A stretch of DNA of 64,000 nucleotides, taken from Frigoriflavimonas asaccharolytica (GTDB taxonomy: Bacteria > Bacteroidota > Bacteroidia > Flavobacteriales > Weeksellaceae). Below the pieces are notes generated by a model, which was given only the letters and a program-made list of their open reading frames with translations, was not told the DNA's origin and made no database searches. Location: assembly GCF_013294015.1 (NCBI RefSeq), contig NZ_JABSNO010000011.1:1-64000 (forward strand), written 5' to 3'. Of this stretch, positions 1-64,000 are shown piece by piece. A program made the position numbers and the translations under genes. The stretch's first letter is position 1. Each line of letters begins with the position of its first letter.

Positions 1-92
1 TCCGTGATAACTTTAACTTGGAATCAAAAATTCCAGAAAATATCAATATTAAAATTTTAGAAATTGAAAATCATAGTGTTTTTAAGCGCTGA
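1..92 (+). CDS. 3' end of an unidentified gene (partial)
   Basis: A reading frame enters from the left edge (first full codon at position 3) and closes with TGA at 90-92, giving about 29 residues that end in NHSVFKR. There is not enough protein to assign a family. Its last 11 bases overlap a short minus-strand frame (82-210), so the two cannot both be intact ordinary genes without converging closely. An open frame of this length can occur by chance, so confidence is low. Confidence 0.3.
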   Translation, partial: RDNFNLESKIPENINIKILEIENHSVFKR

Positions 93-210
93 CTAGATAA
101 ATAAAATGCAAATTTGGGTTGAAGCATTTTTTCCAAATTTGAAATTTAGAAAGCATCTTTCCACTTTCGCGGTAAAAATCTTTTTGAACAATCGAGTTTT
201 CAGACATCAT
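82..210 (-). pseudogene. Possible N-terminal remnant of a serine-acetyltransferase-like protein
   Basis: The minus strand reads 42 codons from tandem ATGs at 205-210 to TAA at 82-84. The peptide contains VQKDFYRESGKMLSKFQIWK followed by a CFNPNLHFIYL stretch. That start looks like capsular or serine O-acetyltransferases, where a short helical N-terminus precedes the left-handed beta-helix. No hexapeptide repeats follow before the stop, so if the resemblance is real this is a truncated leftover. A TAACTTTG box (212-219, minus) lies directly upstream. It could equally be a small unrelated ORF; I identified it by eye only. Confidence 0.35.
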
Positions 211-339
211 ACAAAGTTAAATGTTTTTATATTAAATTTTCCATGCTCAAAAAATTTTTAGATTTTCCTTAATGTATCTTAAATCTTTCTTAATGGTAAA
301 AAAAAATCATCTTAATTCTCTGAAATTTCCAATTATTTA

Positions 340-1506
340 TTACAATTCATCAATAATTTTAACAATAGTTTTTACAGAATTTTCAAGGTTAAAAGGCATT
401 TCATATTCTGATAAATTTTCAGAATATTTCTCAAAACTTTCCGGATTTTCAAGTGCTTTTTTCATTCCCAAATAAATTCCTTCTTCAGAATTTTCTACAA
501 TTAATCCCAGTTTTCCATCTTTCAACATTTCTTTTACGCCAGAAACATCAGTTGCAATGATGTTCTTTTTTAAAGTGATGGCTTCAAATAAAACCGTCGG
601 AAAACCTTCATACCGCGAACTTAAAATATAAAAATCTGCATTTTTAAAATAAGGATAAGGATTGTCTGTAAAGCCAAAAAGCGTAGAAGTTTCGGTAACG
701 TTCAGTTCTTTTTGCAAATTTTTGATGTTTTCAAAATCATAACCATCACCCAAAATTTCTATTTTATGCAGAAAACCTTCATCCAATAATTTTTTATGAA
801 TTTTCAGCAATCGATCAAATCCCTTTTGCGGAAAAACCGTTCCAACCGAAACGAAAATCGGAACTTCCGACTTCCGACTCCCATCTTCCAATTTCGGACT
901 TCCAATTTCCGCTTTCCTCAAAATCTCCTCCGTATCCAAAGCATTATAAATTCTTACAATCTTATCTTTTTCCGTATCATTCTCGGCTAAAACTTCAAAA
1001 TCTTGCTCAATTTTTTCAGAAATGACCATTATTTTATCAAAACCAAAAAATTTTCTGATTTCAGAATCGGTGTAATTGTGAAATTCAGTTTTCTTCAAAT
1101 CATTGTGAATCCAAATCAATTTTTTCGAAGATTTCTGGGGTGAATTTAGAATTTCGTCTCGAAAGCCATGAATTGCAGCAAATTCAACATCATACTTTTT
1201 CCCTTTTAAAATAAATTGATAAAGCAAAGCCGGAAACAACTTTAAAACCTTCTGATAAATCACCCGAAAAGCTTTCAGTGGAATATCTTGCAAACGATTG
1301 GTGGTAATCATTTCGCCTTTATTCAAATACAAAATTTTGATCCAACTCGGAACTTCAGCTAAATATTTCCCAGAATATAAATTTAATAAAAGATCAATTT
1401 CATATTTGTCTTTTGGTACATTTTTTAGAAAAGTAACCAATACTTTTTCTGCTCCGCCATGACGAAGAGAACCAATTCTGATGAGGATTTTCTTTTTGTT
1501 TTCCAC
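340..1506 (-). CDS. Glycosyltransferase family 4 with heptamer repeat in its linker
   Basis: This 388-residue protein has GT-B architecture. The N-terminal Rossmann half carries the HGGAEK signature near residue 17. The C-terminal half starts at FVSVGTVFPQKGFDRL and ends in the donor-binding EX7E region (YEGFPTVLFEA, about residues 302-312). It probably transfers a sugar from a nucleotide donor to the growing polysaccharide on the cytoplasmic side. It is the last gene of the minus-strand block, 4 bp after the acyltransferase stop. The linker between the two halves contains a seven-residue repeat (GSPKLED then GSRKSEV) encoded by a heptamer DNA array. The paralogue at 2071-3237 has a shorter linker at the same place. 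Donor and acceptor cannot be read from sequence. Confidence 0.9.
   Translation of the reverse strand: MENKKKILIRIGSLRHGGAEKVLVTFLKNVPKDKYEIDLLLNLYSGKYLAEVPSWIKILYLNKGEMITTNRLQDIPLKAFRVIYQKVLKLFPALLYQFILKGKKYDVEFAAIHGFRDEILNSPQKSSKKLIWIHNDLKKTEFHNYTDSEIRKFFGFDKIMVISEKIEQDFEVLAENDTEKDKIVRIYNALDTEEILRKAEIGSPKLEDGSRKSEVPIFVSVGTVFPQKGFDRLLKIHKKLLDEGFLHKIEILGDGYDFENIKNLQKELNVTETSTLFGFTDNPYPYFKNADFYILSSRYEGFPTVLFEAITLKKNIIATDVSGVKEMLKDGKLGLIVENSEEGIYLGMKKALENPESFEKYSENLSEYEMPFNLENSVKTIVKIIDEL
862..910 (-). repeat. Seven degenerate heptamers, (GGAAGTC)n type, inside a glycosyltransferase gene
   Basis: Read on the minus strand these 49 bp divide into seven heptamers: GGAAATT, GGAAGTC, CGAAATT, GGAAGAT, GGGAGTC, GGAAGTC, GGAAGTT. 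They encode the interdomain linker of the GT4 enzyme at 340-1506. Because 7 is not a multiple of 3, three units give a seven-residue peptide period, and gain or loss of one unit would shift the frame. Confidence 0.8.
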
Positions 1507-1510
1507 AGAA

Positions 1511-2074
1511 TTATCTTACCGGTTTATAAACATGAGGCAGATTTTCTTTAATATAAGCATCTAAATTCGGGCGAATTTCCTCTAATTCTCGTGGATACAT
1601 CACATTGTTTTTTAGAGCTTTATCGCCATATTCTTCGATGGTACAAATAAATTTCGCCGGTGTTCCTGCAAAAACCGAATTTGGTGGCGTAGAAGAATTC
1701 AGCACAGAACCTGCTCCCAAAATACAATTATCGCCCATTTCAACTCCAGGAAGAATCGTGCAATTATTTCCTATGAAACAGTTTTTTCCAATTTTTATTC
1801 GTCCAAAATTACGGACGTCTCGGTATTTTTCCATAGAACGAATGGTGTACATTGCACCATCATGATTGATAAATGTACAATTTGCCGTTATTTTTGTGCG
1901 GTCACCGATTTCTATTAAGTAAGGTTCAGATCCAAATTTGGGTGCTTCGATGAAAATGACCCCTTTACCAACTTTCAAACCGCGTTTTTTGCACATTTCG
2001 ATGTAAGATTTATCACGAAATTCTGTGCGAATGTTATGAAGTTTCAGAAAAATTCTATAGATTAAATTCATCAT
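1511..2074 (-). CDS. Hexapeptide-repeat (LbH) acyltransferase
   Basis: This 187-residue protein belongs to the left-handed beta-helix acyltransferases (maltose/serine/capsule O-acetyltransferase type). Hexapeptide turns are visible in IGDRTKITANCTFINHDG, IGKNCFIGNNCTILPGVEMG and NCILGAGSVL. The FINHDG histidine is in the usual catalytic position, and NSVFAGTPAKFICTIEEY is the usual C-terminal cap. It probably O-acetylates a sugar of the polysaccharide using acetyl-CoA. Its start overlaps the stop of the upstream glycosyltransferase by 4 bp (ATGA), which indicates translational coupling. The exact acceptor is unknown. Confidence 0.88.
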   Translation of the reverse strand: MMNLIYRIFLKLHNIRTEFRDKSYIEMCKKRGLKVGKGVIFIEAPKFGSEPYLIEIGDRTKITANCTFINHDGAMYTIRSMEKYRDVRNFGRIKIGKNCFIGNNCTILPGVEMGDNCILGAGSVLNSSTPPNSVFAGTPAKFICTIEEYGDKALKNNVMYPRELEEIRPNLDAYIKENLPHVYKPVR

Positions 2075-3237
2075 TTCGTTTTTGCTAAATTAAGTAAGAT
2101 TTCTTCAATTTCATTAAATATTTTTTGATTGTCGAATTCTTTTTCAATGTCTTTTAAATTCTCTTTCAAGTCCGAAATTAAGTTTTTACTGGTAAGAAAT
2201 TCTTTCATTGCAGCATACATTTCTTCCGTTTTATAATCGATGAGGTAGCCCGTTTTTCTATCTTTAATCATGTTTTCTACATCTCCAACTTTGGTTGCAA
2301 TAATCGGTTTTTGCAAAATTAAAGCTTCTGCAATGACCAAAGGCCAAGCTTCGGATTCGGAAGGCATAATGAAAAAATCTGCATTTTTCAGATAAGGATA
2401 TGGATTCATTTTATTTCCCGCAAAAATAAAAGTTTTTTCGACGCCTAATTTTTTCTGTTGCGCCAAAAGATTCGGCAATTCTTCTCCATCTCCAATGATA
2501 TAAATGGAATGTTCAAAACCTTCATTGATGAGTTGGGAATGTGCGTCCATCAATTTGTGATACCCTTTTCTGGTGTGCAATCTTCCCACGGAAACAAAAA
2601 CTGGACTTTTTGGAAAATCCGTGATTCTTTCTTCTGCTTTTTTCTTAATTTCTTCAATCGGAATGGCATTGATAATCACACTTTCCTTTGGATATTGAAG
2701 ATTTGGATAGACTTCGTGCATGATTTTTTCAATCTTTTCTGAACAGTAAATCATGTGATCAAACTGCGGAAAATGTTTTAAAATATCTGGAACTAACGGT
2801 TGTAATTTGGGCAAATCGATTTCCGAATGAAACCAACCGATTTTTTTAGATTTCTTGTTGGTAGAATTTAAAACCGGTTCAAAATCATTGTAAGTCATCG
2901 CGATTTCGATGTCGTATTCGTCTTTTAAATACTCTTTATCAATTATTTGCGGATTTTTTTGAAGTTTTTCTAGTTTCGTTTTTCTTTTTAAAAGTTGAAA
3001 TTTTTGAAGTAAAATATTTTTAGAAAAATCTTCTTTTCCATCCGTTAAATATACTTTTCTTACATGGGCAGGAAATTCGTTTCGCAATTCGCCTTGGTTT
3101 AAATTGAGAAGAACCGTCATTTCAAATTTATCCTGATTTAAATTATTCAAAACACTTAACATCACCTTTTCTACACCACCCATTTCCATTGAACGGTGGC
3201 GAAATATTATTTTTATTTTTTTGGTAGATTGAGTCAT
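2071..3237 (-). CDS. Glycosyltransferase family 4
   Basis: This 388-residue GT-B enzyme is a paralogue of the gene at 340-1506. The acceptor half begins with the GGVEKVMLSVLNNL signature, and the donor half contains FVSVGRLHTRKGYHKLMDAH and the EX7E-like segment SESEAWPLVIAEALIL near the C-terminus. The interdomain linker (EERITDFPKSP) lacks the seven-residue repeat of its paralogue, so it serves as the uninserted reference. It lies 7 bp downstream of the GT2 gene in block A. It is expected to act on the cytoplasmic face in polysaccharide assembly; sugar specificity cannot be inferred. Confidence 0.9.
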   Translation of the reverse strand: MTQSTKKIKIIFRHRSMEMGGVEKVMLSVLNNLNQDKFEMTVLLNLNQGELRNEFPAHVRKVYLTDGKEDFSKNILLQKFQLLKRKTKLEKLQKNPQIIDKEYLKDEYDIEIAMTYNDFEPVLNSTNKKSKKIGWFHSEIDLPKLQPLVPDILKHFPQFDHMIYCSEKIEKIMHEVYPNLQYPKESVIINAIPIEEIKKKAEERITDFPKSPVFVSVGRLHTRKGYHKLMDAHSQLINEGFEHSIYIIGDGEELPNLLAQQKKLGVEKTFIFAGNKMNPYPYLKNADFFIMPSESEAWPLVIAEALILQKPIIATKVGDVENMIKDRKTGYLIDYKTEEMYAAMKEFLTSKNLISDLKENLKDIEKEFDNQKIFNEIEEILLNLAKTK

Positions 3238-3244
3238 TTATTTT

Positions 3245-4081
3245 TTAAAAAAGCGATTGAAATAAGATTTTTAGTTTCTTTTTAATTCGATAAGGAATGG
3301 AATTTTGGTACGTCAATAAATTGAAAATTTCTGCAGAAGAACTAAACTCGGTTGGTATTTTTTTTCCATTAATGCTTGTCAATTTTCTTCTTTGCATCGC
3401 ATTCCAGATAACTTTTGCCCAATATTCGTAAGATGTTTTCTTGTGATCATTTTGCGAAATTCCACCAGAATGCGTTCGGTACAAATAATTGGTTTCATCA
3501 ATGAAAATTACTTTCCCTTTCTCGTATAATTTTAAATATAAATCTTGATCTTCAGAAATTTTGAGTTCCGTATTCATTTTTTCTGTACTTGAATAAATTT
3601 CTTTACTAAAACACACGAAATGAGCAATTTGAACAGGATAATTAAAAAAATACTTATCGTTATTTTGAACTTGATTGGCAGATTTAAAGGGAGAAATTGC
3701 TTGTAGATTCTCATCACAAGACATAAATCTGGAATAGGTGAGCGCTACTTTTTTATCTTTTTTGAAAATTTCAATGCTTTTTTCAATCGCAGTCGGAAGA
3801 ATCGCATCATCTGGATCTACATAACCGACAATTTCGCCATTTGCTAATTCTATAAGTTTACTTTTTGTAAATCCAACACCTTGATTTTTAGTGTTCTCAA
3901 AAAATTTGAAACGATTATCTCCTTCAATAATTTTTTTAACTAAAGTTTTTTCGTTCTCATTTGAAGCATCATCCAAAATAATGGCTTCCCAATTTTCATA
4001 GCTTTGTTTCAATAAAGAATCATAGCAATCTTTAAAATATTTAGCATTATTAAAATGAGCGATGAGAACAGAAAATTTCAT
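3245..4081 (-). CDS. Glycosyltransferase family 2
   Basis: This 278-residue protein has a GT-A fold. It begins with FSVLIAHFNNAKYFKDCYDS, has the nucleotide-binding DDASNE motif near residue 37, and a metal-binding DPDD around residue 92. A later DQDLYLKLYEKG segment fits the catalytic-base region of GT2 enzymes. There is no transmembrane segment, so it should be soluble or peripheral. It lies 1 bp after the LbH acyltransferase and 7 bp before the next glycosyltransferase in block A. Donor and linkage are unknown. Confidence 0.9.
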   Translation of the reverse strand: MKFSVLIAHFNNAKYFKDCYDSLLKQSYENWEAIILDDASNENEKTLVKKIIEGDNRFKFFENTKNQGVGFTKSKLIELANGEIVGYVDPDDAILPTAIEKSIEIFKKDKKVALTYSRFMSCDENLQAISPFKSANQVQNNDKYFFNYPVQIAHFVCFSKEIYSSTEKMNTELKISEDQDLYLKLYEKGKVIFIDETNYLYRTHSGGISQNDHKKTSYEYWAKVIWNAMQRRKLTSINGKKIPTEFSSSAEIFNLLTYQNSIPYRIKKKLKILFQSLF

Positions 4082-4082
4082 T

Positions 4083-4631
4083 TTAATATGTTTTTATGTT
4101 CAATTCTTGTTGATTTAAAACGGTAGAATTAGCTGGAATATCTTTGTGAATTACGCAACCCGCACCAATAATGCAATTGTCTCCAATCGTAACGCCTTTT
4201 AAAACAACTACATTGCTGCCTAACCAACAATTTTTGCCGATTACAATTGGCGCGGTTGTAAATTCTGAGTGAGAAACCGATAATCCATTTTCATTCCGTA
4301 CATAAGAATGATTGTGATCGTAGAGTTTTACATTTTCGCCAAACAGTGTGTTTTCGCCGATGGAAATGCTCTCTAAGCAGTTGATAGAACAATGGTTATT
4401 AAAAAAAACCTTATTTCCTATTGTTAATTTTGCTTTGTCTTGTAAAATGATGTGAATGTAATTGCGAAAAGAAACATGGTCTCCGATAGAAAATTTAGCA
4501 ATGTTTTTATAGATAATAAATTGATTGTTAATACCTAATTTAAATTGATTACCAAGAAAAATAGAAGGATGTTTATTTAAAATATCTCTCTGTTTTTTTC
4601 GTTGAAATTTTTCAATTAAGGCAGTTATCAT
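4083..4631 (-). CDS. LbH acyltransferase, first gene of block A (start revised)
   Basis: The frame is open upstream to 4871, but that extension overlaps the methyltransferase on the other strand and encodes no recognisable domain. I place the start at the ATG at 4629-4631 (MITALIEKFQRKK), giving 182 residues, because a TATCTTTG promoter box lies just upstream at 4655-4662. Hexapeptide repeats run through the middle (IGNKVFFNNHC, IGENTLFGENVKLYDHNHSY, IGKNCWLGSNVVVLKGVTIG, CIIGAGCVIHKDIPANS). The DHNH histidine is typical of galactoside/maltose-type O-acetyltransferases. It probably acetylates a polysaccharide sugar. Confidence 0.85.
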   Translation of the reverse strand: MITALIEKFQRKKQRDILNKHPSIFLGNQFKLGINNQFIIYKNIAKFSIGDHVSFRNYIHIILQDKAKLTIGNKVFFNNHCSINCLESISIGENTLFGENVKLYDHNHSYVRNENGLSVSHSEFTTAPIVIGKNCWLGSNVVVLKGVTIGDNCIIGAGCVIHKDIPANSTVLNQQELNIKTY

Positions 4632-4654
4632 TAATGTTTTGTTGGATTGAAAAT

Positions 4655-4662
4655 CAAAGATA
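4655..4662 (-). promoter_or_regulatory. Bacteroidota -7 box for block A
   Basis: The minus strand reads TATCTTTG, matching TAnnTTTG, 23 bp upstream of the revised ATG at 4631. I see no clear TTTG -33 element at the usual distance. It is arranged back to back with the plus-strand box at 4695-4702. Confidence 0.55.
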
Positions 4663-4694
4663 CGGAGATTTTTAAAAATCATTAGAATTTTACC

Positions 4695-4702
4695 TATTTT
4701 TG
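4695..4702 (+). promoter_or_regulatory. Bacteroidota -7 box for block B
   Basis: TATTTTTG matches TAnnTTTG. Transcription would start near 4709, leaving only about 10 bases before the GTG start at 4720, so the first message would have an almost absent leader. The -33 element is weak. Confidence 0.55.
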
Positions 4703-4719
4703 CAAAATAAAAAAACACC

Positions 4720-5490
4720 GTGAGCGAATTAAAAAGAGTGGCGAAAACCTTGATTGGATATATAAAACGACCAGATTTATATCCAGAGTTGGGCAGGAAA
4801 ATCATTAAAAATATTTTTAATAGACAATCAGCTTTTAAGGGTAAGGAAAAAACAAATTTATGGGCTTCCAAAATCGCAATCAGCCAAGAGAATGCGATTG
4901 AAAATTTATTTAAAATGCCTTTCGAAAGTTTTAAACAAAAATTTTCTGTAGATTTTCTTGAAGCAGAAAAAGCTCAAAATAATTGTCCTATAAAAATGGG
5001 CGGCGCCGGAGCTTTGGAATTATTATATTCAGCTTGTGAGTTTACGCAGGCGAAAAGTGTTGTGGAAACAGGCGTAGCTTATGGTTGGAGTTCTTTTGCT
5101 TCTTTGCAATCTCTAGAGAAAAGAAACGGAACGTTATACAGTTCAGATATGCCTTATTTAGGACAAGATGGAGATCAATTTGTTGGTTGTATCGTACCAG
5201 AAAAATTGAGGAAAAACTGGAAACTTTTTCGCCATGCAGATCGAGAATCTTTACCAAAAATTTTGAAAGAAACCCAAAAAATAGACGTTGTCCATTACGA
5301 TTCCGACAAATCTTATGAGGGCATGAAATGGGCTTATGAAACACTATATGCGCCACTGAAAATAGGTGGGGTTTTTATTTCTGATGATATTAATGACAAT
5401 TCTGCATTTCAAGATTTTTGCGAGTCTAAAAATATACAACCCACAGTTGTAGATTTTGAGGGGAAATATGTGGGTATTTTTGTAAAATAG
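4720..5490 (+). CDS. Class I SAM-dependent methyltransferase (Methyltransf_24 type)
   Basis: This 256-residue protein starts at GTG 4720. A Rossmann SAM-binding motif is visible at VVETGVAYGWSSFASLQSL (about residue 112), an acidic motif II at LYSSDMPYLG, and a DVVHYDSDKSYEGM segment resembling the metal/substrate-binding aspartates of this clan. It is followed by GGVFISDDI. It probably O-methylates a small molecule or sugar. It is the first gene of block B, 7 bp before the FkbH-like gene, so methylation of the acyl group loaded on the nearby carrier protein is a reasonable but unproven idea. Confidence 0.8.
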   Translation: MSELKRVAKTLIGYIKRPDLYPELGRKIIKNIFNRQSAFKGKEKTNLWASKIAISQENAIENLFKMPFESFKQKFSVDFLEAEKAQNNCPIKMGGAGALELLYSACEFTQAKSVVETGVAYGWSSFASLQSLEKRNGTLYSSDMPYLGQDGDQFVGCIVPEKLRKNWKLFRHADRESLPKILKETQKIDVVHYDSDKSYEGMKWAYETLYAPLKIGGVFISDDINDNSAFQDFCESKNIQPTVVDFEGKYVGIFVK

Positions 5491-5497
5491 AAATACT

Positions 5498-7222
5498 ATG
5501 CATCCAACATTTTCTGAACTTAAAAAAGTTTTAAAACAAAACACAGAAGGTTTAAAAAAAATAAGAGTTGCTCTTTTAGGAGATACGGCAACGCAATTTT
5601 TGAATGTTGCTTTAAAAGGAACTGCAATAAATTCTGGATTTGAACTCGAAATTTTTGAAGCAGATTTCGGCCAAATTTCTCGTCAAGTTTTAGATCCTAC
5701 TTCGGAGTTTTATGAATTTGAAGCCGATTATGCCATCATTTTTGAATCTTCTCATAAATTATTGAGTTCGTATTATAAACAGTACGATTCTCAATTGTCA
5801 TTTGCAGAAAACAAAATACACTACATCGAAGAGATGTATCAAACGATACAAAGTAGAATAAAAAGCAGGATATTATTCTGTAATTTTCCGGGAATTGACA
5901 ATCAAGTTTTTGGTAATTTTTCTCATAAAGTAGAATCATCATTTGTTTTTCAACAGCAGAAAATTAATTATTTACTATCTGAATTAGCCCTAAAAAAGGA
6001 AAACCTTTTTATTGTAGATTTGGTTTCTATTCAGAATAAATGGGGAAGAAACGCTATGTTTTCGCCAAATATTTACATCAATACCGAAATGGTTTTGTCG
6101 CTAGATATTCTGCCAATTGTTGCACAAGATATGATGGGAATTATCTCTTCTTTGGAAGGGAAATTCAAAAAATGTCTGATTTTAGATTTGGACAATACAA
6201 CTTGGGGTGGAATTATTGGTGATGACGGTTTAGAAAATATACAAATCGGAAGTTTGGGAATTGGGAAGGCATTTTCTGAATTTCAATATTGGGCAAAAGC
6301 ATTGCAGAAACGAGGCGTAATTCTCGCGATTTGTAGCAAAAATGATGAAGACAAAGCTAAAGAACCTTTTGAAAAGCACCCAGAAATGGTCTTGAAAATG
6401 GAAGATATTGCTGTTTTTGTGGCTAATTGGGAAAATAAAGCAGATAATATTAGAAAAATTCAAAATATTTTGAATATCGGGTTAGATTCTATGGTTTTTT
6501 TAGATGACAATCCGTTTGAAAGAAATTTGGTAAGAGAAAATTTACCAGAAGTTTGCGTACCAGAATTGCCAGAAGATCCAGCAGATTATTTGGAATATAT
6601 TTATGGATTAAATCTTTTTGAAACGGCAAGTTTCTCGGAAAATGATGCAGAAAGAACCAAGCAATACCAAATAGAAGCCGAAAGAAATGTAGCATTTGAG
6701 AGTTTTACCAACGTAGAAGATTTCTTGAAAAATTTGGAAATGATTTCTGATGTTGAAGCATTTAGCAATTTTTCTAAACCACGAGTTTCACAATTAACGC
6801 AACGTTCTAATCAATTCAATTTAAGAACTGTAAGATTTACGGAGCAAGAAATTGATGAGGTGATGAAATCTGAAAATCATTTTTCGCTCTCTTTTACTTT
6901 GAATGATAGATACGGCGAAAACGGACTTATTTGCGCTGTGATTTTAGAAAAAATAGACGAAAAATCATTGTTCATCAATACTTGGTTGATGAGTTGCCGT
7001 GTTTTGAAAAGAGGAATGGAAAATTTTACCTTAAATAAAATTGTAGAACTCGCTAAAAAGAATGGTTTTGAACAAATTATTGGAGAATATTTACCAACGG
7101 CAAAAAATCAAATGGTAGAGAATCATTACGAAAAACTAGGATTTACTGTTGATGAAAATAATTGGAAACTTACAGTAGAAAATTTTGAACCAACAGAAGT
7201 CTATATAACCACAAAAAACTAA
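5498..7222 (+). CDS. FkbH-like HAD-IIIC acyl-activating enzyme
   Basis: This 574-residue protein has three parts: an N-terminal alpha/beta domain (about 1-215) of the kind seen in long Bacteroides FkbH homologues, a HAD domain with the nucleophile motif LDLDNTTWGG (about 227-236), a CSKND segment (about 278) and FLDDNPFERNLV (about 334-345), and a C-terminal GNAT-like domain (about 400-570). Characterised FkbH enzymes take 1,3-bisphosphoglycerate and load D-glycerate onto a carrier protein instead of acting as free phosphatases. An acyl carrier protein gene follows after 7 bp, which supports this function. The loaded acyl group cannot be proven from sequence. Confidence 0.88.
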   Translation: MHPTFSELKKVLKQNTEGLKKIRVALLGDTATQFLNVALKGTAINSGFELEIFEADFGQISRQVLDPTSEFYEFEADYAIIFESSHKLLSSYYKQYDSQLSFAENKIHYIEEMYQTIQSRIKSRILFCNFPGIDNQVFGNFSHKVESSFVFQQQKINYLLSELALKKENLFIVDLVSIQNKWGRNAMFSPNIYINTEMVLSLDILPIVAQDMMGIISSLEGKFKKCLILDLDNTTWGGIIGDDGLENIQIGSLGIGKAFSEFQYWAKALQKRGVILAICSKNDEDKAKEPFEKHPEMVLKMEDIAVFVANWENKADNIRKIQNILNIGLDSMVFLDDNPFERNLVRENLPEVCVPELPEDPADYLEYIYGLNLFETASFSENDAERTKQYQIEAERNVAFESFTNVEDFLKNLEMISDVEAFSNFSKPRVSQLTQRSNQFNLRTVRFTEQEIDEVMKSENHFSLSFTLNDRYGENGLICAVILEKIDEKSLFINTWLMSCRVLKRGMENFTLNKIVELAKKNGFEQIIGEYLPTAKNQMVENHYEKLGFTVDENNWKLTVENFEPTEVYITTKN

Positions 7223-7229
7223 AAAAATT

Positions 7230-7472
7230 ATGACCAACGAAGAAATTTTAGCAAAACTTAGCGCAATTTTCATAGAAGAATTAGACAATGAAGAAATTTT
7301 ACTTTCCGAAGAAACTACCGCAGAAGATATAGAAGAATGGGATTCTTTGTCGCATATTCATTTGGTGGTAGCTATAGAGAAAGCTTTCAGCATCCGTTTT
7401 GCGTCCGCAGAAATCCAAAGTTGGAATAATCTAGGTGAAATGATAAATTCTATTGCCGCCAAAACGAACTAG
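7230..7472 (+). CDS. Stand-alone acyl carrier protein
   Basis: This 80-residue acidic protein has the phosphopantetheine site EEWDSLSH with Ser39. Helices on both sides and a hydrophobic C-terminal helix match the carrier-protein fold. It is not the housekeeping fatty-acid AcpP: the attachment motif is WDSLSH rather than the DSLD type usual there, and it sits directly after the FkbH-like gene. It would carry the acyl group loaded by FkbH. The next gene's ATG starts immediately after its TAG stop (7470-7472), so all three are translated together. Confidence 0.92.
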   Translation: MTNEEILAKLSAIFIEELDNEEILLSEETTAEDIEEWDSLSHIHLVVAIEKAFSIRFASAEIQSWNNLGEMINSIAAKTN

Positions 7473-8378
7473 ATGGAAAATTATATTGAATATATAATTG
7501 ATAGCATAGAACGTAAAAACCCGAGCCATAGCAAAAAATTAAAAGAAAACCTGAAAGATTTGGGTGAAGAGTATTTTAATTTAGCCAATCCATTTTACGA
7601 AAAGTATGAGGAATATTTAAAATCTCAGCAATTAACTTTAGATTATGGCGTAGATTTTTATCTGAAAATGATAGAAGCGATGCTAGATGAGCGTTTGGCT
7701 TTTATACAAAATGGACGCTATTCCAATACTTCTTTTGAAGAGGTAGAAAAAAACGTGTATGCTACGCCAGAAGTGATGTCTTACCATATGCACGGTTTGG
7801 TTTTAGCACAATTTCTATGGTTTGATCAATACGAACGGATAAAATTTTTCATAGATAATGTTTATAAATATTTTCTTTCGGGTAAAAATTATTTAGAAAT
7901 TGGAGGAGGACACGGTTTGTATATTTATAAAGCGGTAGAAATTTTGCCCATCGCTACTAAATTTGATTTGGTAGATATTAGCGAAAGTTCATTGAAAATA
8001 GCCAAAGGAATTTTAAATAATGATAAAATTAATTTTTATTTAAAAAATATTTTCGATTTCGCTAATGATGATGTCTACGATTTTATAACGATTGGGGAAG
8101 TTCTAGAACATGTAGAAAACCCTAAAGAATTGCTGATGAAAATTGGGAAACATTTGGCGAAAGATGGAGTTTGTTATATGACAACGCCTGTAAATGCGCC
8201 AATGATTGATCATATTTACCTGTTCAATAACGTGCAAGAAATTAGAAATTTAATCAATGAAGCTGGTTTTGAAATAATTGAAGAAAAAACAGTGATTTCA
8301 GAAAAAATAACACCGGAAAAAGCTGCGAAATTTAAAGTTCCTGTGATGTACGCTGCATTTATTAAAAAACAAGATTAA
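7473..8378 (+). CDS. Class I SAM-dependent methyltransferase next to the carrier protein
   Basis: This 301-residue protein has a helical N-terminal region of about 130 residues. A SAM-binding motif I follows (YLEIGGGHGLYIY, about 140-152), then FDLVDISESSLKIA as motif II and GEVLEHVENPKELL as motif IV/post-IV. It starts directly after the acyl carrier protein stop with no gap. In FK520-type pathways an O-methyltransferase acts on the glyceryl-derived group while it is bound to the carrier protein, and this placement suggests the same here. Methylation of a sugar is the alternative. Confidence 0.85.
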   Translation: MENYIEYIIDSIERKNPSHSKKLKENLKDLGEEYFNLANPFYEKYEEYLKSQQLTLDYGVDFYLKMIEAMLDERLAFIQNGRYSNTSFEEVEKNVYATPEVMSYHMHGLVLAQFLWFDQYERIKFFIDNVYKYFLSGKNYLEIGGGHGLYIYKAVEILPIATKFDLVDISESSLKIAKGILNNDKINFYLKNIFDFANDDVYDFITIGEVLEHVENPKELLMKIGKHLAKDGVCYMTTPVNAPMIDHIYLFNNVQEIRNLINEAGFEIIEEKTVISEKITPEKAAKFKVPVMYAAFIKKQD

Positions 8379-8498
8379 AAAGAGGGTAGATCAGTATTTT
8401 TATTCTTTATTAAATTACATACACTAATTAAAAAATGATGCGAAAAATGCTCTAATTCAGCTGAAATCGCTTTGCTACAAACCAAATAGAATCTATTT
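8379..8498. other. 120 bp gap before the MBOAT genes
   Basis: This AT-rich gap separates the carrier-protein genes from the membrane acyltransferase genes. I found no TAnnTTTG box with a proper -33 element, no rho-independent terminator and no small ORF of note. Read-through from the upstream genes is therefore the simplest reading. Confidence 0.5.
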
Positions 8499-9932
8499 AT
8501 GCTGCTGAATTCCTACAGTTTCATTTTGTTTTTCATCATTCTCTTTTTTGCATATTTTCTACTGTGCAAAACATCCAAAGCGCAAAATATTCTGCTGCTT
8601 ATTGCCAGTTATATTTTCTATTGTACTTGGAGTTTTGAATTTATTGCGCTTATTATTTTTTCCACCGGAGTCACCTATTTTGTTGGGAATAAGATAAAAG
8701 AAGCAGCAGGAAACGCGAAACGAAATTGGATGAGATTTGGTGTTTTTTTTGTGCTTATCCAGCTTTTGTATTTTAAATATTTTAATTTTTTTATAGAAAA
8801 TTTTAACGATTTATTGCACGTTTTCGGGATGCAAGATCAGTTGAATGTTTTGAAATTAATTTTACCAATTGGTATTAGTTTTTATTCTTTTAGAATGATT
8901 GGTTATTTGCTAGATATTCGAAATAATAAGTTGAAAGAAATTCCTTCATTTATAAATTATGCCGTATTTATCGCCTTTTTTCCATGTATTATTGCTGGTC
9001 CAATAGATAGAGCAGGAGCTTTCCTGAAAAATTTAGAAATAAAAAGAGCTTTTTCACAATCGCAATTTAGCGATGGTTTGAAGCAAATTCTTTGGGGATT
9101 ATTTAAAAAACTGGTGGTTGCAGATAATATTGCTACGATTACAGGTCCACTTTTCGAAACCTATCATACCTTAAACGGAAGTGCATTATTTGTAGGTGCC
9201 GTTTTGTATTTCATTCAACTATATGCAGATTTTTCGGGTTATACCGATATGGCAATTGGAATATCTAAAATATTAGGCATCAAAATTCAACCCAATTTTA
9301 ATTATCCATTATTTGCGCAAAACGTTGCAGATTATTGGCGAAGATGGCATATTTCTTTAACGGGTTGGCTCACGGAATATGTTTTCACACCATTATCCAT
9401 CAACTTTAGAGATTATGGAAAATACGGACTAATTTCTGCAATTATCATCAATTTTCTAGCGGTAGGATTTTGGCACGGAGCAGAATGGCATTATGTGGTG
9501 CATGGTTTGGTAAGTGGAATAATGTTTATTCCTATTATTTGGCGTGGAAAAATGAGTAAAAAAATTAAATCTGAACATACCATCATTCCAAGCCTCTCAG
9601 AAATGAAGAATATTCCAATTACTTTCGTACTTTTTTCTTTGCTTACGGTGTTATTTTTTGTCACAGATATGGAAATGGCGGTTAATTATTATAAAGGAAT
9701 TTTTTCTTTATCATTTTTTCAAATTCCGAATTTCCCAATTCAGAAAGAAATTGTTTTGCTAATTCTTTTGATGATGATTTTGGAATGGCTGCAAAGAGAT
9801 AAGGAATTTGCCATAAAAGAGCTGTTTGCGAAGCGAAGTATTATCCTAAGATGGGGATTTTATTACGTTTTAATTTTTCTCGTATTTCTATTTTATATTG
9901 CACCAAAAGGTTTTATTTACGCACAATTTTAA
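8499..9932 (+). CDS. MBOAT-family membrane O-acyltransferase, first copy
   Basis: This 477-residue polytopic protein is in the AlgI/DltB branch of membrane-bound O-acyltransferases. Many hydrophobic segments are visible. The central DYWRRWHISLTGWLTEYVF motif and the catalytic His326 in VGFWHGAEW are characteristic. AlgI/DltB proteins move acyl groups across the cytoplasmic membrane to a periplasmic glycan. The start LLNSYSFILFFIILFF is typical of the family. An SGNH-like gene follows after 2 bp, the usual DltB-DltD or AlgI-AlgJ style pairing. The paralogue at 10911-12344 has the same length, and its histidine is also residue 326. Confidence 0.93.
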   Translation: MLLNSYSFILFFIILFFAYFLLCKTSKAQNILLLIASYIFYCTWSFEFIALIIFSTGVTYFVGNKIKEAAGNAKRNWMRFGVFFVLIQLLYFKYFNFFIENFNDLLHVFGMQDQLNVLKLILPIGISFYSFRMIGYLLDIRNNKLKEIPSFINYAVFIAFFPCIIAGPIDRAGAFLKNLEIKRAFSQSQFSDGLKQILWGLFKKLVVADNIATITGPLFETYHTLNGSALFVGAVLYFIQLYADFSGYTDMAIGISKILGIKIQPNFNYPLFAQNVADYWRRWHISLTGWLTEYVFTPLSINFRDYGKYGLISAIIINFLAVGFWHGAEWHYVVHGLVSGIMFIPIIWRGKMSKKIKSEHTIIPSLSEMKNIPITFVLFSLLTVLFFVTDMEMAVNYYKGIFSLSFFQIPNFPIQKEIVLLILLMMILEWLQRDKEFAIKELFAKRSIILRWGFYYVLIFLVFLFYIAPKGFIYAQF

Positions 9933-9934
9933 AT

Positions 9935-10873
9935 ATGAAAAAATCTATTTTGCGCTTGATGCTATTTTCGGTTTTGCCACTTTTGGTAATTTGTTTTGCC
10001 GTATACATTACGGGAAAAAAAACCGACGATTTCTATAAGCGGTTCACATCGCCACAGCAAAATTCTTTAATTCTTGGTAGTTCTAGAGCAGCTGGAATGA
10101 ATCCTGCAATATTGGATAGCATTACAAAAAGTAAATTCCCGAAGGTAAAATTGTACAATTATGCTTTTACATGGGCGCATTCACCGTTTGGTCCGAAATA
10201 TTTGGAATCTATTGAGAAAAAAATTCAGCCGAATTCAAAGGATGGATTATTTATAGTAACCGTAGAACCCACAGCTTTGATGGTGGATAGAAGCCAAGCA
10301 GATCGTCCAGAAAATTTTGTAGAAAATGATAAATCTGTGGCAAGAACTTCTATGGTTGCCATCAATCCCAACGTAGAATATTTATGGGAAAGTTTTGAAT
10401 TTTCTATCACCAAAGAATTGAATAATAAAATTATACCACCAAAAGATCCTATCGGAAAAATGGAAATTCTAGATAATGGAAAAATACAAACTACCATTAT
10501 TAGGCAAGTTTCAGATAAAACCAGAGCAGAGTGGAATGATAATGCCATGAAATTATTAAAGATTAAAATGGCAGGATTGAAAACGTCTAAAATTAGATTG
10601 CAATATTTGGCCAAAACCATAGATTTTTTGAAAAAGCATGGTAAAGTTGTGGTTCTAAGAATACCAATGGCGAAAGTTCCTTATGATATTGAAAACGATA
10701 CGTATCCAGATTTTGATGCCCAAATGAATAAAATTTGTTCGCAAAAAAAGGTGTCTTATAAAAATTACAACCTCTCTGAAAATAATTTTAAATATGTAGA
10801 TGAGGTACATTTGGATACAAAATCAATGAATCAGTTTTGTGAAATTTTAGCGAAAGATATTATTTCAAATTAG
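9935..10873 (+). CDS. SGNH-like acyltransferase partner, first copy (start revised)
   Basis: The frame extends upstream to 9851 inside the MBOAT gene. I chose the ATG at 9935 because it follows the MBOAT stop by 2 bp and opens a proper signal-anchor (KKSILRLMLFSVLPLLVICF). The 312-residue protein has the nucleophile motif LGSSRAAG (Ser49/Ser50) and a C-terminal Asp289-x-x-His292, the catalytic pattern of SGNH hydrolases. It resembles DltD and AlgJ/AlgX in logic: a membrane-anchored periplasmic enzyme that takes the acyl group from the MBOAT partner and puts it on the glycan. Overall similarity to named families is low, so I leave it unnamed. Confidence 0.78.
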   Translation: MKKSILRLMLFSVLPLLVICFAVYITGKKTDDFYKRFTSPQQNSLILGSSRAAGMNPAILDSITKSKFPKVKLYNYAFTWAHSPFGPKYLESIEKKIQPNSKDGLFIVTVEPTALMVDRSQADRPENFVENDKSVARTSMVAINPNVEYLWESFEFSITKELNNKIIPPKDPIGKMEILDNGKIQTTIIRQVSDKTRAEWNDNAMKLLKIKMAGLKTSKIRLQYLAKTIDFLKKHGKVVVLRIPMAKVPYDIENDTYPDFDAQMNKICSQKKVSYKNYNLSENNFKYVDEVHLDTKSMNQFCEILAKDIISN

Positions 10874-10910
10874 CAAATAAGAAGTTTATTTAAAAACAAA
10901 AAAAATATAA

Positions 10911-12344
10911 ATGTTATTTAATTCTATTTCTTTTGCAATCTTTTTGCCCATTGTATTCTTACTGTATTGGTTTGTATTTAAGAATAATAAGAAGGCGCAG
11001 AATATTTTGCTTTTAGTCTCAAGCTTTTATTTTTATGCTTGTTGGGATTGGCGTTTTTTATTTTTACTAATGTTTTCTATAGCTTTAGATTATTTTTCGG
11101 GTTTGCAAATAGAGAAAAGTAAGAACAACAAAACAGCAAAATTTTGGCTGGTTACTAGCATTGCTATAAATCTTGGTTTCCTTGGTTTTTTTAAATATTA
11201 TAATTTTTTTATAGATAGTTTTGCAGATTTAATAGGAGGTTTTGGGTTTGTAATTCATCCTTGGACTTTAAAAATTATACTTCCTATTGGTATTTCATTT
11301 TATACGTTCCATGGTTTATCCTACATTATAGATGTGTACAAGAAAAAAATAAAAGCGGAGAAAAACCCAATTGATTATGCACTATTCGTAAGTTATTTTC
11401 CTTTGCTTGTAGCTGGTCCTATAGAAAGAGCCACACATCTTTTGCCTCAGGTAAAAAAAATCCGAATATTCAATTACGAACAAGCCGCAAATGGTATTCG
11501 ACAAATTTTGTGGGGATTATTCAAAAAAATGGTAATTGCAGATAATTGTGCACCAATTGTAAATGAAATTTTTGCCAACCACGATCAAGAACCTGCGAGC
11601 AGATTGGTTTTAGGAGTACTATTATTTGCCTTCCAGATATATGGAGATTTTTCTGGCTATTCAGATATCGCATTAGGAACATCCAGATTGTTCGGGATGG
11701 AATTGTTGAAAAACTTTGCTTTCCCTTATTTTTCTAGAGATATTGCAGAATTTTGGCGAAGATGGCACATCTCACTGTCTTCTTGGTTTAGAGATTATGT
11801 GTATTTTCCTTTAGGTGGAAGTAGAGGTGGAATGTGGATGAAGATTCGCAATACTTTCGTCATCTTTTTAGTGAGCGGATTTTGGCATGGCGCCAACTGG
11901 ACTTTTATAGTTTGGGGAGGTTTGAATGCCTTATTTTTTCTACCACTTTTAATCAGAGATAAAAATAGAGATAACTTAGAAGTTGTAGCAATGGGAAGAT
12001 TGTTACCAAATTTCCGAGATTTCTTTAATATTGTACTCACATTTGCACTTGTTTGCTTCGCGTGGATTTTCTTTCGGGCAGAAAGTATGACGGTTGCTTT
12101 GCAATACATTGGCGATATTTTTAGCAGCAGTATTTTGCAATTTCCAAAGCCAATTCCTAAAAAAGAAATTGCGCTTATTTTGGTGATGCTTTGTATAGAA
12201 TGGAGCAATAGAGCGCAAAACCATGGTTTAGAAATTGAAAGGTGGAATCCTTGGGTAAGAAGATTTCTGTATGCCTTTATCATGGTTTTAATTTTAGTTT
12301 TTGCGAATTTTGGCAACAATGAATTTATATATTTTCAATTTTAA
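10911..12344 (+). CDS. MBOAT-family membrane O-acyltransferase, second copy
   Basis: This 477-residue AlgI-like protein has DIAEFWRRWHISLSSWFRDY and catalytic His326 in SGFWHGANW. The DYVYFPLGGSRGG segment matches the AlgI/DltB consensus better than the first copy does, so this may be the more ancestral one. It is expected to be a multi-pass inner-membrane protein that passes an acyl group to the periplasm. It follows the first SGNH gene after 37 bp and is followed by a second SGNH gene after 3 bp, so the pair has been duplicated as a unit or acquired twice. Confidence 0.94.
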   Translation: MLFNSISFAIFLPIVFLLYWFVFKNNKKAQNILLLVSSFYFYACWDWRFLFLLMFSIALDYFSGLQIEKSKNNKTAKFWLVTSIAINLGFLGFFKYYNFFIDSFADLIGGFGFVIHPWTLKIILPIGISFYTFHGLSYIIDVYKKKIKAEKNPIDYALFVSYFPLLVAGPIERATHLLPQVKKIRIFNYEQAANGIRQILWGLFKKMVIADNCAPIVNEIFANHDQEPASRLVLGVLLFAFQIYGDFSGYSDIALGTSRLFGMELLKNFAFPYFSRDIAEFWRRWHISLSSWFRDYVYFPLGGSRGGMWMKIRNTFVIFLVSGFWHGANWTFIVWGGLNALFFLPLLIRDKNRDNLEVVAMGRLLPNFRDFFNIVLTFALVCFAWIFFRAESMTVALQYIGDIFSSSILQFPKPIPKKEIALILVMLCIEWSNRAQNHGLEIERWNPWVRRFLYAFIMVLILVFANFGNNEFIYFQF

Positions 12345-12347
12345 GAC

Positions 12348-13319
12348 ATGAAAAAATTCGTATTTAAACTCGTTGCATGGATCAGCTTATTTCTGATTTT
12401 AGGATTGTGTCTTTTATTTTCAAATAAATATAAATTTTACGGAAATGGGACAATTCGCCAGAAAGTAGACTTTTACAAAAAAAATGGCGAAAAATACAAT
12501 GCTATTATTATGGGAAGCAGCAGAATGTACCGCCATTTAGATCCTGTAGTTTTAGATTCTGCAACACATCATCAAATAAAAGCATACAACATGGCTACTG
12601 GTGGAAGTTTTTATACAGAAAGCAGATATATTCTCAGACAACTAGAACTGAATAAAAATATAAAGTATGTATTTTTTGAAATTCAAGGTGTTTTACCCTT
12701 AGAAAGAAATGCATTATCTACAAAAGCTTTGTATTATCATGATCTTCCCTCTACCATTTTTGAAAGCAAATATTATTCAGAGACTAAAGATTGGGCGGGA
12801 GTTTACACTGCAGTGGAACATTACTTCATCAATATTTTTTATTTAAAAAAATTAGATCAAACAGATTATTTTATTGATCAAGGTTCTGCCGATTATAGAG
12901 ATGGCTATTATCCTTTGGAAAAAGAATACAACAGATCTACCAGCGTGAAAACACAAAGAGATACTTACGTAAAAGATACCATGCAATTGTATTCACAAAG
13001 AAATTTTGTATTGCAACCCAAAAAAATGAATACTGCTTGGGAAAACGACATTCAATTATTGATAAAAGAATGCGACAAGAGAGGTGTAAAATTAGTGCTT
13101 GTTTCGCAACTTTTTACGGAACCTTATGATATGTCTTTCCTTAAAAAAAATTCTAAAACAAAAGTATTGGATTTTACAGCTAGAAAGAAATTCAAAGATT
13201 TTTATACCAGCAAAAATGCGCAAGACAATGGACATTTAAACCAACTTGGTGCTAGAAAATTTAGTAAAATATTTGCAGATAGTGTAAATATATATTTGAA
13301 TGAGATAAGAAAACAATAA
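12348..13319 (+). CDS. SGNH-like acyltransferase partner, second copy
   Basis: This 323-residue protein has an N-terminal membrane anchor (FVFKLVAWISLFLILGLCLL). It carries the motif IIMGSSRMYRHLDP (Ser57/Ser58) and a C-terminal Asp293-x-x-His296 in DNGHLNQLG. The layout matches the 9935-10873 protein although the sequences are diverged outside the motifs. By analogy with DltD-type proteins it probably completes acyl transfer to a glycan in the periplasm. It follows its MBOAT partner by 3 bp. Confidence 0.8.
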   Translation: MKKFVFKLVAWISLFLILGLCLLFSNKYKFYGNGTIRQKVDFYKKNGEKYNAIIMGSSRMYRHLDPVVLDSATHHQIKAYNMATGGSFYTESRYILRQLELNKNIKYVFFEIQGVLPLERNALSTKALYYHDLPSTIFESKYYSETKDWAGVYTAVEHYFINIFYLKKLDQTDYFIDQGSADYRDGYYPLEKEYNRSTSVKTQRDTYVKDTMQLYSQRNFVLQPKKMNTAWENDIQLLIKECDKRGVKLVLVSQLFTEPYDMSFLKKNSKTKVLDFTARKKFKDFYTSKNAQDNGHLNQLGARKFSKIFADSVNIYLNEIRKQ

Positions 13320-13355
13320 AAAATATTTGCAAATCATGCATCAAGTATTTTTCAG

Positions 13356-13363
13356 TATTTTTG
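13356..13363 (+). promoter_or_regulatory. Candidate -7 box before the GtrB-like gene
   Basis: TATTTTTG matches TAnnTTTG about 60 bp before the ATG at 13422. A TTTG lies at 13326-13329, about 26 bp upstream, somewhat farther than the usual 19-21. This may give the second half of block B its own transcription. Confidence 0.4.
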
Positions 13364-13421
13364 CAGTCATAAAAAGCAAACCGTCAAGCAAATTAAAACC
13401 AAGCATCGGTAGATATTTTTA

Positions 13422-14396
13422 ATGAATTTAACTATGAAAAAAATTTACTTTATCATTTCCTGTTATAATGAGCAAGATAATTTGCTCATCCTTACGGAAC
13501 GTTTAAAGGAAGAATTGCATTCTATTTTATTCGAAAGTTTTGAGCTTGTATTTGTAAACGATGGATCCAAAGATAAAACTTTAGCACTGCTGCAAGAGCT
13601 TCAAAGAGAGGAAGATAGAATTGTAATCATCAACCAAAGCAAAAATTTTGGACATGAAATTGCAATGACGGCAGGATTAAATTACGTAGCAGAACAAAAT
13701 ATAGAAGCAGACCACGAGTTTGCGGTTATTTTTATGGATGCAGATATGCAACATCCACCAGAAATTGCAATAGAAATGGTGCAACTATGGCAAAATAAGC
13801 ACAAATTAATTCTTACCCAAAGAACAGATAATGAAGACAAAGGTTTGCGCTATCGCTTTTTAGGAAACACCTATTATTGGATTTTAAACACCCTTTCTGA
13901 TGTGAAAATCCCGAGAAATATGCCAGATTTTCGCTTGCTAGATAAAAAATATGTTCTGTGGATCAATAGTTTGAACGAAACGGATAGAATGTTCCGCGGA
14001 ATGTTGTCTTTGGTAGGTTTGCAAAATGCGCACATCATTCCATTTGTAGCGCCAAAAAGAAATGCTGGTAAAAGCAATTATAATTTTTTCAATTTATATA
14101 AATTAGCCATAGATAGTGTGATACAATTTTCTATAAAACCCTTAAGAATAGCCACTTTTTTTGGAATTCTAGGTTGTATATTTTCTATCTTTTTCCTGGC
14201 ATTTTCTATTTACAGCAGCTACATCAATCACGAGCCAAAAACTGGGTTTTTAACGCTATTATCCGTTATGATTTTCTTTTGTTCGCTCATTATTTTCTTT
14301 TTAGGAATTATTGGAGAATATATCGGCAGAATACATATCGAGGTAAAAAATAGACCCTTATATTTTAATGAAGTTTTGAAGAATGAAAAAGAGTAA
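13422..14396 (+). CDS. Polyprenyl-phosphate glycosyltransferase, GtrB/DPM1-like
   Basis: This 324-residue protein has a GT2 domain with YFIISCYNEQDNL at the start, FVNDGSKDKT near residue 46, a DADMQHPPE metal site near residue 109 and the NETDRMFRGM segment near residue 187. Two C-terminal transmembrane helices follow (about 245-270 and 278-305). This is the layout of GtrB and ArnC-like enzymes, which make undecaprenyl-phosphate-linked sugars for periplasmic transfer. An alternative ATG is at 13434. It overlaps the next gene by 14 bp. That gene is a polytopic protein that could use the lipid-linked sugar. Confidence 0.9.
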   Translation: MNLTMKKIYFIISCYNEQDNLLILTERLKEELHSILFESFELVFVNDGSKDKTLALLQELQREEDRIVIINQSKNFGHEIAMTAGLNYVAEQNIEADHEFAVIFMDADMQHPPEIAIEMVQLWQNKHKLILTQRTDNEDKGLRYRFLGNTYYWILNTLSDVKIPRNMPDFRLLDKKYVLWINSLNETDRMFRGMLSLVGLQNAHIIPFVAPKRNAGKSNYNFFNLYKLAIDSVIQFSIKPLRIATFFGILGCIFSIFFLAFSIYSSYINHEPKTGFLTLLSVMIFFCSLIIFFLGIIGEYIGRIHIEVKNRPLYFNEVLKNEKE

Positions 14397-15723
14397 TATT
14401 CCCTATTTTGTCTTAATTTTCGTCAATATTGCAATTGCTCTAAGTTGCTATTTTTATCCTGTTTTTAGAGACGAATTTTATTATTTGAACAAAGTAAATT
14501 ATCCAAATGCAATACAAGAGTATATAATCTCGTATTACTTTGGAAATGCCCGAATCGGTCAGTTTTTCTCTAATTTGGTTTCAAGAAATATTTTTTTAGA
14601 AGTTCTTTTTGGCGTTTTGTTGTTCAATGCATTTATAACAGCATTATTTTTAAATATCTATCGCAAATTACCAGATTTTAGAGATGTAGAAATGGTGAAA
14701 AAATTTCTTTGGATAGCAGGATTTTTTATTTTGTTTATCAATTATTTTGGAGAAATGTTTTATTACACTCCTTTTAGTACCAATTACACTTTTACACATG
14801 TTTTTTATTTGCTGTATGTTTATCTTTTAAGTGAGTATTTTCTGCACGGGAATAAAGCTTTGCTGAAAAAAACATCCTATTTTGTACTACCTATTTTTGG
14901 AGTATTTATAGGAATGAGCAATGAACATGTGCCGCCAATTTTGGTAGGAATTTCCTTCCTTTTTGCTCTAATATATTATCTAAAAAATAAGAAATTGCCG
15001 GATTTCAGATTATTGATTACTCCTTTATTTATCATAGTTGGGTACGCACTATTGTTTTTCGCACCTTCAAATAAAATAAAGCAAGAGCTTGTAGGAAAAT
15101 CTGTTTTGGACATCGGATTTAGCGATTATATAGCAAATTGGGTAAAGATTCTAAAGACTTATTTTTATTACAATCAAGAATTACTAGGATTGGTATTTTT
15201 TGTAATTGTAGCTATTGTTGTTTGGAATTCAAAATTTAAAAAAGTAATCTACGAAAGAGAGAAAATCTTATTCTGGATATTACTTTTTGTGCTCCCATTG
15301 TGCATTGTGGCGGTTTCTCCACTTATCGGTACAAGATTACTTTTCTTTTCAAACAGTATTTTGTTGATTGTTGTGTACCAAATTATATTAAAACTAGGAA
15401 ATGAGAAGTTCAAAAATACAGCGCATGTTTTTTTATGCGGTTTCCTTATCGTATTTTCTACCATCAGTATTTTATTTACCTTTAAAGCCAATCAGAATTA
15501 TGATTTAATCGTGACGGAAATTTTGCAAAAGCGAAATCAATCCAAAGACATCGTATTGGATAATCAATTATATTATTTCCAATCAAGTTTTGGAAATTAT
15601 TTGAATAGGAAAATTTTTCTAGAATCTGGTGAAGATTACATTGATAAAGACCCAGCAAAAGATACTACGGAAGAGAATAATCTGAAATTGTTTTACAATC
15701 TTCACTCTATAAAAGAAAAATAA
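14383..15723 (+). CDS. Polytopic membrane protein, probable GT-C glycosyltransferase (DUF6056-like)
   Basis: This 446-residue protein has around ten hydrophobic segments. After the first helix comes an acidic loop (PVFRDEFYYLNKVNYP). GT-C enzymes usually place their catalytic acidic residues there. A soluble C-terminal tail of about 70 residues follows. It is translationally coupled to the GtrB-like gene (14 bp overlap). By analogy with GtrB plus serotype-specific Gtr pairs, it may transfer a sugar from undecaprenyl phosphate to a periplasmic glycan. The family assignment comes from general appearance, so the enzymatic role is inference. Confidence 0.65.
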   Translation: MKKSNIPYFVLIFVNIAIALSCYFYPVFRDEFYYLNKVNYPNAIQEYIISYYFGNARIGQFFSNLVSRNIFLEVLFGVLLFNAFITALFLNIYRKLPDFRDVEMVKKFLWIAGFFILFINYFGEMFYYTPFSTNYTFTHVFYLLYVYLLSEYFLHGNKALLKKTSYFVLPIFGVFIGMSNEHVPPILVGISFLFALIYYLKNKKLPDFRLLITPLFIIVGYALLFFAPSNKIKQELVGKSVLDIGFSDYIANWVKILKTYFYYNQELLGLVFFVIVAIVVWNSKFKKVIYEREKILFWILLFVLPLCIVAVSPLIGTRLLFFSNSILLIVVYQIILKLGNEKFKNTAHVFLCGFLIVFSTISILFTFKANQNYDLIVTEILQKRNQSKDIVLDNQLYYFQSSFGNYLNRKIFLESGEDYIDKDPAKDTTEENNLKLFYNLHSIKEK

Positions 15724-16568
15724 TGGTAAAAAAACTCATTATCAATGCCGACGATCTTGGATTTTCTTTGGGAGTGAATCATGCCATTCTTAAAGCAAAT
15801 ACGGAAGGTTTTCTATCGCACGCAAGTTTGATGGCGAATACAGAATATTTTGAAGATGCCGTGAAAAATGTAATTCCAAATGCTAAAAATCTTCAGATTG
15901 GTGTTCATGTCAATTTAACCTGCGCAAAAGCATTATTTCCCAGTGCTATGCTATCAGAAAAAGGAATTCTTAATAATACTTTTATAAGCTTACTTTTTAA
16001 AAATAAAAGCAAAAAAGTACTGGAATCTATAGAAAAAGAGATTGAATTACAGATTTTAAAAATTAAAAATAGCGGAATAGAAATTTCGCATATTGATGGG
16101 CACGAACACGTTCATGTAATTCCGTCCATCAATAAAATCGTAAAAAAATTAGCCAAAAAACACGGGATCCCGAGAATTAGAGAAATCAACGAAGGTCTTT
16201 TTGAAAGTTGGAAATTTAATGGAGAAACTGCTTCAATAAGCAATGTAATTAAACTTCTATTATTAAAATTTCTTTCTTTTTTTAACGATAATTCTGGTAA
16301 AATTGGGTTTTATTCAATGTTAAATACTTGTGAAATAAATAGCGAAAACTTGTTCAGTTTTTTAAAGAAAAGCAAGGCGTATGAAACCGTAGAAGTGATG
16401 TTGCACCCTGCTTTAAGCGATTTAGATTCACCAGAATATTACCAAAATTTAGACCCACGTTTCGTTGCGTTTTTTGAAAATCCTCATCGTAAATCTGAAT
16501 TCGATTTATGCTTTAATACTCAATTTAAAGAATATGAAATTGCCATTAACAGGTCTTCGAATAAATAA
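15723..16568 (+). CDS. ChbG/YdjC-family carbohydrate deacetylase
   Basis: This 281-residue protein opens with KKLIINADDLGFSLGVNHAI, the metal-binding Asp-Asp motif of YdjC/ChbG proteins. GVHVNLTC (about residue 62) and HIDGHEHVHVIP (about 120) supply the zinc-binding histidines. ChbG removes acetyl groups from N-acetylated sugars. The ATG overlaps the preceding TAA (TAATG), so it is coupled to the membrane glycosyltransferase genes, and it may deacetylate a lipid-linked or polymer-linked HexNAc. No signal peptide is visible, so it probably acts in the cytoplasm. Confidence 0.88.
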   Translation: MVKKLIINADDLGFSLGVNHAILKANTEGFLSHASLMANTEYFEDAVKNVIPNAKNLQIGVHVNLTCAKALFPSAMLSEKGILNNTFISLLFKNKSKKVLESIEKEIELQILKIKNSGIEISHIDGHEHVHVIPSINKIVKKLAKKHGIPRIREINEGLFESWKFNGETASISNVIKLLLLKFLSFFNDNSGKIGFYSMLNTCEINSENLFSFLKKSKAYETVEVMLHPALSDLDSPEYYQNLDPRFVAFFENPHRKSEFDLCFNTQFKEYEIAINRSSNK

Positions 16569-16618
16569 TAGGAAAATTTGGGCGATACCATAAGACAAAT
16601 AATAAATAATAGTTACTT

Positions 16619-17557
16619 ATGAAATTACAAAATAAGTTTTCCGATTCTCATTCTTGGAAGGATATGGCATTGAAAACTTATCCGCTGAAAAGCAAAGAAA
16701 TTTCTTTCGGAAAAGACACAATCATACTTTCCGGAACCAAAGAAATGCTCGTCAATTCGCCCTATATTACCGATGGTGGAACTTTAGACGAAACCATTAC
16801 TTTAACCAAAAAAGATTTGAACGGAATTACCACTCCAATTCTTTTAAAATACCGGTCGCCAATAAATATATCAGATGATATTTCTAATGTTTTGATAAAA
16901 GATTATTTCACTTTTACTTTAGATTTGAGTGCTGGAAAAGAAGAAGTTTGGAATAATTCTGTAAAAGCAAAAGCACGTACTCATGTGCGAAAAGCTCAAA
17001 AATCTGGATATACTGTAAAATTTGGAACTTTAGATTTGTTAGATGATTTCTACACGGTGATTTCTACAGCTTGGCGAGATTTAGGAACGCCAACTCATGG
17101 TAAGGAATTTTATAAAAACATCGTGGTAGAATTAGGTAAAAGTAAAGATTTTTTCGCCGAATTTATCGTAATGTATATCGATGGAAAACCAGCTGGTGCG
17201 GCTTGCCTTGTGCAAGATTCACATTCTATTTATCACCCTTACGCTGCAACTTTAAGAGATTACAATCATCTATCGCTCAATAGTGGTATGTACTGGGAAA
17301 TTATTTGTCACGCAATTGAAAAAAAGATCACTACTTTTGATTTAGGACGCAGTAAAAAGCAACAGGGCACCGTCTCTTTCAAAAAATCTTGGGGAGCAGT
17401 ACAAGTTCAATTGTATTATTATTATTTAAATAAGTCTTCGCATCAAAACGAGGAAGAAAATAAAATGGTTCAATTTTTAATTCAAATTTGGAAAAAATTA
17501 CCACTGAAAATTGCTAATTTTCTTGGACCAAAAATCATTTATAAGGTGTTGAAATGA
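16619..17557 (+). CDS. FemAB-like GNAT acyltransferase
   Basis: This 312-residue protein matches the Acetyltransf_6/FemAB-like group. The second GNAT half contains GKPAGAACLVQDSHSIYHPY, then NSGMYWEIICHAIEKKITTFDLGRS and GTVSFKKSWGA. The DLGRS..GT..FKK.WGA signature is typical of FemAB-type proteins linked to exopolysaccharide systems. It might N-acylate an amino sugar freed by the neighbouring deacetylase, or attach an amino acid. The next gene overlaps its stop by 4 bp. Confidence 0.75.
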   Translation: MKLQNKFSDSHSWKDMALKTYPLKSKEISFGKDTIILSGTKEMLVNSPYITDGGTLDETITLTKKDLNGITTPILLKYRSPINISDDISNVLIKDYFTFTLDLSAGKEEVWNNSVKAKARTHVRKAQKSGYTVKFGTLDLLDDFYTVISTAWRDLGTPTHGKEFYKNIVVELGKSKDFFAEFIVMYIDGKPAGAACLVQDSHSIYHPYAATLRDYNHLSLNSGMYWEIICHAIEKKITTFDLGRSKKQQGTVSFKKSWGAVQVQLYYYYLNKSSHQNEEENKMVQFLIQIWKKLPLKIANFLGPKIIYKVLK

Positions 17558-18132
17558 TACAAGAAATTACAGAAATAGACCTCAAACAAGTTGCCGAAAT
17601 TCACAAGAAGTTTTTGCCGAGTATCATCGCGTATTATTCTGTAGAATTTATCGAAAAGTTTTATAAAAATCATTTACTTGCCAAAAAGGGAACCCGTATA
17701 TTTTTAGGTAAATTTGAAGAAGGGAAATTATTAGGATTTGTTTTTGGAACCCATGAGTTAGACCTTTTATTTGATGATTTTTTGAAAAATAATAAAGGTT
17801 TTTTCATCAAAGAAACTATGGTCGCCTTGGTAAAACATCCTGTATATTTCATTCATTTATTAGGGAAAATTTTTCATCAAAAAATAGAAAACCAATGTCA
17901 AAGTCAGTTGGTTTATATCGTTGTCGATCAAAATTTTAATGGAAAAGGAATAGGAAAAATTCTTTTAGAAGCTTTTGAAAAAGAAGCTAAAAAAACGGTT
18001 GATTATTACGAATTAGAAGTGGAGAAAAACAATCCTGCTTTTGGTTTTTACAAAAAAAGTAATTTCATAACTGTTTCTGAAATCAATGGAATTTTAGAGA
18101 AAAAATACCTGCTTGGAAAAAATTTAAAATAA
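17554..18132 (+). CDS. GNAT-family N-acetyltransferase, last gene of block B
   Basis: This 192-residue protein shows the acetyl-CoA-binding segment of GNAT enzymes (IVVDQNFNGKGIGKILLEAFEKEA, of which NGKGIGKILLE is the Q/RxxGxG/A loop) and a final ELEVEKNNPAFGFYKKSNF strand-helix typical of the fold. With the ChbG deacetylase and FemAB-like gene it forms a deacetylate/re-acylate set. It overlaps the upstream gene by 4 bp and the converging glycosyltransferase on the other strand by 9 bp. Confidence 0.82.
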   Translation: MIQEITEIDLKQVAEIHKKFLPSIIAYYSVEFIEKFYKNHLLAKKGTRIFLGKFEEGKLLGFVFGTHELDLLFDDFLKNNKGFFIKETMVALVKHPVYFIHLLGKIFHQKIENQCQSQLVYIVVDQNFNGKGIGKILLEAFEKEAKKTVDYYELEVEKNNPAFGFYKKSNFITVSEINGILEKKYLLGKNLK

Positions 18133-19065
18133 ACTTTTTCGCCAATTGATATTATACAAACCAGAACGAATACTTCGAAAATCTGTAATTAAATATTTGA
18201 AAATCTTTCCCCATTTTTTTATAAAAGAGGAATTCGCTATATCAAAACTGCGCTGCATTCTTTGGATGTGAAGCAACTCTTCTTTTGGGAAATTCGGCTC
18301 GTTTTCTGCCCAATTTTTCACTTCTGTCCACAGCAATACTTTAGAAATAGAAGCTTTCACCTTTCCGCTATCTACTTGCGTAATTCTGTTGTCTTCATGT
18401 ACGCCACGATTGGCTACAGCTTCCTCTAAAACCCCAGGATAAAGATCTAAATAATAGGAAAGTCTGAACAAAAATTCTGTGTCTTGATGAAGCCTTAAAT
18501 GCATTTTCATCATCGGAGAAAGTTTTTTATCTAAAGCAGATTTTCTGATGGTTAACGCAATAATACTAAACAAGCCAAAACTTCCAAGCATTCCCAATTG
18601 CCCTCGGAAAACTTCTTTTGGTGCGTGTTTTTTGTAAACGGTGGTCAATCGATCTGCAAAAAGCGAATAGAATTGTTGTTTTGCTTTTTCCGTATAATAA
18701 TAAACGCCAATTGCGCCATAAACGCCTTCTACTTCTGGATTTTTGAAGAGTTCCTTCTCTGCGTCAAATCGATTGGGAAGGTAATAATCATCTGCATCCA
18801 GAAAAGCGATAAAATCTCCGGTTGCTTTTTCTAAACCTAAATTTCTACTTGCTCCAGCTCCGTGATTTCCTTTGTCGGCATGTTGAAATAATTTTACGCG
18901 ATTATTTTTTTCTACTAATTTTTCACAAACTTGCAATGCATTATCAGGAGATTTATCTTCTACTAAAATAATTTCGAAAACTTCTTCAAATTGCAGGCAA
19001 GATTCTACAGCTTGTGCAATGTATTTTTCGGCGTTGTAAACTGGGATGATTACGGAGATTTTCAT
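18124..19065 (-). CDS. Glycosyltransferase family 2, last gene of block C
   Basis: This 313-residue GT-A enzyme begins KISVIIPVYNAEKYIAQAVE, has LVEDKSPDNA and the metal-binding DADDYYLPNRF near residue 91. It is a close paralogue of the protein at 20067-21002: the stretch from NHGAGASRNLGLEKAT through DADDYYLPNRF is almost identical in both proteins. The C-terminal half is more diverged, where acceptor recognition usually lies. It follows the acyltransferase-3 gene with no gap. Its 3' end overlaps the block B GNAT by 9 bp, and no terminator is visible between the blocks. Confidence 0.92.
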   Translation of the reverse strand: MKISVIIPVYNAEKYIAQAVESCLQFEEVFEIILVEDKSPDNALQVCEKLVEKNNRVKLFQHADKGNHGAGASRNLGLEKATGDFIAFLDADDYYLPNRFDAEKELFKNPEVEGVYGAIGVYYYTEKAKQQFYSLFADRLTTVYKKHAPKEVFRGQLGMLGSFGLFSIIALTIRKSALDKKLSPMMKMHLRLHQDTEFLFRLSYYLDLYPGVLEEAVANRGVHEDNRITQVDSGKVKASISKVLLWTEVKNWAENEPNFPKEELLHIQRMQRSFDIANSSFIKKWGKIFKYLITDFRSIRSGLYNINWRKSLF

Positions 19066-20070
19066 TTAAACTTTCAATTTAATTTTTAAAAAATCAGTTA
19101 CTTTTTTTTCTACTACATAATAGAAAAAAGCAGCTAATGCGATCACAAATGCCAATTTTAAAACTAAAAAAGGAATGCTTAAATATCCATCTGCATGAAA
19201 TCTACGGAATACAATTTCTACGAAAGGATGCGATAAATACAAAGAGTAAGAAATGTCGCCAAGAAATACCAGAAATTTATTTCCTTCTTTTTGAAAAGTG
19301 AAATCTAATAGTAAAAATGCCAATACCAAACTCGTGATAATACCTAATATGATGAAGGGGTTTTCTATCATCAATATTTTAAAAAAGAACAAACAGAAAG
19401 AAGTAATCCCGAAAATGATGAGTATAATAGACCATTTTTTCGCCACTTTCACCTTTTCTAAAAAGTGAGCAAGCAAAATACCTGCTACAAAATATAGATT
19501 GAGATTGCTGCAGATCATTTCTAAAAAAGCATTTTTTGAAGAGATAAATAAGCCCAATACATAAGTGCATAAGAAGAAAAGCACAAGGAAATAATATCTT
19601 TTGTTTTTAAAAAATAGAGAAATTCCAAACATTAAATAGAAAAACATCTCATAATTGAGCGACCAACCTAGATATAAAACCGGAAATGTGTCTTTCTGTG
19701 GTAAAAATAAAACGGAATGCAAAAGGCGATAACCTAAATCTCCCGAAAAATATAAAAGGAAATTTCCATCCAAAATCATCCAGCAAATAGTAAGGAAATA
19801 GTATAAAGGAATAATTCTAATTGCTCTTTTTTTATAAAAATCTACGATTGTTTTTTTTAAATTTTTACCTGCTTGAAAATTTAGTTTTTTGGTAGTGAAA
19901 GTCATGATGAAACCACTGATTACAAAAAAAATAGGAACACCAATACTTCCTCTGCTAAATAAAATATCGCCAAGTTTTAAGTGCTCAAAATTAATTTCCT
20001 CTCGAAAATGAAAGCAGCAAACCAATAATGCAGAGATACCTCGAAGTATTTGTAAGTTGTTCAGCCTCAT
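19066..20070 (-). CDS. Acyltransferase 3 (OafA/NodX-like) membrane protein
   Basis: This 334-residue multi-pass protein starts LNNLQILRGISALLVCCFHF, where the RGISALLV...H is the family motif. It has the later GVPIFFVISGFIM and FLGDISYSLYLSHPFVE signatures. Members acetylate sugars of O-antigen, capsule or exopolysaccharide from the cytoplasmic acetyl-CoA pool across the membrane. It lies between two paralogous GT2 genes, and its start overlaps the upstream stop by 4 bp. No extra periplasmic SGNH domain is present. Confidence 0.92.
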   Translation of the reverse strand: MRLNNLQILRGISALLVCCFHFREEINFEHLKLGDILFSRGSIGVPIFFVISGFIMTFTTKKLNFQAGKNLKKTIVDFYKKRAIRIIPLYYFLTICWMILDGNFLLYFSGDLGYRLLHSVLFLPQKDTFPVLYLGWSLNYEMFFYLMFGISLFFKNKRYYFLVLFFLCTYVLGLFISSKNAFLEMICSNLNLYFVAGILLAHFLEKVKVAKKWSIILIIFGITSFCLFFFKILMIENPFIILGIITSLVLAFLLLDFTFQKEGNKFLVFLGDISYSLYLSHPFVEIVFRRFHADGYLSIPFLVLKLAFVIALAAFFYYVVEKKVTDFLKIKLKV

Positions 20071-21002
20071 CTTTTTAAATATGTAAATCGATATTTAGTT
20101 TTCAAAATAGAGGGGTTTTTCAAAAATACGTTCAGTAAATGAATACCTTTTTTTAATCCATTTTCGGTGGCAAGTTGAAAAGCATTTTTATTTAAATAGA
20201 AAATATTTTGTTCTTCTTTTGGCAAATTTAAATTTGTAGACCAAGCAAAAAGTGAGTTCCAAAGTAAGAATTGCCTTTCATTATATTTTGCAGAATACAG
20301 TTTTATTTTCGTAATCCGATTATCATCATGAACGCCACGAATGGCAATTGCTTTGTCGATAATTCCACTTTTTAAATGGACATAATAAGATAATTTTGTA
20401 ATAAAATCAGAATCTTGATGAACGCGCAAATGATCATTGAATTTCAACTTGTTTTTTGCTAAAGATTCTCGACGGATTGTTAAAGCATTCAAATGAAAAA
20501 AAGTTCCGATTTCTGGGTCTAAACCAATTAATCCACGAAAAATCTCTTTTCCTTCGCAAGCTTTTTTCAAAGTAGTTAATGCTACATTTTTAAATTTTTC
20601 TTGGAATTCTTTCTTTCCTTTTTCCGAAAGAAATTCTGTGCCGATTGCGCCAAAAACTCCTTCTATTGTTGAATTTTGAAAGAGTTTTTTTTCCGCTTCA
20701 AAACGGTTGGGAAGATAATAATCGTCCGCATCTAGAAAGGCAATGAAATCTTGCGTAGCTTTTTCTAAACCTAAATTTCTACTTGCTCCAGCTCCATGAT
20801 TTCCTTGGTCTGGATGTTGAAAAAGTTTTATTTTTGAATTTTCCCCAGCTAATTTTTTGCAAATTTCTAAAGAATTATCGGTGGATTTGTCTTCAACCAA
20901 AATAATTTCCTGCACTTCTTCCAATTGCAATGCAGATGCTACCGCTTTTTCTAAAAAAGCAGAAGCATTGTAAACTGGTATAATCACGGAAATGTTTACC
21001 AT
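20067..21002 (-). CDS. Glycosyltransferase family 2
   Basis: This 311-residue GT-A protein begins ISVIIPVYNASAFLEKAVAS, with LVEDKSTDNS and DADDYYLPNRF. It is the paralogue of the 18124-19065 enzyme, and a run of about 38 bp covering the LGLEKA region is identical at DNA level, which suggests recent duplication or gene conversion. It is separated from asnB by 52 bp holding a strong dyad repeat, so its expression relative to the upstream genes may differ. Confidence 0.92.
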   Translation of the reverse strand: MVNISVIIPVYNASAFLEKAVASALQLEEVQEIILVEDKSTDNSLEICKKLAGENSKIKLFQHPDQGNHGAGASRNLGLEKATQDFIAFLDADDYYLPNRFEAEKKLFQNSTIEGVFGAIGTEFLSEKGKKEFQEKFKNVALTTLKKACEGKEIFRGLIGLDPEIGTFFHLNALTIRRESLAKNKLKFNDHLRVHQDSDFITKLSYYVHLKSGIIDKAIAIRGVHDDNRITKIKLYSAKYNERQFLLWNSLFAWSTNLNLPKEEQNIFYLNKNAFQLATENGLKKGIHLLNVFLKNPSILKTKYRFTYLKR

Positions 21003-21014
21003 TATTTTTTATTC

Positions 21015-21047
21015 AATCCTTCAAGGATTTTAAATCCTTGAAGGATT
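21015..21047. repeat. Perfect nested dyad between asnB and a GT2 gene
   Basis: Two 16 bp arms (AATCCTTCAAGGATTT and its exact complement) are separated by one T. Each arm is itself a palindrome around a central base (AATCCTT-C-AAGGATT). It could form a cruciform or RNA hairpin. It lacks a T-run after the stem in the direction of transcription, so an REP-like element or processing hairpin fits better than a classical terminator. Confidence 0.8.
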
Positions 21048-21054
21048 AATTCAA

Positions 21055-22851
21055 TTAAATATATTTTTTATAATTCTCTGCCCACAAAGCCAATTGCAGC
21101 AAATTCCAATGTTTTTTGTCCTGATTTAAATATTTTTGAGAAGTAGAAAAATCTATGTATTCAAAAACTTTACTTTCCTTATTTTTTAGCAAATCATCAG
21201 ATAATTTCATCAAAGAATCTTCTTCAAACCATTTTTCTACCGAAGATCCAAAACCTTGTTTTCCACGATTTCTAATGCTGTCTGTCCAATAATTTTGCAT
21301 TGTTTCTCGCAAAATAATTTTGTCTTGGCTAGAGTTTATTTTCAAATTTTCTGGCAACTGAATGCAAAATTCCGCAAAATCTACATCCAAAAAAGGCGTT
21401 CTCACTTCTAGAGAATTTGCCATCGCCATTCTGTCGGATTTTACGAGCATATTTCCGGGAACATATTTTTCCATATCTACACGCATCATATCATTCACAG
21501 AATTTGGGTTGATGTTGAAACTGTATTCTTGCTGAAATGGAGAAGTAATTCCTAAATCTTTCATTTCCTTGGAGGAAAAATAATTTCGAACTTTATTTTG
21601 ATGAAAATCTAAAATGTTTTTATGGATAATATTTTGTTGCGTTACAAAAGTTGTTTCTTTTATTTTGCCATATTGTTTTAAACCAAATTTTAGCAAAATT
21701 TTATTGTAACTAAAGTGATTTCGCAGTTGCTGTTCAACAGTATAAAAATGATATCCACCAAACAATTCATCGCCAACATCTCCGCCCAAAGCTACTTTTA
21801 GATGTCTAGAAGCGGCTTGGCAAATTTTAAATTGCGGAGTATAACTCATATCAGAGAAAGGTTCATCAAAAAAGGGGGAAATTTTTTGCAAATCTGCGGC
21901 AATATCTCCTCTGTTTTCGTGAATTTCTATGTGATTGGTTTTGTATTTATTTGCAATTTCTTCGGCAAATTTTAGCTCGCTATTTTCTCCTGAATATCCA
22001 AAACTCAAAGTGGTTTGCTTTTCTTTAAATTCAGAAACCATTGCTACAATCGTAGAGGAATCTAAACCTCCACTCAAAAAACTTCCAACTTCTACATCTG
22101 CAATTAATTGTTTTTCGACAGCATTTTTCAATAAGTGAGAAAATTTTTCTTTCGCCTCGGAAAGGTTAATTTTCACATCGTCTTTTGGTATGCTGTAATA
22201 TATTTCCTGGTGAATCTTTCCGTCTTTTAAAACTAAAAAATGTGCAGGAGGCAAGGTGTGAATATTAGAATAAATCGTTTGCTGTGCATTTACGTAGCCG
22301 TATTGTAAAAAATGATATAGTGCTTCTCGATTAACCTTTGGGGTGATCAATCCTGATTCTAAAATTGCTTTAATTTCTGAAGCAAATATAAATTCGCCAT
22401 TTTTTCCGAAGCAATAATAAAAGGGTTTTTCGCCGAAGCGATCTCTTGCACAGAATAATTCTTGTTTTTCTTCGTCCCAAATTGCAATCGCAAACATACC
22501 GGGAAGTTCTTTTAGTAAATTTTTCCCTTTTGCTTGATACATTGCGAGAATAACCTCGGTGTCGGAAGTTCCGCGGTACGGATAATCCGCATATTTTTTC
22601 TTTAAATCTTGATAGCCATAAATTTCGCCATTCAAAACGATGCATTCGTTTTTCGTAGAAGAAAACATGGGTTGTTTCCCAGTTTCGGAAAGATCTACAA
22701 TGGATAATCTGCGATGTCCGAGAGCTGCATTTTCATAAAATTCATGCTGTGCTGCATCTGGACCGCGATGCGCAATTGCATCGGTCATTTTTTGTAATTC
22801 CTGAGAATAATTTCTGGCATTTGGAGAGATGATTCCGGCTATTCCGCACAT
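21055..22851 (-). CDS. asnB: Glutamine-hydrolysing asparagine synthase-like amidotransferase
   Basis: This 598-residue protein starts with MCGIAGII, whose Cys2 is the glutaminase nucleophile. IAHRGPDAAQ and LNGEIYGYQDLKKKY of the Ntn domain follow. The synthetase domain has GSFLSGGLDSSTIVAM (pyrophosphate loop, about residue 257) and GGDVGDELFGGY. It makes asparagine from aspartate or, in glycan loci, can amidate uronic acids or other carboxyl groups. It sits inside the polysaccharide cluster, 3 bp after an FkbM methyltransferase, so a dedicated glycan role such as amidating a ugd-derived uronate is plausible but unproven. Confidence 0.9.
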   Translation of the reverse strand: MCGIAGIISPNARNYSQELQKMTDAIAHRGPDAAQHEFYENAALGHRRLSIVDLSETGKQPMFSSTKNECIVLNGEIYGYQDLKKKYADYPYRGTSDTEVILAMYQAKGKNLLKELPGMFAIAIWDEEKQELFCARDRFGEKPFYYCFGKNGEFIFASEIKAILESGLITPKVNREALYHFLQYGYVNAQQTIYSNIHTLPPAHFLVLKDGKIHQEIYYSIPKDDVKINLSEAKEKFSHLLKNAVEKQLIADVEVGSFLSGGLDSSTIVAMVSEFKEKQTTLSFGYSGENSELKFAEEIANKYKTNHIEIHENRGDIAADLQKISPFFDEPFSDMSYTPQFKICQAASRHLKVALGGDVGDELFGGYHFYTVEQQLRNHFSYNKILLKFGLKQYGKIKETTFVTQQNIIHKNILDFHQNKVRNYFSSKEMKDLGITSPFQQEYSFNINPNSVNDMMRVDMEKYVPGNMLVKSDRMAMANSLEVRTPFLDVDFAEFCIQLPENLKINSSQDKIILRETMQNYWTDSIRNRGKQGFGSSVEKWFEEDSLMKLSDDLLKNKESKVFEYIDFSTSQKYLNQDKKHWNLLQLALWAENYKKYI

Positions 22852-22854
22852 AAT

Positions 22855-23682
22855 TTATTTTTTCTGAGGTCTTAAAATCCAATTGTCGTTTTGATAAAGT
22901 TCTGGACGATCTTCGTAAAAAGATTGATTTAAATTTTGACTGTAGATTTCATAATTATTTTCAAAGAAGAAATTCACCAATTCTTTTGGATCGTGCGTTC
23001 CTTCTGCTTCTATACTGCTTGGACTAAATTCCATAAAGAAAATAGGCTTGTTTTTTATGAAAATTTCTTTGTTTCCCAAAATCACCACCGCCTCATGTCC
23101 TTCAACATCCATTTTCACTACATCAAATGTAATATTTTCTGGCAATACATTTTTTAAGGTATCAATTTTCACTTGCAATGAAGTTGTTTCTCTACCTTTC
23201 ACTTCGGAAAAAGAACTTGCACCGGCATTATCTGAAACGAAATTAAAAGTTTTCACCTCTTTTTTACTTCCAATTGCCGTGTTTTGCAGCGTGATATTTT
23301 TATAATTATTGGCGTGAATGCTTTTTTCAAAAGATTGATAAACCGCCGGAATGGGTTCGAAAGCGTAGATTTGTTTGCAATAAGGTGCAAGAAGCAAACT
23401 GTGTTGGCCAATATTTCCACCAATGTCTAAAAGTATTTTTTCGTGGGTTAAAGTTGCTCGGATATCATCAATAATATATTTTTCATAAATACCAAATTTA
23501 AAAATATAAAGATCTACATAACCGAATTTCTCTTGCAAATAAATCTTTGTAATTTGATTATTATAGCGAATTGGATATAATAATTGATGATTTTGGAGAT
23601 TGTAAATATCTTTTTTCCGCTTGACATAATTAATAATTCCCTCATCAAAAATAATGGAAGAAAGTGATTTTAATACGTTCAT
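22855..23682 (-). CDS. FkbM-family methyltransferase
   Basis: This 275-residue protein has the SAM-binding motif ILLDIGGNIGQHSLLLAPYC (about residue 95), YAFEPIPAVYQSFEKSIHAN and the late FDVVKMDVEGHEAVVILGN typical of FkbM methyltransferases. These O-methylate sugars or polyketides. It lies between a GT4-like gene (15 bp gap) and asnB (3 bp gap). It probably methylates a sugar hydroxyl of the polysaccharide. Confidence 0.9.
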   Translation of the reverse strand: MNVLKSLSSIIFDEGIINYVKRKKDIYNLQNHQLLYPIRYNNQITKIYLQEKFGYVDLYIFKFGIYEKYIIDDIRATLTHEKILLDIGGNIGQHSLLLAPYCKQIYAFEPIPAVYQSFEKSIHANNYKNITLQNTAIGSKKEVKTFNFVSDNAGASSFSEVKGRETTSLQVKIDTLKNVLPENITFDVVKMDVEGHEAVVILGNKEIFIKNKPIFFMEFSPSSIEAEGTHDPKELVNFFFENNYEIYSQNLNQSFYEDRPELYQNDNWILRPQKK

Positions 23683-23697
23683 AATTAATTATTGTCG

Positions 23698-24681
23698 CTA
23701 AATTATAATTTGTTTTTTCTCATCAATAAACACTTTCTTAAAAATATCCATCACAGAATGTGGCAAGAATTTCTGGTAATTTTCTTGCGCCGTTAATGTT
23801 AAATCTGAATCTAAAATAATCGTTTTCAATTCTTTTTGATTTCGGTAATAATACGCATTTTCTTTCAATTCCATTATGTGAGCTTTCTCTGGGGAATCTG
23901 CAAAAGTGATGATGGGTTTATTTTTTAAGGCAAATTCTGCAACAGTAATCCCGAAAGTTTCGCCGCGTTCTCTTGCATGCAAAAGCGCGTCACAAGTATT
24001 GATAAATTTTAATTTCTGCAAAACATCTGCACTTGGTGCTAAAAATAGAACATTTTTTAAGTTAGATTTCCACCATTTTTCTTTTACAAATGAAGTTACA
24101 CCCATGAAAATAAAATAATAATCTTTGTATTTCCGAGCAATTTCTTCTATGGTTTTTTGCGCAAAAGCAATATTAAAACTTGTTGCACCACCATAATATC
24201 CAAATACTTTTGCATTTTTCGGGATGTTTAATTCTGTCCGCAAATCTTCCTTAGTTTCATCGGTGAAATTCACCATGTGTGGAATAAAAGGCGATTTTCC
24301 GTTGGTCATTTCTTGGGAAAGCCATTCAGAAACGTAGGCATAAACATCGCCGTGAGGTTCAAAGTGTTTGAACACAGAATGTATTGCAGTTTTGCATTCT
24401 TTAGTTTCTACACCGTCTTTGTCGCCATTTTTTATGGCATACATCAAATCTATATTATTTTTTAAAATTAAAGAATCTACTTCTTTAAAGTTGGTATATT
24501 CTAAAACTTCAAATCTATTTTTAAATTTTTCTATACCTAAAGGATGGTTGGTTTTGCAGGTTTTATCATAAATAATCACAGATTCGTTGCCGAGATATTT
24601 TTCGTTAAAATCTGCATAATCAAAAAGAGCAATAGAAGTTCCTCGGTAATTGAGTTCGTTCTCGTGGAAAAGAATTTTCAT
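23698..24681 (-). CDS. GT-B glycosyltransferase, GT4/GT1-like
   Basis: This 327-residue protein starts KILFHENELNYRGTSIALFD. Its C-terminal nucleotide-binding half has FGYYGGATSFNIAFAQKTIE and the conserved RERGETFGITVAEFALKNKP (EX7E-like, about residues 255-270). The signatures are weaker than in the other GT4 enzymes here but the fold looks the same. It overlaps the upstream gene by 4 bp (ATGA). Sugar specificity is unknown. Confidence 0.78.
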   Translation of the reverse strand: MKILFHENELNYRGTSIALFDYADFNEKYLGNESVIIYDKTCKTNHPLGIEKFKNRFEVLEYTNFKEVDSLILKNNIDLMYAIKNGDKDGVETKECKTAIHSVFKHFEPHGDVYAYVSEWLSQEMTNGKSPFIPHMVNFTDETKEDLRTELNIPKNAKVFGYYGGATSFNIAFAQKTIEEIARKYKDYYFIFMGVTSFVKEKWWKSNLKNVLFLAPSADVLQKLKFINTCDALLHARERGETFGITVAEFALKNKPIITFADSPEKAHIMELKENAYYYRNQKELKTIILDSDLTLTAQENYQKFLPHSVMDIFKKVFIDEKKQIII

Positions 24682-25481
24682 TGTCCGAAGGTTTTTAGTA
24701 TTTTTCTTTTCATCCTTTTTAATAGTTGTGTAAAAGTAGAATCTTTGCGGTGTTTTTGCAAATCATTATGCATAAATAAACCTTCACCCTGCGCAATTTT
24801 GAAGTTTTGTTTCACCCACCAAGCTGCAATATTTTTTTCAAAATGAACAGATTCTCCTGCAAAAGGAGTAATTTTTTCTAAATAAAAATCTTTTTTGATG
24901 AAGAATGGATTGTTTGTCCAGTTTGCCCAACGACTTGTAGTTACAAAGAAATCACCTTTTTTTTGAATTTTATCTGGAAATTCTGATGCGGGATCTAACC
25001 AATGTAAAGATTCCAATAAATGCGGCGAAGTAACTTGATGCCAATCATCAAAATAATTGAGTTCGTTGCCTTTATGTTGCAAAGAATAGAGTGGAAAACC
25101 TGGTTTTTTTCTGCTTCTATACCGAACTACGGAAAATCCTTCATTCAAAAAATCGAGACCAGTTTGTAATTGATTTTGTACGGTTTCTTTGTTTTCTATA
25201 AGTTCCCAATCGTGTTCTAAAAATAGAATATCATTGTATTTAGCATTTTCAGCCAGTTGGATAAATCCTTTTCCGATACCAATATTTTCTTGTAAACCAA
25301 TGTATTTTATAGAATACTTTTCCGCTAATTTTTTGTCAGCTGTAGAAACTTCTTGAAACAAAATCGTGATATCTTCCACCAAATCTAGCAAACCGTTTTT
25401 CTGGTAAGATTTCAAAGTATTGCTTAGTGTTTTGGTGCTTTTCCAAGCGAGAATTCCGATGCTGATTGGGAGTGATTTCAT
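24678..25481 (-). CDS. Putative GT-A glycosyltransferase
   Basis: This 267-residue protein begins LPISIGILAWKSTKTLSNTLKS and has a GIGKGFIQLAENAKYNDILF segment followed by LEHDWELIEN, where a DxD-like acidic site would lie. These features point to a GT2-related GT-A fold, although the usual DGS and DxD motifs are degenerate. It is coupled to the next gene by a 4 bp overlap, and 4 bp separate it from the upstream gene. I assign it as a divergent glycosyltransferase with moderate confidence. Confidence 0.65.
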   Translation of the reverse strand: MKSLPISIGILAWKSTKTLSNTLKSYQKNGLLDLVEDITILFQEVSTADKKLAEKYSIKYIGLQENIGIGKGFIQLAENAKYNDILFLEHDWELIENKETVQNQLQTGLDFLNEGFSVVRYRSRKKPGFPLYSLQHKGNELNYFDDWHQVTSPHLLESLHWLDPASEFPDKIQKKGDFFVTTSRWANWTNNPFFIKKDFYLEKITPFAGESVHFEKNIAAWWVKQNFKIAQGEGLFMHNDLQKHRKDSTFTQLLKRMKRKILKTFGQ

Positions 25482-25485
25482 AAAA

Positions 25486-26646
25486 TTAGTTGCTGTTTTT
25501 ATTTTTCACATCGCCCATTAGGTCTACCACTTTTTTAGTATAATTTTCCCAAGTTTGGTCTTTTACTAGTTCATGTGCTTTAATACATAACTCTGTATAG
25601 GATTCTTCATTCATTGTAAGAATTCCTCTTATACTATCTACAATGGTAAAAATTTCGGTATTCTGTAAATAAACGCCAAAATTATTTGTTTCGCCGTAAT
25701 CCATAGTAAATGCTTTATAAGGTTCAATGATAATTGGTGTATAGTAAAACATACATTCAATTGTGCTGGAGTAGGCGGCCCAAATCTCCGAAGGGTTTAC
25801 CAAGATTTTAGCATTGGTCAAGAGCTCATAATATTGCTTGTTTTCTTCAACATCTCCTTTGTCTAAATATTTATAACACGTTATATTCCGGTCAGTTTCC
25901 TCTAATAAGAGTCTATCTTTTGGTAGGTTAATAAAGTTGAGTGCCAAATCTGGAAATTCTTTTTGTAAAATTCTAAATGCTTGTATTAACTTTCTTGCAC
26001 CTAATAAATATTTTGTTGATCCAATGAGAAGTAATTCTTGAGATTTATTTTTCTTTGCTAAAATTTCTTTGGTTGTGGGTTTACTGGGATTGATTTCGTT
26101 TACTACATTAGATCCTAAATGATGCACTTCTTTACCGTGTCGTTCGGCAATAAGTTTTTGTGCATCTTTAAAAAGAGATATCACTATTTCAGAATTTTGA
26201 AATGCAATATGTTGATAGTTGATAAACCATTTTTCAAAAAAATAGGGTTTTCTTTTTTGTCTGTCTAAAATAATCATATCATAAGTCCAATCATGCAGGA
26301 TTAATGATGGAACTTTGTTGAATTTATTATAAAAATCAAAACTTAGAAAAATTGTAAAGTAAAGATCTGGATTACTCTTAACAGCATTTTTAATTTTTCG
26401 ATAGGCAATTCTTCTGGCAAATGGTGTTTTAACAAAACTATATTGTTGATTAGGAAAAAAACGCGATAGAATTCTTCCTGGATACTTGTCCCATAAAGCT
26501 TCATTTTTTTCGTTAGGAGAAAGGTCTAGTCGCAAAATTTCAAAACCTTGATTCATCAAGTTTTCAGAAAAAAGAAACGGTACATTAGACCATGCTTTAG
26601 GTGAAGAAGAATCTCCGTAGCATACAAAAAGAATTTTTTTGCTCAT
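25486..26646 (-). CDS. GT-B glycosyltransferase, GT4-like
   Basis: This 386-residue protein opens KKILFVCYGDSSSPKAWSNV. It has LILHDWTYDMIIL in the first half, and in the second half LLLIGSTKYLLGARKLIQAF followed by ILVNPSEIWAAYSSTIECMF, which lines up with the donor-binding E-rich segment of GT4 enzymes. The EX7E is only partly conserved. It lies 9 bp after a GT2 gene. The role is probably addition of one sugar in the repeat unit. Confidence 0.75.
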   Translation of the reverse strand: MSKKILFVCYGDSSSPKAWSNVPFLFSENLMNQGFEILRLDLSPNEKNEALWDKYPGRILSRFFPNQQYSFVKTPFARRIAYRKIKNAVKSNPDLYFTIFLSFDFYNKFNKVPSLILHDWTYDMIILDRQKRKPYFFEKWFINYQHIAFQNSEIVISLFKDAQKLIAERHGKEVHHLGSNVVNEINPSKPTTKEILAKKNKSQELLLIGSTKYLLGARKLIQAFRILQKEFPDLALNFINLPKDRLLLEETDRNITCYKYLDKGDVEENKQYYELLTNAKILVNPSEIWAAYSSTIECMFYYTPIIIEPYKAFTMDYGETNNFGVYLQNTEIFTIVDSIRGILTMNEESYTELCIKAHELVKDQTWENYTKKVVDLMGDVKNKNSN

Positions 26647-26655
26647 TTAGATTTA

Positions 26656-27600
26656 TTAAATATTTAAAAAAGGATGAGGTGATTGCAAAATTTGCTCACG
26701 ATGTTCCTTTATTTCATCTAAATGTGGTATAAAATAGTTCATCATTTCACGCTGTTCAATACGCTCTTTAGAATAGCCTTTAATAAGAAATTTATAAAAA
26801 TCCCTCATAAGTTTCTTTTTTTCCTTCACCGGATCAAAATCCAGCGCAGGATTCATATACTGTGTCTGCTTTTGCAGTCGTAATGAGAGCCATTTTTCTT
26901 TATAAGCATCATCATTGTTTTTTGGTGATGCAAAAGTCTGTTTTGTATCGTGAACCACAAGACTTTCTGTACAGACAAAGAGCTTTTTTTTAAAAAATAA
27001 TACGCGATTTACATAATCATAATCTTCGCCGTAATGGAAATAAAAAGGATTGAAACCACCAATTTGCTCTATGGTGTCTTTGGGTAAGAACCAATGTGCT
27101 GCGTTAACAAAATCGATTTCATAATGAGGTTTTTGCTGCTTTAGAAAAATGTCAGATATCAGTCTATTGGTTTTTGCATATTTCCCTATATAGTTTTCAA
27201 AATGTAAATCTAATTTCTTTTCGCTTCCATCTAAATGCATCGGACTTAGAATTCCTATTTCATTCTTATTCGGAAGCTGATTATAAACATCGATTAGCTT
27301 CTGCACAGAATTTTCAAAAACCCAAGCATCTTGATTCATTAAATAAAAAAAATCTGCGCCTTGTTTATAGGCTTTTTCTATGCCAATGTTATTTGCTTTT
27401 CCGAAGCCTAGATTTTCTGGAGATTGAATGAATTCTACCTCTGGAAAATTGGCTTTCACAAAATCTTGAGTACCATCTGTAGAGCCGTTATCAATTACAA
27501 TAGTTTGCACAGGAAGAGATGATTTCCGCAAACTAGAAAAACATTTTTCTGCCCATTTCATGGCATTGTAGGTAACGATGATGATGTAGATTTTTGGCAT
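26656..27600 (-). CDS. Glycosyltransferase family 2, rhamnosyltransferase-like
   Basis: This 314-residue enzyme starts KIYIIIVTYNAMKWAEKCF and has VIDNGSTDGTQDFV (about residue 36), GFGKANNIGIEKA and the DAW metal site in YLMNQDAWVFE. A late GGFNPFYFHYGEDYDYVNRV contains the catalytic-base ED pair. This motif set is typical of rhamnosyltransferase-like GT2 proteins. Neighbour spacing of 3 bp and 9 bp shows it belongs to the block C operon. Confidence 0.9.
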   Translation of the reverse strand: MPKIYIIIVTYNAMKWAEKCFSSLRKSSLPVQTIVIDNGSTDGTQDFVKANFPEVEFIQSPENLGFGKANNIGIEKAYKQGADFFYLMNQDAWVFENSVQKLIDVYNQLPNKNEIGILSPMHLDGSEKKLDLHFENYIGKYAKTNRLISDIFLKQQKPHYEIDFVNAAHWFLPKDTIEQIGGFNPFYFHYGEDYDYVNRVLFFKKKLFVCTESLVVHDTKQTFASPKNNDDAYKEKWLSLRLQKQTQYMNPALDFDPVKEKKKLMRDFYKFLIKGYSKERIEQREMMNYFIPHLDEIKEHREQILQSPHPFLNI

Positions 27601-27603
27601 TTT

Positions 27604-28287
27604 TTAAGGCGTGTAATATTTTGAAATCAGGTTTTGAAGATATTGATCTTTATCTGTTAATTTATTTTTTTTGAAGTAATTTTCTATTTTTGAAGTTTCA
27701 ATTTGATAGCCAGATCCTTCTTTTTCTAAATGTAAATCCGGTTCAATGTTCAAAATATTTGAAATTTTCTCGGTGATTTCTATGATGGTGTAATTTTGAA
27801 GATAGGCGATATTTACAATTTGATTTTTTGCAAATTCTTCCATGACTTCTTGGGTTATTTTCGCAATATCTTCAACATCAATTAGGTTTCTGGTCGCTTT
27901 TGTATGTACGGTGATCTTGGTTTTATTCTCAATCGTTTTAACCAAATAATTGAGCAAAAGATTTGCATTTCCACCGTTTCCAACAGCGTTGCTAATTCTT
28001 AAAATAAAGTAATCTTTGCATTGCTCTGCAATCAATTGCTCCATTTTCAGTTTGTGCAATACATACGGACTGTTATTTTTTGAAGAATCGTAGATGCTGC
28101 AAGTAGAAAAATAAATAAATAATTTCTCTGGATTTTCTATGATGGATTTTTCAATTAATTTTTTTTCTCGCAGAAATTCACTCTCTTTCGTTTCTAAAGA
28201 ATTTGAAACGCCGGAAGCATAGAGCAGAACAGATTCTGCATCGATGCTTTTCATGGATTGTGCGATAAGTCCGTTTCCGATGATCAT
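27604..28287 (-). CDS. NAD(P)-dependent epimerase/reductase-like protein (short SDR)
   Basis: This 227-residue protein begins with IIGNGLIAQSM, a short form of the Gly-rich dinucleotide-binding loop. It has FIYFSTCSIYDSS and then YVLHK, which fits the Tyr-x-x-x-Lys catalytic pair of extended SDR enzymes. LRISNAVGNGGNANLL and ATRNLIDVEDIAKIT match the substrate-domain landmarks. It is about 80 residues shorter than a usual sugar epimerase, with the shortening in the N-terminal Rossmann part. It may make or reduce a nucleotide sugar; the product is unknown. Confidence 0.72.
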   Translation of the reverse strand: MIIGNGLIAQSMKSIDAESVLLYASGVSNSLETKESEFLREKKLIEKSIIENPEKLFIYFSTCSIYDSSKNNSPYVLHKLKMEQLIAEQCKDYFILRISNAVGNGGNANLLLNYLVKTIENKTKITVHTKATRNLIDVEDIAKITQEVMEEFAKNQIVNIAYLQNYTIIEITEKISNILNIEPDLHLEKEGSGYQIETSKIENYFKKNKLTDKDQYLQNLISKYYTP

Positions 28288-28290
28288 ATT

Positions 28291-29223
28291 TTAAATAAAT
28301 TGATTTTCATTTTTTTTAAAATCATATTTCTGACGTATGGTATGTTTGGTCCATTTTATCGCGGAATATAATTTTAAAGGATGAAGTGTAAATTTAGAAA
28401 GAATATTGTTGAAAGCATAACCAAAAGCCGCGAAATCGAAATTCTTTTTGGATACCGATTTCGGATAAGTCATTAAAGTATAATAGAAATAGGTTTTTAA
28501 TTTTGATAATTTATAATCTGCGCCATATTTTTTAATGAAAGGAATGATGGCGAAATCTTTTTTCATCACTTCGAAAGAAACATTTTTAGAGATGCTTTCA
28601 CCAATTTGTCTGTAAATTGCCATCTGGTCTGAGAAAAAATAAATTTTACCAAAACAACCTGCTAGTAAATACAAACAACGATCTGCAGAAAGAATATCCG
28701 TGGGGAAATCTTTTTTTAAGATGTCTTTTCTGAAGAAAAAAGTAGAAGTTTGGAAAAGCGAAATATCTGTTAAATCTTCTTTCTCTAAACTTCTATCAGG
28801 CAATTCTGAATAAGCATGAGGAAGAATTGATAAATCGGCATACACTGTTTTTGAGTTGCAGCCAACTGCAGAATAAGTTGAATTTTTTTCTAAAAAATCG
28901 AATTGCTTTTGAAGTTTTAAATGATCTATCCAAGAATCGTCTCCATCCAAAATAGCGATGTATTTCCCTTTTGCATTAGAAAATGTGAAGAGTGTATTTT
29001 TCACGTATCCCAAATTGGGAACGTTTTTAAAATATTTTATTTTGTTTCCTTTTGGATGATTTGCAATAAGCTTTTGAATAATATTTTCTGTTTCGTCTGA
29101 AGAATTATCGTTACCAATTATTATTTCGTAATTACCGGAAAATTCTTGCGCAAAGATGCTCATCAAACATTCTTCGATGTACTTTTCGTGGTTGTATGTG
29201 GTGATGCAAATGCTGATATTCAT
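28291..29223 (-). CDS. Glycosyltransferase family 2
   Basis: This 310-residue GT-A enzyme begins NISICITTYNHEKYIEECLM, with IIGNDNSSDETENI and the metal site LDGDDSWIDHLKLQKQ (about residue 94). There is no membrane segment. It overlaps the upstream GT2 by 4 bp and precedes the SDR-like gene by 3 bp. Donor and linkage are unknown. Confidence 0.92.
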   Translation of the reverse strand: MNISICITTYNHEKYIEECLMSIFAQEFSGNYEIIIGNDNSSDETENIIQKLIANHPKGNKIKYFKNVPNLGYVKNTLFTFSNAKGKYIAILDGDDSWIDHLKLQKQFDFLEKNSTYSAVGCNSKTVYADLSILPHAYSELPDRSLEKEDLTDISLFQTSTFFFRKDILKKDFPTDILSADRCLYLLAGCFGKIYFFSDQMAIYRQIGESISKNVSFEVMKKDFAIIPFIKKYGADYKLSKLKTYFYYTLMTYPKSVSKKNFDFAAFGYAFNNILSKFTLHPLKLYSAIKWTKHTIRQKYDFKKNENQFI

Positions 29224-30047
29224 GAATTTAATTTCTCAATAAATTTGTATAATAGTTTTGTAAGATAATTTTTATTTACTTCATTTTTGATTCTATCTAT
29301 ATTTTTTACATTTTGTAATTGTAGGTTAAAGTTTGATATTGGATTTTTATTAAGGGGTAAATATTTAGTTAAATGTTTAGTGTATACTAATGTAGAGCTA
29401 AATAAAATTTTTCTCTGCGATTCGTAAAGTAATATATCCATTGACTCTTCCTTTCTTCGGTAATAAAAACCATTATAGTTTAATTGAAGTACTTGCGAAT
29501 TTGGATTTAAAATTGAAAGCCAAAAGTCCCAATCTTCCATACCATAAATAAAGGCAGAATCATACCCGTTCGCTTTGATCCAATCTTCTTTTTTGTAAAA
29601 TGCGGAGCAAAAAATATGATTTTTTAGGAGTAAATCGGCATAAGAATATTTCCTTAATTCCCAAGGTCCTTCCATTTCTCCAAAGAATTCTGCTTTACAA
29701 TAAATCAGGGTGTAATTATGGTTGAATTCGTGAGATGCCAGTTCAAGGTATTTATTTCCAATTTTATCGTCACTATCTAAAGGTAAAATCCATTCTCCTT
29801 TTGCTATTTCTATCCCAGCATTCCTAGCAGAAGAAAGACCACCATTTTCTTTATTTAAATATTTAAAACGCGCATCTTTTTGCGCCCATTTTTCTGCTTT
29901 TTCTTCTGTATTATCGGGAGAACCGTCATTTACAATAATGCATTCCCAATTTTGAAAAGTTTGGTTGAGAACAGATTGCAAACACTCATCCAAATATTCA
30001 GCTTGGTTGTAGCAGGGAACGATGATGGAGATTTCTGGCAAATTCAT
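29220..30047 (-). CDS. Glycosyltransferase family 2 (start revised)
   Basis: The frame can be opened at a TTG (30063-30065), but I prefer the ATG at 30045-30047 (MNLPEISIIVPCYNQ). It gives the usual GT2 start and leaves a 10 bp gap after the upstream gene. The 275-residue protein shows IVNDGSPDNTEE, the SSARNAGIEIAKGEW segment and LDSDDKIG as metal site. A later YGMEDWDFWLSI contains the catalytic ED pair. It is a typical capsule or O-antigen glycosyltransferase of unknown specificity. Confidence 0.9.
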   Translation of the reverse strand: MNLPEISIIVPCYNQAEYLDECLQSVLNQTFQNWECIIVNDGSPDNTEEKAEKWAQKDARFKYLNKENGGLSSARNAGIEIAKGEWILPLDSDDKIGNKYLELASHEFNHNYTLIYCKAEFFGEMEGPWELRKYSYADLLLKNHIFCSAFYKKEDWIKANGYDSAFIYGMEDWDFWLSILNPNSQVLQLNYNGFYYRRKEESMDILLYESQRKILFSSTLVYTKHLTKYLPLNKNPISNFNLQLQNVKNIDRIKNEVNKNYLTKLLYKFIEKLNS

Positions 30048-30057
30048 AAACTCATTA

Positions 30058-30954
30058 TTAAACAACTTTAGATATTAATTTATAAAATACAATTGGGATT
30101 TTATATTTTAAGGATAGTTGTAATCTTCTATTTTTAAAAGGGTAGCAGTAATAATCATCTATTACTTTCCTTGAGATAGGTGTATTCTGAAAATAAGCTT
30201 TGTAAAAATAATTATCTATCTGTGTTTTTGCCATTCCATCCTTGTCGAACATCATTTGTAAAATCACAGTTTCCTCAGCTATTTTTCCTGCTCTTAAACC
30301 AGAAATATTTGTATCATGGCATCTGTAATATGTTAACTTTTTTGGGATGTAGGCAATTAAATATTTTTCATTAATTTTCAGCCATCTGTAGTAATCTTCT
30401 ACTATGAAATTAGAATCATATTTACCAGTTTCTTTCAAAACATCTGTTCTCATCATCACAGTTAATGCTGCAATACGATTTCCTTTTATTAATACTTTTC
30501 TAAAATTTTCCGAGGGTATTCCTCCTAATGCATTATAATCAGCAATATTTGGTAGAAGTTTACTTTGATCATCAATACAGAAAGTATCAGTGAAAACCAT
30601 TCCATAATTTTTACCTTTTTCCTCTAAAATTTGGACGGATTCCGCTAAACAATCTGGATGAAGAAAATCATCTGCCGCTATTAGTTTTATGTATTTTCCA
30701 GTACAATGTTCTACACAATCATTTAATGTTGTAGCCAAACCTGTATTTGTCTCGTGGAAAATTTTTTGTGCGTTTACATTATGTTCGGTTAGCCAATTTT
30801 CAAAAATTTCTGTAGAATTGTCTTGTGATTTATCATCAGCAACAATCAATTCCCAATTGGTGTAGGTTTGATTTTTCAAACTATCTAGCATTTCTACGAT
30901 ATATCTAGATTGGTTGTATGAAACCACAACTACACTTACTAATGGCTGTTCCAT
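30058..30954 (-). CDS. Glycosyltransferase family 2
   Basis: This 298-residue protein starts VSVVVVSYNQSRYIVEMLDS, with VADDKSQDNSTEIF, the TLNDCVEHCTGKYIKLIAADD metal-site region (about residue 92), and a later YDSNFIVEDYYRWLKI containing the ED pair. It begins 1 bp after the aminotransferase gene, so it may add the amino-dideoxy sugar made by that enzyme; this is position-based inference only. Confidence 0.92.
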   Translation of the reverse strand: MEQPLVSVVVVSYNQSRYIVEMLDSLKNQTYTNWELIVADDKSQDNSTEIFENWLTEHNVNAQKIFHETNTGLATTLNDCVEHCTGKYIKLIAADDFLHPDCLAESVQILEEKGKNYGMVFTDTFCIDDQSKLLPNIADYNALGGIPSENFRKVLIKGNRIAALTVMMRTDVLKETGKYDSNFIVEDYYRWLKINEKYLIAYIPKKLTYYRCHDTNISGLRAGKIAEETVILQMMFDKDGMAKTQIDNYFYKAYFQNTPISRKVIDDYYCYPFKNRRLQLSLKYKIPIVFYKLISKVV

Positions 30955-30955
30955 A

Positions 30956-32056
30956 TCAATATTTATTCAAAACTTCAATTACTTTTTGCACTTCCTCATT
31001 TTCCATCACCGGACTTACTGGCAAACTCAACACTTCTTCATGGATTTTTTCTGTAATCGGGAAAGATAAATTATTCCAATATTTGTATGCTCTTTGCTTG
31101 TGCGGCGGAATTGGATAATGAATTAGCGTTTGGATGCCATTCTCTTGCAAATAGGTTTGCAATTCAGCTCTATTTGAAGTCCTGATTACGAATAAATGCC
31201 AAACATGTTCTTTAGAATCTGAAGGCAATTGCGGAAGAATAATTTTCGCATTTTTTATTTCTGCGCTGTATTGCTCTGCAATTTCTCTTCTTTTGCCGTT
31301 TTCGGCATCTATATATTTCAGTTTTACATCTAAAACTGCGGCTTGTATTTCGTCTAAACGAGAATTTAATCCTTGGTATTTATTCACGTATTTTTCTTCG
31401 GAACCATAATTGGCTAAAGCTCGGATTGTTCTTGCCAGAAGATCATCTTTGCATGTTACAGCACCTGCATCACCTAAAGCGCCTAAATTTTTCCCAGGAT
31501 AGAATGAAAAACCGGCAGCATCGCCCAAATTTCCAGTTTTTATGCCCTTCCATTCTGCACCAATTGCTTGTGCATTGTCTTCTATGATTTTTAAATCATG
31601 CTTTTTTGCCAAAGTTTCTAATTCTTCTGACCAACAAACTTGTCCGTATAAATGAACAACCATGATTGCTTTGGTTTTTGGGGTAATCAAAGCTTCTATT
31701 TTTGCAATATCAATATTATAATTTTCGATATTTGGTTCTGCAAAAACGGGTTTCAAACGATTGTCTGTAATTGCCAAAAGCGAAGCGATGTAGGTATTTG
31801 CAGGAACAATCACTTCATCTCCAAATTTCATTTGTGCTAATTCTAAATAGGCTTTAAAAATTAATCTTAAAGCATCTAAACCGTTAGCAACACCTATTGC
31901 ATTGGGCGAACTGGTGTATTTAGATAGATTTTCTTCAAAATTTTTCACTTGGCTTCCCATCAAATACCAGCCACTTCGGAAAGTTTCTAAAAGTTTGGCT
32001 TCTATTTCTTCTTGGTGTTGAAGATTTATTTTTTGTAGGTCTAGAAATTTGATCAT
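30956..32056 (-). CDS. DegT/DnrJ/EryC1/StrS sugar aminotransferase, FdtB/QdtB-like
   Basis: This 366-residue PLP enzyme starts [19 protein letters not shown]. It contains [31 protein letters not shown] (Asp that contacts the pyridine nitrogen), and the Schiff-base lysine in [16 protein letters not shown] (about residue 186). It probably transaminates dTDP-3-keto-6-deoxyhexose to the 3-amino sugar, because a 3,4-ketoisomerase, N-acyltransferases and RmlA/RmlB are all in the same operon. Fuc3N or Qui3N cannot be distinguished by sequence. It overlaps the acyltransferase gene by 4 bp. Confidence 0.9.
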
Positions 32057-32832
32057 GATTGTGTATTTAATTTAGTCCATTCTTCGAAACCTATTTTTTC
32101 CCAAGGCATTCCTCTTTCAAAATTGTTAGGCCAAGGATAGTAATTTGTATATGAATCTTTTTTGGAAGGGATTTCACGTATATCCATTTTTCTTTTAGCG
32201 GGAGAACCGATAGCAAAAGAAAAATCTTCAATATCTCTAGATACTACAGAATTTGCACCTACCAAACAATTACTTCCAATATGGACTCCAGGTAAGATAT
32301 TGCAATGAATAGTAATGATTGAATAATCTCCAACTGTCGCACCTAGTAAAACATCGGATGGTGGTAAAGGGTCATTTGTAAAAACTGTATATGGAAAAAC
32401 AAAAACATATTTACCGATTTTTGTCTTTTCCCCAACATGTACATTACTATATAATCTAGAATAATCCCCAACTTCGCAATTTCCTTGTACATCTGCTAAT
32501 GTGCTTATTAAGCAATTGATGCCAAATTTGGATTTTTCCCTAATCGTTGCGCGATGTCCTGTAATTAAGCCTTCCCCAAATTCTGAACCTGCATATATAA
32601 TACAATGGCTCCTAATCATGCTATTTGCGCTAATGTAAGTTGGCGGATTAATATAATTGTCCATATCTTTATAATAGACAGAAGGAGGCTCTCCGATTAT
32701 GCAATCATTGCATATGATAGTATTATCACCGATAAAAACATTAGGATAAATTATTGAGTTGTCTCCAATCTTTACATTAACTCCAATTTTCACCGATGGA
32801 TCTACAAAAACGTTTCTATTATTAAACTTCAT
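32053..32832 (-). CDS. LpxA-like LbH acyltransferase
   Basis: This 259-residue protein is almost entirely hexapeptide repeats, such as [48 protein letters not shown] and [20 protein letters not shown]. The many-coil helix ending in [15 protein letters not shown] is closer in size to LpxA/LpxD-type acyltransferases than to the small acetyltransferases. Candidate catalytic histidines lie in RSHC and GHRA. With the MaoC gene next to it (4 bp overlap), it may transfer a longer or hydroxylated acyl chain to the amino sugar. That substrate is inference. Confidence 0.85.
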
Positions 32833-33236
32833 AATTTTTCTTTTGGTGGTAAAACTATCGCATAGCCATCAATTACAACTTCATTATTTTGATTTAATAA
32901 AAGCGTTCTAATTTTTAGCCTACCTTTTTCCAACAAATCAGTTACTTCAAGATTTACATTAATGGTATCACCTATAAATACAGGTCTCAAAAATTCTAAA
33001 TATTGACTTATCTGTATGGTTCCTGGACCAGGCAAATACATTCCTAGAGGCATACATATATAAGATGCTGTTAGTAATCCATGAGCGATTCTTGCTCCAA
33101 ATTTTGTACGTTTAGAATATTCCTCATCACAATGTACTGGATTTAAATCACCTGTAATACCTGCATAAAGATACACATCACTCTCACTTACAGTTTTGCT
33201 AAAATGTGCTGTTTTACCTAAATAGTCTATCATCAT
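32829..33236 (-). CDS. MaoC-like hot-dog dehydratase (start revised)
   Basis: The open frame reaches 33323, but those first residues overlap the upstream acyltransferase. The tandem ATGs at 33231-33236 give a natural start (MMIDYLGKTAHFSKTVSESD) and a 135-residue protein. The motif YAGITGDLNPVHCDEEYS, with the Asp-x-Asn/His hydratase pair, followed by FGARIAHGLLTAS, is the (R)-specific enoyl-CoA hydratase/MaoC signature. This family is unusual in an amino-sugar operon. It lies between two LbH acyltransferases, so it may make or bind a 3-hydroxyacyl group for N-acylation. Confidence 0.88.
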   Translation of the reverse strand: MMIDYLGKTAHFSKTVSESDVYLYAGITGDLNPVHCDEEYSKRTKFGARIAHGLLTASYICMPLGMYLPGPGTIQISQYLEFLRPVFIGDTINVNLEVTDLLEKGRLKIRTLLLNQNNEVVIDGYAIVLPPKEKL

Positions 33237-33243
33237 TTCTAAT

Positions 33244-33711
33244 TTAGTTAATATTTGCTTTAATGAATTTTGCGGGATTTCCAACCCAAATTTCATTAGA
33301 TGGAATATTTTTAGTAACCACACTTCCAGCTCCTATCAAAGAGTTTTCACCAATAATAATTCCACCTATTATAGTAGCATTCGCGCCTATAATCGCGTTC
33401 TCCTTTATAATAGTTTTTTGAAGATGAAAATTTACATTCCGCGATTTCGGATATCGATCGTTTGTAAAAGTAACATTCGGACCAATAAAAACATTATCTT
33501 CTATTGTCATCCCATCCCAAATTTGAACACCAGGCTTAATGGTTACATTGTTACCAATCACTACATCATTTTCAATGAAAACTTGACAATTAATATTGCA
33601 ATTTTTTCCAATTTGGGCATTTTTCAAAATTACACAAAATTGCCATATAGAAGTGTTTTCTCCAATATTTTTTGACTGAACATCGGCTAAAGGATGGATG
33701 TTAGATACCAT
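33244..33711 (-). CDS. LbH N-acetyltransferase, FdtC/QdtC/WbbJ-like
   Basis: This 155-residue protein starts [20 protein letters not shown] and continues with regular hexapeptides ([73 protein letters not shown]). The TNDRYPKS segment is the landmark of the WbbJ/FdtC/QdtC group that N-acetylates dTDP-3-amino-3,6-dideoxyhexoses. It overlaps the ketoisomerase gene by 11 bp, and the aminotransferase is three genes downstream, so the assignment fits the context. Confidence 0.88.
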
Positions 33712-34111
33712 TTTTTAGCTTCTTAAATATTTCATATTCTCTGATATAATCTTTTTCAGTATATTTTTCTGAGGCTAAACAAATTAATACGGCGTTGTGA
33801 GAGAATTTTATATCTCTCCAAATTTTCCGAGGTATAAATAAACCTTTTTCTGGACTGTTTAAAACAAATTCTTGTATGTTTCCTAATAAATCTTCCGTAG
33901 TGAAAATAATTGTTCCTGATACAGCTACAATCACTTGCTCTAATTCTAAATGAGCATGCCCACCTCTGGTAACGTCTTGAGGTGTATAATAAGTCCAATA
34001 AACTCTTTGAATATCAAAAGGGATATTCTCATTATTTTCTGCGACGGAAATGTACCCCAAATTTGGGCTACCAATTTTGTCGAAATAGGTGAGGTGAGGT
34101 TCTTTGTTCAT
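33701..34111 (-). CDS. dTDP-4-oxo-6-deoxyglucose 3,4-ketoisomerase, FdtA/QdtA-like
   Basis: This 136-residue cupin has the WxcM/FdtA landmarks: [23 protein letters not shown] with the catalytic histidine pair in [31 protein letters not shown], and [16 protein letters not shown] at the end. It converts dTDP-4-keto-6-deoxyglucose (the RmlB product) to the 3-keto sugar used by the aminotransferase. FdtA and QdtA differ by few residues in stereochemical outcome, so I do not pick one. It starts 1 bp after the GT61 gene. Confidence 0.92.
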
Positions 34112-34112
34112 A

Positions 34113-35291
34113 TTACGTACTTAGTAGATTTTTTAGACTTTCAATATTTATTACGAATTCACTTACATCATGATCTTTATACTCATTATTATAATATAAA
34201 TATTGGACTTCTATATTTAATATTTCTCCCATTTCTTCATAAAAATTATAGTCTTTGTAATTGTCTGGCATAAAGATAATAATTTTTGTTTTTGGTTTGC
34301 AAAAAATAATATTCGTCCATGCAGCACCTGTAGTACCAACAATCATTTTAGCATTCTGAAAGTGATTTATTTGTTCTTCGAACGACAATGATGTCATGTC
34401 AATATTGCGGAAATTAGCTAGTTTAAGTGTTTCAATAATTTCGCTTTCATTTTGAGCTATTCTATGCGTGTTTTTTCTTTCAAGAAAAATATTGACTTCA
34501 TTTGTATTTTTATAATTAAATCCTTTTTGCAACTCTGAACTTAGCTTTTGCAAGCTTTCTTTTCTGAAGTAGTACAGTGGTAGAGAAGTAGTTTTCGAAT
34601 CAAGCGGATTGAACATCAGTTTATTAACCTCATTTACAAAATATAATTTTTTGATTTTATACGTATTTTCCTCTTTTAAGTATATTATATTTAAGTTTAA
34701 ATTACGTGTCAAAATCTGCAAGGAATCTGCCATACTTTGCGTTTTCTCACAAGATTCGTTTACCAATATAGTTTTGGTGTCGTTGACGTTTAAATACATT
34801 ATTTTTGGTATAATTTCTATCATCCAATGATACCAATTGTGACTTCCATTTCCTGCTAAAAAAAAACCTTCTTCTATTGTTTCCGTCCTTTTTAAATTTA
34901 CTACAGCATTTTTGTTATTGTGAAATTCTACAAAACCCTCATTAAAACGTTCGTTATCATTAATCGCTTCATAATAAATATTTTTACCTTGAATAATTGC
35001 TGATGATCTTGAATTTATAATTGCGTTTTTTATTTCATATAGATTTAAATCTGGAATTGTAACTTCAACATTATTCTGACTTTTACTAATGTATTTGTAA
35101 CCTGAAACGATTTTTTTAATAGGATTTAGCTTTTTTAAACCTGTAACTTTATAAACACTTTTATGTTGATATTGTAAAAAATTTAGAATAGCAATTTGGA
35201 TGGTAGATATTGTGTAATTATTGAGATGTTTTTGAACGTTAATTCTTTTTATTATCTGCCTTTTTACAAATTTTTTAATGGATATGAGCAT
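34113..35291 (-). CDS. Glycosyltransferase family 61 (DUF563)
   Basis: This 392-residue protein contains EEGFFLAGNGSHNWYHWMIE, the HNWYHW segment characteristic of GT61 proteins, and a C-terminal FQNAKMIVGTTGAAWTNIIF, the VG.hGAahtNhhF motif of the family. FLERKNTHRIAQNESEI is the usual phosphate-binding stretch before it. GT61 enzymes in bacterial capsule loci transfer various sugars. The gap to the Wzt gene upstream is 67 bp, and I saw no convincing promoter there. Confidence 0.88.
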   Translation of the reverse strand: MLISIKKFVKRQIIKRINVQKHLNNYTISTIQIAILNFLQYQHKSVYKVTGLKKLNPIKKIVSGYKYISKSQNNVEVTIPDLNLYEIKNAIINSRSSAIIQGKNIYYEAINDNERFNEGFVEFHNNKNAVVNLKRTETIEEGFFLAGNGSHNWYHWMIEIIPKIMYLNVNDTKTILVNESCEKTQSMADSLQILTRNLNLNIIYLKEENTYKIKKLYFVNEVNKLMFNPLDSKTTSLPLYYFRKESLQKLSSELQKGFNYKNTNEVNIFLERKNTHRIAQNESEIIETLKLANFRNIDMTSLSFEEQINHFQNAKMIVGTTGAAWTNIIFCKPKTKIIIFMPDNYKDYNFYEEMGEILNIEVQYLYYNNEYKDHDVSEFVINIESLKNLLST

Positions 35292-35358
35292 GTTTATTTT
35301 TAATAATAAATATCTGTTCTAAAATAGCAACATTTTCTAGCAGTGCTTTTCACCGTTT

Positions 35359-36567
35359 TTAGTTCGAAATTTGGGTTGAATCTAATAATATCGGCGTCCA
35401 CATTTGATCTGACCCCGTAATATTAATATTTATTATGCGATGTTCTTTATAAAATACTTCAGTTGTAAAGTTTTTTTGTAGGGTAATAGTGATCGTGTAA
35501 GAACCTTTAGAAAAGTTGAAGTTTTTAATTTTAAATTGAAATTTCTTTCTCTGTCCTGGTGTATAATCCACAGTTATATCTTGATCTGCTGGTATAAATT
35601 CAGCAATAGCTCTTTGTTCTTTGTCGTAAACAACAAAAGAAAAATGAGGCATTTTACGAAGATTTATATTCTCTAATTCTATTTCAAGTAAAAAATCTGT
35701 ATTCCATTGCACATCATAACAGCTATTTCTTATAGTATTATCAACAATATGAGAAGTGAGTAATTTTACTTCCTTGGTATCAAAAACAATTTCACTGTTT
35801 TCATCGGTTTTAAACATGTCATAGTAGGCATCTATTCCCTTTCCTGTATCTTTTCCTTGATAGGAAACTTTTCCATGGTCCATTAAAATAATTTCGTTAC
35901 AAATTCTAGAAACCATTGGCATACTATGCGAAACGAATATTACAGCGGTATGTGGTAAAAGTTTATCAATTTTGTTGAAACATTTTAAAGTAAACCCTAA
36001 ATCTCCTACTGCCAAAACTTCATCTATAATTAAAACATCTGGTTCTAAATGAGAAGCAACTGCAAAACCTAAGCGAACTTTCATTCCAGAAGAGTAATTT
36101 TGTACTGGCATGTCTATAAATTCTTCAATTTCAGAAAATGCAATAATAGAATCTATCTTTGCTTCTACTTCCTTTTTAGTAAACCCCAAAATAGAAGCGT
36201 TGTTGTAGATGTTTTCTCTGCCAGAAAGTATGGGATTAAAACCTGCACCCAATTCTATCAATGCACCTACTTTTCCTTTCATGATGATTTCTCCTTCATC
36301 TGGATTGTAAAGTCCGTTTAAAACCTTTAATAGGGTGCTTTTTCCTGCGCCATTGTGGCCAATTAAACCAATGCATTCGCCTCTTCTTAATTCAAAACTA
36401 ACATCTTTTACCGCCCAAAATTCTTTTGGACGCAATGTTTTTTTTATAGGTACACCAAAACTACTTTTGATAATATCTAATGCCCCATATTTTAAAGATG
36501 ATTTTAAGTCTAAAGAAAACTTTTTAGATACATTTTTTACCGATACAAGTACTTCATTCTCTTCCAT
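35359..36567 (-). CDS. Polysaccharide ABC exporter ATPase with C-terminal carbohydrate-binding domain (Wzt-like)
   Basis: This 402-residue protein has an N-terminal ABC domain: Walker A GHNGAGKSTLLKVLNG (about 69-84), signature NYSSGMKVRLGFAVA (about 158) and Walker B LIIDEVLAVGD (about 180). An extra C-terminal domain of about 150 residues resembles the Wzt domain that recognises modified chain ends in O9a-type export. The late KNFNFSKGSYTITITL segment fits its beta-sandwich. Its ATG overlaps the permease stop (TAATG). It indicates ABC-dependent export. Confidence 0.93.
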   Translation of the reverse strand: MEENEVLVSVKNVSKKFSLDLKSSLKYGALDIIKSSFGVPIKKTLRPKEFWAVKDVSFELRRGECIGLIGHNGAGKSTLLKVLNGLYNPDEGEIIMKGKVGALIELGAGFNPILSGRENIYNNASILGFTKKEVEAKIDSIIAFSEIEEFIDMPVQNYSSGMKVRLGFAVASHLEPDVLIIDEVLAVGDLGFTLKCFNKIDKLLPHTAVIFVSHSMPMVSRICNEIILMDHGKVSYQGKDTGKGIDAYYDMFKTDENSEIVFDTKEVKLLTSHIVDNTIRNSCYDVQWNTDFLLEIELENINLRKMPHFSFVVYDKEQRAIAEFIPADQDITVDYTPGQRKKFQFKIKNFNFSKGSYTITITLQKNFTTEVFYKEHRIININITGSDQMWTPILLDSTQISN

Positions 36568-37409
36568 TATCCTCCAATTTTTTCGATGATGATCGGCATA
36601 GATTTTCTAAAAATAACCAAACCTATTAGTAGTAGTGAAAAACTTAACCCAAAAATGACAACTGCGTATATCACATTTTCTGGAGCGTAGCCTAATAATG
36701 TATTTCTTGCATCATTAAATAAAAATGTAAGTGGATTAAGCTCAAATAAAGTTTTAAAAAATCCTGCGTGAGGCACTGCATAAACTACTGGAGTAAAATA
36801 CATCAGAAAAGGAACTGCTGTTGTGATAATTTTAGCAACATCTGTATAAATCAATCCAATAGGTGTGAGGATTAATCCAATCGACATCGATAGACAGATG
36901 ATAACAATTAATGATAGGAAGAAATATAGCAAATTTAGGTTAGGCAGTACTCCATAAATTCCTAAAAAAATAGCAATAAGTACCAATTTTAAAATTAGAT
37001 TAAATCCCATCTTATAAATCCCAGACATTAAAAGTGCTTCTTTTGGAAAATTTATTTTAGATAAAATTCCTTTGGCACTATTTACAGAGGTTAGTGGTAT
37101 CAACATGCTTTCTGTGAAAATACTCCAGACCGTAGTGCCAATTATTACAAATAATACATAAGGCATATTTCCATCTGCATTTACATTCACTGTACCAGAA
37201 TTATTTAAAAAAATCCAAACTAAGGAATTTACGATTATGGGTGCAAATGCCCAGAAAAATCCTAAAAAAGATTGACGATATTGTCCTTGCAAATCACGTT
37301 TAGCGAGTTGATAGGCCAAAAAATTGGAAGATTTGATATCAGAAAACATTCCTTTTAATTCTTGAAAAAAATGGGTTTGTTTATCTGAAGAATAAATTGC
37401 GGTTTTCAA
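36567..37409 (-). CDS. Polysaccharide ABC exporter permease (Wzm-like)
   Basis: This 280-residue protein has about six transmembrane segments and the ABC-2 family start KSSNFLAYQLAKRDLQGQYRQSFLGFFWAF, in which KRDLQGQYRQSFLG is the usual amphipathic segment. The start codon is TTG at 37407-37409; the first in-frame ATG would remove 21 residues. It forms the export channel with the Wzt-like ATPase, whose gene overlaps by 1 bp. A TATTTTTG box sits 24 bp upstream, so the exporter may have its own promoter within block C. Confidence 0.92.
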   Translation of the reverse strand: MKTAIYSSDKQTHFFQELKGMFSDIKSSNFLAYQLAKRDLQGQYRQSFLGFFWAFAPIIVNSLVWIFLNNSGTVNVNADGNMPYVLFVIIGTTVWSIFTESMLIPLTSVNSAKGILSKINFPKEALLMSGIYKMGFNLILKLVLIAIFLGIYGVLPNLNLLYFFLSLIVIICLSMSIGLILTPIGLIYTDVAKIITTAVPFLMYFTPVVYAVPHAGFFKTLFELNPLTFLFNDARNTLLGYAPENVIYAVVIFGLSFSLLLIGLVIFRKSMPIIIEKIGG

Positions 37410-37432
37410 AGTTACTATTGTGTTTTAGCATG

Positions 37433-37440
37433 CAAAAATA
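37433..37440 (-). promoter_or_regulatory. Candidate internal -7 box before the ABC exporter
   Basis: The minus strand reads TATTTTTG in the 43 bp gap between the polytopic protein gene and wzm. No TTTG is present at the usual upstream distance, so this is a modest candidate. Confidence 0.4.
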
Positions 37441-37452
37441 CTAAATAAATAA

Positions 37453-38439
37453 TTAAAATTTTGTAACATTATTTGTTTTGATAAATGCTAATAAAATTGA
37501 AACGAGAAATAATGGAACATACAATCTGACCTCATACAAAATCCCACTAAAAAAACACATCAAAATATAGGGCAGCGCAAAACCATGGTATAAAAAAATT
37601 AGTTTTCTATTTGCTGAGCTTTTTGAAAGCATCATACTGAATGCGAAAAGTACCAACCAAGCTACTATTCCCAGAATATTTTTAGGATTTGTGAAGTTTT
37701 GCAATAATAAATTGCCATCGTTGGTTGTAAATGTTTTGTTGAGATAGCGTAAACCAACATAAACCAACAAAAAACTTAAAACCAGAGGAACTAACGGTTT
37801 TATACTTTTGATGGATATACCTTCTTTGAAAATTAAAAGTGATGCAGCCAAGGATAAAGACAGTGCCGCAGTTTCTCTATTTAAAGTTGATATGATGATG
37901 ATAATTGATAAAAAAATTAATTTTAAAACTGATTTTTTTTCCAGATATTTTAAGAATACAAAAAAGAAAAGCAGCAAGAAAAAATAACTAGAAACATCAT
38001 AAGGAACGATGATGAATTGAGTAAGTCCGATGATGAAAATAACAATAAAATTCAGGAATAGCTTTTCTGACGCGTTGATCATCAGTTGCTCGCATTCTAA
38101 AATTAAATTTAAAACGAAAACAGTTGCCAGTAAAAAAATGGTGTTTAAACTGTAGAAAGCCAAATAAACCTGAGATTCGCTTTCAGGGTTTAAAAATTTT
38201 AATTTAAAAATTTGATAGTTGAGGTCTAAAGTACCGAGAAAATCATAGATCCAAAAAAAGAAATACCCACTTAAAACCCGGTATTGATAGACGCCAGAAC
38301 TAAACTGATTTTCAAAACTTTGAATATTTAAAATTGAGGAAGAGTATACATTTGCGAAAGAAAAATAAATGATTGTATTGATGACAAAAGCGATTGCCAT
38401 CATTAAAAATAATCTACCCCAAAATGAAATGTTTGCCAT
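37453..38439 (-). CDS. Polytopic membrane protein of unknown function in the polysaccharide operon
   Basis: This 328-residue protein has about nine hydrophobic segments, including FWGRLFLMMAIAFVINTIIY at the start. A periplasmic loop follows helix 1 (NQFSSGVYQYRVLSGY). A short STLNRETAALS motif lies between helices around residue 185, and the final helix runs LYVPLFLVSILLAFI. The conserved-looking Arg-Glu in NRETA and the R in VYQYRVLSGY suggest an enzyme rather than a plain transporter, perhaps a GT-C or polymerase-like protein. I do not recognise the family. Its start follows the rmlA stop directly. Confidence 0.7.
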   Translation of the reverse strand: MANISFWGRLFLMMAIAFVINTIIYFSFANVYSSSILNIQSFENQFSSGVYQYRVLSGYFFFWIYDFLGTLDLNYQIFKLKFLNPESESQVYLAFYSLNTIFLLATVFVLNLILECEQLMINASEKLFLNFIVIFIIGLTQFIIVPYDVSSYFFLLLFFFVFLKYLEKKSVLKLIFLSIIIIISTLNRETAALSLSLAASLLIFKEGISIKSIKPLVPLVLSFLLVYVGLRYLNKTFTTNDGNLLLQNFTNPKNILGIVAWLVLFAFSMMLSKSSANRKLIFLYHGFALPYILMCFFSGILYEVRLYVPLFLVSILLAFIKTNNVTKF

Positions 38440-39297
38440 CTAAACTAAGCCTTTCAAATATTCTCCGTAGCCACTTTTGCCATACTTTTCGGCAGATTTT
38501 AGCAGTTGTTCTTTGTTGATGAAGCCTTTCTTGTACGCTATTTCTTCTATACAAGAAATTTTGAAACCTTGTCTTTTCTCCAAAACTTTCACAAATTCTG
38601 ATGCATCATGCAAAGAATCGAAAGTTCCTGTGTCTAGCCAAGCTGTTCCGCGAGACATTACGCCCACTTCTAATTGTCCTTTTTCTAGATAAATTTTGTT
38701 GACATCGGTAATTTCTAATTCTCCACGAGGCGAAGGTTTTAAGTTTTTAGCAATTTCTACTACAGAATTATCGTAAAAATACAAGCCTGGAACTGCAAAG
38801 TTAGATTTTGGTTCGTCTGGTTTTTCTTCAATAGAAACGGCTTTGTTACTTTTATCAAATTCTACCACACCATATCTTTCCGGATCAGAAACTTGGTACG
38901 CGAACACGCAACCTCCTTTCACAGTGGTTTTACTGGATAAAAGTTCTGGCAAACCGGCTCCATAAAAAATATTATCGCCCAAAACTAAGGCCACAGAATC
39001 TTCGCCAATAAATTCTTCACCCAACACAAATGCTTGCGCCAAACCATCTGGACTTGGTTGAACTTTATAAGAAATTTTGCAGCCGATAGAAGATCCATCT
39101 CCTAACAATTTTTCAAATCCACCAATATCGTGTGGTGTAGAAATAATTAAAATCTCCTTAATTCCCGCCAAAAGCAGCGTAGAAAGTGGATAATAAATCA
39201 TCGGTTTATCGTAAACAGGCATCAATTGCTTGCTTACAGCGATGGTTAATGGATACAATCTTGTTCCGGAACCTCCGGCTAATATAATTCCCTTCAT
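38440..39297 (-). CDS. rfbA: Glucose-1-phosphate thymidylyltransferase
   Basis: This 285-residue protein starts [20 protein letters not shown], the nucleotidyl-transfer loop GGSGTRL of Rml[21 protein letters not shown] and [13 protein letters not shown] follow, the latter with the metal-binding Asp. It makes dTDP-glucose from glucose-1-phosphate and dTTP. RmlB, the next enzyme of the pathway, is encoded upstream, but a GxxExxY gene has been inserted between the two. No RmlC or RmlD is seen here, so the flow goes to the 3-amino sugar branch instead of rhamnose, at least from this locus. Confidence 0.96.
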
Positions 39298-39300
39298 AGT

Positions 39301-39340
39301 TGTGCGAATTTTGCGAATTAAAACGAATTTCCTCGAATTA
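39301..39340. repeat. Left inverted repeat bracketing the GxxExxY gene
   Basis: This stretch contains CGAATT at 39305, 39314, 39324 and 39334 (period 9-10 bp), with the core CGAATTAAAACGAATTTC. Its reverse complement occurs with few differences at 39730-39767. It begins 3 bp upstream of the rfbA start, so it lies in the rfbA leader. Confidence 0.8.
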
Positions 39341-39348
39341 TTCGACTG

Positions 39349-39729
39349 TTATAAATTAATAATACGTTTGTAATTTAAAGATTTTTCGCCGAAATTGACG
39401 AGAATTCCTAATTTTTTGTTGGTTGCCTTTAAATAATTTTGCAATTGTTTTGAAAAATTGTCATGCATAAATACTGCGGACTTTATTTCAACTATAATTT
39501 CATCAAAACACAGAAAATCTACTCGATATGTCTTATTTAATTTTTCTCCATTGTAATAGATATCTAACTTTTTCTCTCGTTCAAATGGTATTTTCTGTTT
39601 AATAAATTCCTTTGCTAAAACTTCAGAATAAACTGCTTCCAAAAAACCACTTCCCAAACCAGAATGAATCTCCATACAAATTCCTACAATTCTATAGCTT
39701 TCTTCCTTAAAAATTATTTTTTCGTCCAC
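39349..39729 (-). CDS. GxxExxY protein (PD-(D/E)XK nuclease-like)
   Basis: This 126-residue protein begins at GTG 39727-39729. It has GICMEIHSGLGSGFLEAVYSEVL, the GxxExxY signature, followed by YRVDFLCFDEIIVEIKSA, which matches the D...ExK core of PD-(D/E)XK nucleases, and the ending NFGEKSLNYKRIINL. The family is common as scattered copies in Bacteroidota, and its function is not established. It separates rfbB from rfbA and is bracketed by inverted repeats. The right repeat includes the rfbB stop codon, so the gene looks like an insertion into an older rfbB-rfbA operon. Confidence 0.88.
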   Translation of the reverse strand: MDEKIIFKEESYRIVGICMEIHSGLGSGFLEAVYSEVLAKEFIKQKIPFEREKKLDIYYNGEKLNKTYRVDFLCFDEIIVEIKSAVFMHDNFSKQLQNYLKATNKKLGILVNFGEKSLNYKRIINL

Positions 39730-39767
39730 AATTCGAGAAATTCGTTTTAATTCGAGTCATTCGCATA
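39730..39767. repeat. Right inverted repeat, overlapping the rfbB stop codon
   Basis: This is the reverse complement of the left repeat with one gap and a handful of mismatches, sharing the 18 bp core CGAATTAAAACGAATTTC. The last rfbB codons (YANDSN and TAA at 39747-39749) lie inside it, and the GxxExxY GTG start adjoins it. Confidence 0.8.
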
Positions 39768-40838
39768 TTGCGAAGCATAATAGTCTTGATAGTTCCCGCT
39801 CGTTACATTATCCAACCATTCTTTATTCTCCAAAAACCAATCTATCGTTTTTCCGAGACCTTCTTCAAAAGTAACACTCGGTTTCCATCCCAATTCTTTG
39901 TTCAGTTTTGTAGCATCGATGGCATAACGCAAATCGTGACCTGGTCTATCTTTTACATAAGTGATTAATGCTTCAGAAAACCCTGCTGGATTTCCTAATT
40001 TCGCATCCATTTGTTTAATTAATTCCTTAACTAAATCGATGTTTTTCCATTCGTTCCAACCACCGATATTATAGGTTTCGCCGGTTTTTGCTTCATTAAA
40101 TATTTGATGAATTGCTTTTGCATGATCTACCACATACAACCAATCTCTAGTGTATTTCCCATCGCCGTAGATTGGCAAAGGTTTTCCGTTCAAAATATTA
40201 GAAATACAAAGCGGAATCAGTTTTTCTGGAAAATGATTTGGACCGTAATTATTAGAACAATTAGAAATGATAAAAGGCATTCCATACGTATTTCCGTAAG
40301 CTCTTACCAAATGATCACTCGCTGCTTTGCTCGCAGAATAAGGGGATTTTGGATCATAAGCAGTGTCTTCTAAAAAGAAACCTGTTTCGCCCAAACTTCC
40401 ATACACTTCATCCGTAGAAACATGGTAAAACAAGAAATCTCTCTCATTTCCTGGGAAATTTCCGTGTTGATGATCGGGGTTTAAAGTCCAAAATTCTTTG
40501 GCTAAATTCAACAAATTTGCAGTTCCGTTTACGTTGGTGTTGATGAAAGCGTTTGGATCTGTGATGCTTCTATCAACATGAGATTCTGCTGCTAAATGCA
40601 CAATTGCGTCTGGATTATATTTTTCAAAAACTTTGCGAAGTTCTTCAGGTTTTGTAATATCTGCTTTTTCGAAAACGTAATTCGGTTCGTTTTCAATATC
40701 TGTTAAATTTTCAAGGTTTCCAGCGTACGTTAAAGCATCTAGATTGATGATTTTAGAATTTGGATTGTTTTTTACAAATTCTCTTACGACGTGAGAGCCT
40801 ATAAAACCTGCTCCTCCTGTTATTATTATGTTTTTCAT
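39747..40838 (-). CDS. rfbB: dTDP-glucose 4,6-dehydratase
   Basis: This 363-residue extended SDR starts KNIIITGGAGFIGSHVVREF with the NAD-binding GGAGFIG. It has the FYHVSTDEVYGSLG segment (Asp-Glu catalytic acid/base) and YSASKAASDHLV with the Tyr-x-x-x-Lys pair (about residue 160). It converts dTDP-glucose to dTDP-4-keto-6-deoxyglucose, the substrate of the FdtA/QdtA-like ketoisomerase in this operon. Its final seven codons lie inside an inverted repeat, so the native C-terminus may have been changed. Confidence 0.96.
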   Translation of the reverse strand: MKNIIITGGAGFIGSHVVREFVKNNPNSKIINLDALTYAGNLENLTDIENEPNYVFEKADITKPEELRKVFEKYNPDAIVHLAAESHVDRSITDPNAFINTNVNGTANLLNLAKEFWTLNPDHQHGNFPGNERDFLFYHVSTDEVYGSLGETGFFLEDTAYDPKSPYSASKAASDHLVRAYGNTYGMPFIISNCSNNYGPNHFPEKLIPLCISNILNGKPLPIYGDGKYTRDWLYVVDHAKAIHQIFNEAKTGETYNIGGWNEWKNIDLVKELIKQMDAKLGNPAGFSEALITYVKDRPGHDLRYAIDATKLNKELGWKPSVTFEEGLGKTIDWFLENKEWLDNVTSGNYQDYYASQYANDSN

Positions 40839-40843
40839 TTTTT

Positions 40844-40878
40844 TTAAAGCATTATGCGGTAGGCTTTATGCAATAAGC
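40844..40878. repeat. Degenerate heptamers upstream of rfbB
   Basis: Five heptamers ending in GC follow one another: TTAAAGC, ATTATGC, GGTAGGC, TTTATGC, AATAAGC. The internal TAGGCTTTA (40860-40868) is the reverse complement of TAAAGCCTA units of the array at 41304-41359, so the four-helix-bundle gene lies between inverted copies. Confidence 0.6.
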
Positions 40879-40906
40879 AATTGCGTGAACCTGCTACTAG
40901 ATTGAT

Positions 40907-41263
40907 CTATGTTGATATTAATTTTTTACTTAAATTAAAAAGTTTCATTTTAATTAAATTGATGTCTATTTGTAATTTTTCAGATTTTTCTGCTTCCAAA
41001 TATTCTAAATCCTTTGATAATATCAGAAAATATTCTATTTCATGAGCAGAACCTAAAGCAATCTGAACAAATCTATTGAAGTCTGCATCTGAACCTCTTC
41101 CACATCCTTCACTAAAATTTGAAGGTATAGAATATGCTGCTCTTTGCATTTGAGAAATAATTCCAAATTTTTCTGATGCAGGAAATCTACTTGTTTCTTT
41201 ATAAATATCAAGCACAAATAAATGACTTAACTTCCAAACATCATAATTTTGAAAATTTCTCAT
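40907..41263 (-). CDS. Four helix bundle protein (23S rRNA intervening-sequence family)
   Basis: This 118-residue protein begins MRNFQNYDVWKLSHLFVLDI, with the ETSRFPASEKFGIISQMQRAA and SIPSNFSEGCGRGSDADFNRF landmarks of the S23/IVP family and FVQIALGSAHEIEYFL in the third helix. The family was first seen inside 23S rRNA intervening sequences and is common as stray copies in Bacteroidota. Structures form pentameric four-helix bundles; the function is unknown. Here it sits between ugd and rfbB, bracketed by heptamer repeats that cover the ugd stop, parallel to the GxxExxY insertion. Confidence 0.9.
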   Translation of the reverse strand: MRNFQNYDVWKLSHLFVLDIYKETSRFPASEKFGIISQMQRAAYSIPSNFSEGCGRGSDADFNRFVQIALGSAHEIEYFLILSKDLEYLEAEKSEKLQIDINLIKMKLFNLSKKLIST

Positions 41264-41303
41264 GAAACAGTGGTTTTTTATAATTAACTTAAATAATTTG
41301 CTC

Positions 41304-41359
41304 TAAAGCCTAAAGCCTAAAGCCTAAAGCCTAAAGCCTAACTCCTAAAGCCTAAAGCT
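41304..41359. repeat. Eight-unit heptamer array covering the ugd stop codon
   Basis: Eight consecutive 7 bp units are present on the plus strand: five exact TAAAGCC, one TAACTCC, one TAAAGCC and one TAAAGCT. The ugd TAG stop (41352-41354 on the minus strand) is inside the array, and the last coding codons AAG CTT are part of the eighth unit. Confidence 0.9.
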
Positions 41360-42668
41360 TTTCTAATGTTTTTCTACCAATAGATTTATAAAAGAACCCC
41401 GCGTTTTCCACGGTCTCTAGATCAAACATATTTCTGCCATCAAAAATTACTTTATTAGTCAGTTTTTCTGCCATCAATTTAAAATTTGGATTTTTAAATT
41501 CACTCCATTCTGTAGCTATCAAAAGACAATCCGCATCTTCTAAAGCAGAATACATATCTGGAGCGTAAGAAATTGTATCTCCCAAAATTTTTCTTATATT
41601 TTCTTCCGCAATTGCATCATAGGCAACTATTTTTGCACCTTTTTCTAGTAGAATTTTTATATTATCTAAGGAAGATGCTTCTCTTATGTCATCTGTATTT
41701 GCCTTGAAAGCCAAGCCCCAAAGTGCAATTTTTTTGCCTTGAAGATTTCCATCAAAATATTTTTCAATTTCTGAAATTAAAATTACTTTTTGTGATGTGT
41801 TTACTTTTTCTGTGGCTTCTAGTATTTCGAAATTAAAACCTTCTTGTTTGCCAGATTTTATCAATGCTTTCACATCTTTCGGGAAGCAACTTCCGCCATA
41901 TCCAATCCCGGGAAACAAAAATCTGTGCCCAATTCTATCATCACTTCCCATTCCGAGACGAACTTTATCTACATCTGCACCTACTTTTTCGCAATAATTA
42001 GCGATTTCATTCATAAAAGTAATTTTCACCGCAAGAAAAGAATTGGATGCATATTTTGTAAGCTCCGAAGATTTTTCGTCCATGAAGATAATAGGAACTC
42101 CTGTATTTGTAAAGGGTTGATAAATTTTAGACATAAAATCTTTCGCTTTTTCCGAGCTGCAGCCAATCACCACACGAGACGGATTCATAGAATCTTCTAC
42201 AGCAAAACCCTCACGCAAAAATTCTGGATTAGAAACTACATCAAATTCTACAGTAGTTTTTGCAGAGATGGTAGCATGAACTTTATCTGCGGTACCTACA
42301 GGAACGGTAGATTTATTGACGATCACTTTATAGGAAGTCATCATTTCTCCAATATCGTTTGCAACTTTTAAGATATAAGATAAATCTGCAGAACCATCTT
42401 CTCCTGGTGGAGTAGGCAGTGCAAGATAAATAACATCACTTTTATCTAAGGCTTCTTTTAAATTTGTAGTAAAAAATAAACGTTGTGCTTGGATATTTCG
42501 CAGAAACATTTCTTCTAAATTAGGCTCATAAATAGGAACTTTGCCCAATTTCATTGCTTCTACTTTCTTATCATCTATATCTACACAGAATACAGAATTT
42601 CCTAATTCTGCCAAAGTAGTACCTGTTACCAGTCCTACATATCCCGTTCCAACGATTGTTATATTCAA
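41352..42668 (-). CDS. ugd: UDP-glucose 6-dehydrogenase family protein
   Basis: This 438-residue protein begins NITIVGTGYVGLVTGTTLAE (NAD-binding GTGYVG). It has YLALPTPPGEDGSADLSYI, the central helix with KYASNSFLAVKITFMNEIAN, and the catalytic cysteine in GIGYGGSCFPKDVKAL. The C-terminal domain contains ALWGLAFKANTDDIREASS. It oxidises UDP-glucose (or a related UDP sugar) to the uronate. It is the first gene of block C, divergent from rimP. The stop codon lies inside a heptamer array, so the C-terminus has been reshaped by the repeat. Confidence 0.94.
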   Translation of the reverse strand: MNITIVGTGYVGLVTGTTLAELGNSVFCVDIDDKKVEAMKLGKVPIYEPNLEEMFLRNIQAQRLFFTTNLKEALDKSDVIYLALPTPPGEDGSADLSYILKVANDIGEMMTSYKVIVNKSTVPVGTADKVHATISAKTTVEFDVVSNPEFLREGFAVEDSMNPSRVVIGCSSEKAKDFMSKIYQPFTNTGVPIIFMDEKSSELTKYASNSFLAVKITFMNEIANYCEKVGADVDKVRLGMGSDDRIGHRFLFPGIGYGGSCFPKDVKALIKSGKQEGFNFEILEATEKVNTSQKVILISEIEKYFDGNLQGKKIALWGLAFKANTDDIREASSLDNIKILLEKGAKIVAYDAIAEENIRKILGDTISYAPDMYSALEDADCLLIATEWSEFKNPNFKLMAEKLTNKVIFDGRNMFDLETVENAGFFYKSIGRKTLEKL

Positions 42669-42690
42669 AATCTTTGTTTTTTAATTCTGG

Positions 42691-42698
42691 CAAAGATA
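42691..42698 (-). promoter_or_regulatory. -7 box for block C (ugd)
   Basis: The minus strand reads TATCTTTG 22 bp before the ugd start. No matching -33 TTTG is seen. It lies in the 238 bp divergent region shared with the rimP promoter. Confidence 0.55.
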
Positions 42699-42800
42699 AA
42701 ATATTTTATACTATTGAAGATTGAAATACCATTGGTTAGAAAAATAATTGTATTAATTCTACATTAATATTATTTATAATATTATCAAAGAAGAGCATAT

Positions 42801-42832
42801 TTTGTAAATAATAAAATAATAATGTATATTTG
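42801..42832 (+). promoter_or_regulatory. Strong Bacteroidota promoter for rimP-nusA-infB
   Basis: TTTG (42801-42804) and TATATTTG (42825-42832) are separated by 20 bp, matching the Bacteroidota consensus exactly. Transcription should start near 42839, about 68 bases before the rimP ATG. Confidence 0.8.
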
Positions 42833-42838
42833 CATCTT

Positions 42839-42891
42839 GTTTACGGAAATTAGAAGGAGGCTTTCGCAAGAGATGCCTTTTTTCGTAACTG
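42839..42891 (+). ncRNA. Structured 5' leader hairpin of rimP
   Basis: The predicted transcript begins with GTTTACG, which can pair with CGTAAC at 42884-42889 (one bulged T). An inner stem AAGGAGGC/GCCTTTTT (42854-42861 with 42875-42882, including two G-U pairs) closes a 13-base loop. Only about 17 bases then remain before the ATG. The G-rich AAGGAGG is sequestered in the stem. It may be an attenuator, a stabilising hairpin or a protein-binding site; I have not folded it by computer. Confidence 0.5.
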
Positions 42892-42906
42892 AATTTTTTA
42901 CTATTT

Positions 42907-43374
42907 ATGGCGTTTACAGCAAAAGTAACTCAACTTTTAGAAGTTTTTTTGGCAGAAAGAGAAGATCTATTTTTAATAGAACTAAAAATTTCGCCTACCA
43001 ATGATATCACCGTGGTAATAGATGGTGATGAAGGTGTAACGCTGCAAGATTGTTTGGATGCGAGTAGAGCTATAGAAAATAATTTGGATAGGGAAGTAGA
43101 AGATTTTAGTCTTCAAGTTCATTCTTTCGGATTATCCGGTCCCTTGCAAAATAATAGGCAATATCATAAGAACGTTGGTAGAGAATTAGAGCTTGTATTA
43201 AATGATGATTCAGAAATTACTGGCGAATTACTTAATGTAACAGATGATGCCATTACGTTGATGTTGAGGTATAGAAAGCCAAAAGAAATTGGCAAAGGGA
43301 AAATGGATGTAGAGGAAGAGAAAGAAATAGAAATTAAAAACATTAGAAAGGCTTTGGTTAAAATTCAATTTTAA
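42907..43374 (+). CDS. rimP: Ribosome maturation factor RimP
   Basis: This 155-residue protein starts AFTAKVTQLLEVFLAEREDL and has DITVVIDGDEGVTLQDCLDASRAIE, the typical N-terminal domain motif. The QVHSFGLSGPLQNNRQYHKNVGRE segment and a C-terminal SH3-like barrel with DDAITLMLRYRKPKE follow. It helps assemble the 30S subunit. It is the first gene of the conserved rimP-nusA-infB operon and has its own strong promoter. Confidence 0.96.
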   Translation: MAFTAKVTQLLEVFLAEREDLFLIELKISPTNDITVVIDGDEGVTLQDCLDASRAIENNLDREVEDFSLQVHSFGLSGPLQNNRQYHKNVGRELELVLNDDSEITGELLNVTDDAITLMLRYRKPKEIGKGKMDVEEEKEIEIKNIRKALVKIQF

Positions 43375-43410
43375 TTAAAAACCTTTTGAGCATATAAAAA
43401 GATATTATAG

Positions 43411-44643
43411 ATGGATAGTTTAGCCTTAATAGAAGCGTTTGGCGATTTTAAAGATGAAAAAAGCATCTCCAAGATTGATCTTATGGCAATTATTGAAGAT
43501 TCTTTGAAAACTCTTTTGAGAAAAAGATTTGACTCTGATGATCATTTTGATGTAATTGTGAATCCAGACAAAGGAGATTTTCAAATATTTTTGAATAAAA
43601 TAATCGTAGAAGACGACATGTCTGAAGATGATGATTTGGAAATAGAAATCTCTGAAGCAAAAAAAATAGACGAAAGTTTTGAAGTTGGCGAAGATTATAC
43701 GGTAGAAATTCCAATTGCACAATTGGGTAGAAGAAGTATTTTAACTTTAAAGCAAATACTTTCCACGAAATTACAAGAGCATAATAATAGTCTTTTGTAC
43801 GATCAATTTCATGATAGAATCGGTGAACTTATTTTAGGAGAAGTGCACCACATCAGAAAACAACATGCTATTCTTTTGGATGAAGAAGGAAACGAATTTA
43901 TCTTGCCAAAAGAAAATCAAATACCTTCGGATTTTTACAAAAAAGGAGAAACCGTAAGAGCAATCATAGAAAAAGTAGATTTCAAAGGTTCAAAACCTGT
44001 GATCATTATTTCTAGAACATCGCCAGTATTTTTGGAAAAACTATTAGAATTAGAAATTCCAGAAATCCAAGATGGAACGATAATGCTGAAAAAAGTAGTG
44101 CGTATTCCAGGTGAGAAAGCGAAAATTGCAGTAGATGCCTATGACGATAGAATAGATCCTGTAGGAGCTTGTGTTGGGGTGAAAGGTTCTAGAATTCACG
44201 GAGTTGTTCGTGAGTTAAGAAACGAAAATATAGATGTGATCCAATGGTCTAAAAATCCTGAAATAATGGTGAAAAGAGCTTTGGGGAATGTTACTATTAA
44301 TAAAATAGAAATCAACGTAGAAAAAAACTATGCATTGGTTTTTACTCCAATAGAAGAAATTTCTAGAGTCATTGGAAAACAAGGACAGAACATTCGTTTG
44401 GCTTCTTGGCTATCTGGTTTTGAAATAGATGTGCACAGAGAAGTAGAAGGGGAAGATGTAGAATTGACGGAATTTGGAGATGAAATTCAAGATTGGATTA
44501 TTCAAGAGTTTAGAAAAATAGGATTGAACACGGCAAGAAGTATTTTGGATAAAGATACAGAGGCTTTGGTGAATCTTGTAGATCTTGAAGAGGAGCAAAT
44601 TGATGAAGTAAAACAAATTTTAAGAGACGAATTAGAAGACTAA
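43411..44643 (+). CDS. nusA: Transcription termination/antitermination factor NusA
   Basis: This 410-residue protein has the N-terminal RNA-polymerase-binding domain (SLALIEAFGDFKDEKSISKI start) and an S1 domain near residues 140-200 (ILGEVHHIRKQHAILL). KH domains follow, with PVGACVGVKGSRIHGVVREL (about 250) and EEISRVIGKQGQNIRLASWL (about 320). The C-terminal tail is short and acidic, as in other Bacteroidota, without the two repeats of the E. coli protein. It regulates pausing, termination and antitermination. It follows rimP by 36 bp. Confidence 0.96.
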   Translation: MDSLALIEAFGDFKDEKSISKIDLMAIIEDSLKTLLRKRFDSDDHFDVIVNPDKGDFQIFLNKIIVEDDMSEDDDLEIEISEAKKIDESFEVGEDYTVEIPIAQLGRRSILTLKQILSTKLQEHNNSLLYDQFHDRIGELILGEVHHIRKQHAILLDEEGNEFILPKENQIPSDFYKKGETVRAIIEKVDFKGSKPVIIISRTSPVFLEKLLELEIPEIQDGTIMLKKVVRIPGEKAKIAVDAYDDRIDPVGACVGVKGSRIHGVVRELRNENIDVIQWSKNPEIMVKRALGNVTINKIEINVEKNYALVFTPIEEISRVIGKQGQNIRLASWLSGFEIDVHREVEGEDVELTEFGDEIQDWIIQEFRKIGLNTARSILDKDTEALVNLVDLEEEQIDEVKQILRDELED

Positions 44644-44717
44644 TTCAAAATACTTAATAGAAAAGTTAAATTTTATTTTAACTTTGAAATATCTTATAAT
44701 ATAAAGTAAATTTTTAG

Positions 44718-47576
44718 ATGCCAAAAAAGATCAGGTTAAACAAAGCGGTAAAGGAATTTAATATTTCGAGTTCAAGATTAGTAGAATTTCTACAATCTAA
44801 AGGATTTGAGGTGGAAGCAAATCCCAATTCGCAGTTAGATGAAGCAGCATACGTTGCTTTAGAAAATGAGTTTGCCCAAGACAGTAAACAAAAAAGAGCT
44901 TCTGATGAAGTGGTTATTTCTAAAATTCCAGAAGAAAAATTGGTAATTCAGAAAGAACCAGAACCTGTGGTAATTAAAGCGAAGGCAGAAACACTCGAAA
45001 CGAAAGTTTTGGGCAAAATAGACCTCGACGCGAAAAAGCCAGCACCAGCACCTGCGCCAGAAGTGAAAGAAGAGCCTGCTCCTGTAGTTGTTGAAGAAAA
45101 AAAACCTGAAATAATTAAAGAGGTAGTTGTTGAAAAACCTGCAGAACCTTCGGAGCCAGAAGTTATAAAAGCTTCATCTGGAGAAAAATCAGAATTGAAA
45201 GTTTTAGATAAGATAGACCTTACTGGATTAACCTCTGGTAGAAAATCTTCTAAACCAACTCCCAAAAAAGAAGAAGAAAAGAAAAAAGATATACCAGCTC
45301 CAGAAGTGAAGCCGGTTACATCTGTAAGAATAGAACCAGCAGCGAAAGCTGTAGAAGTTCCAGTTCCTGCTCCAACTCCAGAAGTTGCAAAAACAGAAAA
45401 TCCAGAATCTGATGTAATAAAAACTGTATATCAAAAACTAGGAGGGATAAAAATATTGAAAGAAACAGTAGATCTTTCAAAATTTGCAGAGAAACCAAAA
45501 GCCAAAAAGAGAAAAAGAATAGATAAACCGGCACCGAAAAAACCTGGAACTACAACTCCAGCAACCGGAACGCAAGGTGGAAATAGACCAGGTGGACCTG
45601 GAGGAAATAATAATAGAGGACCAGCAAGACCAGGACAAGGAAGAAGAAATGGTCCTGTAATGCCAGTAGAACTTTCTGAAGAAGATGTAAAAAATCAAAT
45701 TAGAGAAACATTAGAAAAACTAACCAACAAAGGTGGTAAATCTAAAGGCTCTAAATATAGAAAAGAAAGAAGAAGTTTCCGAAGAGAGCAAGATGAAATT
45801 CAACAAGAAAAAGATGCTCAAGATACTTCATTAAAGGTTACGGAATTTATTACAGTTGGCGAATTAGCCAGTTTGATGAACGTAAGCCCTACAGAAGTTA
45901 TTTCTGTTTGCTTCTCTCTTGGAGTAATGGTAACCATGAATCAACGTTTAGAAGCAGATACATTATTGCTTGTAGCAGACGAATTTGGTTTCAAAATAGA
46001 ATTTCAAGATGCTGATCTTGAAGTAGATGATGTGGAAGAAGAAGATACCGAAGATACTTTGGTTTCTAGAGCACCTATCGTTACCGTAATGGGACACGTA
46101 GATCACGGTAAAACATCGCTTCTAGATTACGTAAGAAAAACAAACGTAATAGCTGGAGAATCTGGTGGAATTACACAACATATTGGTGCATACAATGTAC
46201 AATTAGATAATGGGCAAAGAATTTCATTCTTAGATACGCCAGGTCACGAAGCATTTACGGCAATGAGAGCTCGTGGAGCACAAGTTACAGATATTGCGAT
46301 TATCGTAATTGCAGCAGATGATGATGTGATGCCACAAACGAAGGAAGCAATTTCTCATGCACAAGCTGCAGGAGTTCCAATGATTATTGCTATCAATAAA
46401 GTAGATAAGCCAAACGCCAACCCAGATAATATTCGTCAACAACTTTCAGCAATGAATATTTTGGTAGAAGAATGGGGTGGAAATGTACAATCTCAAGAAA
46501 TTTCTGCAAAATTAGGAACGAATGTAAATGAGCTTCTAGAAAAAGTATTATTACAAGCAGAAATCTTAGATTTAAAAGCAAATCCAGATAGAAATGCACA
46601 AGGTGTTATTATAGAAGCATCTTTAGATAAAGGTAGAGGTTATGTAGCAACAATGCTTGTACAAAGAGGAACATTAAAAATTGGAGATTATTTGCTAGCT
46701 GGTAAAAACCACGGTAAAATAAAAGCAATGCTAGATGAAAGAGGTAAAAATCTTACAGAAGCAGGACCTTCCATTCCAATTACGATTTTAGGTCTTGATG
46801 GTGCACCAACTGCCGGAGATAAATTTAAAGTTTATAATGATGAAGGTGAAGCTAAAACAATTGCTACAAAAAGAGAGCAGTTGCAGAGAGAACTTTCTAT
46901 CCGTACTACAAAACATACAACTTTAGAAGAACTAGGAAGAAGAATTGCATTAGGTGAATTTAAAGAATTAAATATTATCTTAAAAGGAGATGTAGATGGT
47001 TCTGTAGAAGCACTTTCTAATCAGTTACAAAAATTATCTACAGAAGAAATAAGTGTGAATATCTTACACAGTGGTGTAGGTCCAATCACAGAATCTGATG
47101 TGAATTTAGCAACTGCTTCTGATGCTATTATTATAGGATTTAATGTTAGAGCTGGTGTAAATGCAAAAGAATTAGCAGATAAAGAGGAAATTGAAATCCG
47201 TACTTATTCTGTAATCTACGCAGCAATTGATGAGGTGAAAGCTGCGATGGAAGGTATGCTTTCCGCAGAAATAAAAGAACAAGTAATTGGTAATGTAGAA
47301 ATACGTGAAATTTTCAAAATTTCCAAAGTAGGTACAATTGCAGGTTGTATGGTAACTTCTGGTAAAATTACTAGAAACTCTAAAATAAGAATTTTAAGAG
47401 ACGGTATCGTAAAACATGATGGAGAATTAGAAAGCTTGAAGCGTTTCAAAGATGATGTGAAAGAAGTAACAAAAGGTTATGAATGTGGTTTAAACATCAA
47501 AGGATACAATGATATTGAACAAGGAGACATCTTGGAAGTTTATGAAGAAGTTTCTATCAAAAGAAAATTGAAATAA
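44718..47576 (+). CDS. infB: Translation initiation factor IF-2
   Basis: This 952-residue protein starts with an IF2-N domain ([20 protein letters not shown]). A low-complexity Glu/Pro/Ala/Lys-rich linker runs to about residue 320 and contains a Gly/Arg/Asn-rich stretch near 280-315. A second IF2-N-like domain lies near 375-430. The GTPase domain carries GHVDHGKTS (about 458), DTPGHEAF (about 508) and NKVD (about 562). The C-terminal domains bind fMet-tRNA. It closes the operon, 74 bp after nusA, and is followed by a strong terminator. Confidence 0.97.
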
Positions 47577-47593
47577 AATAAATTTCTTAATAT

Positions 47594-47634
47594 AAAAAAC
47601 TGCTCGCACAAATTTGTGCGAGCAGTTTTTTTTT
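47594..47634 (+). terminator. Rho-independent terminator after infB
   Basis: A perfect 14 bp stem (ACTGCTCGCACAAA and its complement) with no extra loop bases beyond the stem centre is flanked by an A-run and followed by nine Ts. It begins about 18 bp after the infB stop. Confidence 0.95.
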
Positions 47635-47899
47635 GTTATATTTTACTATCGATGCCGAAAGATGGTATTTTACAGCAATGTAAATAATAGAAATCCTAAA
47701 TAATATTAAAAACGTAGATATTTATATAATATAATTTATGTTTTAATTATTTTATAATATAGAGAATATCAATTGTTGATATTTCTGTTATTGATGGTGA
47801 TTTTCCATAAAATTATATAAAATAATTAATTTTACTATATATTTGTATTTAAAATATTAAAATTTAAACAAAATAAAATAATTCGATAAAAATAATATA
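47635..47899. other. AT-rich gap before the T9SS protease gene
   Basis: This stretch is extremely AT-rich, and I see no ORF, tRNA or clear stem-loop. It holds a TATATTTG box at 47838-47845 (TAnnTTTG), about 55 bp before the protease ATG, without an obvious TTTG at -33. The rest may be upstream promoter sequence. Confidence 0.5.
47838..47845 (+). promoter_or_regulatory. -7 box for the S8 protease gene
   Basis: TATATTTG matches TAnnTTTG; the expected start of transcription is near 47852, giving a leader of about 48 bases. The -33 element is not conserved. Confidence 0.55.
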
Positions 47900-49816
47900 A
47901 TGAAAAAAACTTACTTTTTAGCGTTATTGCTTCCTGCAATATGCTTTTCGCAAACGAAAGAAGAGAGAGAGATAATAGCAAGTCAATCCAATAAAGCTGG
48001 AAATGAACTTTTAGCTAAAGAATTTAAACAAATTAGTGCTGACAAAGAATTTCGTATTGCAAAATATTTGCAGGATAATCCTACCGCAAAAAGAATAGTA
48101 CGAAGTGGAGACGCAGGTACGGAAATACTTACAGATGTTTTAGATAATGGAGAACCATTTTATACAGAAACCTATAATGATGGAGCTGCAACAACAGCAA
48201 GAACAAAAGGTTTGTATAGCGGAGGAAGTCTAGGTCTAAATATCCAAGGTCAAGGGATGTTGGTAGGAGTTTGGGATGGTGGACCAGTTAGAGATTCGCA
48301 CCAAGAGTTTTTAGTTAACGGTTTTACTAAAATTAATATTCTTAATTTTGGTTTGCCAACTTCTTGGCATGCTACTCATGTTTCTGGTACTATTGCAGCG
48401 CAGGGTATCAATCCATTAGTAAGAGGTTTAGCATTTAATGCTAGTATAAATGAGTACGATTTCAACAACGATATGCCAGAAATTCTTTTAGAAGCATCCG
48501 CAGGTTTGTTGATGTCCAACCACTCCTACGGTCCTGGTCTTACGAGCAATGCGAGTTTATGGGTTCTAGGAGCTTACAATAGTAGTGCACAACAAATAGA
48601 TCAAATATGTTTTAATAATCCTTTTTATCTTCCAGTTTGGTCCGCAGGTAATAGTAGAAACGATACAGATATACCTTACTCTACACAAATTACTCAAAAG
48701 CTAGGTTACGATTTGGTTGCTTCTAGTGCTATTGGGAAAAATGTACTTACAGTTGCAGCAGTTAATAATGTAGCAACATATACAGATCAAGATAGTGTAA
48801 CGATGTCTAGCTTTAGCAGCTATGGTCCTTCAGATGATGGAAGAATAAAACCAGAAATTTCTACTAAAGGAGTAAATGTACTTTCCACAACAAGCGATTC
48901 AGATACGTCTACCGGTTTCAGTTCTGGTACATCTATGTCTGCGCCAGGTATTACTGGTGTAGTTACCTTACTGCAGCAATATTATAATTCTCTTTATGGT
49001 AATTATATGAAAGCTGCAACGGTGAAAGGTTTGATCATGCATTCTGCAGATGAAGCTGGTGGAACACTTGGTCCAGATTACGGATTTGGTTGGGGATTAG
49101 TTAATGCAACAGAAGCTGCAAAAATCATCAGAGACAAAAACTTAACTACAGGTAGAAGCATCATTAGAGAAGGGAATTTAGCGAATGGTGGTACTTACAG
49201 CCAAACTTTTACTTCAACGAGTAATGCACCAGTAAGAATTTCTATTTCTTGGACGGATCCAGCAGCTCCAGTAGCAAATACAGGAACTATAGATCCACCT
49301 ACGATTTATTTGGTAAATGATTTGGATATAAAAGTAACTTCCGCAACTGGAACAGTGTACTATCCATGGAAATTGCAAGGATTAGCAGGAACACTTCAAT
49401 CCGCAACCAATAACTCTACGAATAATGTAGATAATTTTGAAAGAGTTGATATCCCAAATACTGCAGGAACTTATACAATTACTGTTTCGCACAAAGGAAC
49501 TTTAACTAATGGTAGCCAAAACTTTACATTACTAGCTAATGGTAGAAATATAACAACACTTGGTACCTCAGAAGCAAATATTGATGAAAATCAATTACAA
49601 ATATATCCAAACCCTTCAAGTGATGTAATTTTTATCAAAAACACGAATAATGCAGAAGCACAATTAAAGGTTTTAGACATGGCAGGAAGACTAGTATTAA
49701 ATACTACAACAAAAGAAGGAAAGATAAACATCAAGTCCCTAAAAGCTGGAAATTACATGTTATTATATAAAGATAACAAAAATCAAGAAAAGAGTTGGAA
49801 ATTTATAAAAAAATAG
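47900..49816 (+). CDS. Secreted S8 (subtilisin-like) serine protease with T9SS sorting domain
   Basis: This 638-residue protein has a signal peptide (KKTYFLALLLPAICFSQ, cleaved after about residue 18). The catalytic triad is Asp126 in GVWDGGPVRDSHQEF, His157 in SWHATHVSGT and Ser345 in SGTSMSAPGITG, with the oxyanion Asn in WSAGNSRND. A beta-sandwich P-domain-like region (about 420-555) is followed by a type A T9SS sorting domain (LQIYPNPSSDVIFIKN to KSWKFIKK, about 565-638). It should be exported and anchored or released at the cell surface. It precedes the SusC gene by 87 bp but appears to be its own unit. Confidence 0.94.
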   Translation: MKKTYFLALLLPAICFSQTKEEREIIASQSNKAGNELLAKEFKQISADKEFRIAKYLQDNPTAKRIVRSGDAGTEILTDVLDNGEPFYTETYNDGAATTARTKGLYSGGSLGLNIQGQGMLVGVWDGGPVRDSHQEFLVNGFTKINILNFGLPTSWHATHVSGTIAAQGINPLVRGLAFNASINEYDFNNDMPEILLEASAGLLMSNHSYGPGLTSNASLWVLGAYNSSAQQIDQICFNNPFYLPVWSAGNSRNDTDIPYSTQITQKLGYDLVASSAIGKNVLTVAAVNNVATYTDQDSVTMSSFSSYGPSDDGRIKPEISTKGVNVLSTTSDSDTSTGFSSGTSMSAPGITGVVTLLQQYYNSLYGNYMKAATVKGLIMHSADEAGGTLGPDYGFGWGLVNATEAAKIIRDKNLTTGRSIIREGNLANGGTYSQTFTSTSNAPVRISISWTDPAAPVANTGTIDPPTIYLVNDLDIKVTSATGTVYYPWKLQGLAGTLQSATNNSTNNVDNFERVDIPNTAGTYTITVSHKGTLTNGSQNFTLLANGRNITTLGTSEANIDENQLQIYPNPSSDVIFIKNTNNAEAQLKVLDMAGRLVLNTTTKEGKINIKSLKAGNYMLLYKDNKNQEKSWKFIKK

Positions 49817-49842
49817 AAATTTTAATATAAAATAACAAATAA

Positions 49843-49874
49843 TTTGCTAATGTTAAATTAATTTAACATCTTTG
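49843..49874 (+). promoter_or_regulatory. SusCD promoter with perfect palindrome between -33 and -7
   Basis: TTTG at 49843-49846 and CATCTTTG at 49867-49874 are 20 bp apart; the -7 box differs from TAnnTTTG only in its first base. The spacer holds the perfect 18 bp palindrome TGTTAAATTAATTTAACA (49851-49868), which is placed where a repressor or activator could act. Confidence 0.55.
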
Positions 49875-49903
49875 TGACATAAATAATATTAAAATTTGTT
49901 AAT

Positions 49904-52753
49904 ATGAATGTGAATTTAAAAGTGCTAAGTGTAGCTGCACTATTTTTTTTAGGTGCTCAAAGCATGCAAGCACAGGATACTATTCCAAAAAAACCTATCA
50001 AAACTCAAGTAATTGATGAGGTAGTAGTTGTAGGTTATAAATCTGTAGCAAAACCAAAAGCAGTTACTTCTGTAGCTCAAATCAGTAGCGAAACGATAAG
50101 CAATCGTCCAAACGCGAATGTTTTAAATATTGCTCAAGGTCAATTAGCTGGTGTTAATATTCAAACTGGAACTGGACAACCAGGTTCTACTCCTAGTATC
50201 AATATTAGAGGTAAAGGATCTTTACTTGGAAACAATGAACCACTTTATGTAATAGATGGTTTCCCTGGTACAAGTGAGAGTTTTAGAAATATAAACCCTA
50301 ATGATGTTGCAACATTTGATGTGTTGAAAGATGCATCTGCTATTGCAGAATATGGAAATAGAGGTTCCAACGGTGTTGTAGTTATTACTACAAAACGTGG
50401 TAAGTTTAATCAAGATTTAGCTTTTACATACAGTACTCAATATGGAGTTTCAACTTTGCAGAAGAATAGATATGATCTAGCAGACTCCAAGCAATTGCTT
50501 ACTTTGGAAAAAAGACTAGGAAAAGGTAGAGGTTTTACTTTAACTGATCAGCAAATTGCAGATACTACTGTAAATACAGATTGGTTAGATTATTTCTTCC
50601 AGCCTTCTACGTTACAATCTCATGATATATCAGTTTCTGCAGGTTCTGAAAATTTAAATAACTACACAAGTATTAGTTATTTAGACCAAGCAGGTTTGTT
50701 GGCAACAACTGATTTGAAAAGATTCACACTTAGAAATAATTTATCTGGTAGATCTAACGATAAAAGATTTAAATATTCTGTTGGTACTGCTTTATCTTTA
50801 ACTAGAAACAGACAGGCTTCCAGTTTAAATACAGGTGGTGTAAATCAAAATATAGCTTTAGGTGCTTTGAAAAGTGCTCCGTATATCTCACCAAATGAGT
50901 ATCAAAACAGTTTACAACTTTTTAACAAATATGTAGCTAATCAAACGCTTTTGTTTACTCCTTTGTTCTTAATCGATAAAACTAAAACGTATTTATCTTC
51001 TACTGATGAATCTAGGATAGATATCACGACTTCTGCATCTTACGAACTTACGGATGATTTAACTGCTTCTGTAAGAGTAAACATGACAAACAGAAACTTG
51101 AATGATAATGTATACCAGACTCCTGGAGCATTTAATTCACTTTTGTTTGCTGGTGCAGGACAAGAATTTTTAGGTTTTGAAACATTCGGTCAACAGAGAA
51201 TTTTCACTTTTAATAATTTAGTGTCTTTAAATTATAACAAAAGATTTGGTAAATCTACTGTAGATGGTACTGCATATTTTGAATATAATAACAATATGGC
51301 ACAAGCTACTTCTCAAACTCAAAATGGTTTGAATGCAAGAACTTGGGTACCGGGAACTGGAACAGGTTATATTGTAAGTACAAATGATTTATACTTGCCA
51401 AGAGTAAGTGCTAGTCAATCTAGATTAAATCAAGGGTCTGCATTTGTAAGTGGTCAATATGATTATGATAACAAATATGTAATTGTTGCTAACGCACGTT
51501 TTGATACTACTAGTAGATTTTCTAGAGACAATCAAGATGGAATCTTTTGGTCAGTTGGTGCTGCTTGGAATCTTGAAAGAGAAGATTTCATGAAAGATGT
51601 TGCTTTCGTAAACCAGTTTAAATTAAGAGGTTCTTATGGTCTTGCAGGTAACGATAGACCTTTTGGAAGTCTTTTCGGAGGAATCAATCCACAACCATTC
51701 CTTAATACGTATAGTATTGGTAGTACTCCTGTTTATGGTACTGGTAATGGACTAGGTATTAATATCGGTGCACCAGATACGCAATGGGAAACAACAAAAT
51801 CTGCAAATTTAGGTTTCGATTTTGAAATGTTCAACAGACGTTTAAGAGGTCAGTTTGATGCTTACCAAAGAATAACTACAGATGCATTCTTCCCAATTCC
51901 TCAAAGTCCGCAATTAGGTCAGTTAACATTAACGACTAACTCTCAAATAGATTTAACAAATAAAGGTTTAGAGCTTAATCTTGCATACGATGTATTAAAG
52001 AGTAAAACTGATAGAGGTGTAAACTTTACACTAAGAGGTAATGTTGCTTTGAATAGAGAAGAGGTGAATGATTTATATGCTGATCCTTATGTAACAGGAG
52101 ATGTGGTACAAACAATATCTAGAAATGGAGAAATGTATCAAGCACCTTTTGCTTATCACTATTTAGGTGTTAATGCAAATAATGGTAACCTTTTGTTCGA
52201 AACGGCAAACGGTGGTGTTACTGAAAATCCAGTAGATGCAGATCGTAAACAATTAGAATATGGATTCAGAACTCCTAAATATGTAGGTGGATTTGGATTT
52301 GATTTAGATTATCGTAATTTCTTTATCGGTACTACATTTAATTATGTTGCTGGTATTTACAGATTTGATTATGATTTATCAGGATATTACAGTCCAGATG
52401 ATGTTGGTACATTCAATGTAAGTAGTGATTTGTTAAATGCATGGTCTCCTACGAATACCAATTCTAATGTACCTTCCAACACTGCGTCAAATAGAGGTGT
52501 AGAAGCACAATCTGATAGATTCTTAGTAGAAGCTTCTTACCTTAGAGTTAGAAATTTACAAATTGGATATTCTATACCTAAAGCTGTATTAGCTGGAACT
52601 TTTGTAAAAAGTTTAACATTAAGACTACAAGGAGAGAATCTTTACACATGGTCTAGATGGAGAGGTTTTGATGCAGAAAGTACAAGAACAGGAGATCAAT
52701 ATGGTTATCCAACTCCAAGAATTTACACATTTGGTATCGACGTGAATTTTTAA
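49904..52753 (+). CDS. SusC/RagA-family TonB-linked outer-membrane transporter
   Basis: This 949-residue protein has a signal peptide ending in QSMQA and a TonB-box-like segment (IDEVVVVGYKS, about residues 38-48). The plug domain contains ANVLNIAQGQLAGVNIQTG and PLYVIDGFPGT, and EYGNRGSNGVVVITTKRG is the SusC signature. The barrel fills the rest and ends with ...YTFGIDVNF, a terminal aromatic residue. Most SusC proteins carry an N-terminal carboxypeptidase-D-like domain before the plug, and this one lacks it. It pairs with the SusD-like gene 19 bp downstream and should import an oligomeric nutrient. Confidence 0.95.
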   Translation: MNVNLKVLSVAALFFLGAQSMQAQDTIPKKPIKTQVIDEVVVVGYKSVAKPKAVTSVAQISSETISNRPNANVLNIAQGQLAGVNIQTGTGQPGSTPSINIRGKGSLLGNNEPLYVIDGFPGTSESFRNINPNDVATFDVLKDASAIAEYGNRGSNGVVVITTKRGKFNQDLAFTYSTQYGVSTLQKNRYDLADSKQLLTLEKRLGKGRGFTLTDQQIADTTVNTDWLDYFFQPSTLQSHDISVSAGSENLNNYTSISYLDQAGLLATTDLKRFTLRNNLSGRSNDKRFKYSVGTALSLTRNRQASSLNTGGVNQNIALGALKSAPYISPNEYQNSLQLFNKYVANQTLLFTPLFLIDKTKTYLSSTDESRIDITTSASYELTDDLTASVRVNMTNRNLNDNVYQTPGAFNSLLFAGAGQEFLGFETFGQQRIFTFNNLVSLNYNKRFGKSTVDGTAYFEYNNNMAQATSQTQNGLNARTWVPGTGTGYIVSTNDLYLPRVSASQSRLNQGSAFVSGQYDYDNKYVIVANARFDTTSRFSRDNQDGIFWSVGAAWNLEREDFMKDVAFVNQFKLRGSYGLAGNDRPFGSLFGGINPQPFLNTYSIGSTPVYGTGNGLGINIGAPDTQWETTKSANLGFDFEMFNRRLRGQFDAYQRITTDAFFPIPQSPQLGQLTLTTNSQIDLTNKGLELNLAYDVLKSKTDRGVNFTLRGNVALNREEVNDLYADPYVTGDVVQTISRNGEMYQAPFAYHYLGVNANNGNLLFETANGGVTENPVDADRKQLEYGFRTPKYVGGFGFDLDYRNFFIGTTFNYVAGIYRFDYDLSGYYSPDDVGTFNVSSDLLNAWSPTNTNSNVPSNTASNRGVEAQSDRFLVEASYLRVRNLQIGYSIPKAVLAGTFVKSLTLRLQGENLYTWSRWRGFDAESTRTGDQYGYPTPRIYTFGIDVNF

Positions 52754-52772
52754 TTTAAAATAAAATAATAAA

Positions 52773-54344
52773 ATGAAGAATATATTTAAAATATCAGGTT
52801 TAGCTTTATTGCTATTCTTTACAAGCTCATGTAATAGGGATCAATTTGAACCTTTTGCACCAGGAGTTATATTTGAAGAAGATGCACTTAATACAAGTGC
52901 AGATATGAGTTTGCTTATGAATTCTGCTCTTGCAATTGGAAGCAGTAGATCAGAATCCGAATATGTATCTATTTTTACTGATGAAGTAGGTATCGGATTT
53001 GCAAACGGTGGACAAGGTATTACAGATGAATATGTATTCAATCTTAATCCAGGTTCAGATTTTCCAACCGCTATTTGGGCGGAAGGTTATTTAGCAATTT
53101 CTAGATTAAATAGAATTATTGATGCTGCAGATAATAGAGTAGTACCTACAAGTGCTGCAAATGCAAAGGTAATCGCAGGTATTAAAGCACAAGCTTTAAC
53201 TTTAAGAGCTTACCATCATTTGAGAATATTGTCATATTTCACAACTGATATGAAAAATGACGCTGCACTATCTGGTATTATTGCTGATAAAATTTTGCCA
53301 GCAGATGTAAATACATTTAAAAGAAATACCAATGGAGAAATGTATGCATTTATCCAGAAAGATCTTACAGATGCTATCGCTGCATTTGCTATAGAAGGTG
53401 CTGCTGCAAATCCTAATTATGCAAATGTAAATTTCGCAAGAGGTTTAAAAGCAAGAGCATATTCTTATAAAGGAGATTATGTAAACGCTGAACTTTGGGC
53501 AAATCAAGTAATCAGCAGTGGTCTTACTTTAGCTACAAAAACACAATATCGCACCATTTTTTGGACAGATGCTGTAGTTTCTGAAGTTATTTTTAGAGCT
53601 CAAAGAACGGCTCAACAAAATGCTCAAGCTTCAAACTTGCACAATGCTTGGTTTTCTATTAGTCCTCAAGCGGCTGGTTCTCCATTGTATGAGGTAAGTA
53701 GATCTTTGCATAATAAATTAAATCCAGGTAACTTGCCTGCAACATCTTTAGCTTCTCTATCAGATGTTCGTGCTAATCTTATTATTGGACCAGATTCATC
53801 TATTAATACTAATTATACGAATGCTCCTGATTATAGAAATGGTGACAGATTAATTATTAATAAACATGGAGGTAAATTCTCTGCAACGGAATCTGCATGG
53901 GCAAGAACATCTACGAACGGTAATAACAATTCTTTCAAAATCATGAGATTGGCAGAAATGTATACGATAAAAGCAGAAGCTAGAGCCAAAGTAAGTGATT
54001 ACAACGGTGTTAGAGATGCAATCAAATCAATCAGAGATGCTAGAAATGGAGCGGTTACTACACTTGCTGCACCTGCGTCAGATGTCGCTGCATGGAAAAT
54101 GATCTTAGACGAAAAAAGAATTGAATTCGCTTTCGAAGGTTATAGATATTTAGATCTAAAAAGATTAGGTACATTAGCTAACTCTGGTATTGATAGAGAT
54201 CCAGCAGATTATAGTTCATTAACTTCTAATTATCCAGGAGGTAACCCGAATAATTTGCCTTTAACAAGCTTTAAATTTACATTACCAATCCCTAACATTG
54301 AGGTAAATGTAAATACTGCAATTGTACAAAACCCAGGATATTAA
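52773..54344 (+). CDS. SusD/RagB-family surface lipoprotein
   Basis: This 523-residue lipoprotein has its lipobox at Cys20 (LFFTSSCNRD). Tetratricopeptide-like helices (ALTLRAYHHLRILSYF) and the C-terminal signature EKRIEFAFEGYRYLDLKRLG are typical of RagB/SusD proteins. It covers the SusC transporter on the cell surface and binds the substrate. It is in one operon with SusC (19 bp) and the small lipoprotein (18 bp). No glycosidase is linked in the window, so the substrate may be peptide or glycan. Confidence 0.94.
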   Translation: MKNIFKISGLALLLFFTSSCNRDQFEPFAPGVIFEEDALNTSADMSLLMNSALAIGSSRSESEYVSIFTDEVGIGFANGGQGITDEYVFNLNPGSDFPTAIWAEGYLAISRLNRIIDAADNRVVPTSAANAKVIAGIKAQALTLRAYHHLRILSYFTTDMKNDAALSGIIADKILPADVNTFKRNTNGEMYAFIQKDLTDAIAAFAIEGAAANPNYANVNFARGLKARAYSYKGDYVNAELWANQVISSGLTLATKTQYRTIFWTDAVVSEVIFRAQRTAQQNAQASNLHNAWFSISPQAAGSPLYEVSRSLHNKLNPGNLPATSLASLSDVRANLIIGPDSSINTNYTNAPDYRNGDRLIINKHGGKFSATESAWARTSTNGNNNSFKIMRLAEMYTIKAEARAKVSDYNGVRDAIKSIRDARNGAVTTLAAPASDVAAWKMILDEKRIEFAFEGYRYLDLKRLGTLANSGIDRDPADYSSLTSNYPGGNPNNLPLTSFKFTLPIPNIEVNVNTAIVQNPGY

Positions 54345-54362
54345 TCAAATAAATAAAATAAA

Positions 54363-55175
54363 ATGAAAAATATTATAAAATTATTTTCTATTTTCGCACT
54401 GTTCTTCATTGTAAGTTCTTGCGACGATAGTAGAGAAACTATTAGCTACGATGGCGAACCATCTGCTTACTTTTTAGATAAGTTCGCAGTAGTGAAAGGA
54501 CCGGATGTTGGTTCAAAAGAATACAATGTACAAATTGGTACAATTGCTCCTCTTAGTGCAGCTACTACTTTTAAAATTACAAAAGTTAGTGGTAACGCAG
54601 TTGAAGGTACAGATTATACTGTAGAAAATGGTGGATCAGTTACTATTCCAGCAGGTGCTAATTTAGGTTTTGTGAAAATCAAAGTATTTGGTGCAGCATT
54701 ATCTCAAAACGCTGCTAAAACATTAGTGTTCAGTTTAACTTCTCCAATTACTCAAGCAGAATTTAATAATACAACAAGTTTGTCCCTTATTTTTGGTTGC
54801 GAATCTGCTTTAGCAGGTGCATATTCTTTCTCAACTACAAATTTTGGAACATCTGCATCTAATTATCCTGGACCTAAAACAGGTACTGGAACTTTAACAA
54901 ATGTATCTGATGGTTTATATTTAATCTCAGAAGCAAGTTTTGGAGCATATGATGTAATCTACGGTGGAGATTTTGCTTCAGGTGTAAGATTAAAAGATAG
55001 CTGTGGTAAATTATCATTTGATGGTAACAACCAGTACGGAGATTCTTTTAATATATCTAACGTATCTGTAAATGGAACTAAATTAACATTTACTTGGACT
55101 ACATCTTATGGTGAGTATGGTACAACTGTATTAACAAGAACAGATGGAAAGAACTGGCCAGCTAATTTATATTAG
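54363..55175 (+). CDS. Lipoprotein with Calx-beta-like domain, third gene of the SusCD operon
   Basis: This 270-residue lipoprotein has its lipobox at Cys20 (FIVSSCDDS). The acidic residues directly after the cysteine resemble the surface-export signal of Bacteroidota lipoproteins. The VSGNAVEGTDYTVENGGSVTIPAG segment (about residues 75-100) resembles a Calx-beta-type repeat. A second beta-rich domain follows GCESALAGAY. It may be an accessory surface binding protein, comparable in position to SusE/SusF, though no sequence relation is claimed. Confidence 0.8.
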   Translation: MKNIIKLFSIFALFFIVSSCDDSRETISYDGEPSAYFLDKFAVVKGPDVGSKEYNVQIGTIAPLSAATTFKITKVSGNAVEGTDYTVENGGSVTIPAGANLGFVKIKVFGAALSQNAAKTLVFSLTSPITQAEFNNTTSLSLIFGCESALAGAYSFSTTNFGTSASNYPGPKTGTGTLTNVSDGLYLISEASFGAYDVIYGGDFASGVRLKDSCGKLSFDGNNQYGDSFNISNVSVNGTKLTFTWTTSYGEYGTTVLTRTDGKNWPANLY

Positions 55176-55200
55176 TAATTAGTTTCTTAAATTATATCTT

Positions 55201-55226
55201 AAACCTCGCAAATTTGCGAGGTTTTT
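55201..55226 (+). terminator. Rho-independent terminator after the SusCD operon
   Basis: The stem AAACCTCGCAAA pairs with TTTGCGAGGTTT and is followed by a run of Ts. It lies about 25 bp after the lipoprotein stop. Confidence 0.9.
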
Positions 55227-55242
55227 ATTTGCTTAAATTTCT

Positions 55243-55250
55243 TATTTTTG
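55243..55250 (+). promoter_or_regulatory. -7 box before the porin gene
   Basis: TATTTTTG matches TAnnTTTG, 17 bp before the ATG at 55267, so the leader would be about 10 bases. The nearest TTTG (55213-55216) lies 26 bp upstream inside the terminator stem. Confidence 0.5.
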
Positions 55251-55266
55251 CACTTAACATATTTTA

Positions 55267-57201
55267 ATGAAGTACTTTATTTTAATTCTTACTCTTTGGT
55301 CCACTTTTGCATCTGCACAAGTAATAAACAAAACCGACTCTAATAGAGTGAGGAAAAATGATTCTTTGGTAATAGATTCAGGCACCAAAGATTCTCTTAA
55401 AATCTTCAAGCCAACAATACAAGATTATAAATTTCGTACACAGTTTAGTGAAAAGAAAATATTAGATACTGTTTTATCAAAAAATAAAGTGTTCATCTAC
55501 ACTCAATACAATAATGAAGATGATTTTGGATTATTACAGTTTGCAAATGTGGGTAGTGGTTACAATCCGTTAGTATATAAAAATAACGATGAAGCCAATC
55601 TTGCACTATTACCCGAAAACAAAGCGTATAATATCCTTTCTATTAACGACGTTAAATATTATGATGTAAAAACACCAACAACTTCATTTATCTACCATAG
55701 TGGTGTAAACAATGGCGCTGTTTTACAAACTACCTACACTCAAAATATTGGAGATCGCATCAACTTTGCTGTAGAATATTTTGGCTTAAGGTCTGCAGGA
55801 AATTTTCAAAGAACTTTAGCAGCAAACAACACGACTCTTTTTTCCGGAAATTATATTTCTAAAAATAAAAAATTTGAGGCTTTTGCCCATTTTATTCATC
55901 AAAATATAAATAATGAAGAAAGTGGCGGTATAGAAAACGGAGATAGTTTTCTCTCAGACAATACAGCTACCAGCAACAGAATTTCCCTTCTTCCAAATCT
56001 TGTAGGTTCAAATTCACAATTTGCCTACCGAAGATATTATTTCAGCAGTCAATTTACTCCTTTCAATTCGGAAAAATATCCATTTAGAATTCGCTACACG
56101 GTTTATCATCAAACCAACAGATATCAGTTTGGACAAGAGAGTGCCGAGGCATTTTATTTAGATACAAATACAGATGCTTTGCAAAATTACGTTTTAGGGG
56201 CAAGTAAATTTTCCAAAAATTTTAGCAATACTGTAAGTTTAGTTTTTGATAATGCAAAGTTTAAGTTGGATGGCGGTCTTCGTTACCAGAAAATAAAATT
56301 AGGAGTTTCGGATCCCATTACCATTAATAATATTGAAATTGGTACCGAACGAAATGAAAATAGAATAGGTGCAGTAGGAAATTTGGGGATTTTTCTCTGG
56401 GATAAAATTGACCTTAAATCAAATCTAGAATTTTCTAATGGAACAGAGTTCGGAACTTTTTTCAAATCTTCAAATAATTTAAAATTAGAACCGATAAAAG
56501 ATTATTTCATCAATGCAAAAGTAAATTTTCAAACCGCTTCTCCAAGCTTTAATTATCTGGTAAATACTTCAATTTTCACAAAATTTAATTACCAAAATAC
56601 AGATTTTAAAAATGAAAATCGAACGGAAATTGGTGGCAGTCTTCAATTAAAGTGGTTTCAAACAGAATTATTTGCAAATTATTTTCGGGTAGAAAATTTT
56701 ACCTATTTTGATAATGTAGGTATTCCCAAACAAAGCCAAGAAGCTGTAAATATCGCTCAATTTGGAGGTGATGCCACTTTTAGTTATAAAAAATTTAAAC
56801 TGAACACGAGATTGCAATTCCAAAATACACTAAATAATGAAGCGCTCTTTCCAGCTCCAGATGTTGTGGCAAGAGCCAATGTTTTTTATCAAACCAAGGC
56901 TTTCAAAGATGCTGCGGAAATTCAAACAGGTATAAAAGCTTACTATTTTACAAAATTTGATTCTAGAGAGTTTTTTCCAGTTTTAAATGAGTTTATTTTG
57001 CCAGGTTCTAGTCCTTTTTCTATTGGTGGACAGCCAATTGTTGATGCCTATTTTAATATGAAGGTGAAAAGATTTTTCGTATTTTTGGAGGGTCAACACA
57101 TCAATACGCTGCTCATAAAAAATGAAACTTATTCGGCACCGAATTATCCCTACACAGATTTCAGAATAAATATTGGTATCGTATGGTATCTCATCAATTA
57201 A
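55267..57201 (+). CDS. Putative outer-membrane porin (Porin_10 type)
   Basis: This 644-residue protein has a signal peptide (KYFILILTLWSTFASA). Alternating beta-strand patterns run throughout (FIYTQYNNEDDFGLLQFANV, INFAVEYFGLRSAGNF and many later strands), and it ends with an aromatic-rich strand (FRINIGIVWYLIN). This matches the putative porin family of Flavobacteriia. The transported solute is unknown. It precedes bshC by 9 bp, so the two may be cotranscribed. Confidence 0.85.
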   Translation: MKYFILILTLWSTFASAQVINKTDSNRVRKNDSLVIDSGTKDSLKIFKPTIQDYKFRTQFSEKKILDTVLSKNKVFIYTQYNNEDDFGLLQFANVGSGYNPLVYKNNDEANLALLPENKAYNILSINDVKYYDVKTPTTSFIYHSGVNNGAVLQTTYTQNIGDRINFAVEYFGLRSAGNFQRTLAANNTTLFSGNYISKNKKFEAFAHFIHQNINNEESGGIENGDSFLSDNTATSNRISLLPNLVGSNSQFAYRRYYFSSQFTPFNSEKYPFRIRYTVYHQTNRYQFGQESAEAFYLDTNTDALQNYVLGASKFSKNFSNTVSLVFDNAKFKLDGGLRYQKIKLGVSDPITINNIEIGTERNENRIGAVGNLGIFLWDKIDLKSNLEFSNGTEFGTFFKSSNNLKLEPIKDYFINAKVNFQTASPSFNYLVNTSIFTKFNYQNTDFKNENRTEIGGSLQLKWFQTELFANYFRVENFTYFDNVGIPKQSQEAVNIAQFGGDATFSYKKFKLNTRLQFQNTLNNEALFPAPDVVARANVFYQTKAFKDAAEIQTGIKAYYFTKFDSREFFPVLNEFILPGSSPFSIGGQPIVDAYFNMKVKRFFVFLEGQHINTLLIKNETYSAPNYPYTDFRINIGIVWYLIN

Positions 57202-57210
57202 ATTTACGAT

Positions 57211-58797
57211 TTGAAAATTTTAGAAAACATAAACTTTACAGACTTAAATAATATTCCACAATTAATTAAAGATTTTTTGCGGGGCGATTTGGCAGATTTT
57301 ACCAGCGATATGTTTTCCTTAGAAAACTTTCAAACTAAAATAGAGCGTAAAGAAAATTCCTTTTCCGCGGAAAAAAGATCAATTTTAGCAGATTGTTTGA
57401 AAAAGCAATTGGCAAATGTACATTTAAGAGAAAAGCAGACTGAAAACTTACAACTGCTCAATAAGAAAAATACATTTACTATTACGACTGGTCACCAGTT
57501 GAATCTCTTTTCTGGTCCTGCTTTTTTTATTTATAAAATTTTGCAGACCATAAAAACTGCAAGTTTTCTTTCTCAGAAATTTCCAGAAGCTCAATTTGTA
57601 CCAATATTTTGGATGGCGACCGAAGATCATGATTTTGAAGAGATCAATCATTTTAAAACTGAGCATAATTTCTACGAAATAAGAGGAGAATCTGGAGGAG
57701 TAGTAGGGAAAATAGTTCCAGAGAATTTGCACTTTATTACAGAATTTTCTGAGGAATTTCAAGATTCTGTTTTCGGCACAGAGCTAAATTTAATTATAAA
57801 AGAAGCCTACAAATTGGGTAATAATCTTACCGAAGCTACAAGAACTTTAGTTCAAAGATTGTTTTCAGAATTTGGATTGCTGATGATTGATGGTGATGAT
57901 GCAAGTTTAAAAAAACAAATAATTCCAATTTTTGAGGAAGAATTACAACATCAGACTTTAAAAAAGTATAGTTCTGATAAGGTAGATTTTTTAATTAATA
58001 CGTACGGCAAAGCTCAAGTAAATCCTAGAGATATTAATCTTTTTTATCTCACAGACACGCGAGATAGGATAGAATTTGCGAATGGAAATTATCATATCGT
58101 AGACAAAAATATATCATTTACTAAAGATGAAATGATGCAAGAATTGCAAATGTTTCCCGAGAAATTTAGTCCAAATGCTTTGATGCGGCCAGTTTTCCAA
58201 GAGTTTATATTGCCAAATCTTGCGTACATTGGCGGCAATGCAGAAATAATGTACTGGTTGGAATTAAAAGATTTTTTCGCAAATTTAGAAATTCCTTTTC
58301 CAATATTGATTCCTAGAAACTCTTTTTTATTCCTAAAAGAGAAAACAGTAGAAAAAGTTGCTAAGCTTAAATTGGAGATTGTAGATTTATTCAAAAATTT
58401 TGAAAATATTTCTAAAAATCTGTTGCTAAACAATCATGAAATTTTAGAACATTTAGATTTTTTAGAAATTAAATTGAAAACTCAGTTTTCGGAAATGAAA
58501 ACTTCTGCCGAGAGTACAGATATAACTTTCGGACAATTAGTAGTTGCGGAGGAAACAAGACAATTAAAATCTTTTGATCGTATGAAAAAGAGATTGTTGC
58601 GTGCAGAGAAAATAAAACAAAGCGAACTTCTAGATAGAGCTAGAAATTTGTTTACAGAAATTCATCCTTCTGGTATTTGGCAGGAAAGAGTTTATAATTT
58701 TAGCGTTTTTTATGCAGAAGAAGGAGAATCTTGGCTTCAATTTTGTCTAAAAGAAATGCCAATTGAAAATCCGGAATTGGTAATTGCGGTAATTTAA
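57211..58797 (+). CDS. bshC: Bacillithiol biosynthesis cysteine-adding enzyme BshC
   Basis: This 528-residue protein starts at TTG 57211 (KILENINFTDLNNIPQLIKD). It has the BshC landmarks TITTGHQLNLFSGPAFFIYK (about residue 90), VPIFWMATEDHDFEEINHF (about 130) and the C-terminal HPSGIWQERVYNFSVFYAEE. It adds cysteine to GlcN-malate in the last step of bacillithiol synthesis. No other bsh genes are in the window. The lack of a nearby ATG supports TTG as the start. Confidence 0.93.
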   Translation: MKILENINFTDLNNIPQLIKDFLRGDLADFTSDMFSLENFQTKIERKENSFSAEKRSILADCLKKQLANVHLREKQTENLQLLNKKNTFTITTGHQLNLFSGPAFFIYKILQTIKTASFLSQKFPEAQFVPIFWMATEDHDFEEINHFKTEHNFYEIRGESGGVVGKIVPENLHFITEFSEEFQDSVFGTELNLIIKEAYKLGNNLTEATRTLVQRLFSEFGLLMIDGDDASLKKQIIPIFEEELQHQTLKKYSSDKVDFLINTYGKAQVNPRDINLFYLTDTRDRIEFANGNYHIVDKNISFTKDEMMQELQMFPEKFSPNALMRPVFQEFILPNLAYIGGNAEIMYWLELKDFFANLEIPFPILIPRNSFLFLKEKTVEKVAKLKLEIVDLFKNFENISKNLLLNNHEILEHLDFLEIKLKTQFSEMKTSAESTDITFGQLVVAEETRQLKSFDRMKKRLLRAEKIKQSELLDRARNLFTEIHPSGIWQERVYNFSVFYAEEGESWLQFCLKEMPIENPELVIAVI

Positions 58798-58833
58798 TTT
58801 TAAAGCAGTATTTTTACCATTATTTTTTAGAAC

Positions 58834-60510
58834 ATGAATAAGTTTTTATTTTTATTTAGCATTTTATTAGTGAGTTGGGCATCTGCGCAAAAAACGCATA
58901 CCGCTGCACAAGGTGATACTCCGTATGGAATTTCCAAAATGTACAATTTGACATTAGAAGATTTGTACAAATTAAACCCAAACTTAGAAGATGGGGTTTT
59001 AAATATTGGAGATAAAATTACCGTAGCAAAAGCTGGCACAACTTCTAATGCTACCTCCAGCAAAACTGCAGATATTATTTTGCAACCAAAGCAGACCATC
59101 TATGGTTTGACGAAACAATACAAAATTTCTGAATCAGAATTAAGAAAATTGAATCCAGATTTAGACAATAACATGAAAATTGGTGATAGAATTACTTTAC
59201 CAACGGACAAAATTTCTAAATACGGAAACGGACAACCATTAGCTACAGAAGAAGTTTCTGAAGATAAGATTTCCAATGTAAAAGATTATGTGCAAGTAGA
59301 AGTTCCTACTTATACTACTACAAGTGTAAAAGACGATTTTTTATATTACACTGTTCAAGATGGAGATACAACTTTTGGTATTATTAATAAATTTAATGTA
59401 ACCATAGATCAATTAATTACTTTGAATCCGCAGCTATCTAATGGTTTGAAGTCTGGAATGATTTTGAAAATAAAAAAATTAGCAGCTTCTTATATTAAAA
59501 AATCTGGCGATGCATTAAATGTAGTGTTCATGTTGCCATTTGGCTATGAAAATGGAGATTCTAAATATAGAGAAATGTCTTTAGAGTTTTTGACTGGAGT
59601 AAAGCTTGCTTTAGAAAGAAATGCTAAAAATGGTCAAAAATTAAATGTGAAAATTGTAGATGCAGGTAATGAATCTACCTTCAAAAAATCCCTTTCTCAG
59701 GTAGATAAAGATGCAACAGACTTAATAGTCGGGCCGTTTCTTAAATCCAATTTAGTAGAAGTTTTGGATTATGTGAAACTGAACAAAATCCCGGTGGTTG
59801 CACCTTTTGCAAACAGCGAAGATTTGCACTCCTATGAAAATTTGATCATTATAGAAACAGATCATCAAATATACGCCGACAAAATCGCAGAGGAAGTTCT
59901 GAAAACGTACAGCAATCAAAAAATTTATATAGTTGCAGGTAGTGAAAAGCAATACGCAAACTCAATAAAAGCTACCATTTTAAAACAATCGAAAAATGCA
60001 GAAGTTTTTATCATTTCTTCATCTTCAGAATTGAAGTTGGATACCAACATGATGACTGGGCAAGCTGCACCAATAATTGCAATTTTAGCTGATAATAGAA
60101 ATTCTGAAGGTGCTGCTTTCGCCACCAAATTGTTAGAATTGTCTAGCGAAATTGAGGGTATCAGAGCTTTTAGTATGTATTATTCTTCCATATTCGATTC
60201 TAAACAAGAAAATCTTCGCCAAGTAAATTTGATGTATTTGGTAGATACAAAAATAAATATGGAAGGTTCTTTTGAAAAAGAAATTTTGAGAGATTACGAA
60301 GAAAAATATTGTAAAAAGCCCGGGAAATATGCTGTTGTTGGATTTGATGTTACCAACGATATGTTGAGCAGAGAAAATAGCAAAGGCGAAATTTTTAAGC
60401 AAATATCCAAAGCACAAACACAATTGGCTACAAAATTTGATTTCGTAAGAACCAACGGTAATGGAGCTTACTTAAACACAGGATATCGTGTTGTGCGTTT
60501 AGCTCCCTAA
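58834..60510 (+). CDS. Secreted LysM protein with periplasmic-binding-type domain
   Basis: This 558-residue protein has a signal peptide (KFLFLFSILLVSWASA). Three LysM domains follow: HTAAQGDTPYGISKMYNL.. (about 22-66), LQPKQTIYGLTKQYKI.. (about 84-125) and YTVQDGDTTFGIINKF.. (about 170-215). A C-terminal domain (about 225-555) has the type 1 periplasmic-binding fold (VVFMLPFGYENGDSKYREMS, DLIVGPFLKSNLVEVLDY, IYIVAGSEKQYANSIKA). LysM domains bind peptidoglycan. The combination is common in Flavobacteriia, and the ligand of the binding domain is unknown. It follows bshC by 36 bp. Confidence 0.9.
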   Translation: MNKFLFLFSILLVSWASAQKTHTAAQGDTPYGISKMYNLTLEDLYKLNPNLEDGVLNIGDKITVAKAGTTSNATSSKTADIILQPKQTIYGLTKQYKISESELRKLNPDLDNNMKIGDRITLPTDKISKYGNGQPLATEEVSEDKISNVKDYVQVEVPTYTTTSVKDDFLYYTVQDGDTTFGIINKFNVTIDQLITLNPQLSNGLKSGMILKIKKLAASYIKKSGDALNVVFMLPFGYENGDSKYREMSLEFLTGVKLALERNAKNGQKLNVKIVDAGNESTFKKSLSQVDKDATDLIVGPFLKSNLVEVLDYVKLNKIPVVAPFANSEDLHSYENLIIIETDHQIYADKIAEEVLKTYSNQKIYIVAGSEKQYANSIKATILKQSKNAEVFIISSSSELKLDTNMMTGQAAPIIAILADNRNSEGAAFATKLLELSSEIEGIRAFSMYYSSIFDSKQENLRQVNLMYLVDTKINMEGSFEKEILRDYEEKYCKKPGKYAVVGFDVTNDMLSRENSKGEIFKQISKAQTQLATKFDFVRTNGNGAYLNTGYRVVRLAP

Positions 60511-60565
60511 AGTAGTACTCAAAAATTAAACAAAACTCACTATCAGAATTTAGTTTTTTTAACGC

Positions 60566-60573
60566 TAAATTTG
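60566..60573 (+). promoter_or_regulatory. -7 box before fabD
   Basis: TAAATTTG matches TAnnTTTG, 23 bp before the fabD ATG. An AAAAGGA purine stretch lies 5 bp before the start codon. No TTTG is visible at -33. Confidence 0.5.
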
Positions 60574-60595
60574 TAGAAATAATTAAAAGGATTTA

Positions 60596-61462
60596 ATGAA
60601 GGCACTAGTATTTCCAGGTCAAGGATCGCAATTTGTAGGGATGGGAAAAGATCTCTATGAAATGAGAAAAGAAATAAAAGACTTGATGGATTCTGCAAAC
60701 GAAATTCTAGGTTTCGATATACTTTCTGTAATGTTTGAGGGAGATGCAGAAGCCTTGAAGAAAACAGAAATCACACAACCTGCAATATTTATACATTCTC
60801 TTGCAAAGCTGAAAATTGCAGACGCAAAAGGAGTAGAAATGGTTGCTGGACATTCTCTAGGAGAATTTTCTGCTTTGGTTGCAAACGGTGCAATTACTTT
60901 TCATGATGGCTTAAAGCTTGTTTCTGCTAGAGCAAAAGCAATGCAAGAAGCTTGTGATGCCAATCCTAGTTCTATGGCAGCTATTCTTGGTTTAGATGAT
61001 GCTACGGTAGAAAATATTTGCAACAGTATAGATGGTATTGTCGTACCTGCAAACTATAATTGTCCGGGACAATTGGTGATCTCTGGAGAAACTTCTGCAG
61101 TAGAAATCGCCTGTGAAAAAATGAAAGAAGCCGGAGCAAAAAGAGCTTTGATGTTACCTGTAAATGGAGCTTTTCATTCTCCGATGATGCTTTCTGCGCA
61201 AGAAATATTGGCAGATGCAATAGAAAAAACAAAATTTAGAAAACCGAGTTACCCTATTTATCAAAATATTACCACTACTGCAGTTACCGATCCAGACGAG
61301 ATAAAAGCAAATCTGATTGCACAATTGACAGGACCTGTAAAATGGACTCAATCTGTACAGAACATGATCAAAGATGGAGCGACAACTTTTGTAGAAGTTG
61401 GTCCTGGAAATACTTTGCAAGGTCTTATCAAAAAAATTGATAAAACAGTAGAAGCTCTATAG
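60596..61462 (+). CDS. fabD: Malonyl-CoA:ACP transacylase
   Basis: This 288-residue enzyme starts KALVFPGQGSQFVGMGKDLY. It has the catalytic serine Ser87 in AGHSLGEFSALV, the Arg in VSARAKAMQEA, and the later histidine in NGAFHSPMM. It transfers malonyl groups from CoA to the acyl carrier protein for fatty-acid synthesis. It lies 11 bp before the GHMP kinase gene. It is a housekeeping enzyme and gives no evidence about the block B carrier protein. Confidence 0.96.
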   Translation: MKALVFPGQGSQFVGMGKDLYEMRKEIKDLMDSANEILGFDILSVMFEGDAEALKKTEITQPAIFIHSLAKLKIADAKGVEMVAGHSLGEFSALVANGAITFHDGLKLVSARAKAMQEACDANPSSMAAILGLDDATVENICNSIDGIVVPANYNCPGQLVISGETSAVEIACEKMKEAGAKRALMLPVNGAFHSPMMLSAQEILADAIEKTKFRKPSYPIYQNITTTAVTDPDEIKANLIAQLTGPVKWTQSVQNMIKDGATTFVEVGPGNTLQGLIKKIDKTVEAL

Positions 61463-61473
61463 ATTTTTAAAAA

Positions 61474-62382
61474 ATGGGTACATTATTTTCACCTGGAAAA
61501 TTGTTGCTCACGTCAGAATATCTGGTTTTGGATGGCGCTCTAGCTTTGGCAGTTCCCACAAATGTTGGTCAAGAATTAAATTTTAATGAAATTGAAGATG
61601 GAAAATCGCTCATTTTTTGGGAGGCTTTTCATCAAGATCAAGCTTGGTTGAAAGTTAAAATTAATTACCAAAGTTGGGAAATAATTGAGACCAATTTGCC
61701 AAACGAAGCTGCATTTATTTTAAAAGTTTTAAGAGAGGTTCAGCGTTTATCTTTGAATAAATTTCATTCAAATACATCTTATCAGCTTCGCACCAATCTA
61801 CAATTTCCCGCCAATTTCGGTTTGGGAAGCAGCTCTACTTTAATGAACAATCTTGCAAATTGGGCCGTAATTGACGCTTTTGTTTTAAATGATAATTGTT
61901 TAGGAGGAAGCGGTTACGATATTGCGATTGCAAAAGAAAATAAATCTATATTATTTAAAATTAATAAAAATTTAGCCAGAGAAGTTGAAGTAGTAGATTT
62001 TTACCCAGATTTCAAAGATGATTTAATTTTCGTTCATTTAAATCAAAAACAAGACTCTAGAGAAGGTATTTCGCTATATAAAAGTAAAATGAAATCCGAA
62101 GTTCTCATAGATGAATTCTCTAGAATTACGCAAGATGCACTTGCAACAGGTTCTCTATCAGATTTTTCTGCTTTAATGATACTGCATGAAGCTCTATTGT
62201 CAAAATTTTTAGAAATACCAACTACCAAAGAAAAATTCTTTCCAGATTGTCCGGTTTTTATAAAAAGTCTTGGAGCTTGGGGTGGAGATTTCATCCTTAC
62301 GTCTAAATTTTCGGGATTTGAAAATTACTTCAAAACAAAAGGATATTTTACCATTTTTGAATGGTCAGATTTAATTAATTGA
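61474..62382 (+). CDS. GYDIA-family GHMP kinase
   Basis: This 302-residue protein starts LFSPGKLLLTSEYLVLDGAL, with the ATP-binding loop FGLGSSSTLMNNLANW (about residue 115) and the family-defining GGSGYDIAIAKE. GHMP kinases phosphorylate small molecules such as mevalonate or homoserine, and the GYDIA subgroup is typical of Bacteroidota with no firmly known substrate. A mevalonate-pathway role is possible. It is 11 bp downstream of fabD. Confidence 0.92.
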   Translation: MGTLFSPGKLLLTSEYLVLDGALALAVPTNVGQELNFNEIEDGKSLIFWEAFHQDQAWLKVKINYQSWEIIETNLPNEAAFILKVLREVQRLSLNKFHSNTSYQLRTNLQFPANFGLGSSSTLMNNLANWAVIDAFVLNDNCLGGSGYDIAIAKENKSILFKINKNLAREVEVVDFYPDFKDDLIFVHLNQKQDSREGISLYKSKMKSEVLIDEFSRITQDALATGSLSDFSALMILHEALLSKFLEIPTTKEKFFPDCPVFIKSLGAWGGDFILTSKFSGFENYFKTKGYFTIFEWSDLIN

Positions 62383-62458
62383 TTTTTAAGTATTTGCAGA
62401 ATATTATGTACTGACCAATATCACAGTAATCTCTTTTTTTAGAATTATAAATTTTCCG

Positions 62459-62466
62459 TAGATTTG
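62459..62466 (+). promoter_or_regulatory. Candidate -7 box before pckA
   Basis: TAGATTTG matches TAnnTTTG, 33 bp before the pckA ATG. The -33 region is T-rich without a clear TTTG. Confidence 0.4.
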
Positions 62467-62499
62467 GAAGACACGTAACTAGAAATATAATATTTGCTT

Positions 62500-64000
62500 A
62501 TGAAAAATATGAAGATTATCGAACAATTAAACAAACTTGGCATTACAGGTGATCAAGAAGTGGTTTACAATCCTTCTTACGAAGAATTGTATCAAGCTGA
62601 AATTTCTGATAAAAATACGGGTTATGAAAAAGGAATTGTTACAGATTCTGGAGCCGTTGCCGTAAAAACAGGAGTTTTCACTGGAAGATCTCCTCAAGAT
62701 AGGTATATTGTAGAAGACGATATTTCTAGAGACACCATCCATTGGGATGGAAAAGTGAATGTTGCAACGACACCAGAAATTTTTGCAAATTGTAAAGAAG
62801 CAGTTCTAAATCAATTGAGCTCGTCTAAAAAGTTATATGTTGTAGATGCTTTCTGTGGATCTAATGAAGATACCAGATTGAAAGTAAGATTTGTGATGGA
62901 AGTTGCTTGGCAAGCACATTTCGTAACGAATATGTTTATCCGTCCGTCTCATTTTGAATTAGAAAATTTTGGAGAGCCAGATTTTTTAGTAATCAATGGT
63001 TCCAAAACTGTAAATAAAAACTGGGAAGCGCAAGGATTAAATTCTGAGAATTTTGTAATGTTCAACCTTACAGAGAAAATGCAAATCATTGGTGGTACTT
63101 GGTATGGAGGAGAGATGAAGAAAGGAATGTTCTCTATGATGAATTATTACCTTCCATTAAAAGGAATTGCATCTATGCACTGCTCTGCAAACGTAGGAGA
63201 AGAAGGAGATGTAGCCGTATTTTTCGGACTTTCTGGTACTGGAAAAACAACGCTTTCTGCAGATCCAAAAAGATATTTGATTGGTGATGATGAGCATGGT
63301 TGGGATCACAACGGAGTTTTTAATTACGAAGGTGGTTGCTACGCAAAAGTAATTGATCTTTCTGAAGAAAAAGAACCAGATATTTTCCGTGCGATAAAAA
63401 GAGATTCTTTGCTAGAGAATGTTGTGGTAGATGAAAATGGAGTAGTAGATTATACAGATAATTCTATCACAGAAAATACAAGAGTTGCCTATCCAATTTA
63501 TAATATCAATAAAATTGTATTGCCTTCCAAAGCAGGACATGCAAGCAAAATAATCTATCTTTCTGCAGATGCTTTCGGCGTATTGCCACCTGTTTCTATC
63601 TTATCAGATGAGCAAGCGCAATACCACTTCTTATGTGGCTATACATCAAAATTGGCAGGAACAGAAAGAGGAATTACAGAACCAACACCTTCATTTTCCC
63701 CAGCTTTTGGAGAAGCATTTCTATCTTTGCACCCAACAATGTACTCTAAAACATTGATTGGCAAAATGAAAGAACACGGTGCAAAAGCATATTTGGTAAA
63801 TACAGGATGGAACGGAACCGGAAAAAGAATTTCTTTGAAGGATACAAGAGCAATCATCGATTCAATTTTGGATGGTTCTATAGATAAAGCGGAAACTGAA
63901 ACCGTTCCTGTGATGAATTTAAAATTCCCTACAGCCTTGCCAAATGTTTCTGAAGGTATTCTAGATCCTAGAGCAACTTACGCTGCAGAAAGTGAGTGGG
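62500..64000 (+). CDS. pckA: Phosphoenolpyruvate carboxykinase (ATP), 3' end cut by the window
   Basis: The reading frame starts at ATG 62500 ([20 protein letters not shown]; a second ATG is at 62509) and remains open to the window edge, giving 500 codons. Landmarks are [16 protein letters not shown] (about residue 65), the phosphate loop [16 protein letters not shown] (about 241-256), [18 protein letters not shown] (about 263-281) and the later [12 protein letters not shown]. It converts oxaloacetate and ATP to PEP for gluconeogenesis. Usual family length is about 530-540 residues, so around 30-40 residues are missing on the right. Confidence 0.96.

Follow-up and report, generated by a model that had tools for sequence, protein, structure and literature searches.

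Introduction

Teichoic acids are D-alanylated by the Dlt system (DltA-DltC-DltB-DltX-DltD). Glyceryl-ACP has a precedent in tetronate biosynthesis, and for suomilide and varlaxin both the loading of glycerate from 1,3-bisphosphoglycerate by FkbH and O-methylation of the carrier-bound group have been proposed. O-Methylglyceric acid decorations are known on the flagellin glycans of Campylobacter. In the accessible text of a 2025 paper (PMC12148441), MBOAT/SGNH pathways other than Dlt are stated to work without a carrier protein, and an acyl-tyrosine intermediate is reported to have been demonstrated for PatA and is also described for Dlt.

The earlier note on this DNA knew of no description of FkbH, ACP, methyltransferase, MBOAT and SGNH genes in one module. 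Our literature search, covering mostly sources outside subscription journals, agrees with this, as the papers matching both FkbH and MBOAT dealt with cyanobacterial peptides and none was found in which MBOAT, SGNH and an acyl carrier protein occur together. A search on methylglycerate in Campylobacter likewise found no paper. Judged by title and the start of the abstract, nothing relevant was found for FkbH with ACP and capsule or for combinations of HAD-IIIC, MBOAT, acyl carrier protein and polysaccharide, and FkbH with O-antigen was not among the matches listed.

Results

The genes lie in a window of 64,000 nucleotides, the whole stretch of DNA analysed:

4720..5490, + strand: MTa, Methyltransf_24 protein (PF13578), ending 7 bp upstream of FkbH
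5498..7222, + strand: FkbH-type HAD-IIIC enzyme (PF21211, TIGR01686)
7230..7472, + strand: free-standing acyl carrier protein (ACP), phosphopantetheine site Ser39 (PF00550)
7473..8378, + strand: MTb, SAM methyltransferase (PF13489)
8499..9932, + strand: MBOAT1, carrier-protein type, His326, C-terminal Tyr474 in FIYAQF (PF03062)
9935..10873, + strand: SGNH1, GSS serine Ser50 and DEVH, one N-terminal membrane helix and a periplasmic SGNH domain (motifs, model)
10911..12344, + strand: MBOAT2, LGG-type, His326 (PF03062)
12348..13319, + strand: SGNH2, partner of MBOAT2, GSS serine Ser58 and DNGH (motifs)

The ORF positions and motifs confirmed the succession of FkbH, ACP and methyltransferase, followed by two MBOAT/SGNH pairs with intact catalytic residues, which the earlier note had described; MTa is a further methyltransferase gene, absent from the module as drawn there. 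The ACP gene follows FkbH after 7 bp, MTb starts at the base right after the ACP stop, and the most likely start of SGNH1 is at 9935, 2 bp past the end of MBOAT1, the earlier call of 9851 being less likely. On re-reading of the motifs a C-terminal FxYxxF was located in both MBOATs, as FIYAQF in MBOAT1 and FIYFQF in MBOAT2. A PF03062 search of the 3.43-Mb assembly found two MBOATs only, both in the module, and since the arrangement is also conserved in relatives, the module is not a product of chance. Promoter-like sites (48 vs 50 in shuffles) showed no excess and terminator-like sites (2 vs 5) were fewer than in shuffles; neither was used as evidence.

The co-occurrence of FkbH, ACP and MBOAT in other genomes, on which the proposal of a Dlt-like pathway depended, is conserved. 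The family survey found 14 relatives whose FkbH is close (73-78 %), and in every one of them ACP, MBOAT and SGNH genes lie in the same run as FkbH. Two of these loci (L031 and L039) are bare four-gene FkbH-ACP-MBOAT-SGNH islands, near which no glycan gene was recognised, L031 having one GNAT-like neighbour by eye. In a set of 97 distinct FkbH loci, drawn from several phyla, an ACP was present within 3.5 kb on the same strand in 89, and 69 had an MBOAT not of the LGG type at a distance of up to 6 kb, L136 among them being unreadable at the motif; for loci with full flanks the figures were 63/67 and 51/67, respectively. Before counting, L057 and L060 were dropped, since their contigs equal those of L035 and L038 in length and they were regarded as duplicates, as were L047-L051, short copies of L132-L136, and the MBOAT of L113, located at 6.5 kb, was scored absent under the 6-kb limit. 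The 80 named loci are the best 80 of 571 and thus lean to close relatives. The FkbH-ACP-MBOAT combination was seen in records labelled Bacteroidota, Bacillota, Verrucomicrobiota, Thermodesulfobacteriota, Spirochaetota and Omnitrophota, so that carrier-fed MBOAT/SGNH transfer would not be confined to Dlt. As counter-evidence, 28/97 FkbH loci had no non-LGG MBOAT within 6 kb, and in 15 of the 67 full-flank loci there was no MBOAT of any type within this distance. The remoter family FkbH loci (6 of 9 non-close matches covered) had ACP in 6/6 and MBOAT in 0/6. Selected neighbours scanned in 8 of the 15 MBOAT-less loci included ketosynthase III, AT3, FrhB-like, hexapeptide and other proteins, which suggests that FkbH-ACP pairs are reused.

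Both MBOATs scored above the PF03062 cut-off and below that of TIGR04091 (DltB), with 173.7 bits for MBOAT1 and 156 bits for MBOAT2 against 375. The only solved sequence relatives of MBOAT1 are DltB (E 1e-39), and its structure model has the overall DltB fold, with DltB 6bug as the best match. The MBOAT1 segment after WRRWHISL is DltB-like, without LGG, and lies at the carrier-binding site of DltB, where it aligns with helix HC and its DltC-binding residues Met302, Val305, Ile306 and Met309; the model is weak at this docking segment (pLDDT under 50 at 285-304) and helix HC is not visible in it. MBOAT1 combines the catalytic His, the C-terminal FxYxxF and an SGNH partner with Ser/Asp/His, as in MBOAT-SGNH acyltransferases. 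A loosely defined shuttle pattern together with the histidine pattern was found in 67/70 LGG-less MBOATs of FkbH loci, the exceptions being two early-ending ORFs (L121, L122) and one MBOAT in which only the histidine pattern was missing.

Neither SGNH protein had a Pfam match at E 0.001, and for SGNH1 Foldseek gave nothing under E 0.001 and a profile search of the PDB nothing under E 0.1. The AlphaFold model of SGNH1 (pLDDT 83.6) was assigned an SGNH/GDSL fold on the basis of VIA-align Z values of 11-13 (12.7 for GDSL-like lipase, 10.9 for PatB and 10.8 for OatA) and the motifs. The GxS serine and the Asp and His of DxxH were invariant in 18/18 SGNH rows of the alignment, and SGNH1 is the proposed final acyltransferase. 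DltD was not among the matches listed for SGNH1 by Foldseek and VIA-align, which has no bearing either way.

The LGG motif was surveyed in 81 MBOATs from 148 Bacteroidota genomes, the two window MBOATs being excluded. All eight MBOATs with an ACP upstream within 2.5 kb were LGG-less, and the 73 without comprised 67 with LGG, 5 LGG-less and 1 unreadable. At one locus (L103) the MBOAT adjoins an ACP and yet is LGG-type. The association is partly inherited: the supported branches of the tree gave only 9 independent pairs, of which about 3 agreed, none opposed and the rest were uninformative, and the sign test was not significant. Presence or absence of LGG after WRRWHxSL would offer a simple sequence rule for predicting whether a bacterial MBOAT uses ACP. 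MBOAT2 has DYVYFPLGGSRGG (LGG) at the docking segment, which, together with the survey pattern, makes it most likely that the second pair is outside the ACP route. The MBOAT2 orthologue (73 %) was present in only 2/14 family loci (L027, L032), LGG-type MBOAT neighbours are also found in the named loci L052, L054 and L056, and SGNH2 is 20 % identical to SGNH1 in the alignment. MBOAT2/SGNH2 is probably an ordinary acetyl-CoA-dependent O-acetylation system and an optional neighbour. A route in which both pairs are served by ACP was rejected as the leading reading because of the LGG of MBOAT2 and the rarity of its orthologue. The Dlt-like pathway suggested earlier is retained for FkbH-ACP-MBOAT1-SGNH1, for which co-conservation, an AMP-ligase at the FkbH position in other ACP-MBOAT loci, the docking segment and the fused shuttle motif argue strongly on comparative grounds, and most likely does not extend to the second pair.

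MTa was present in 12/14 family loci, being missing from L031 and L039, and is probably part of the glycan locus and not of the acyl module. MTb, for which a profile search of the PDB gave nothing under 0.001, may be the O-methyltransferase of the ACP-bound acyl group. It is possible, if somewhat less probable than not, that the ACP-MBOAT1-SGNH1 route is correct and the group is plain D-glyceryl, MTb methylating a sugar or working elsewhere. Seven loci with no MTb, MaoC, SDR or VOC between FkbH and MBOAT have MBOATs that share 75-78 % identity with MBOAT1, and the bare islands contain no methyltransferase; on these grounds the O-methylation put forward in the earlier note is uncertain. The locus of Chryseobacterium sp. 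Leaf404 (L057) combines FkbH, ACP, MBOAT and SGNH genes and lacks MTb. Against plain D-glyceryl, MTb directly abuts ACP, other lineages repeatedly have its homologues at a position between FkbH and ACP (48 % identical in L028, L033 and L034, and in further families too), and carrier-bound methylation has the suomilide and varlaxin proposals as parallels. The earlier observation that no dehydrogenase is nearby is correct for the window module, but SDR and MaoC are present in the corresponding slot of relatives, which points to other C3 acyl groups: MaoC with SDR, or an epimerase-like VOC, suggests lactyl or epimerised groups. Kaistella chaponensis (L060) has such a MaoC and SDR set. In 23 Weeksellaceae loci the MBOAT subtype was associated with MaoC/SDR/VOC tailoring (0/8 vs 14/15, Fisher 1.8e-5), but the statistic is weak, with only one independent pair on supported branches.

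The scan of ten proteins at 4083-14396 also revealed a hexapeptide acyltransferase in the window locus, and another lies beside FkbH in L125. With some FkbH-ACP pairs lacking an MBOAT, and with D-glyceroyl amides on Qui4N known in O-antigens (Pragia fontium, according to the accessible text of PMC10609480), FkbH-ACP(-MTb) could feed a cytoplasmic transferase, which might, for instance, attach D-glyceroyl to an amino sugar as an amide, both MBOAT/SGNH pairs then being adjacent acetyl-CoA O-acetyltransferases. We consider this unlikely in view of the bare islands, the 14/14 conservation in the family, and the segment that MBOAT1 shares with ACP-adjacent MBOATs in place of LGG.

FkbH scored far above the curated cut-offs of PF21211 and TIGR01686 (FkbH_N and FkbH domain), and its N-terminal and HAD part matches PDB 3slr (BF1531) at E 3e-138. 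Asp230, Asp232, Cys279 and Cys500 were invariant in 16/16 rows of the alignment, as was Ser39 of the ACP DSL motif in 17/17 rows; ACP just passed the PF00550 cut-off (23 vs 20.8 bits). A cognate free-standing ACP beside FkbH is the arrangement of an FkbH glyceryl-ACP synthase, and FkbH is proposed to charge ACP with glyceryl taken from 1,3-bisphosphoglycerate. The ten scanned proteins included no match to the AMP-binding family and hence no DltA, and in a phmmer search an AMP-binding-like ORF of >400 aa was absent from 90/97 FkbH loci (exceptions L029, L035, L068, L069, L073, L133 and L136). In the eight ACP-MBOAT loci of the survey an AMP-binding ligase lies beside ACP (7/8) or is fused with it (1/8, L243), from which FkbH appears to fill the position of DltA. 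Loading of another phospho-acyl or C3 unit, giving a non-glycerate decoration, seems rather improbable: our searches found no member of this FkbH branch with tested activity and 'uncharacterized protein' is the name given to 3slr, the solved homologue, but FkbH is full-length in its architecture and its Asp230, Asp232 and Cys500 are invariant, which argues for glyceryl, from which the MaoC and SDR tailoring of relatives would also be chemically sensible. A small natural-product pathway of the tetronate or methoxymalonate kind, with which FkbH, ACP and methyltransferase are shared and to which ketosynthase III after or near ACP in L061 and L068 might point, is very improbable given the four-gene MBOAT/SGNH islands, the ten proteins without a ketosynthase-family match and the window ORFs without a polyketide-synthase-like one by eye, consistent with the earlier statement that no polyketide synthase is nearby.

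Discussion

We consider it probable, judging from the sequences, that the module is a carrier-protein-dependent envelope acylation system, in which FkbH-ACP(-MTb) supplies MBOAT1 and SGNH1 for modification of a periplasmic glycan. The analysis shows the protein families, their motifs and folds, the conservation of the genes and the ACP-linked signature of MBOAT1. We infer the acyl substrate, the order of the steps, the methylation and the acceptor as follows. FkbH would transfer a C3 acyl group, most likely the D-glyceryl of 1,3-bisphosphoglycerate, to the phosphopantetheine of ACP, where it could be O-methylated by MTb. The acyl-ACP would dock at the cytoplasmic face of MBOAT1, whose His326 would mediate acyl transfer across the membrane to Tyr474 in its own FIYAQF motif. 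From Tyr474 the group would pass to Ser50 of the membrane-anchored SGNH1, which would esterify a periplasmic glycan, probably the polysaccharide of the surrounding locus.

With less confidence, and on balance only just in favour, we propose that such loci represent a class of envelope acylation systems that is widespread and as yet unnamed. In this class FkbH would replace DltA and glycolytic 1,3-bisphosphoglycerate would prime ACP, swappable cassettes (none, methyltransferase, MaoC with SDR for lactyl, or VOC epimerase) would determine which C3 acyl group is made, and an ACP-specific MBOAT carrying a fused shuttle motif would, together with an SGNH protein, transfer it to surface glycans. If true, carrier-protein-dependent envelope acylation would extend beyond D-alanylation, and the esters of glycerate, O-methylglycerate or lactate on glycans of bacteria could be given a genetic explanation.

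Compared with known systems, the module shares with tetronate, methoxymalonate and suomilide/varlaxin pathways FkbH and ACP (and O-methyltransferase), with the proposed glycerate loading, whereas no polyketide synthase, NRPS or ketosynthase was seen in it and it ends in a membrane acyltransferase. In other Bacteroidota, the AMP-ligase-ACP-MBOAT loci (L220, L223, L226, L229, L232, L233 and L238) likewise have ACP directly 5' of an LGG-less MBOAT, but their loader is AMP-binding instead of FkbH and their MBOATs form a separate tree branch. With the PatA/PatB-type acetyl-CoA systems, as presented in the accessible text of PMC12148441, the FxYxxF at the MBOAT C-terminus and the SGNH partner are in common; MBOAT1 differs in being without LGG and behind an ACP, while MBOAT2/SGNH2 is probably PatA/PatB-like. 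The FkbH-ACP-MBOAT/SGNH family appears to be an exception to the no-carrier statement in that text, which it would, if true, contradict. In Dlt and the window module alike, a loader, a free carrier protein, an MBOAT and an SGNH protein are combined, the carrier gene is adjacent to the MBOAT and SGNH genes, and the MBOAT has a carrier-docking segment of the DltB kind. The differences are that FkbH stands in place of the AMP ligase DltA, that the FxYxxF carried by DltX in Dlt is fused to the MBOAT C-terminus, and that the host is didermal, with an MBOAT falling short of the TIGR04091 cut-off.

The module and its surroundings

The module lies in a same-strand run that includes a GT2 gene downstream of it.

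Genes of the run, with the gap to the next gene
4720-5490, + strand: MTa, methyltransferase, ORF read from the raw sequence (7 bp to FkbH)
5498-7222, + strand: FkbH, PF21211 and TIGR01686 (7 bp to ACP)
7230-7472, + strand: acyl carrier protein (ACP), by family scan (0 bp to MTb)
7473-8378, + strand: MTb, methyltransferase by family scan (120 bp to MBOAT1)
8499-9932, + strand: MBOAT1, by family scan (2 bp to SGNH1)
9935-10873, + strand: SGNH1, by the fold of its structure model (37 bp to MBOAT2)
10911-12344, + strand: MBOAT2, by family scan (3 bp to SGNH2)
12348-13319, + strand: SGNH2, by motifs (102 bp to the GT2 gene)
13422-14396, + strand: GT2 gene

FkbH scored 313 bits against TIGR01686 (cut-off 147), and the ACP, both methyltransferases and both MBOATs were confirmed by family scans. 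A Pfam scan gave no match for SGNH1 or SGNH2. The structure model of SGNH1 (mean pLDDT 83.6) has a single N-terminal helix and an SGNH/GDSL domain, with Z scores of 12.7 to a GDSL-like lipase, 10.9 to PatB and 10.8 to OatA. The residues named by the earlier note in the ACP, both MBOATs and both SGNH proteins were all found on re-reading the sequence, FxYxxF forms the C-terminal end of both MBOATs, and all motifs tested for membership of an MBOAT-SGNH system were present. Among solved structures this FkbH has a single sequence relative, PDB 3slr (BF1531), an uncharacterised protein for which the module suggests a function.

By eye, the module is flanked by glycosyltransferase and sugar-nucleotide genes. 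The GT2, whose match to the PgfS/undecaprenyl-phosphate-transferase type stays below cut-offs, is followed by a 446-aa polytopic protein and a YdjC-like deacetylase; together these three (13422-16568) possibly serve periplasmic side-branch glycosylation. The ABC exporter genes at 35359-37409 look like Wzm/Wzt by eye, which suggests that the glycan is completed in the cytoplasm and then exported. A small protein with a GxxExxY look (39349-39729, by eye only) lies amid sugar-nucleotide genes.

Conservation of the gene set

Its relatives place the host in the Weeksellaceae, the family of Chryseobacterium. A search of 197 genomes of this family gave 24 FkbH matches including the window's own, 14 of the others at 73-78% identity. 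The earlier note had proposed a genome search for co-occurring FkbH, ACP and MBOAT genes, and the association was borne out: all 14 close relatives carry FkbH, ACP, MBOAT and SGNH in a single run (in L029 the ACP is overlapped by another ORF). Among 97 distinct FkbH loci (14 from the family, 78 named genome contigs, 5 other Bacteroidota), 89 have a same-strand ACP close by and 69 an MBOAT within 6 kb that is not of the LGG type, L136 among them being unreadable at this motif; for loci with full flanks the counts are 63/67 and 51/67. The MBOAT-bearing records include Clostridium, Lachnospiraceae, Verrucomicrobiota, Desulfovibrio, Treponema and Omnitrophota, names which may err because many are metagenome bins. 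A tree of 104 FkbH rows, 71 of them from loci with such an MBOAT, shows the linkage to be clustered, with 20 changes compared to 28.4 in shuffles (0/500 as low).

As 28 of the 97 loci have no such MBOAT nearby, FkbH-ACP pairs have other uses too. Fifteen fully flanked loci are without an MBOAT, and the neighbours in the eight looked at include ketosynthase III (L061, L068), AT3 (L092), a hexapeptide protein (L125) and FrhB-like proteins (L075, L088). Six of the nine remaining family matches were fetched (L041-L046; 33-38% identity); all have an ACP and none an MBOAT. In these clusters an epimerase/glyoxalase-like (VOC) protein precedes FkbH in 4/6 and an SDR follows the ACP in 3/6, a different use of FkbH-ACP.

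Two relatives (L031, L039) carry the four genes as a lone island. Within 7-10 kb, judged from translations by eye, their neighbours are housekeeping or unrelated genes (e.g. Tex-like, peroxiredoxin-like, isocitrate-dehydrogenase-like), and no glycosyltransferase was recognised. The acceptor of these islands must be encoded elsewhere; in the window it is taken to be the glycan of the surrounding locus.

Relative L027 (1-19001) has three MBOAT/SGNH pairs and two ACPs, arranged as an LGG-type pair, an ACP-MBOAT1-type pair and an FkbH-ACP-MaoC-SDR-MBOAT pair, an arrangement suggestive of two acyl groups being produced in parallel. An acyltransferase-3 protein lies between MTa and FkbH in L028 (10985-12013; PF01757, scanned) and in the same place in L030 and L036.

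The MBOAT predicted to draw on the ACP

In solved DltB, helix HC holds the carrier DltC via Met302, Val305, Ile306 and Met309 (PMC11035591). By profile alignment this docking segment maps directly after WRRWHISL. It reads EYVFTPLSINFRDYGK in MBOAT1 and DYVYFPLGGSRGG in MBOAT2, and VFTPLxIxFRDxxK is invariant in 15/15 rows of alignment A5, MBOAT1 included.

At least one MBOAT was present in 55 of 148 Bacteroidota genomes surveyed, and 77 fetched stretches gave 81 MBOATs, the window's own left out. All eight with an ACP within 2.5 kb upstream lack LGG, compared to 5 of the 73 without (67 LGG, 1 unreadable; Fisher 4e-8). Two of these five read IGG (L235) and AGKK (L242), near-LGG by eye. Among 87 MBOATs of the FkbH loci (duplicates L057 and L060 still included), those with an ACP directly upstream were 63 LGG-less, 1 LGG (L103) and 1 unreadable, and those without were 9 LGG-less and 13 LGG, all nine having an ACP elsewhere in the locus. 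On the MBOAT tree the LGG state changed some 12 times, and supported branches account for at least 6 of these changes; an independent-pair test of the LGG/ACP association on this tree was not significant, with too few informative pairs. Going by the LGG sign, MBOAT1 would use the ACP and MBOAT2 would not. Of the two MBOAT/SGNH pairs that the earlier note placed in the ACP route, the first, with LGG-less MBOAT1, is thus retained and the second set aside.

The probable loader

The eight ACP-linked survey MBOATs have an AMP-binding protein of 572-607 aa adjoining the ACP or, in L243, fused with it (identified by Pfam in L220, L229 and L243, otherwise by homology). The ACP part of the fusion (residues 534-602, DSL motif) is not listed by Pfam. 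No AMP-binding-like ORF above 400 aa was found in 90/97 FkbH loci (exceptions L029, L035, L068, L069, L073, L133, L136), so that FkbH appears to serve the same type of machine as an alternative loader.

Loci with an AMP-binding ligase, ACP and LGG-less MBOAT in other Bacteroidota (L220, L223, L226, L229, L232, L233, L238) may be a second MBOAT system that is fed by a carrier and separate from the classical Dlt operon; L220, the only one checked for GDSL, has a weak match adjoining these genes. MBOATs of 384 aa without the FxYxxF tail occur in L243 (1492-6999), near the ligase-ACP fusion and a second AMP-ligase, and in L234 (1287-2441).

The acyl group

In the relatives, the slot between FkbH and MBOAT holds either a MaoC-like hydratase and a 3-oxoacyl-ACP-reductase-like SDR or a methylmalonyl-CoA-epimerase/glyoxalase superfamily protein, each with or without MTb (one example of each scanned). 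In the 69 MBOAT-bearing loci, same-strand tailoring genes within 4 kb of FkbH were none (28), MaoC+SDR (19), MTb+VOC (7), VOC (7), MaoC (5), MTb+MaoC+SDR (1), MTb (1) and SDR (1). Through MaoC and SDR, glyceryl-ACP could be dehydrated to enol/pyruvyl-ACP and reduced to lactyl-ACP; a similar proposal has reportedly been made for the bryostatin starter unit.

Across 23 Weeksellaceae loci, MaoC, SDR or VOC accompanied 0/8 of the MBOATs that share 70% identity or more with MBOAT1 (window included) and 14/15 of the others. Such a split would be expected were the MBOAT/SGNH pair to recognise the acyl group; it is weakened by relatedness, supported branches leaving one independent pair. Only the window among these eight has MTb, which makes O-methylation of its acyl group plausible. 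We infer acyl group, methylation and acceptor from sequence and structure comparison.

Comparison with known systems

No account of an MBOAT fed by FkbH-ACP came up in the literature searched. In PMC12148441, PatA uses acetyl-CoA to acetylate the Tyr in its C-terminal FxYxxF motif, evidence is given for onward passage to PatB, Dlt follows the same shuttle logic via DltX, and MBOAT/SGNH pathways other than Dlt are said to be without a carrier protein. Sequence and structure comparison suggests that the window module works in the carrier-fed manner of Dlt. However, it has no DltA, and MBOAT1 and MBOAT2 fall below the DltB model cut-off, so that it is not filed as Dlt. From motifs and gene order, MBOAT1/SGNH1 is predicted to combine a Dlt-type carrier with a PatA-type fused shuttle.
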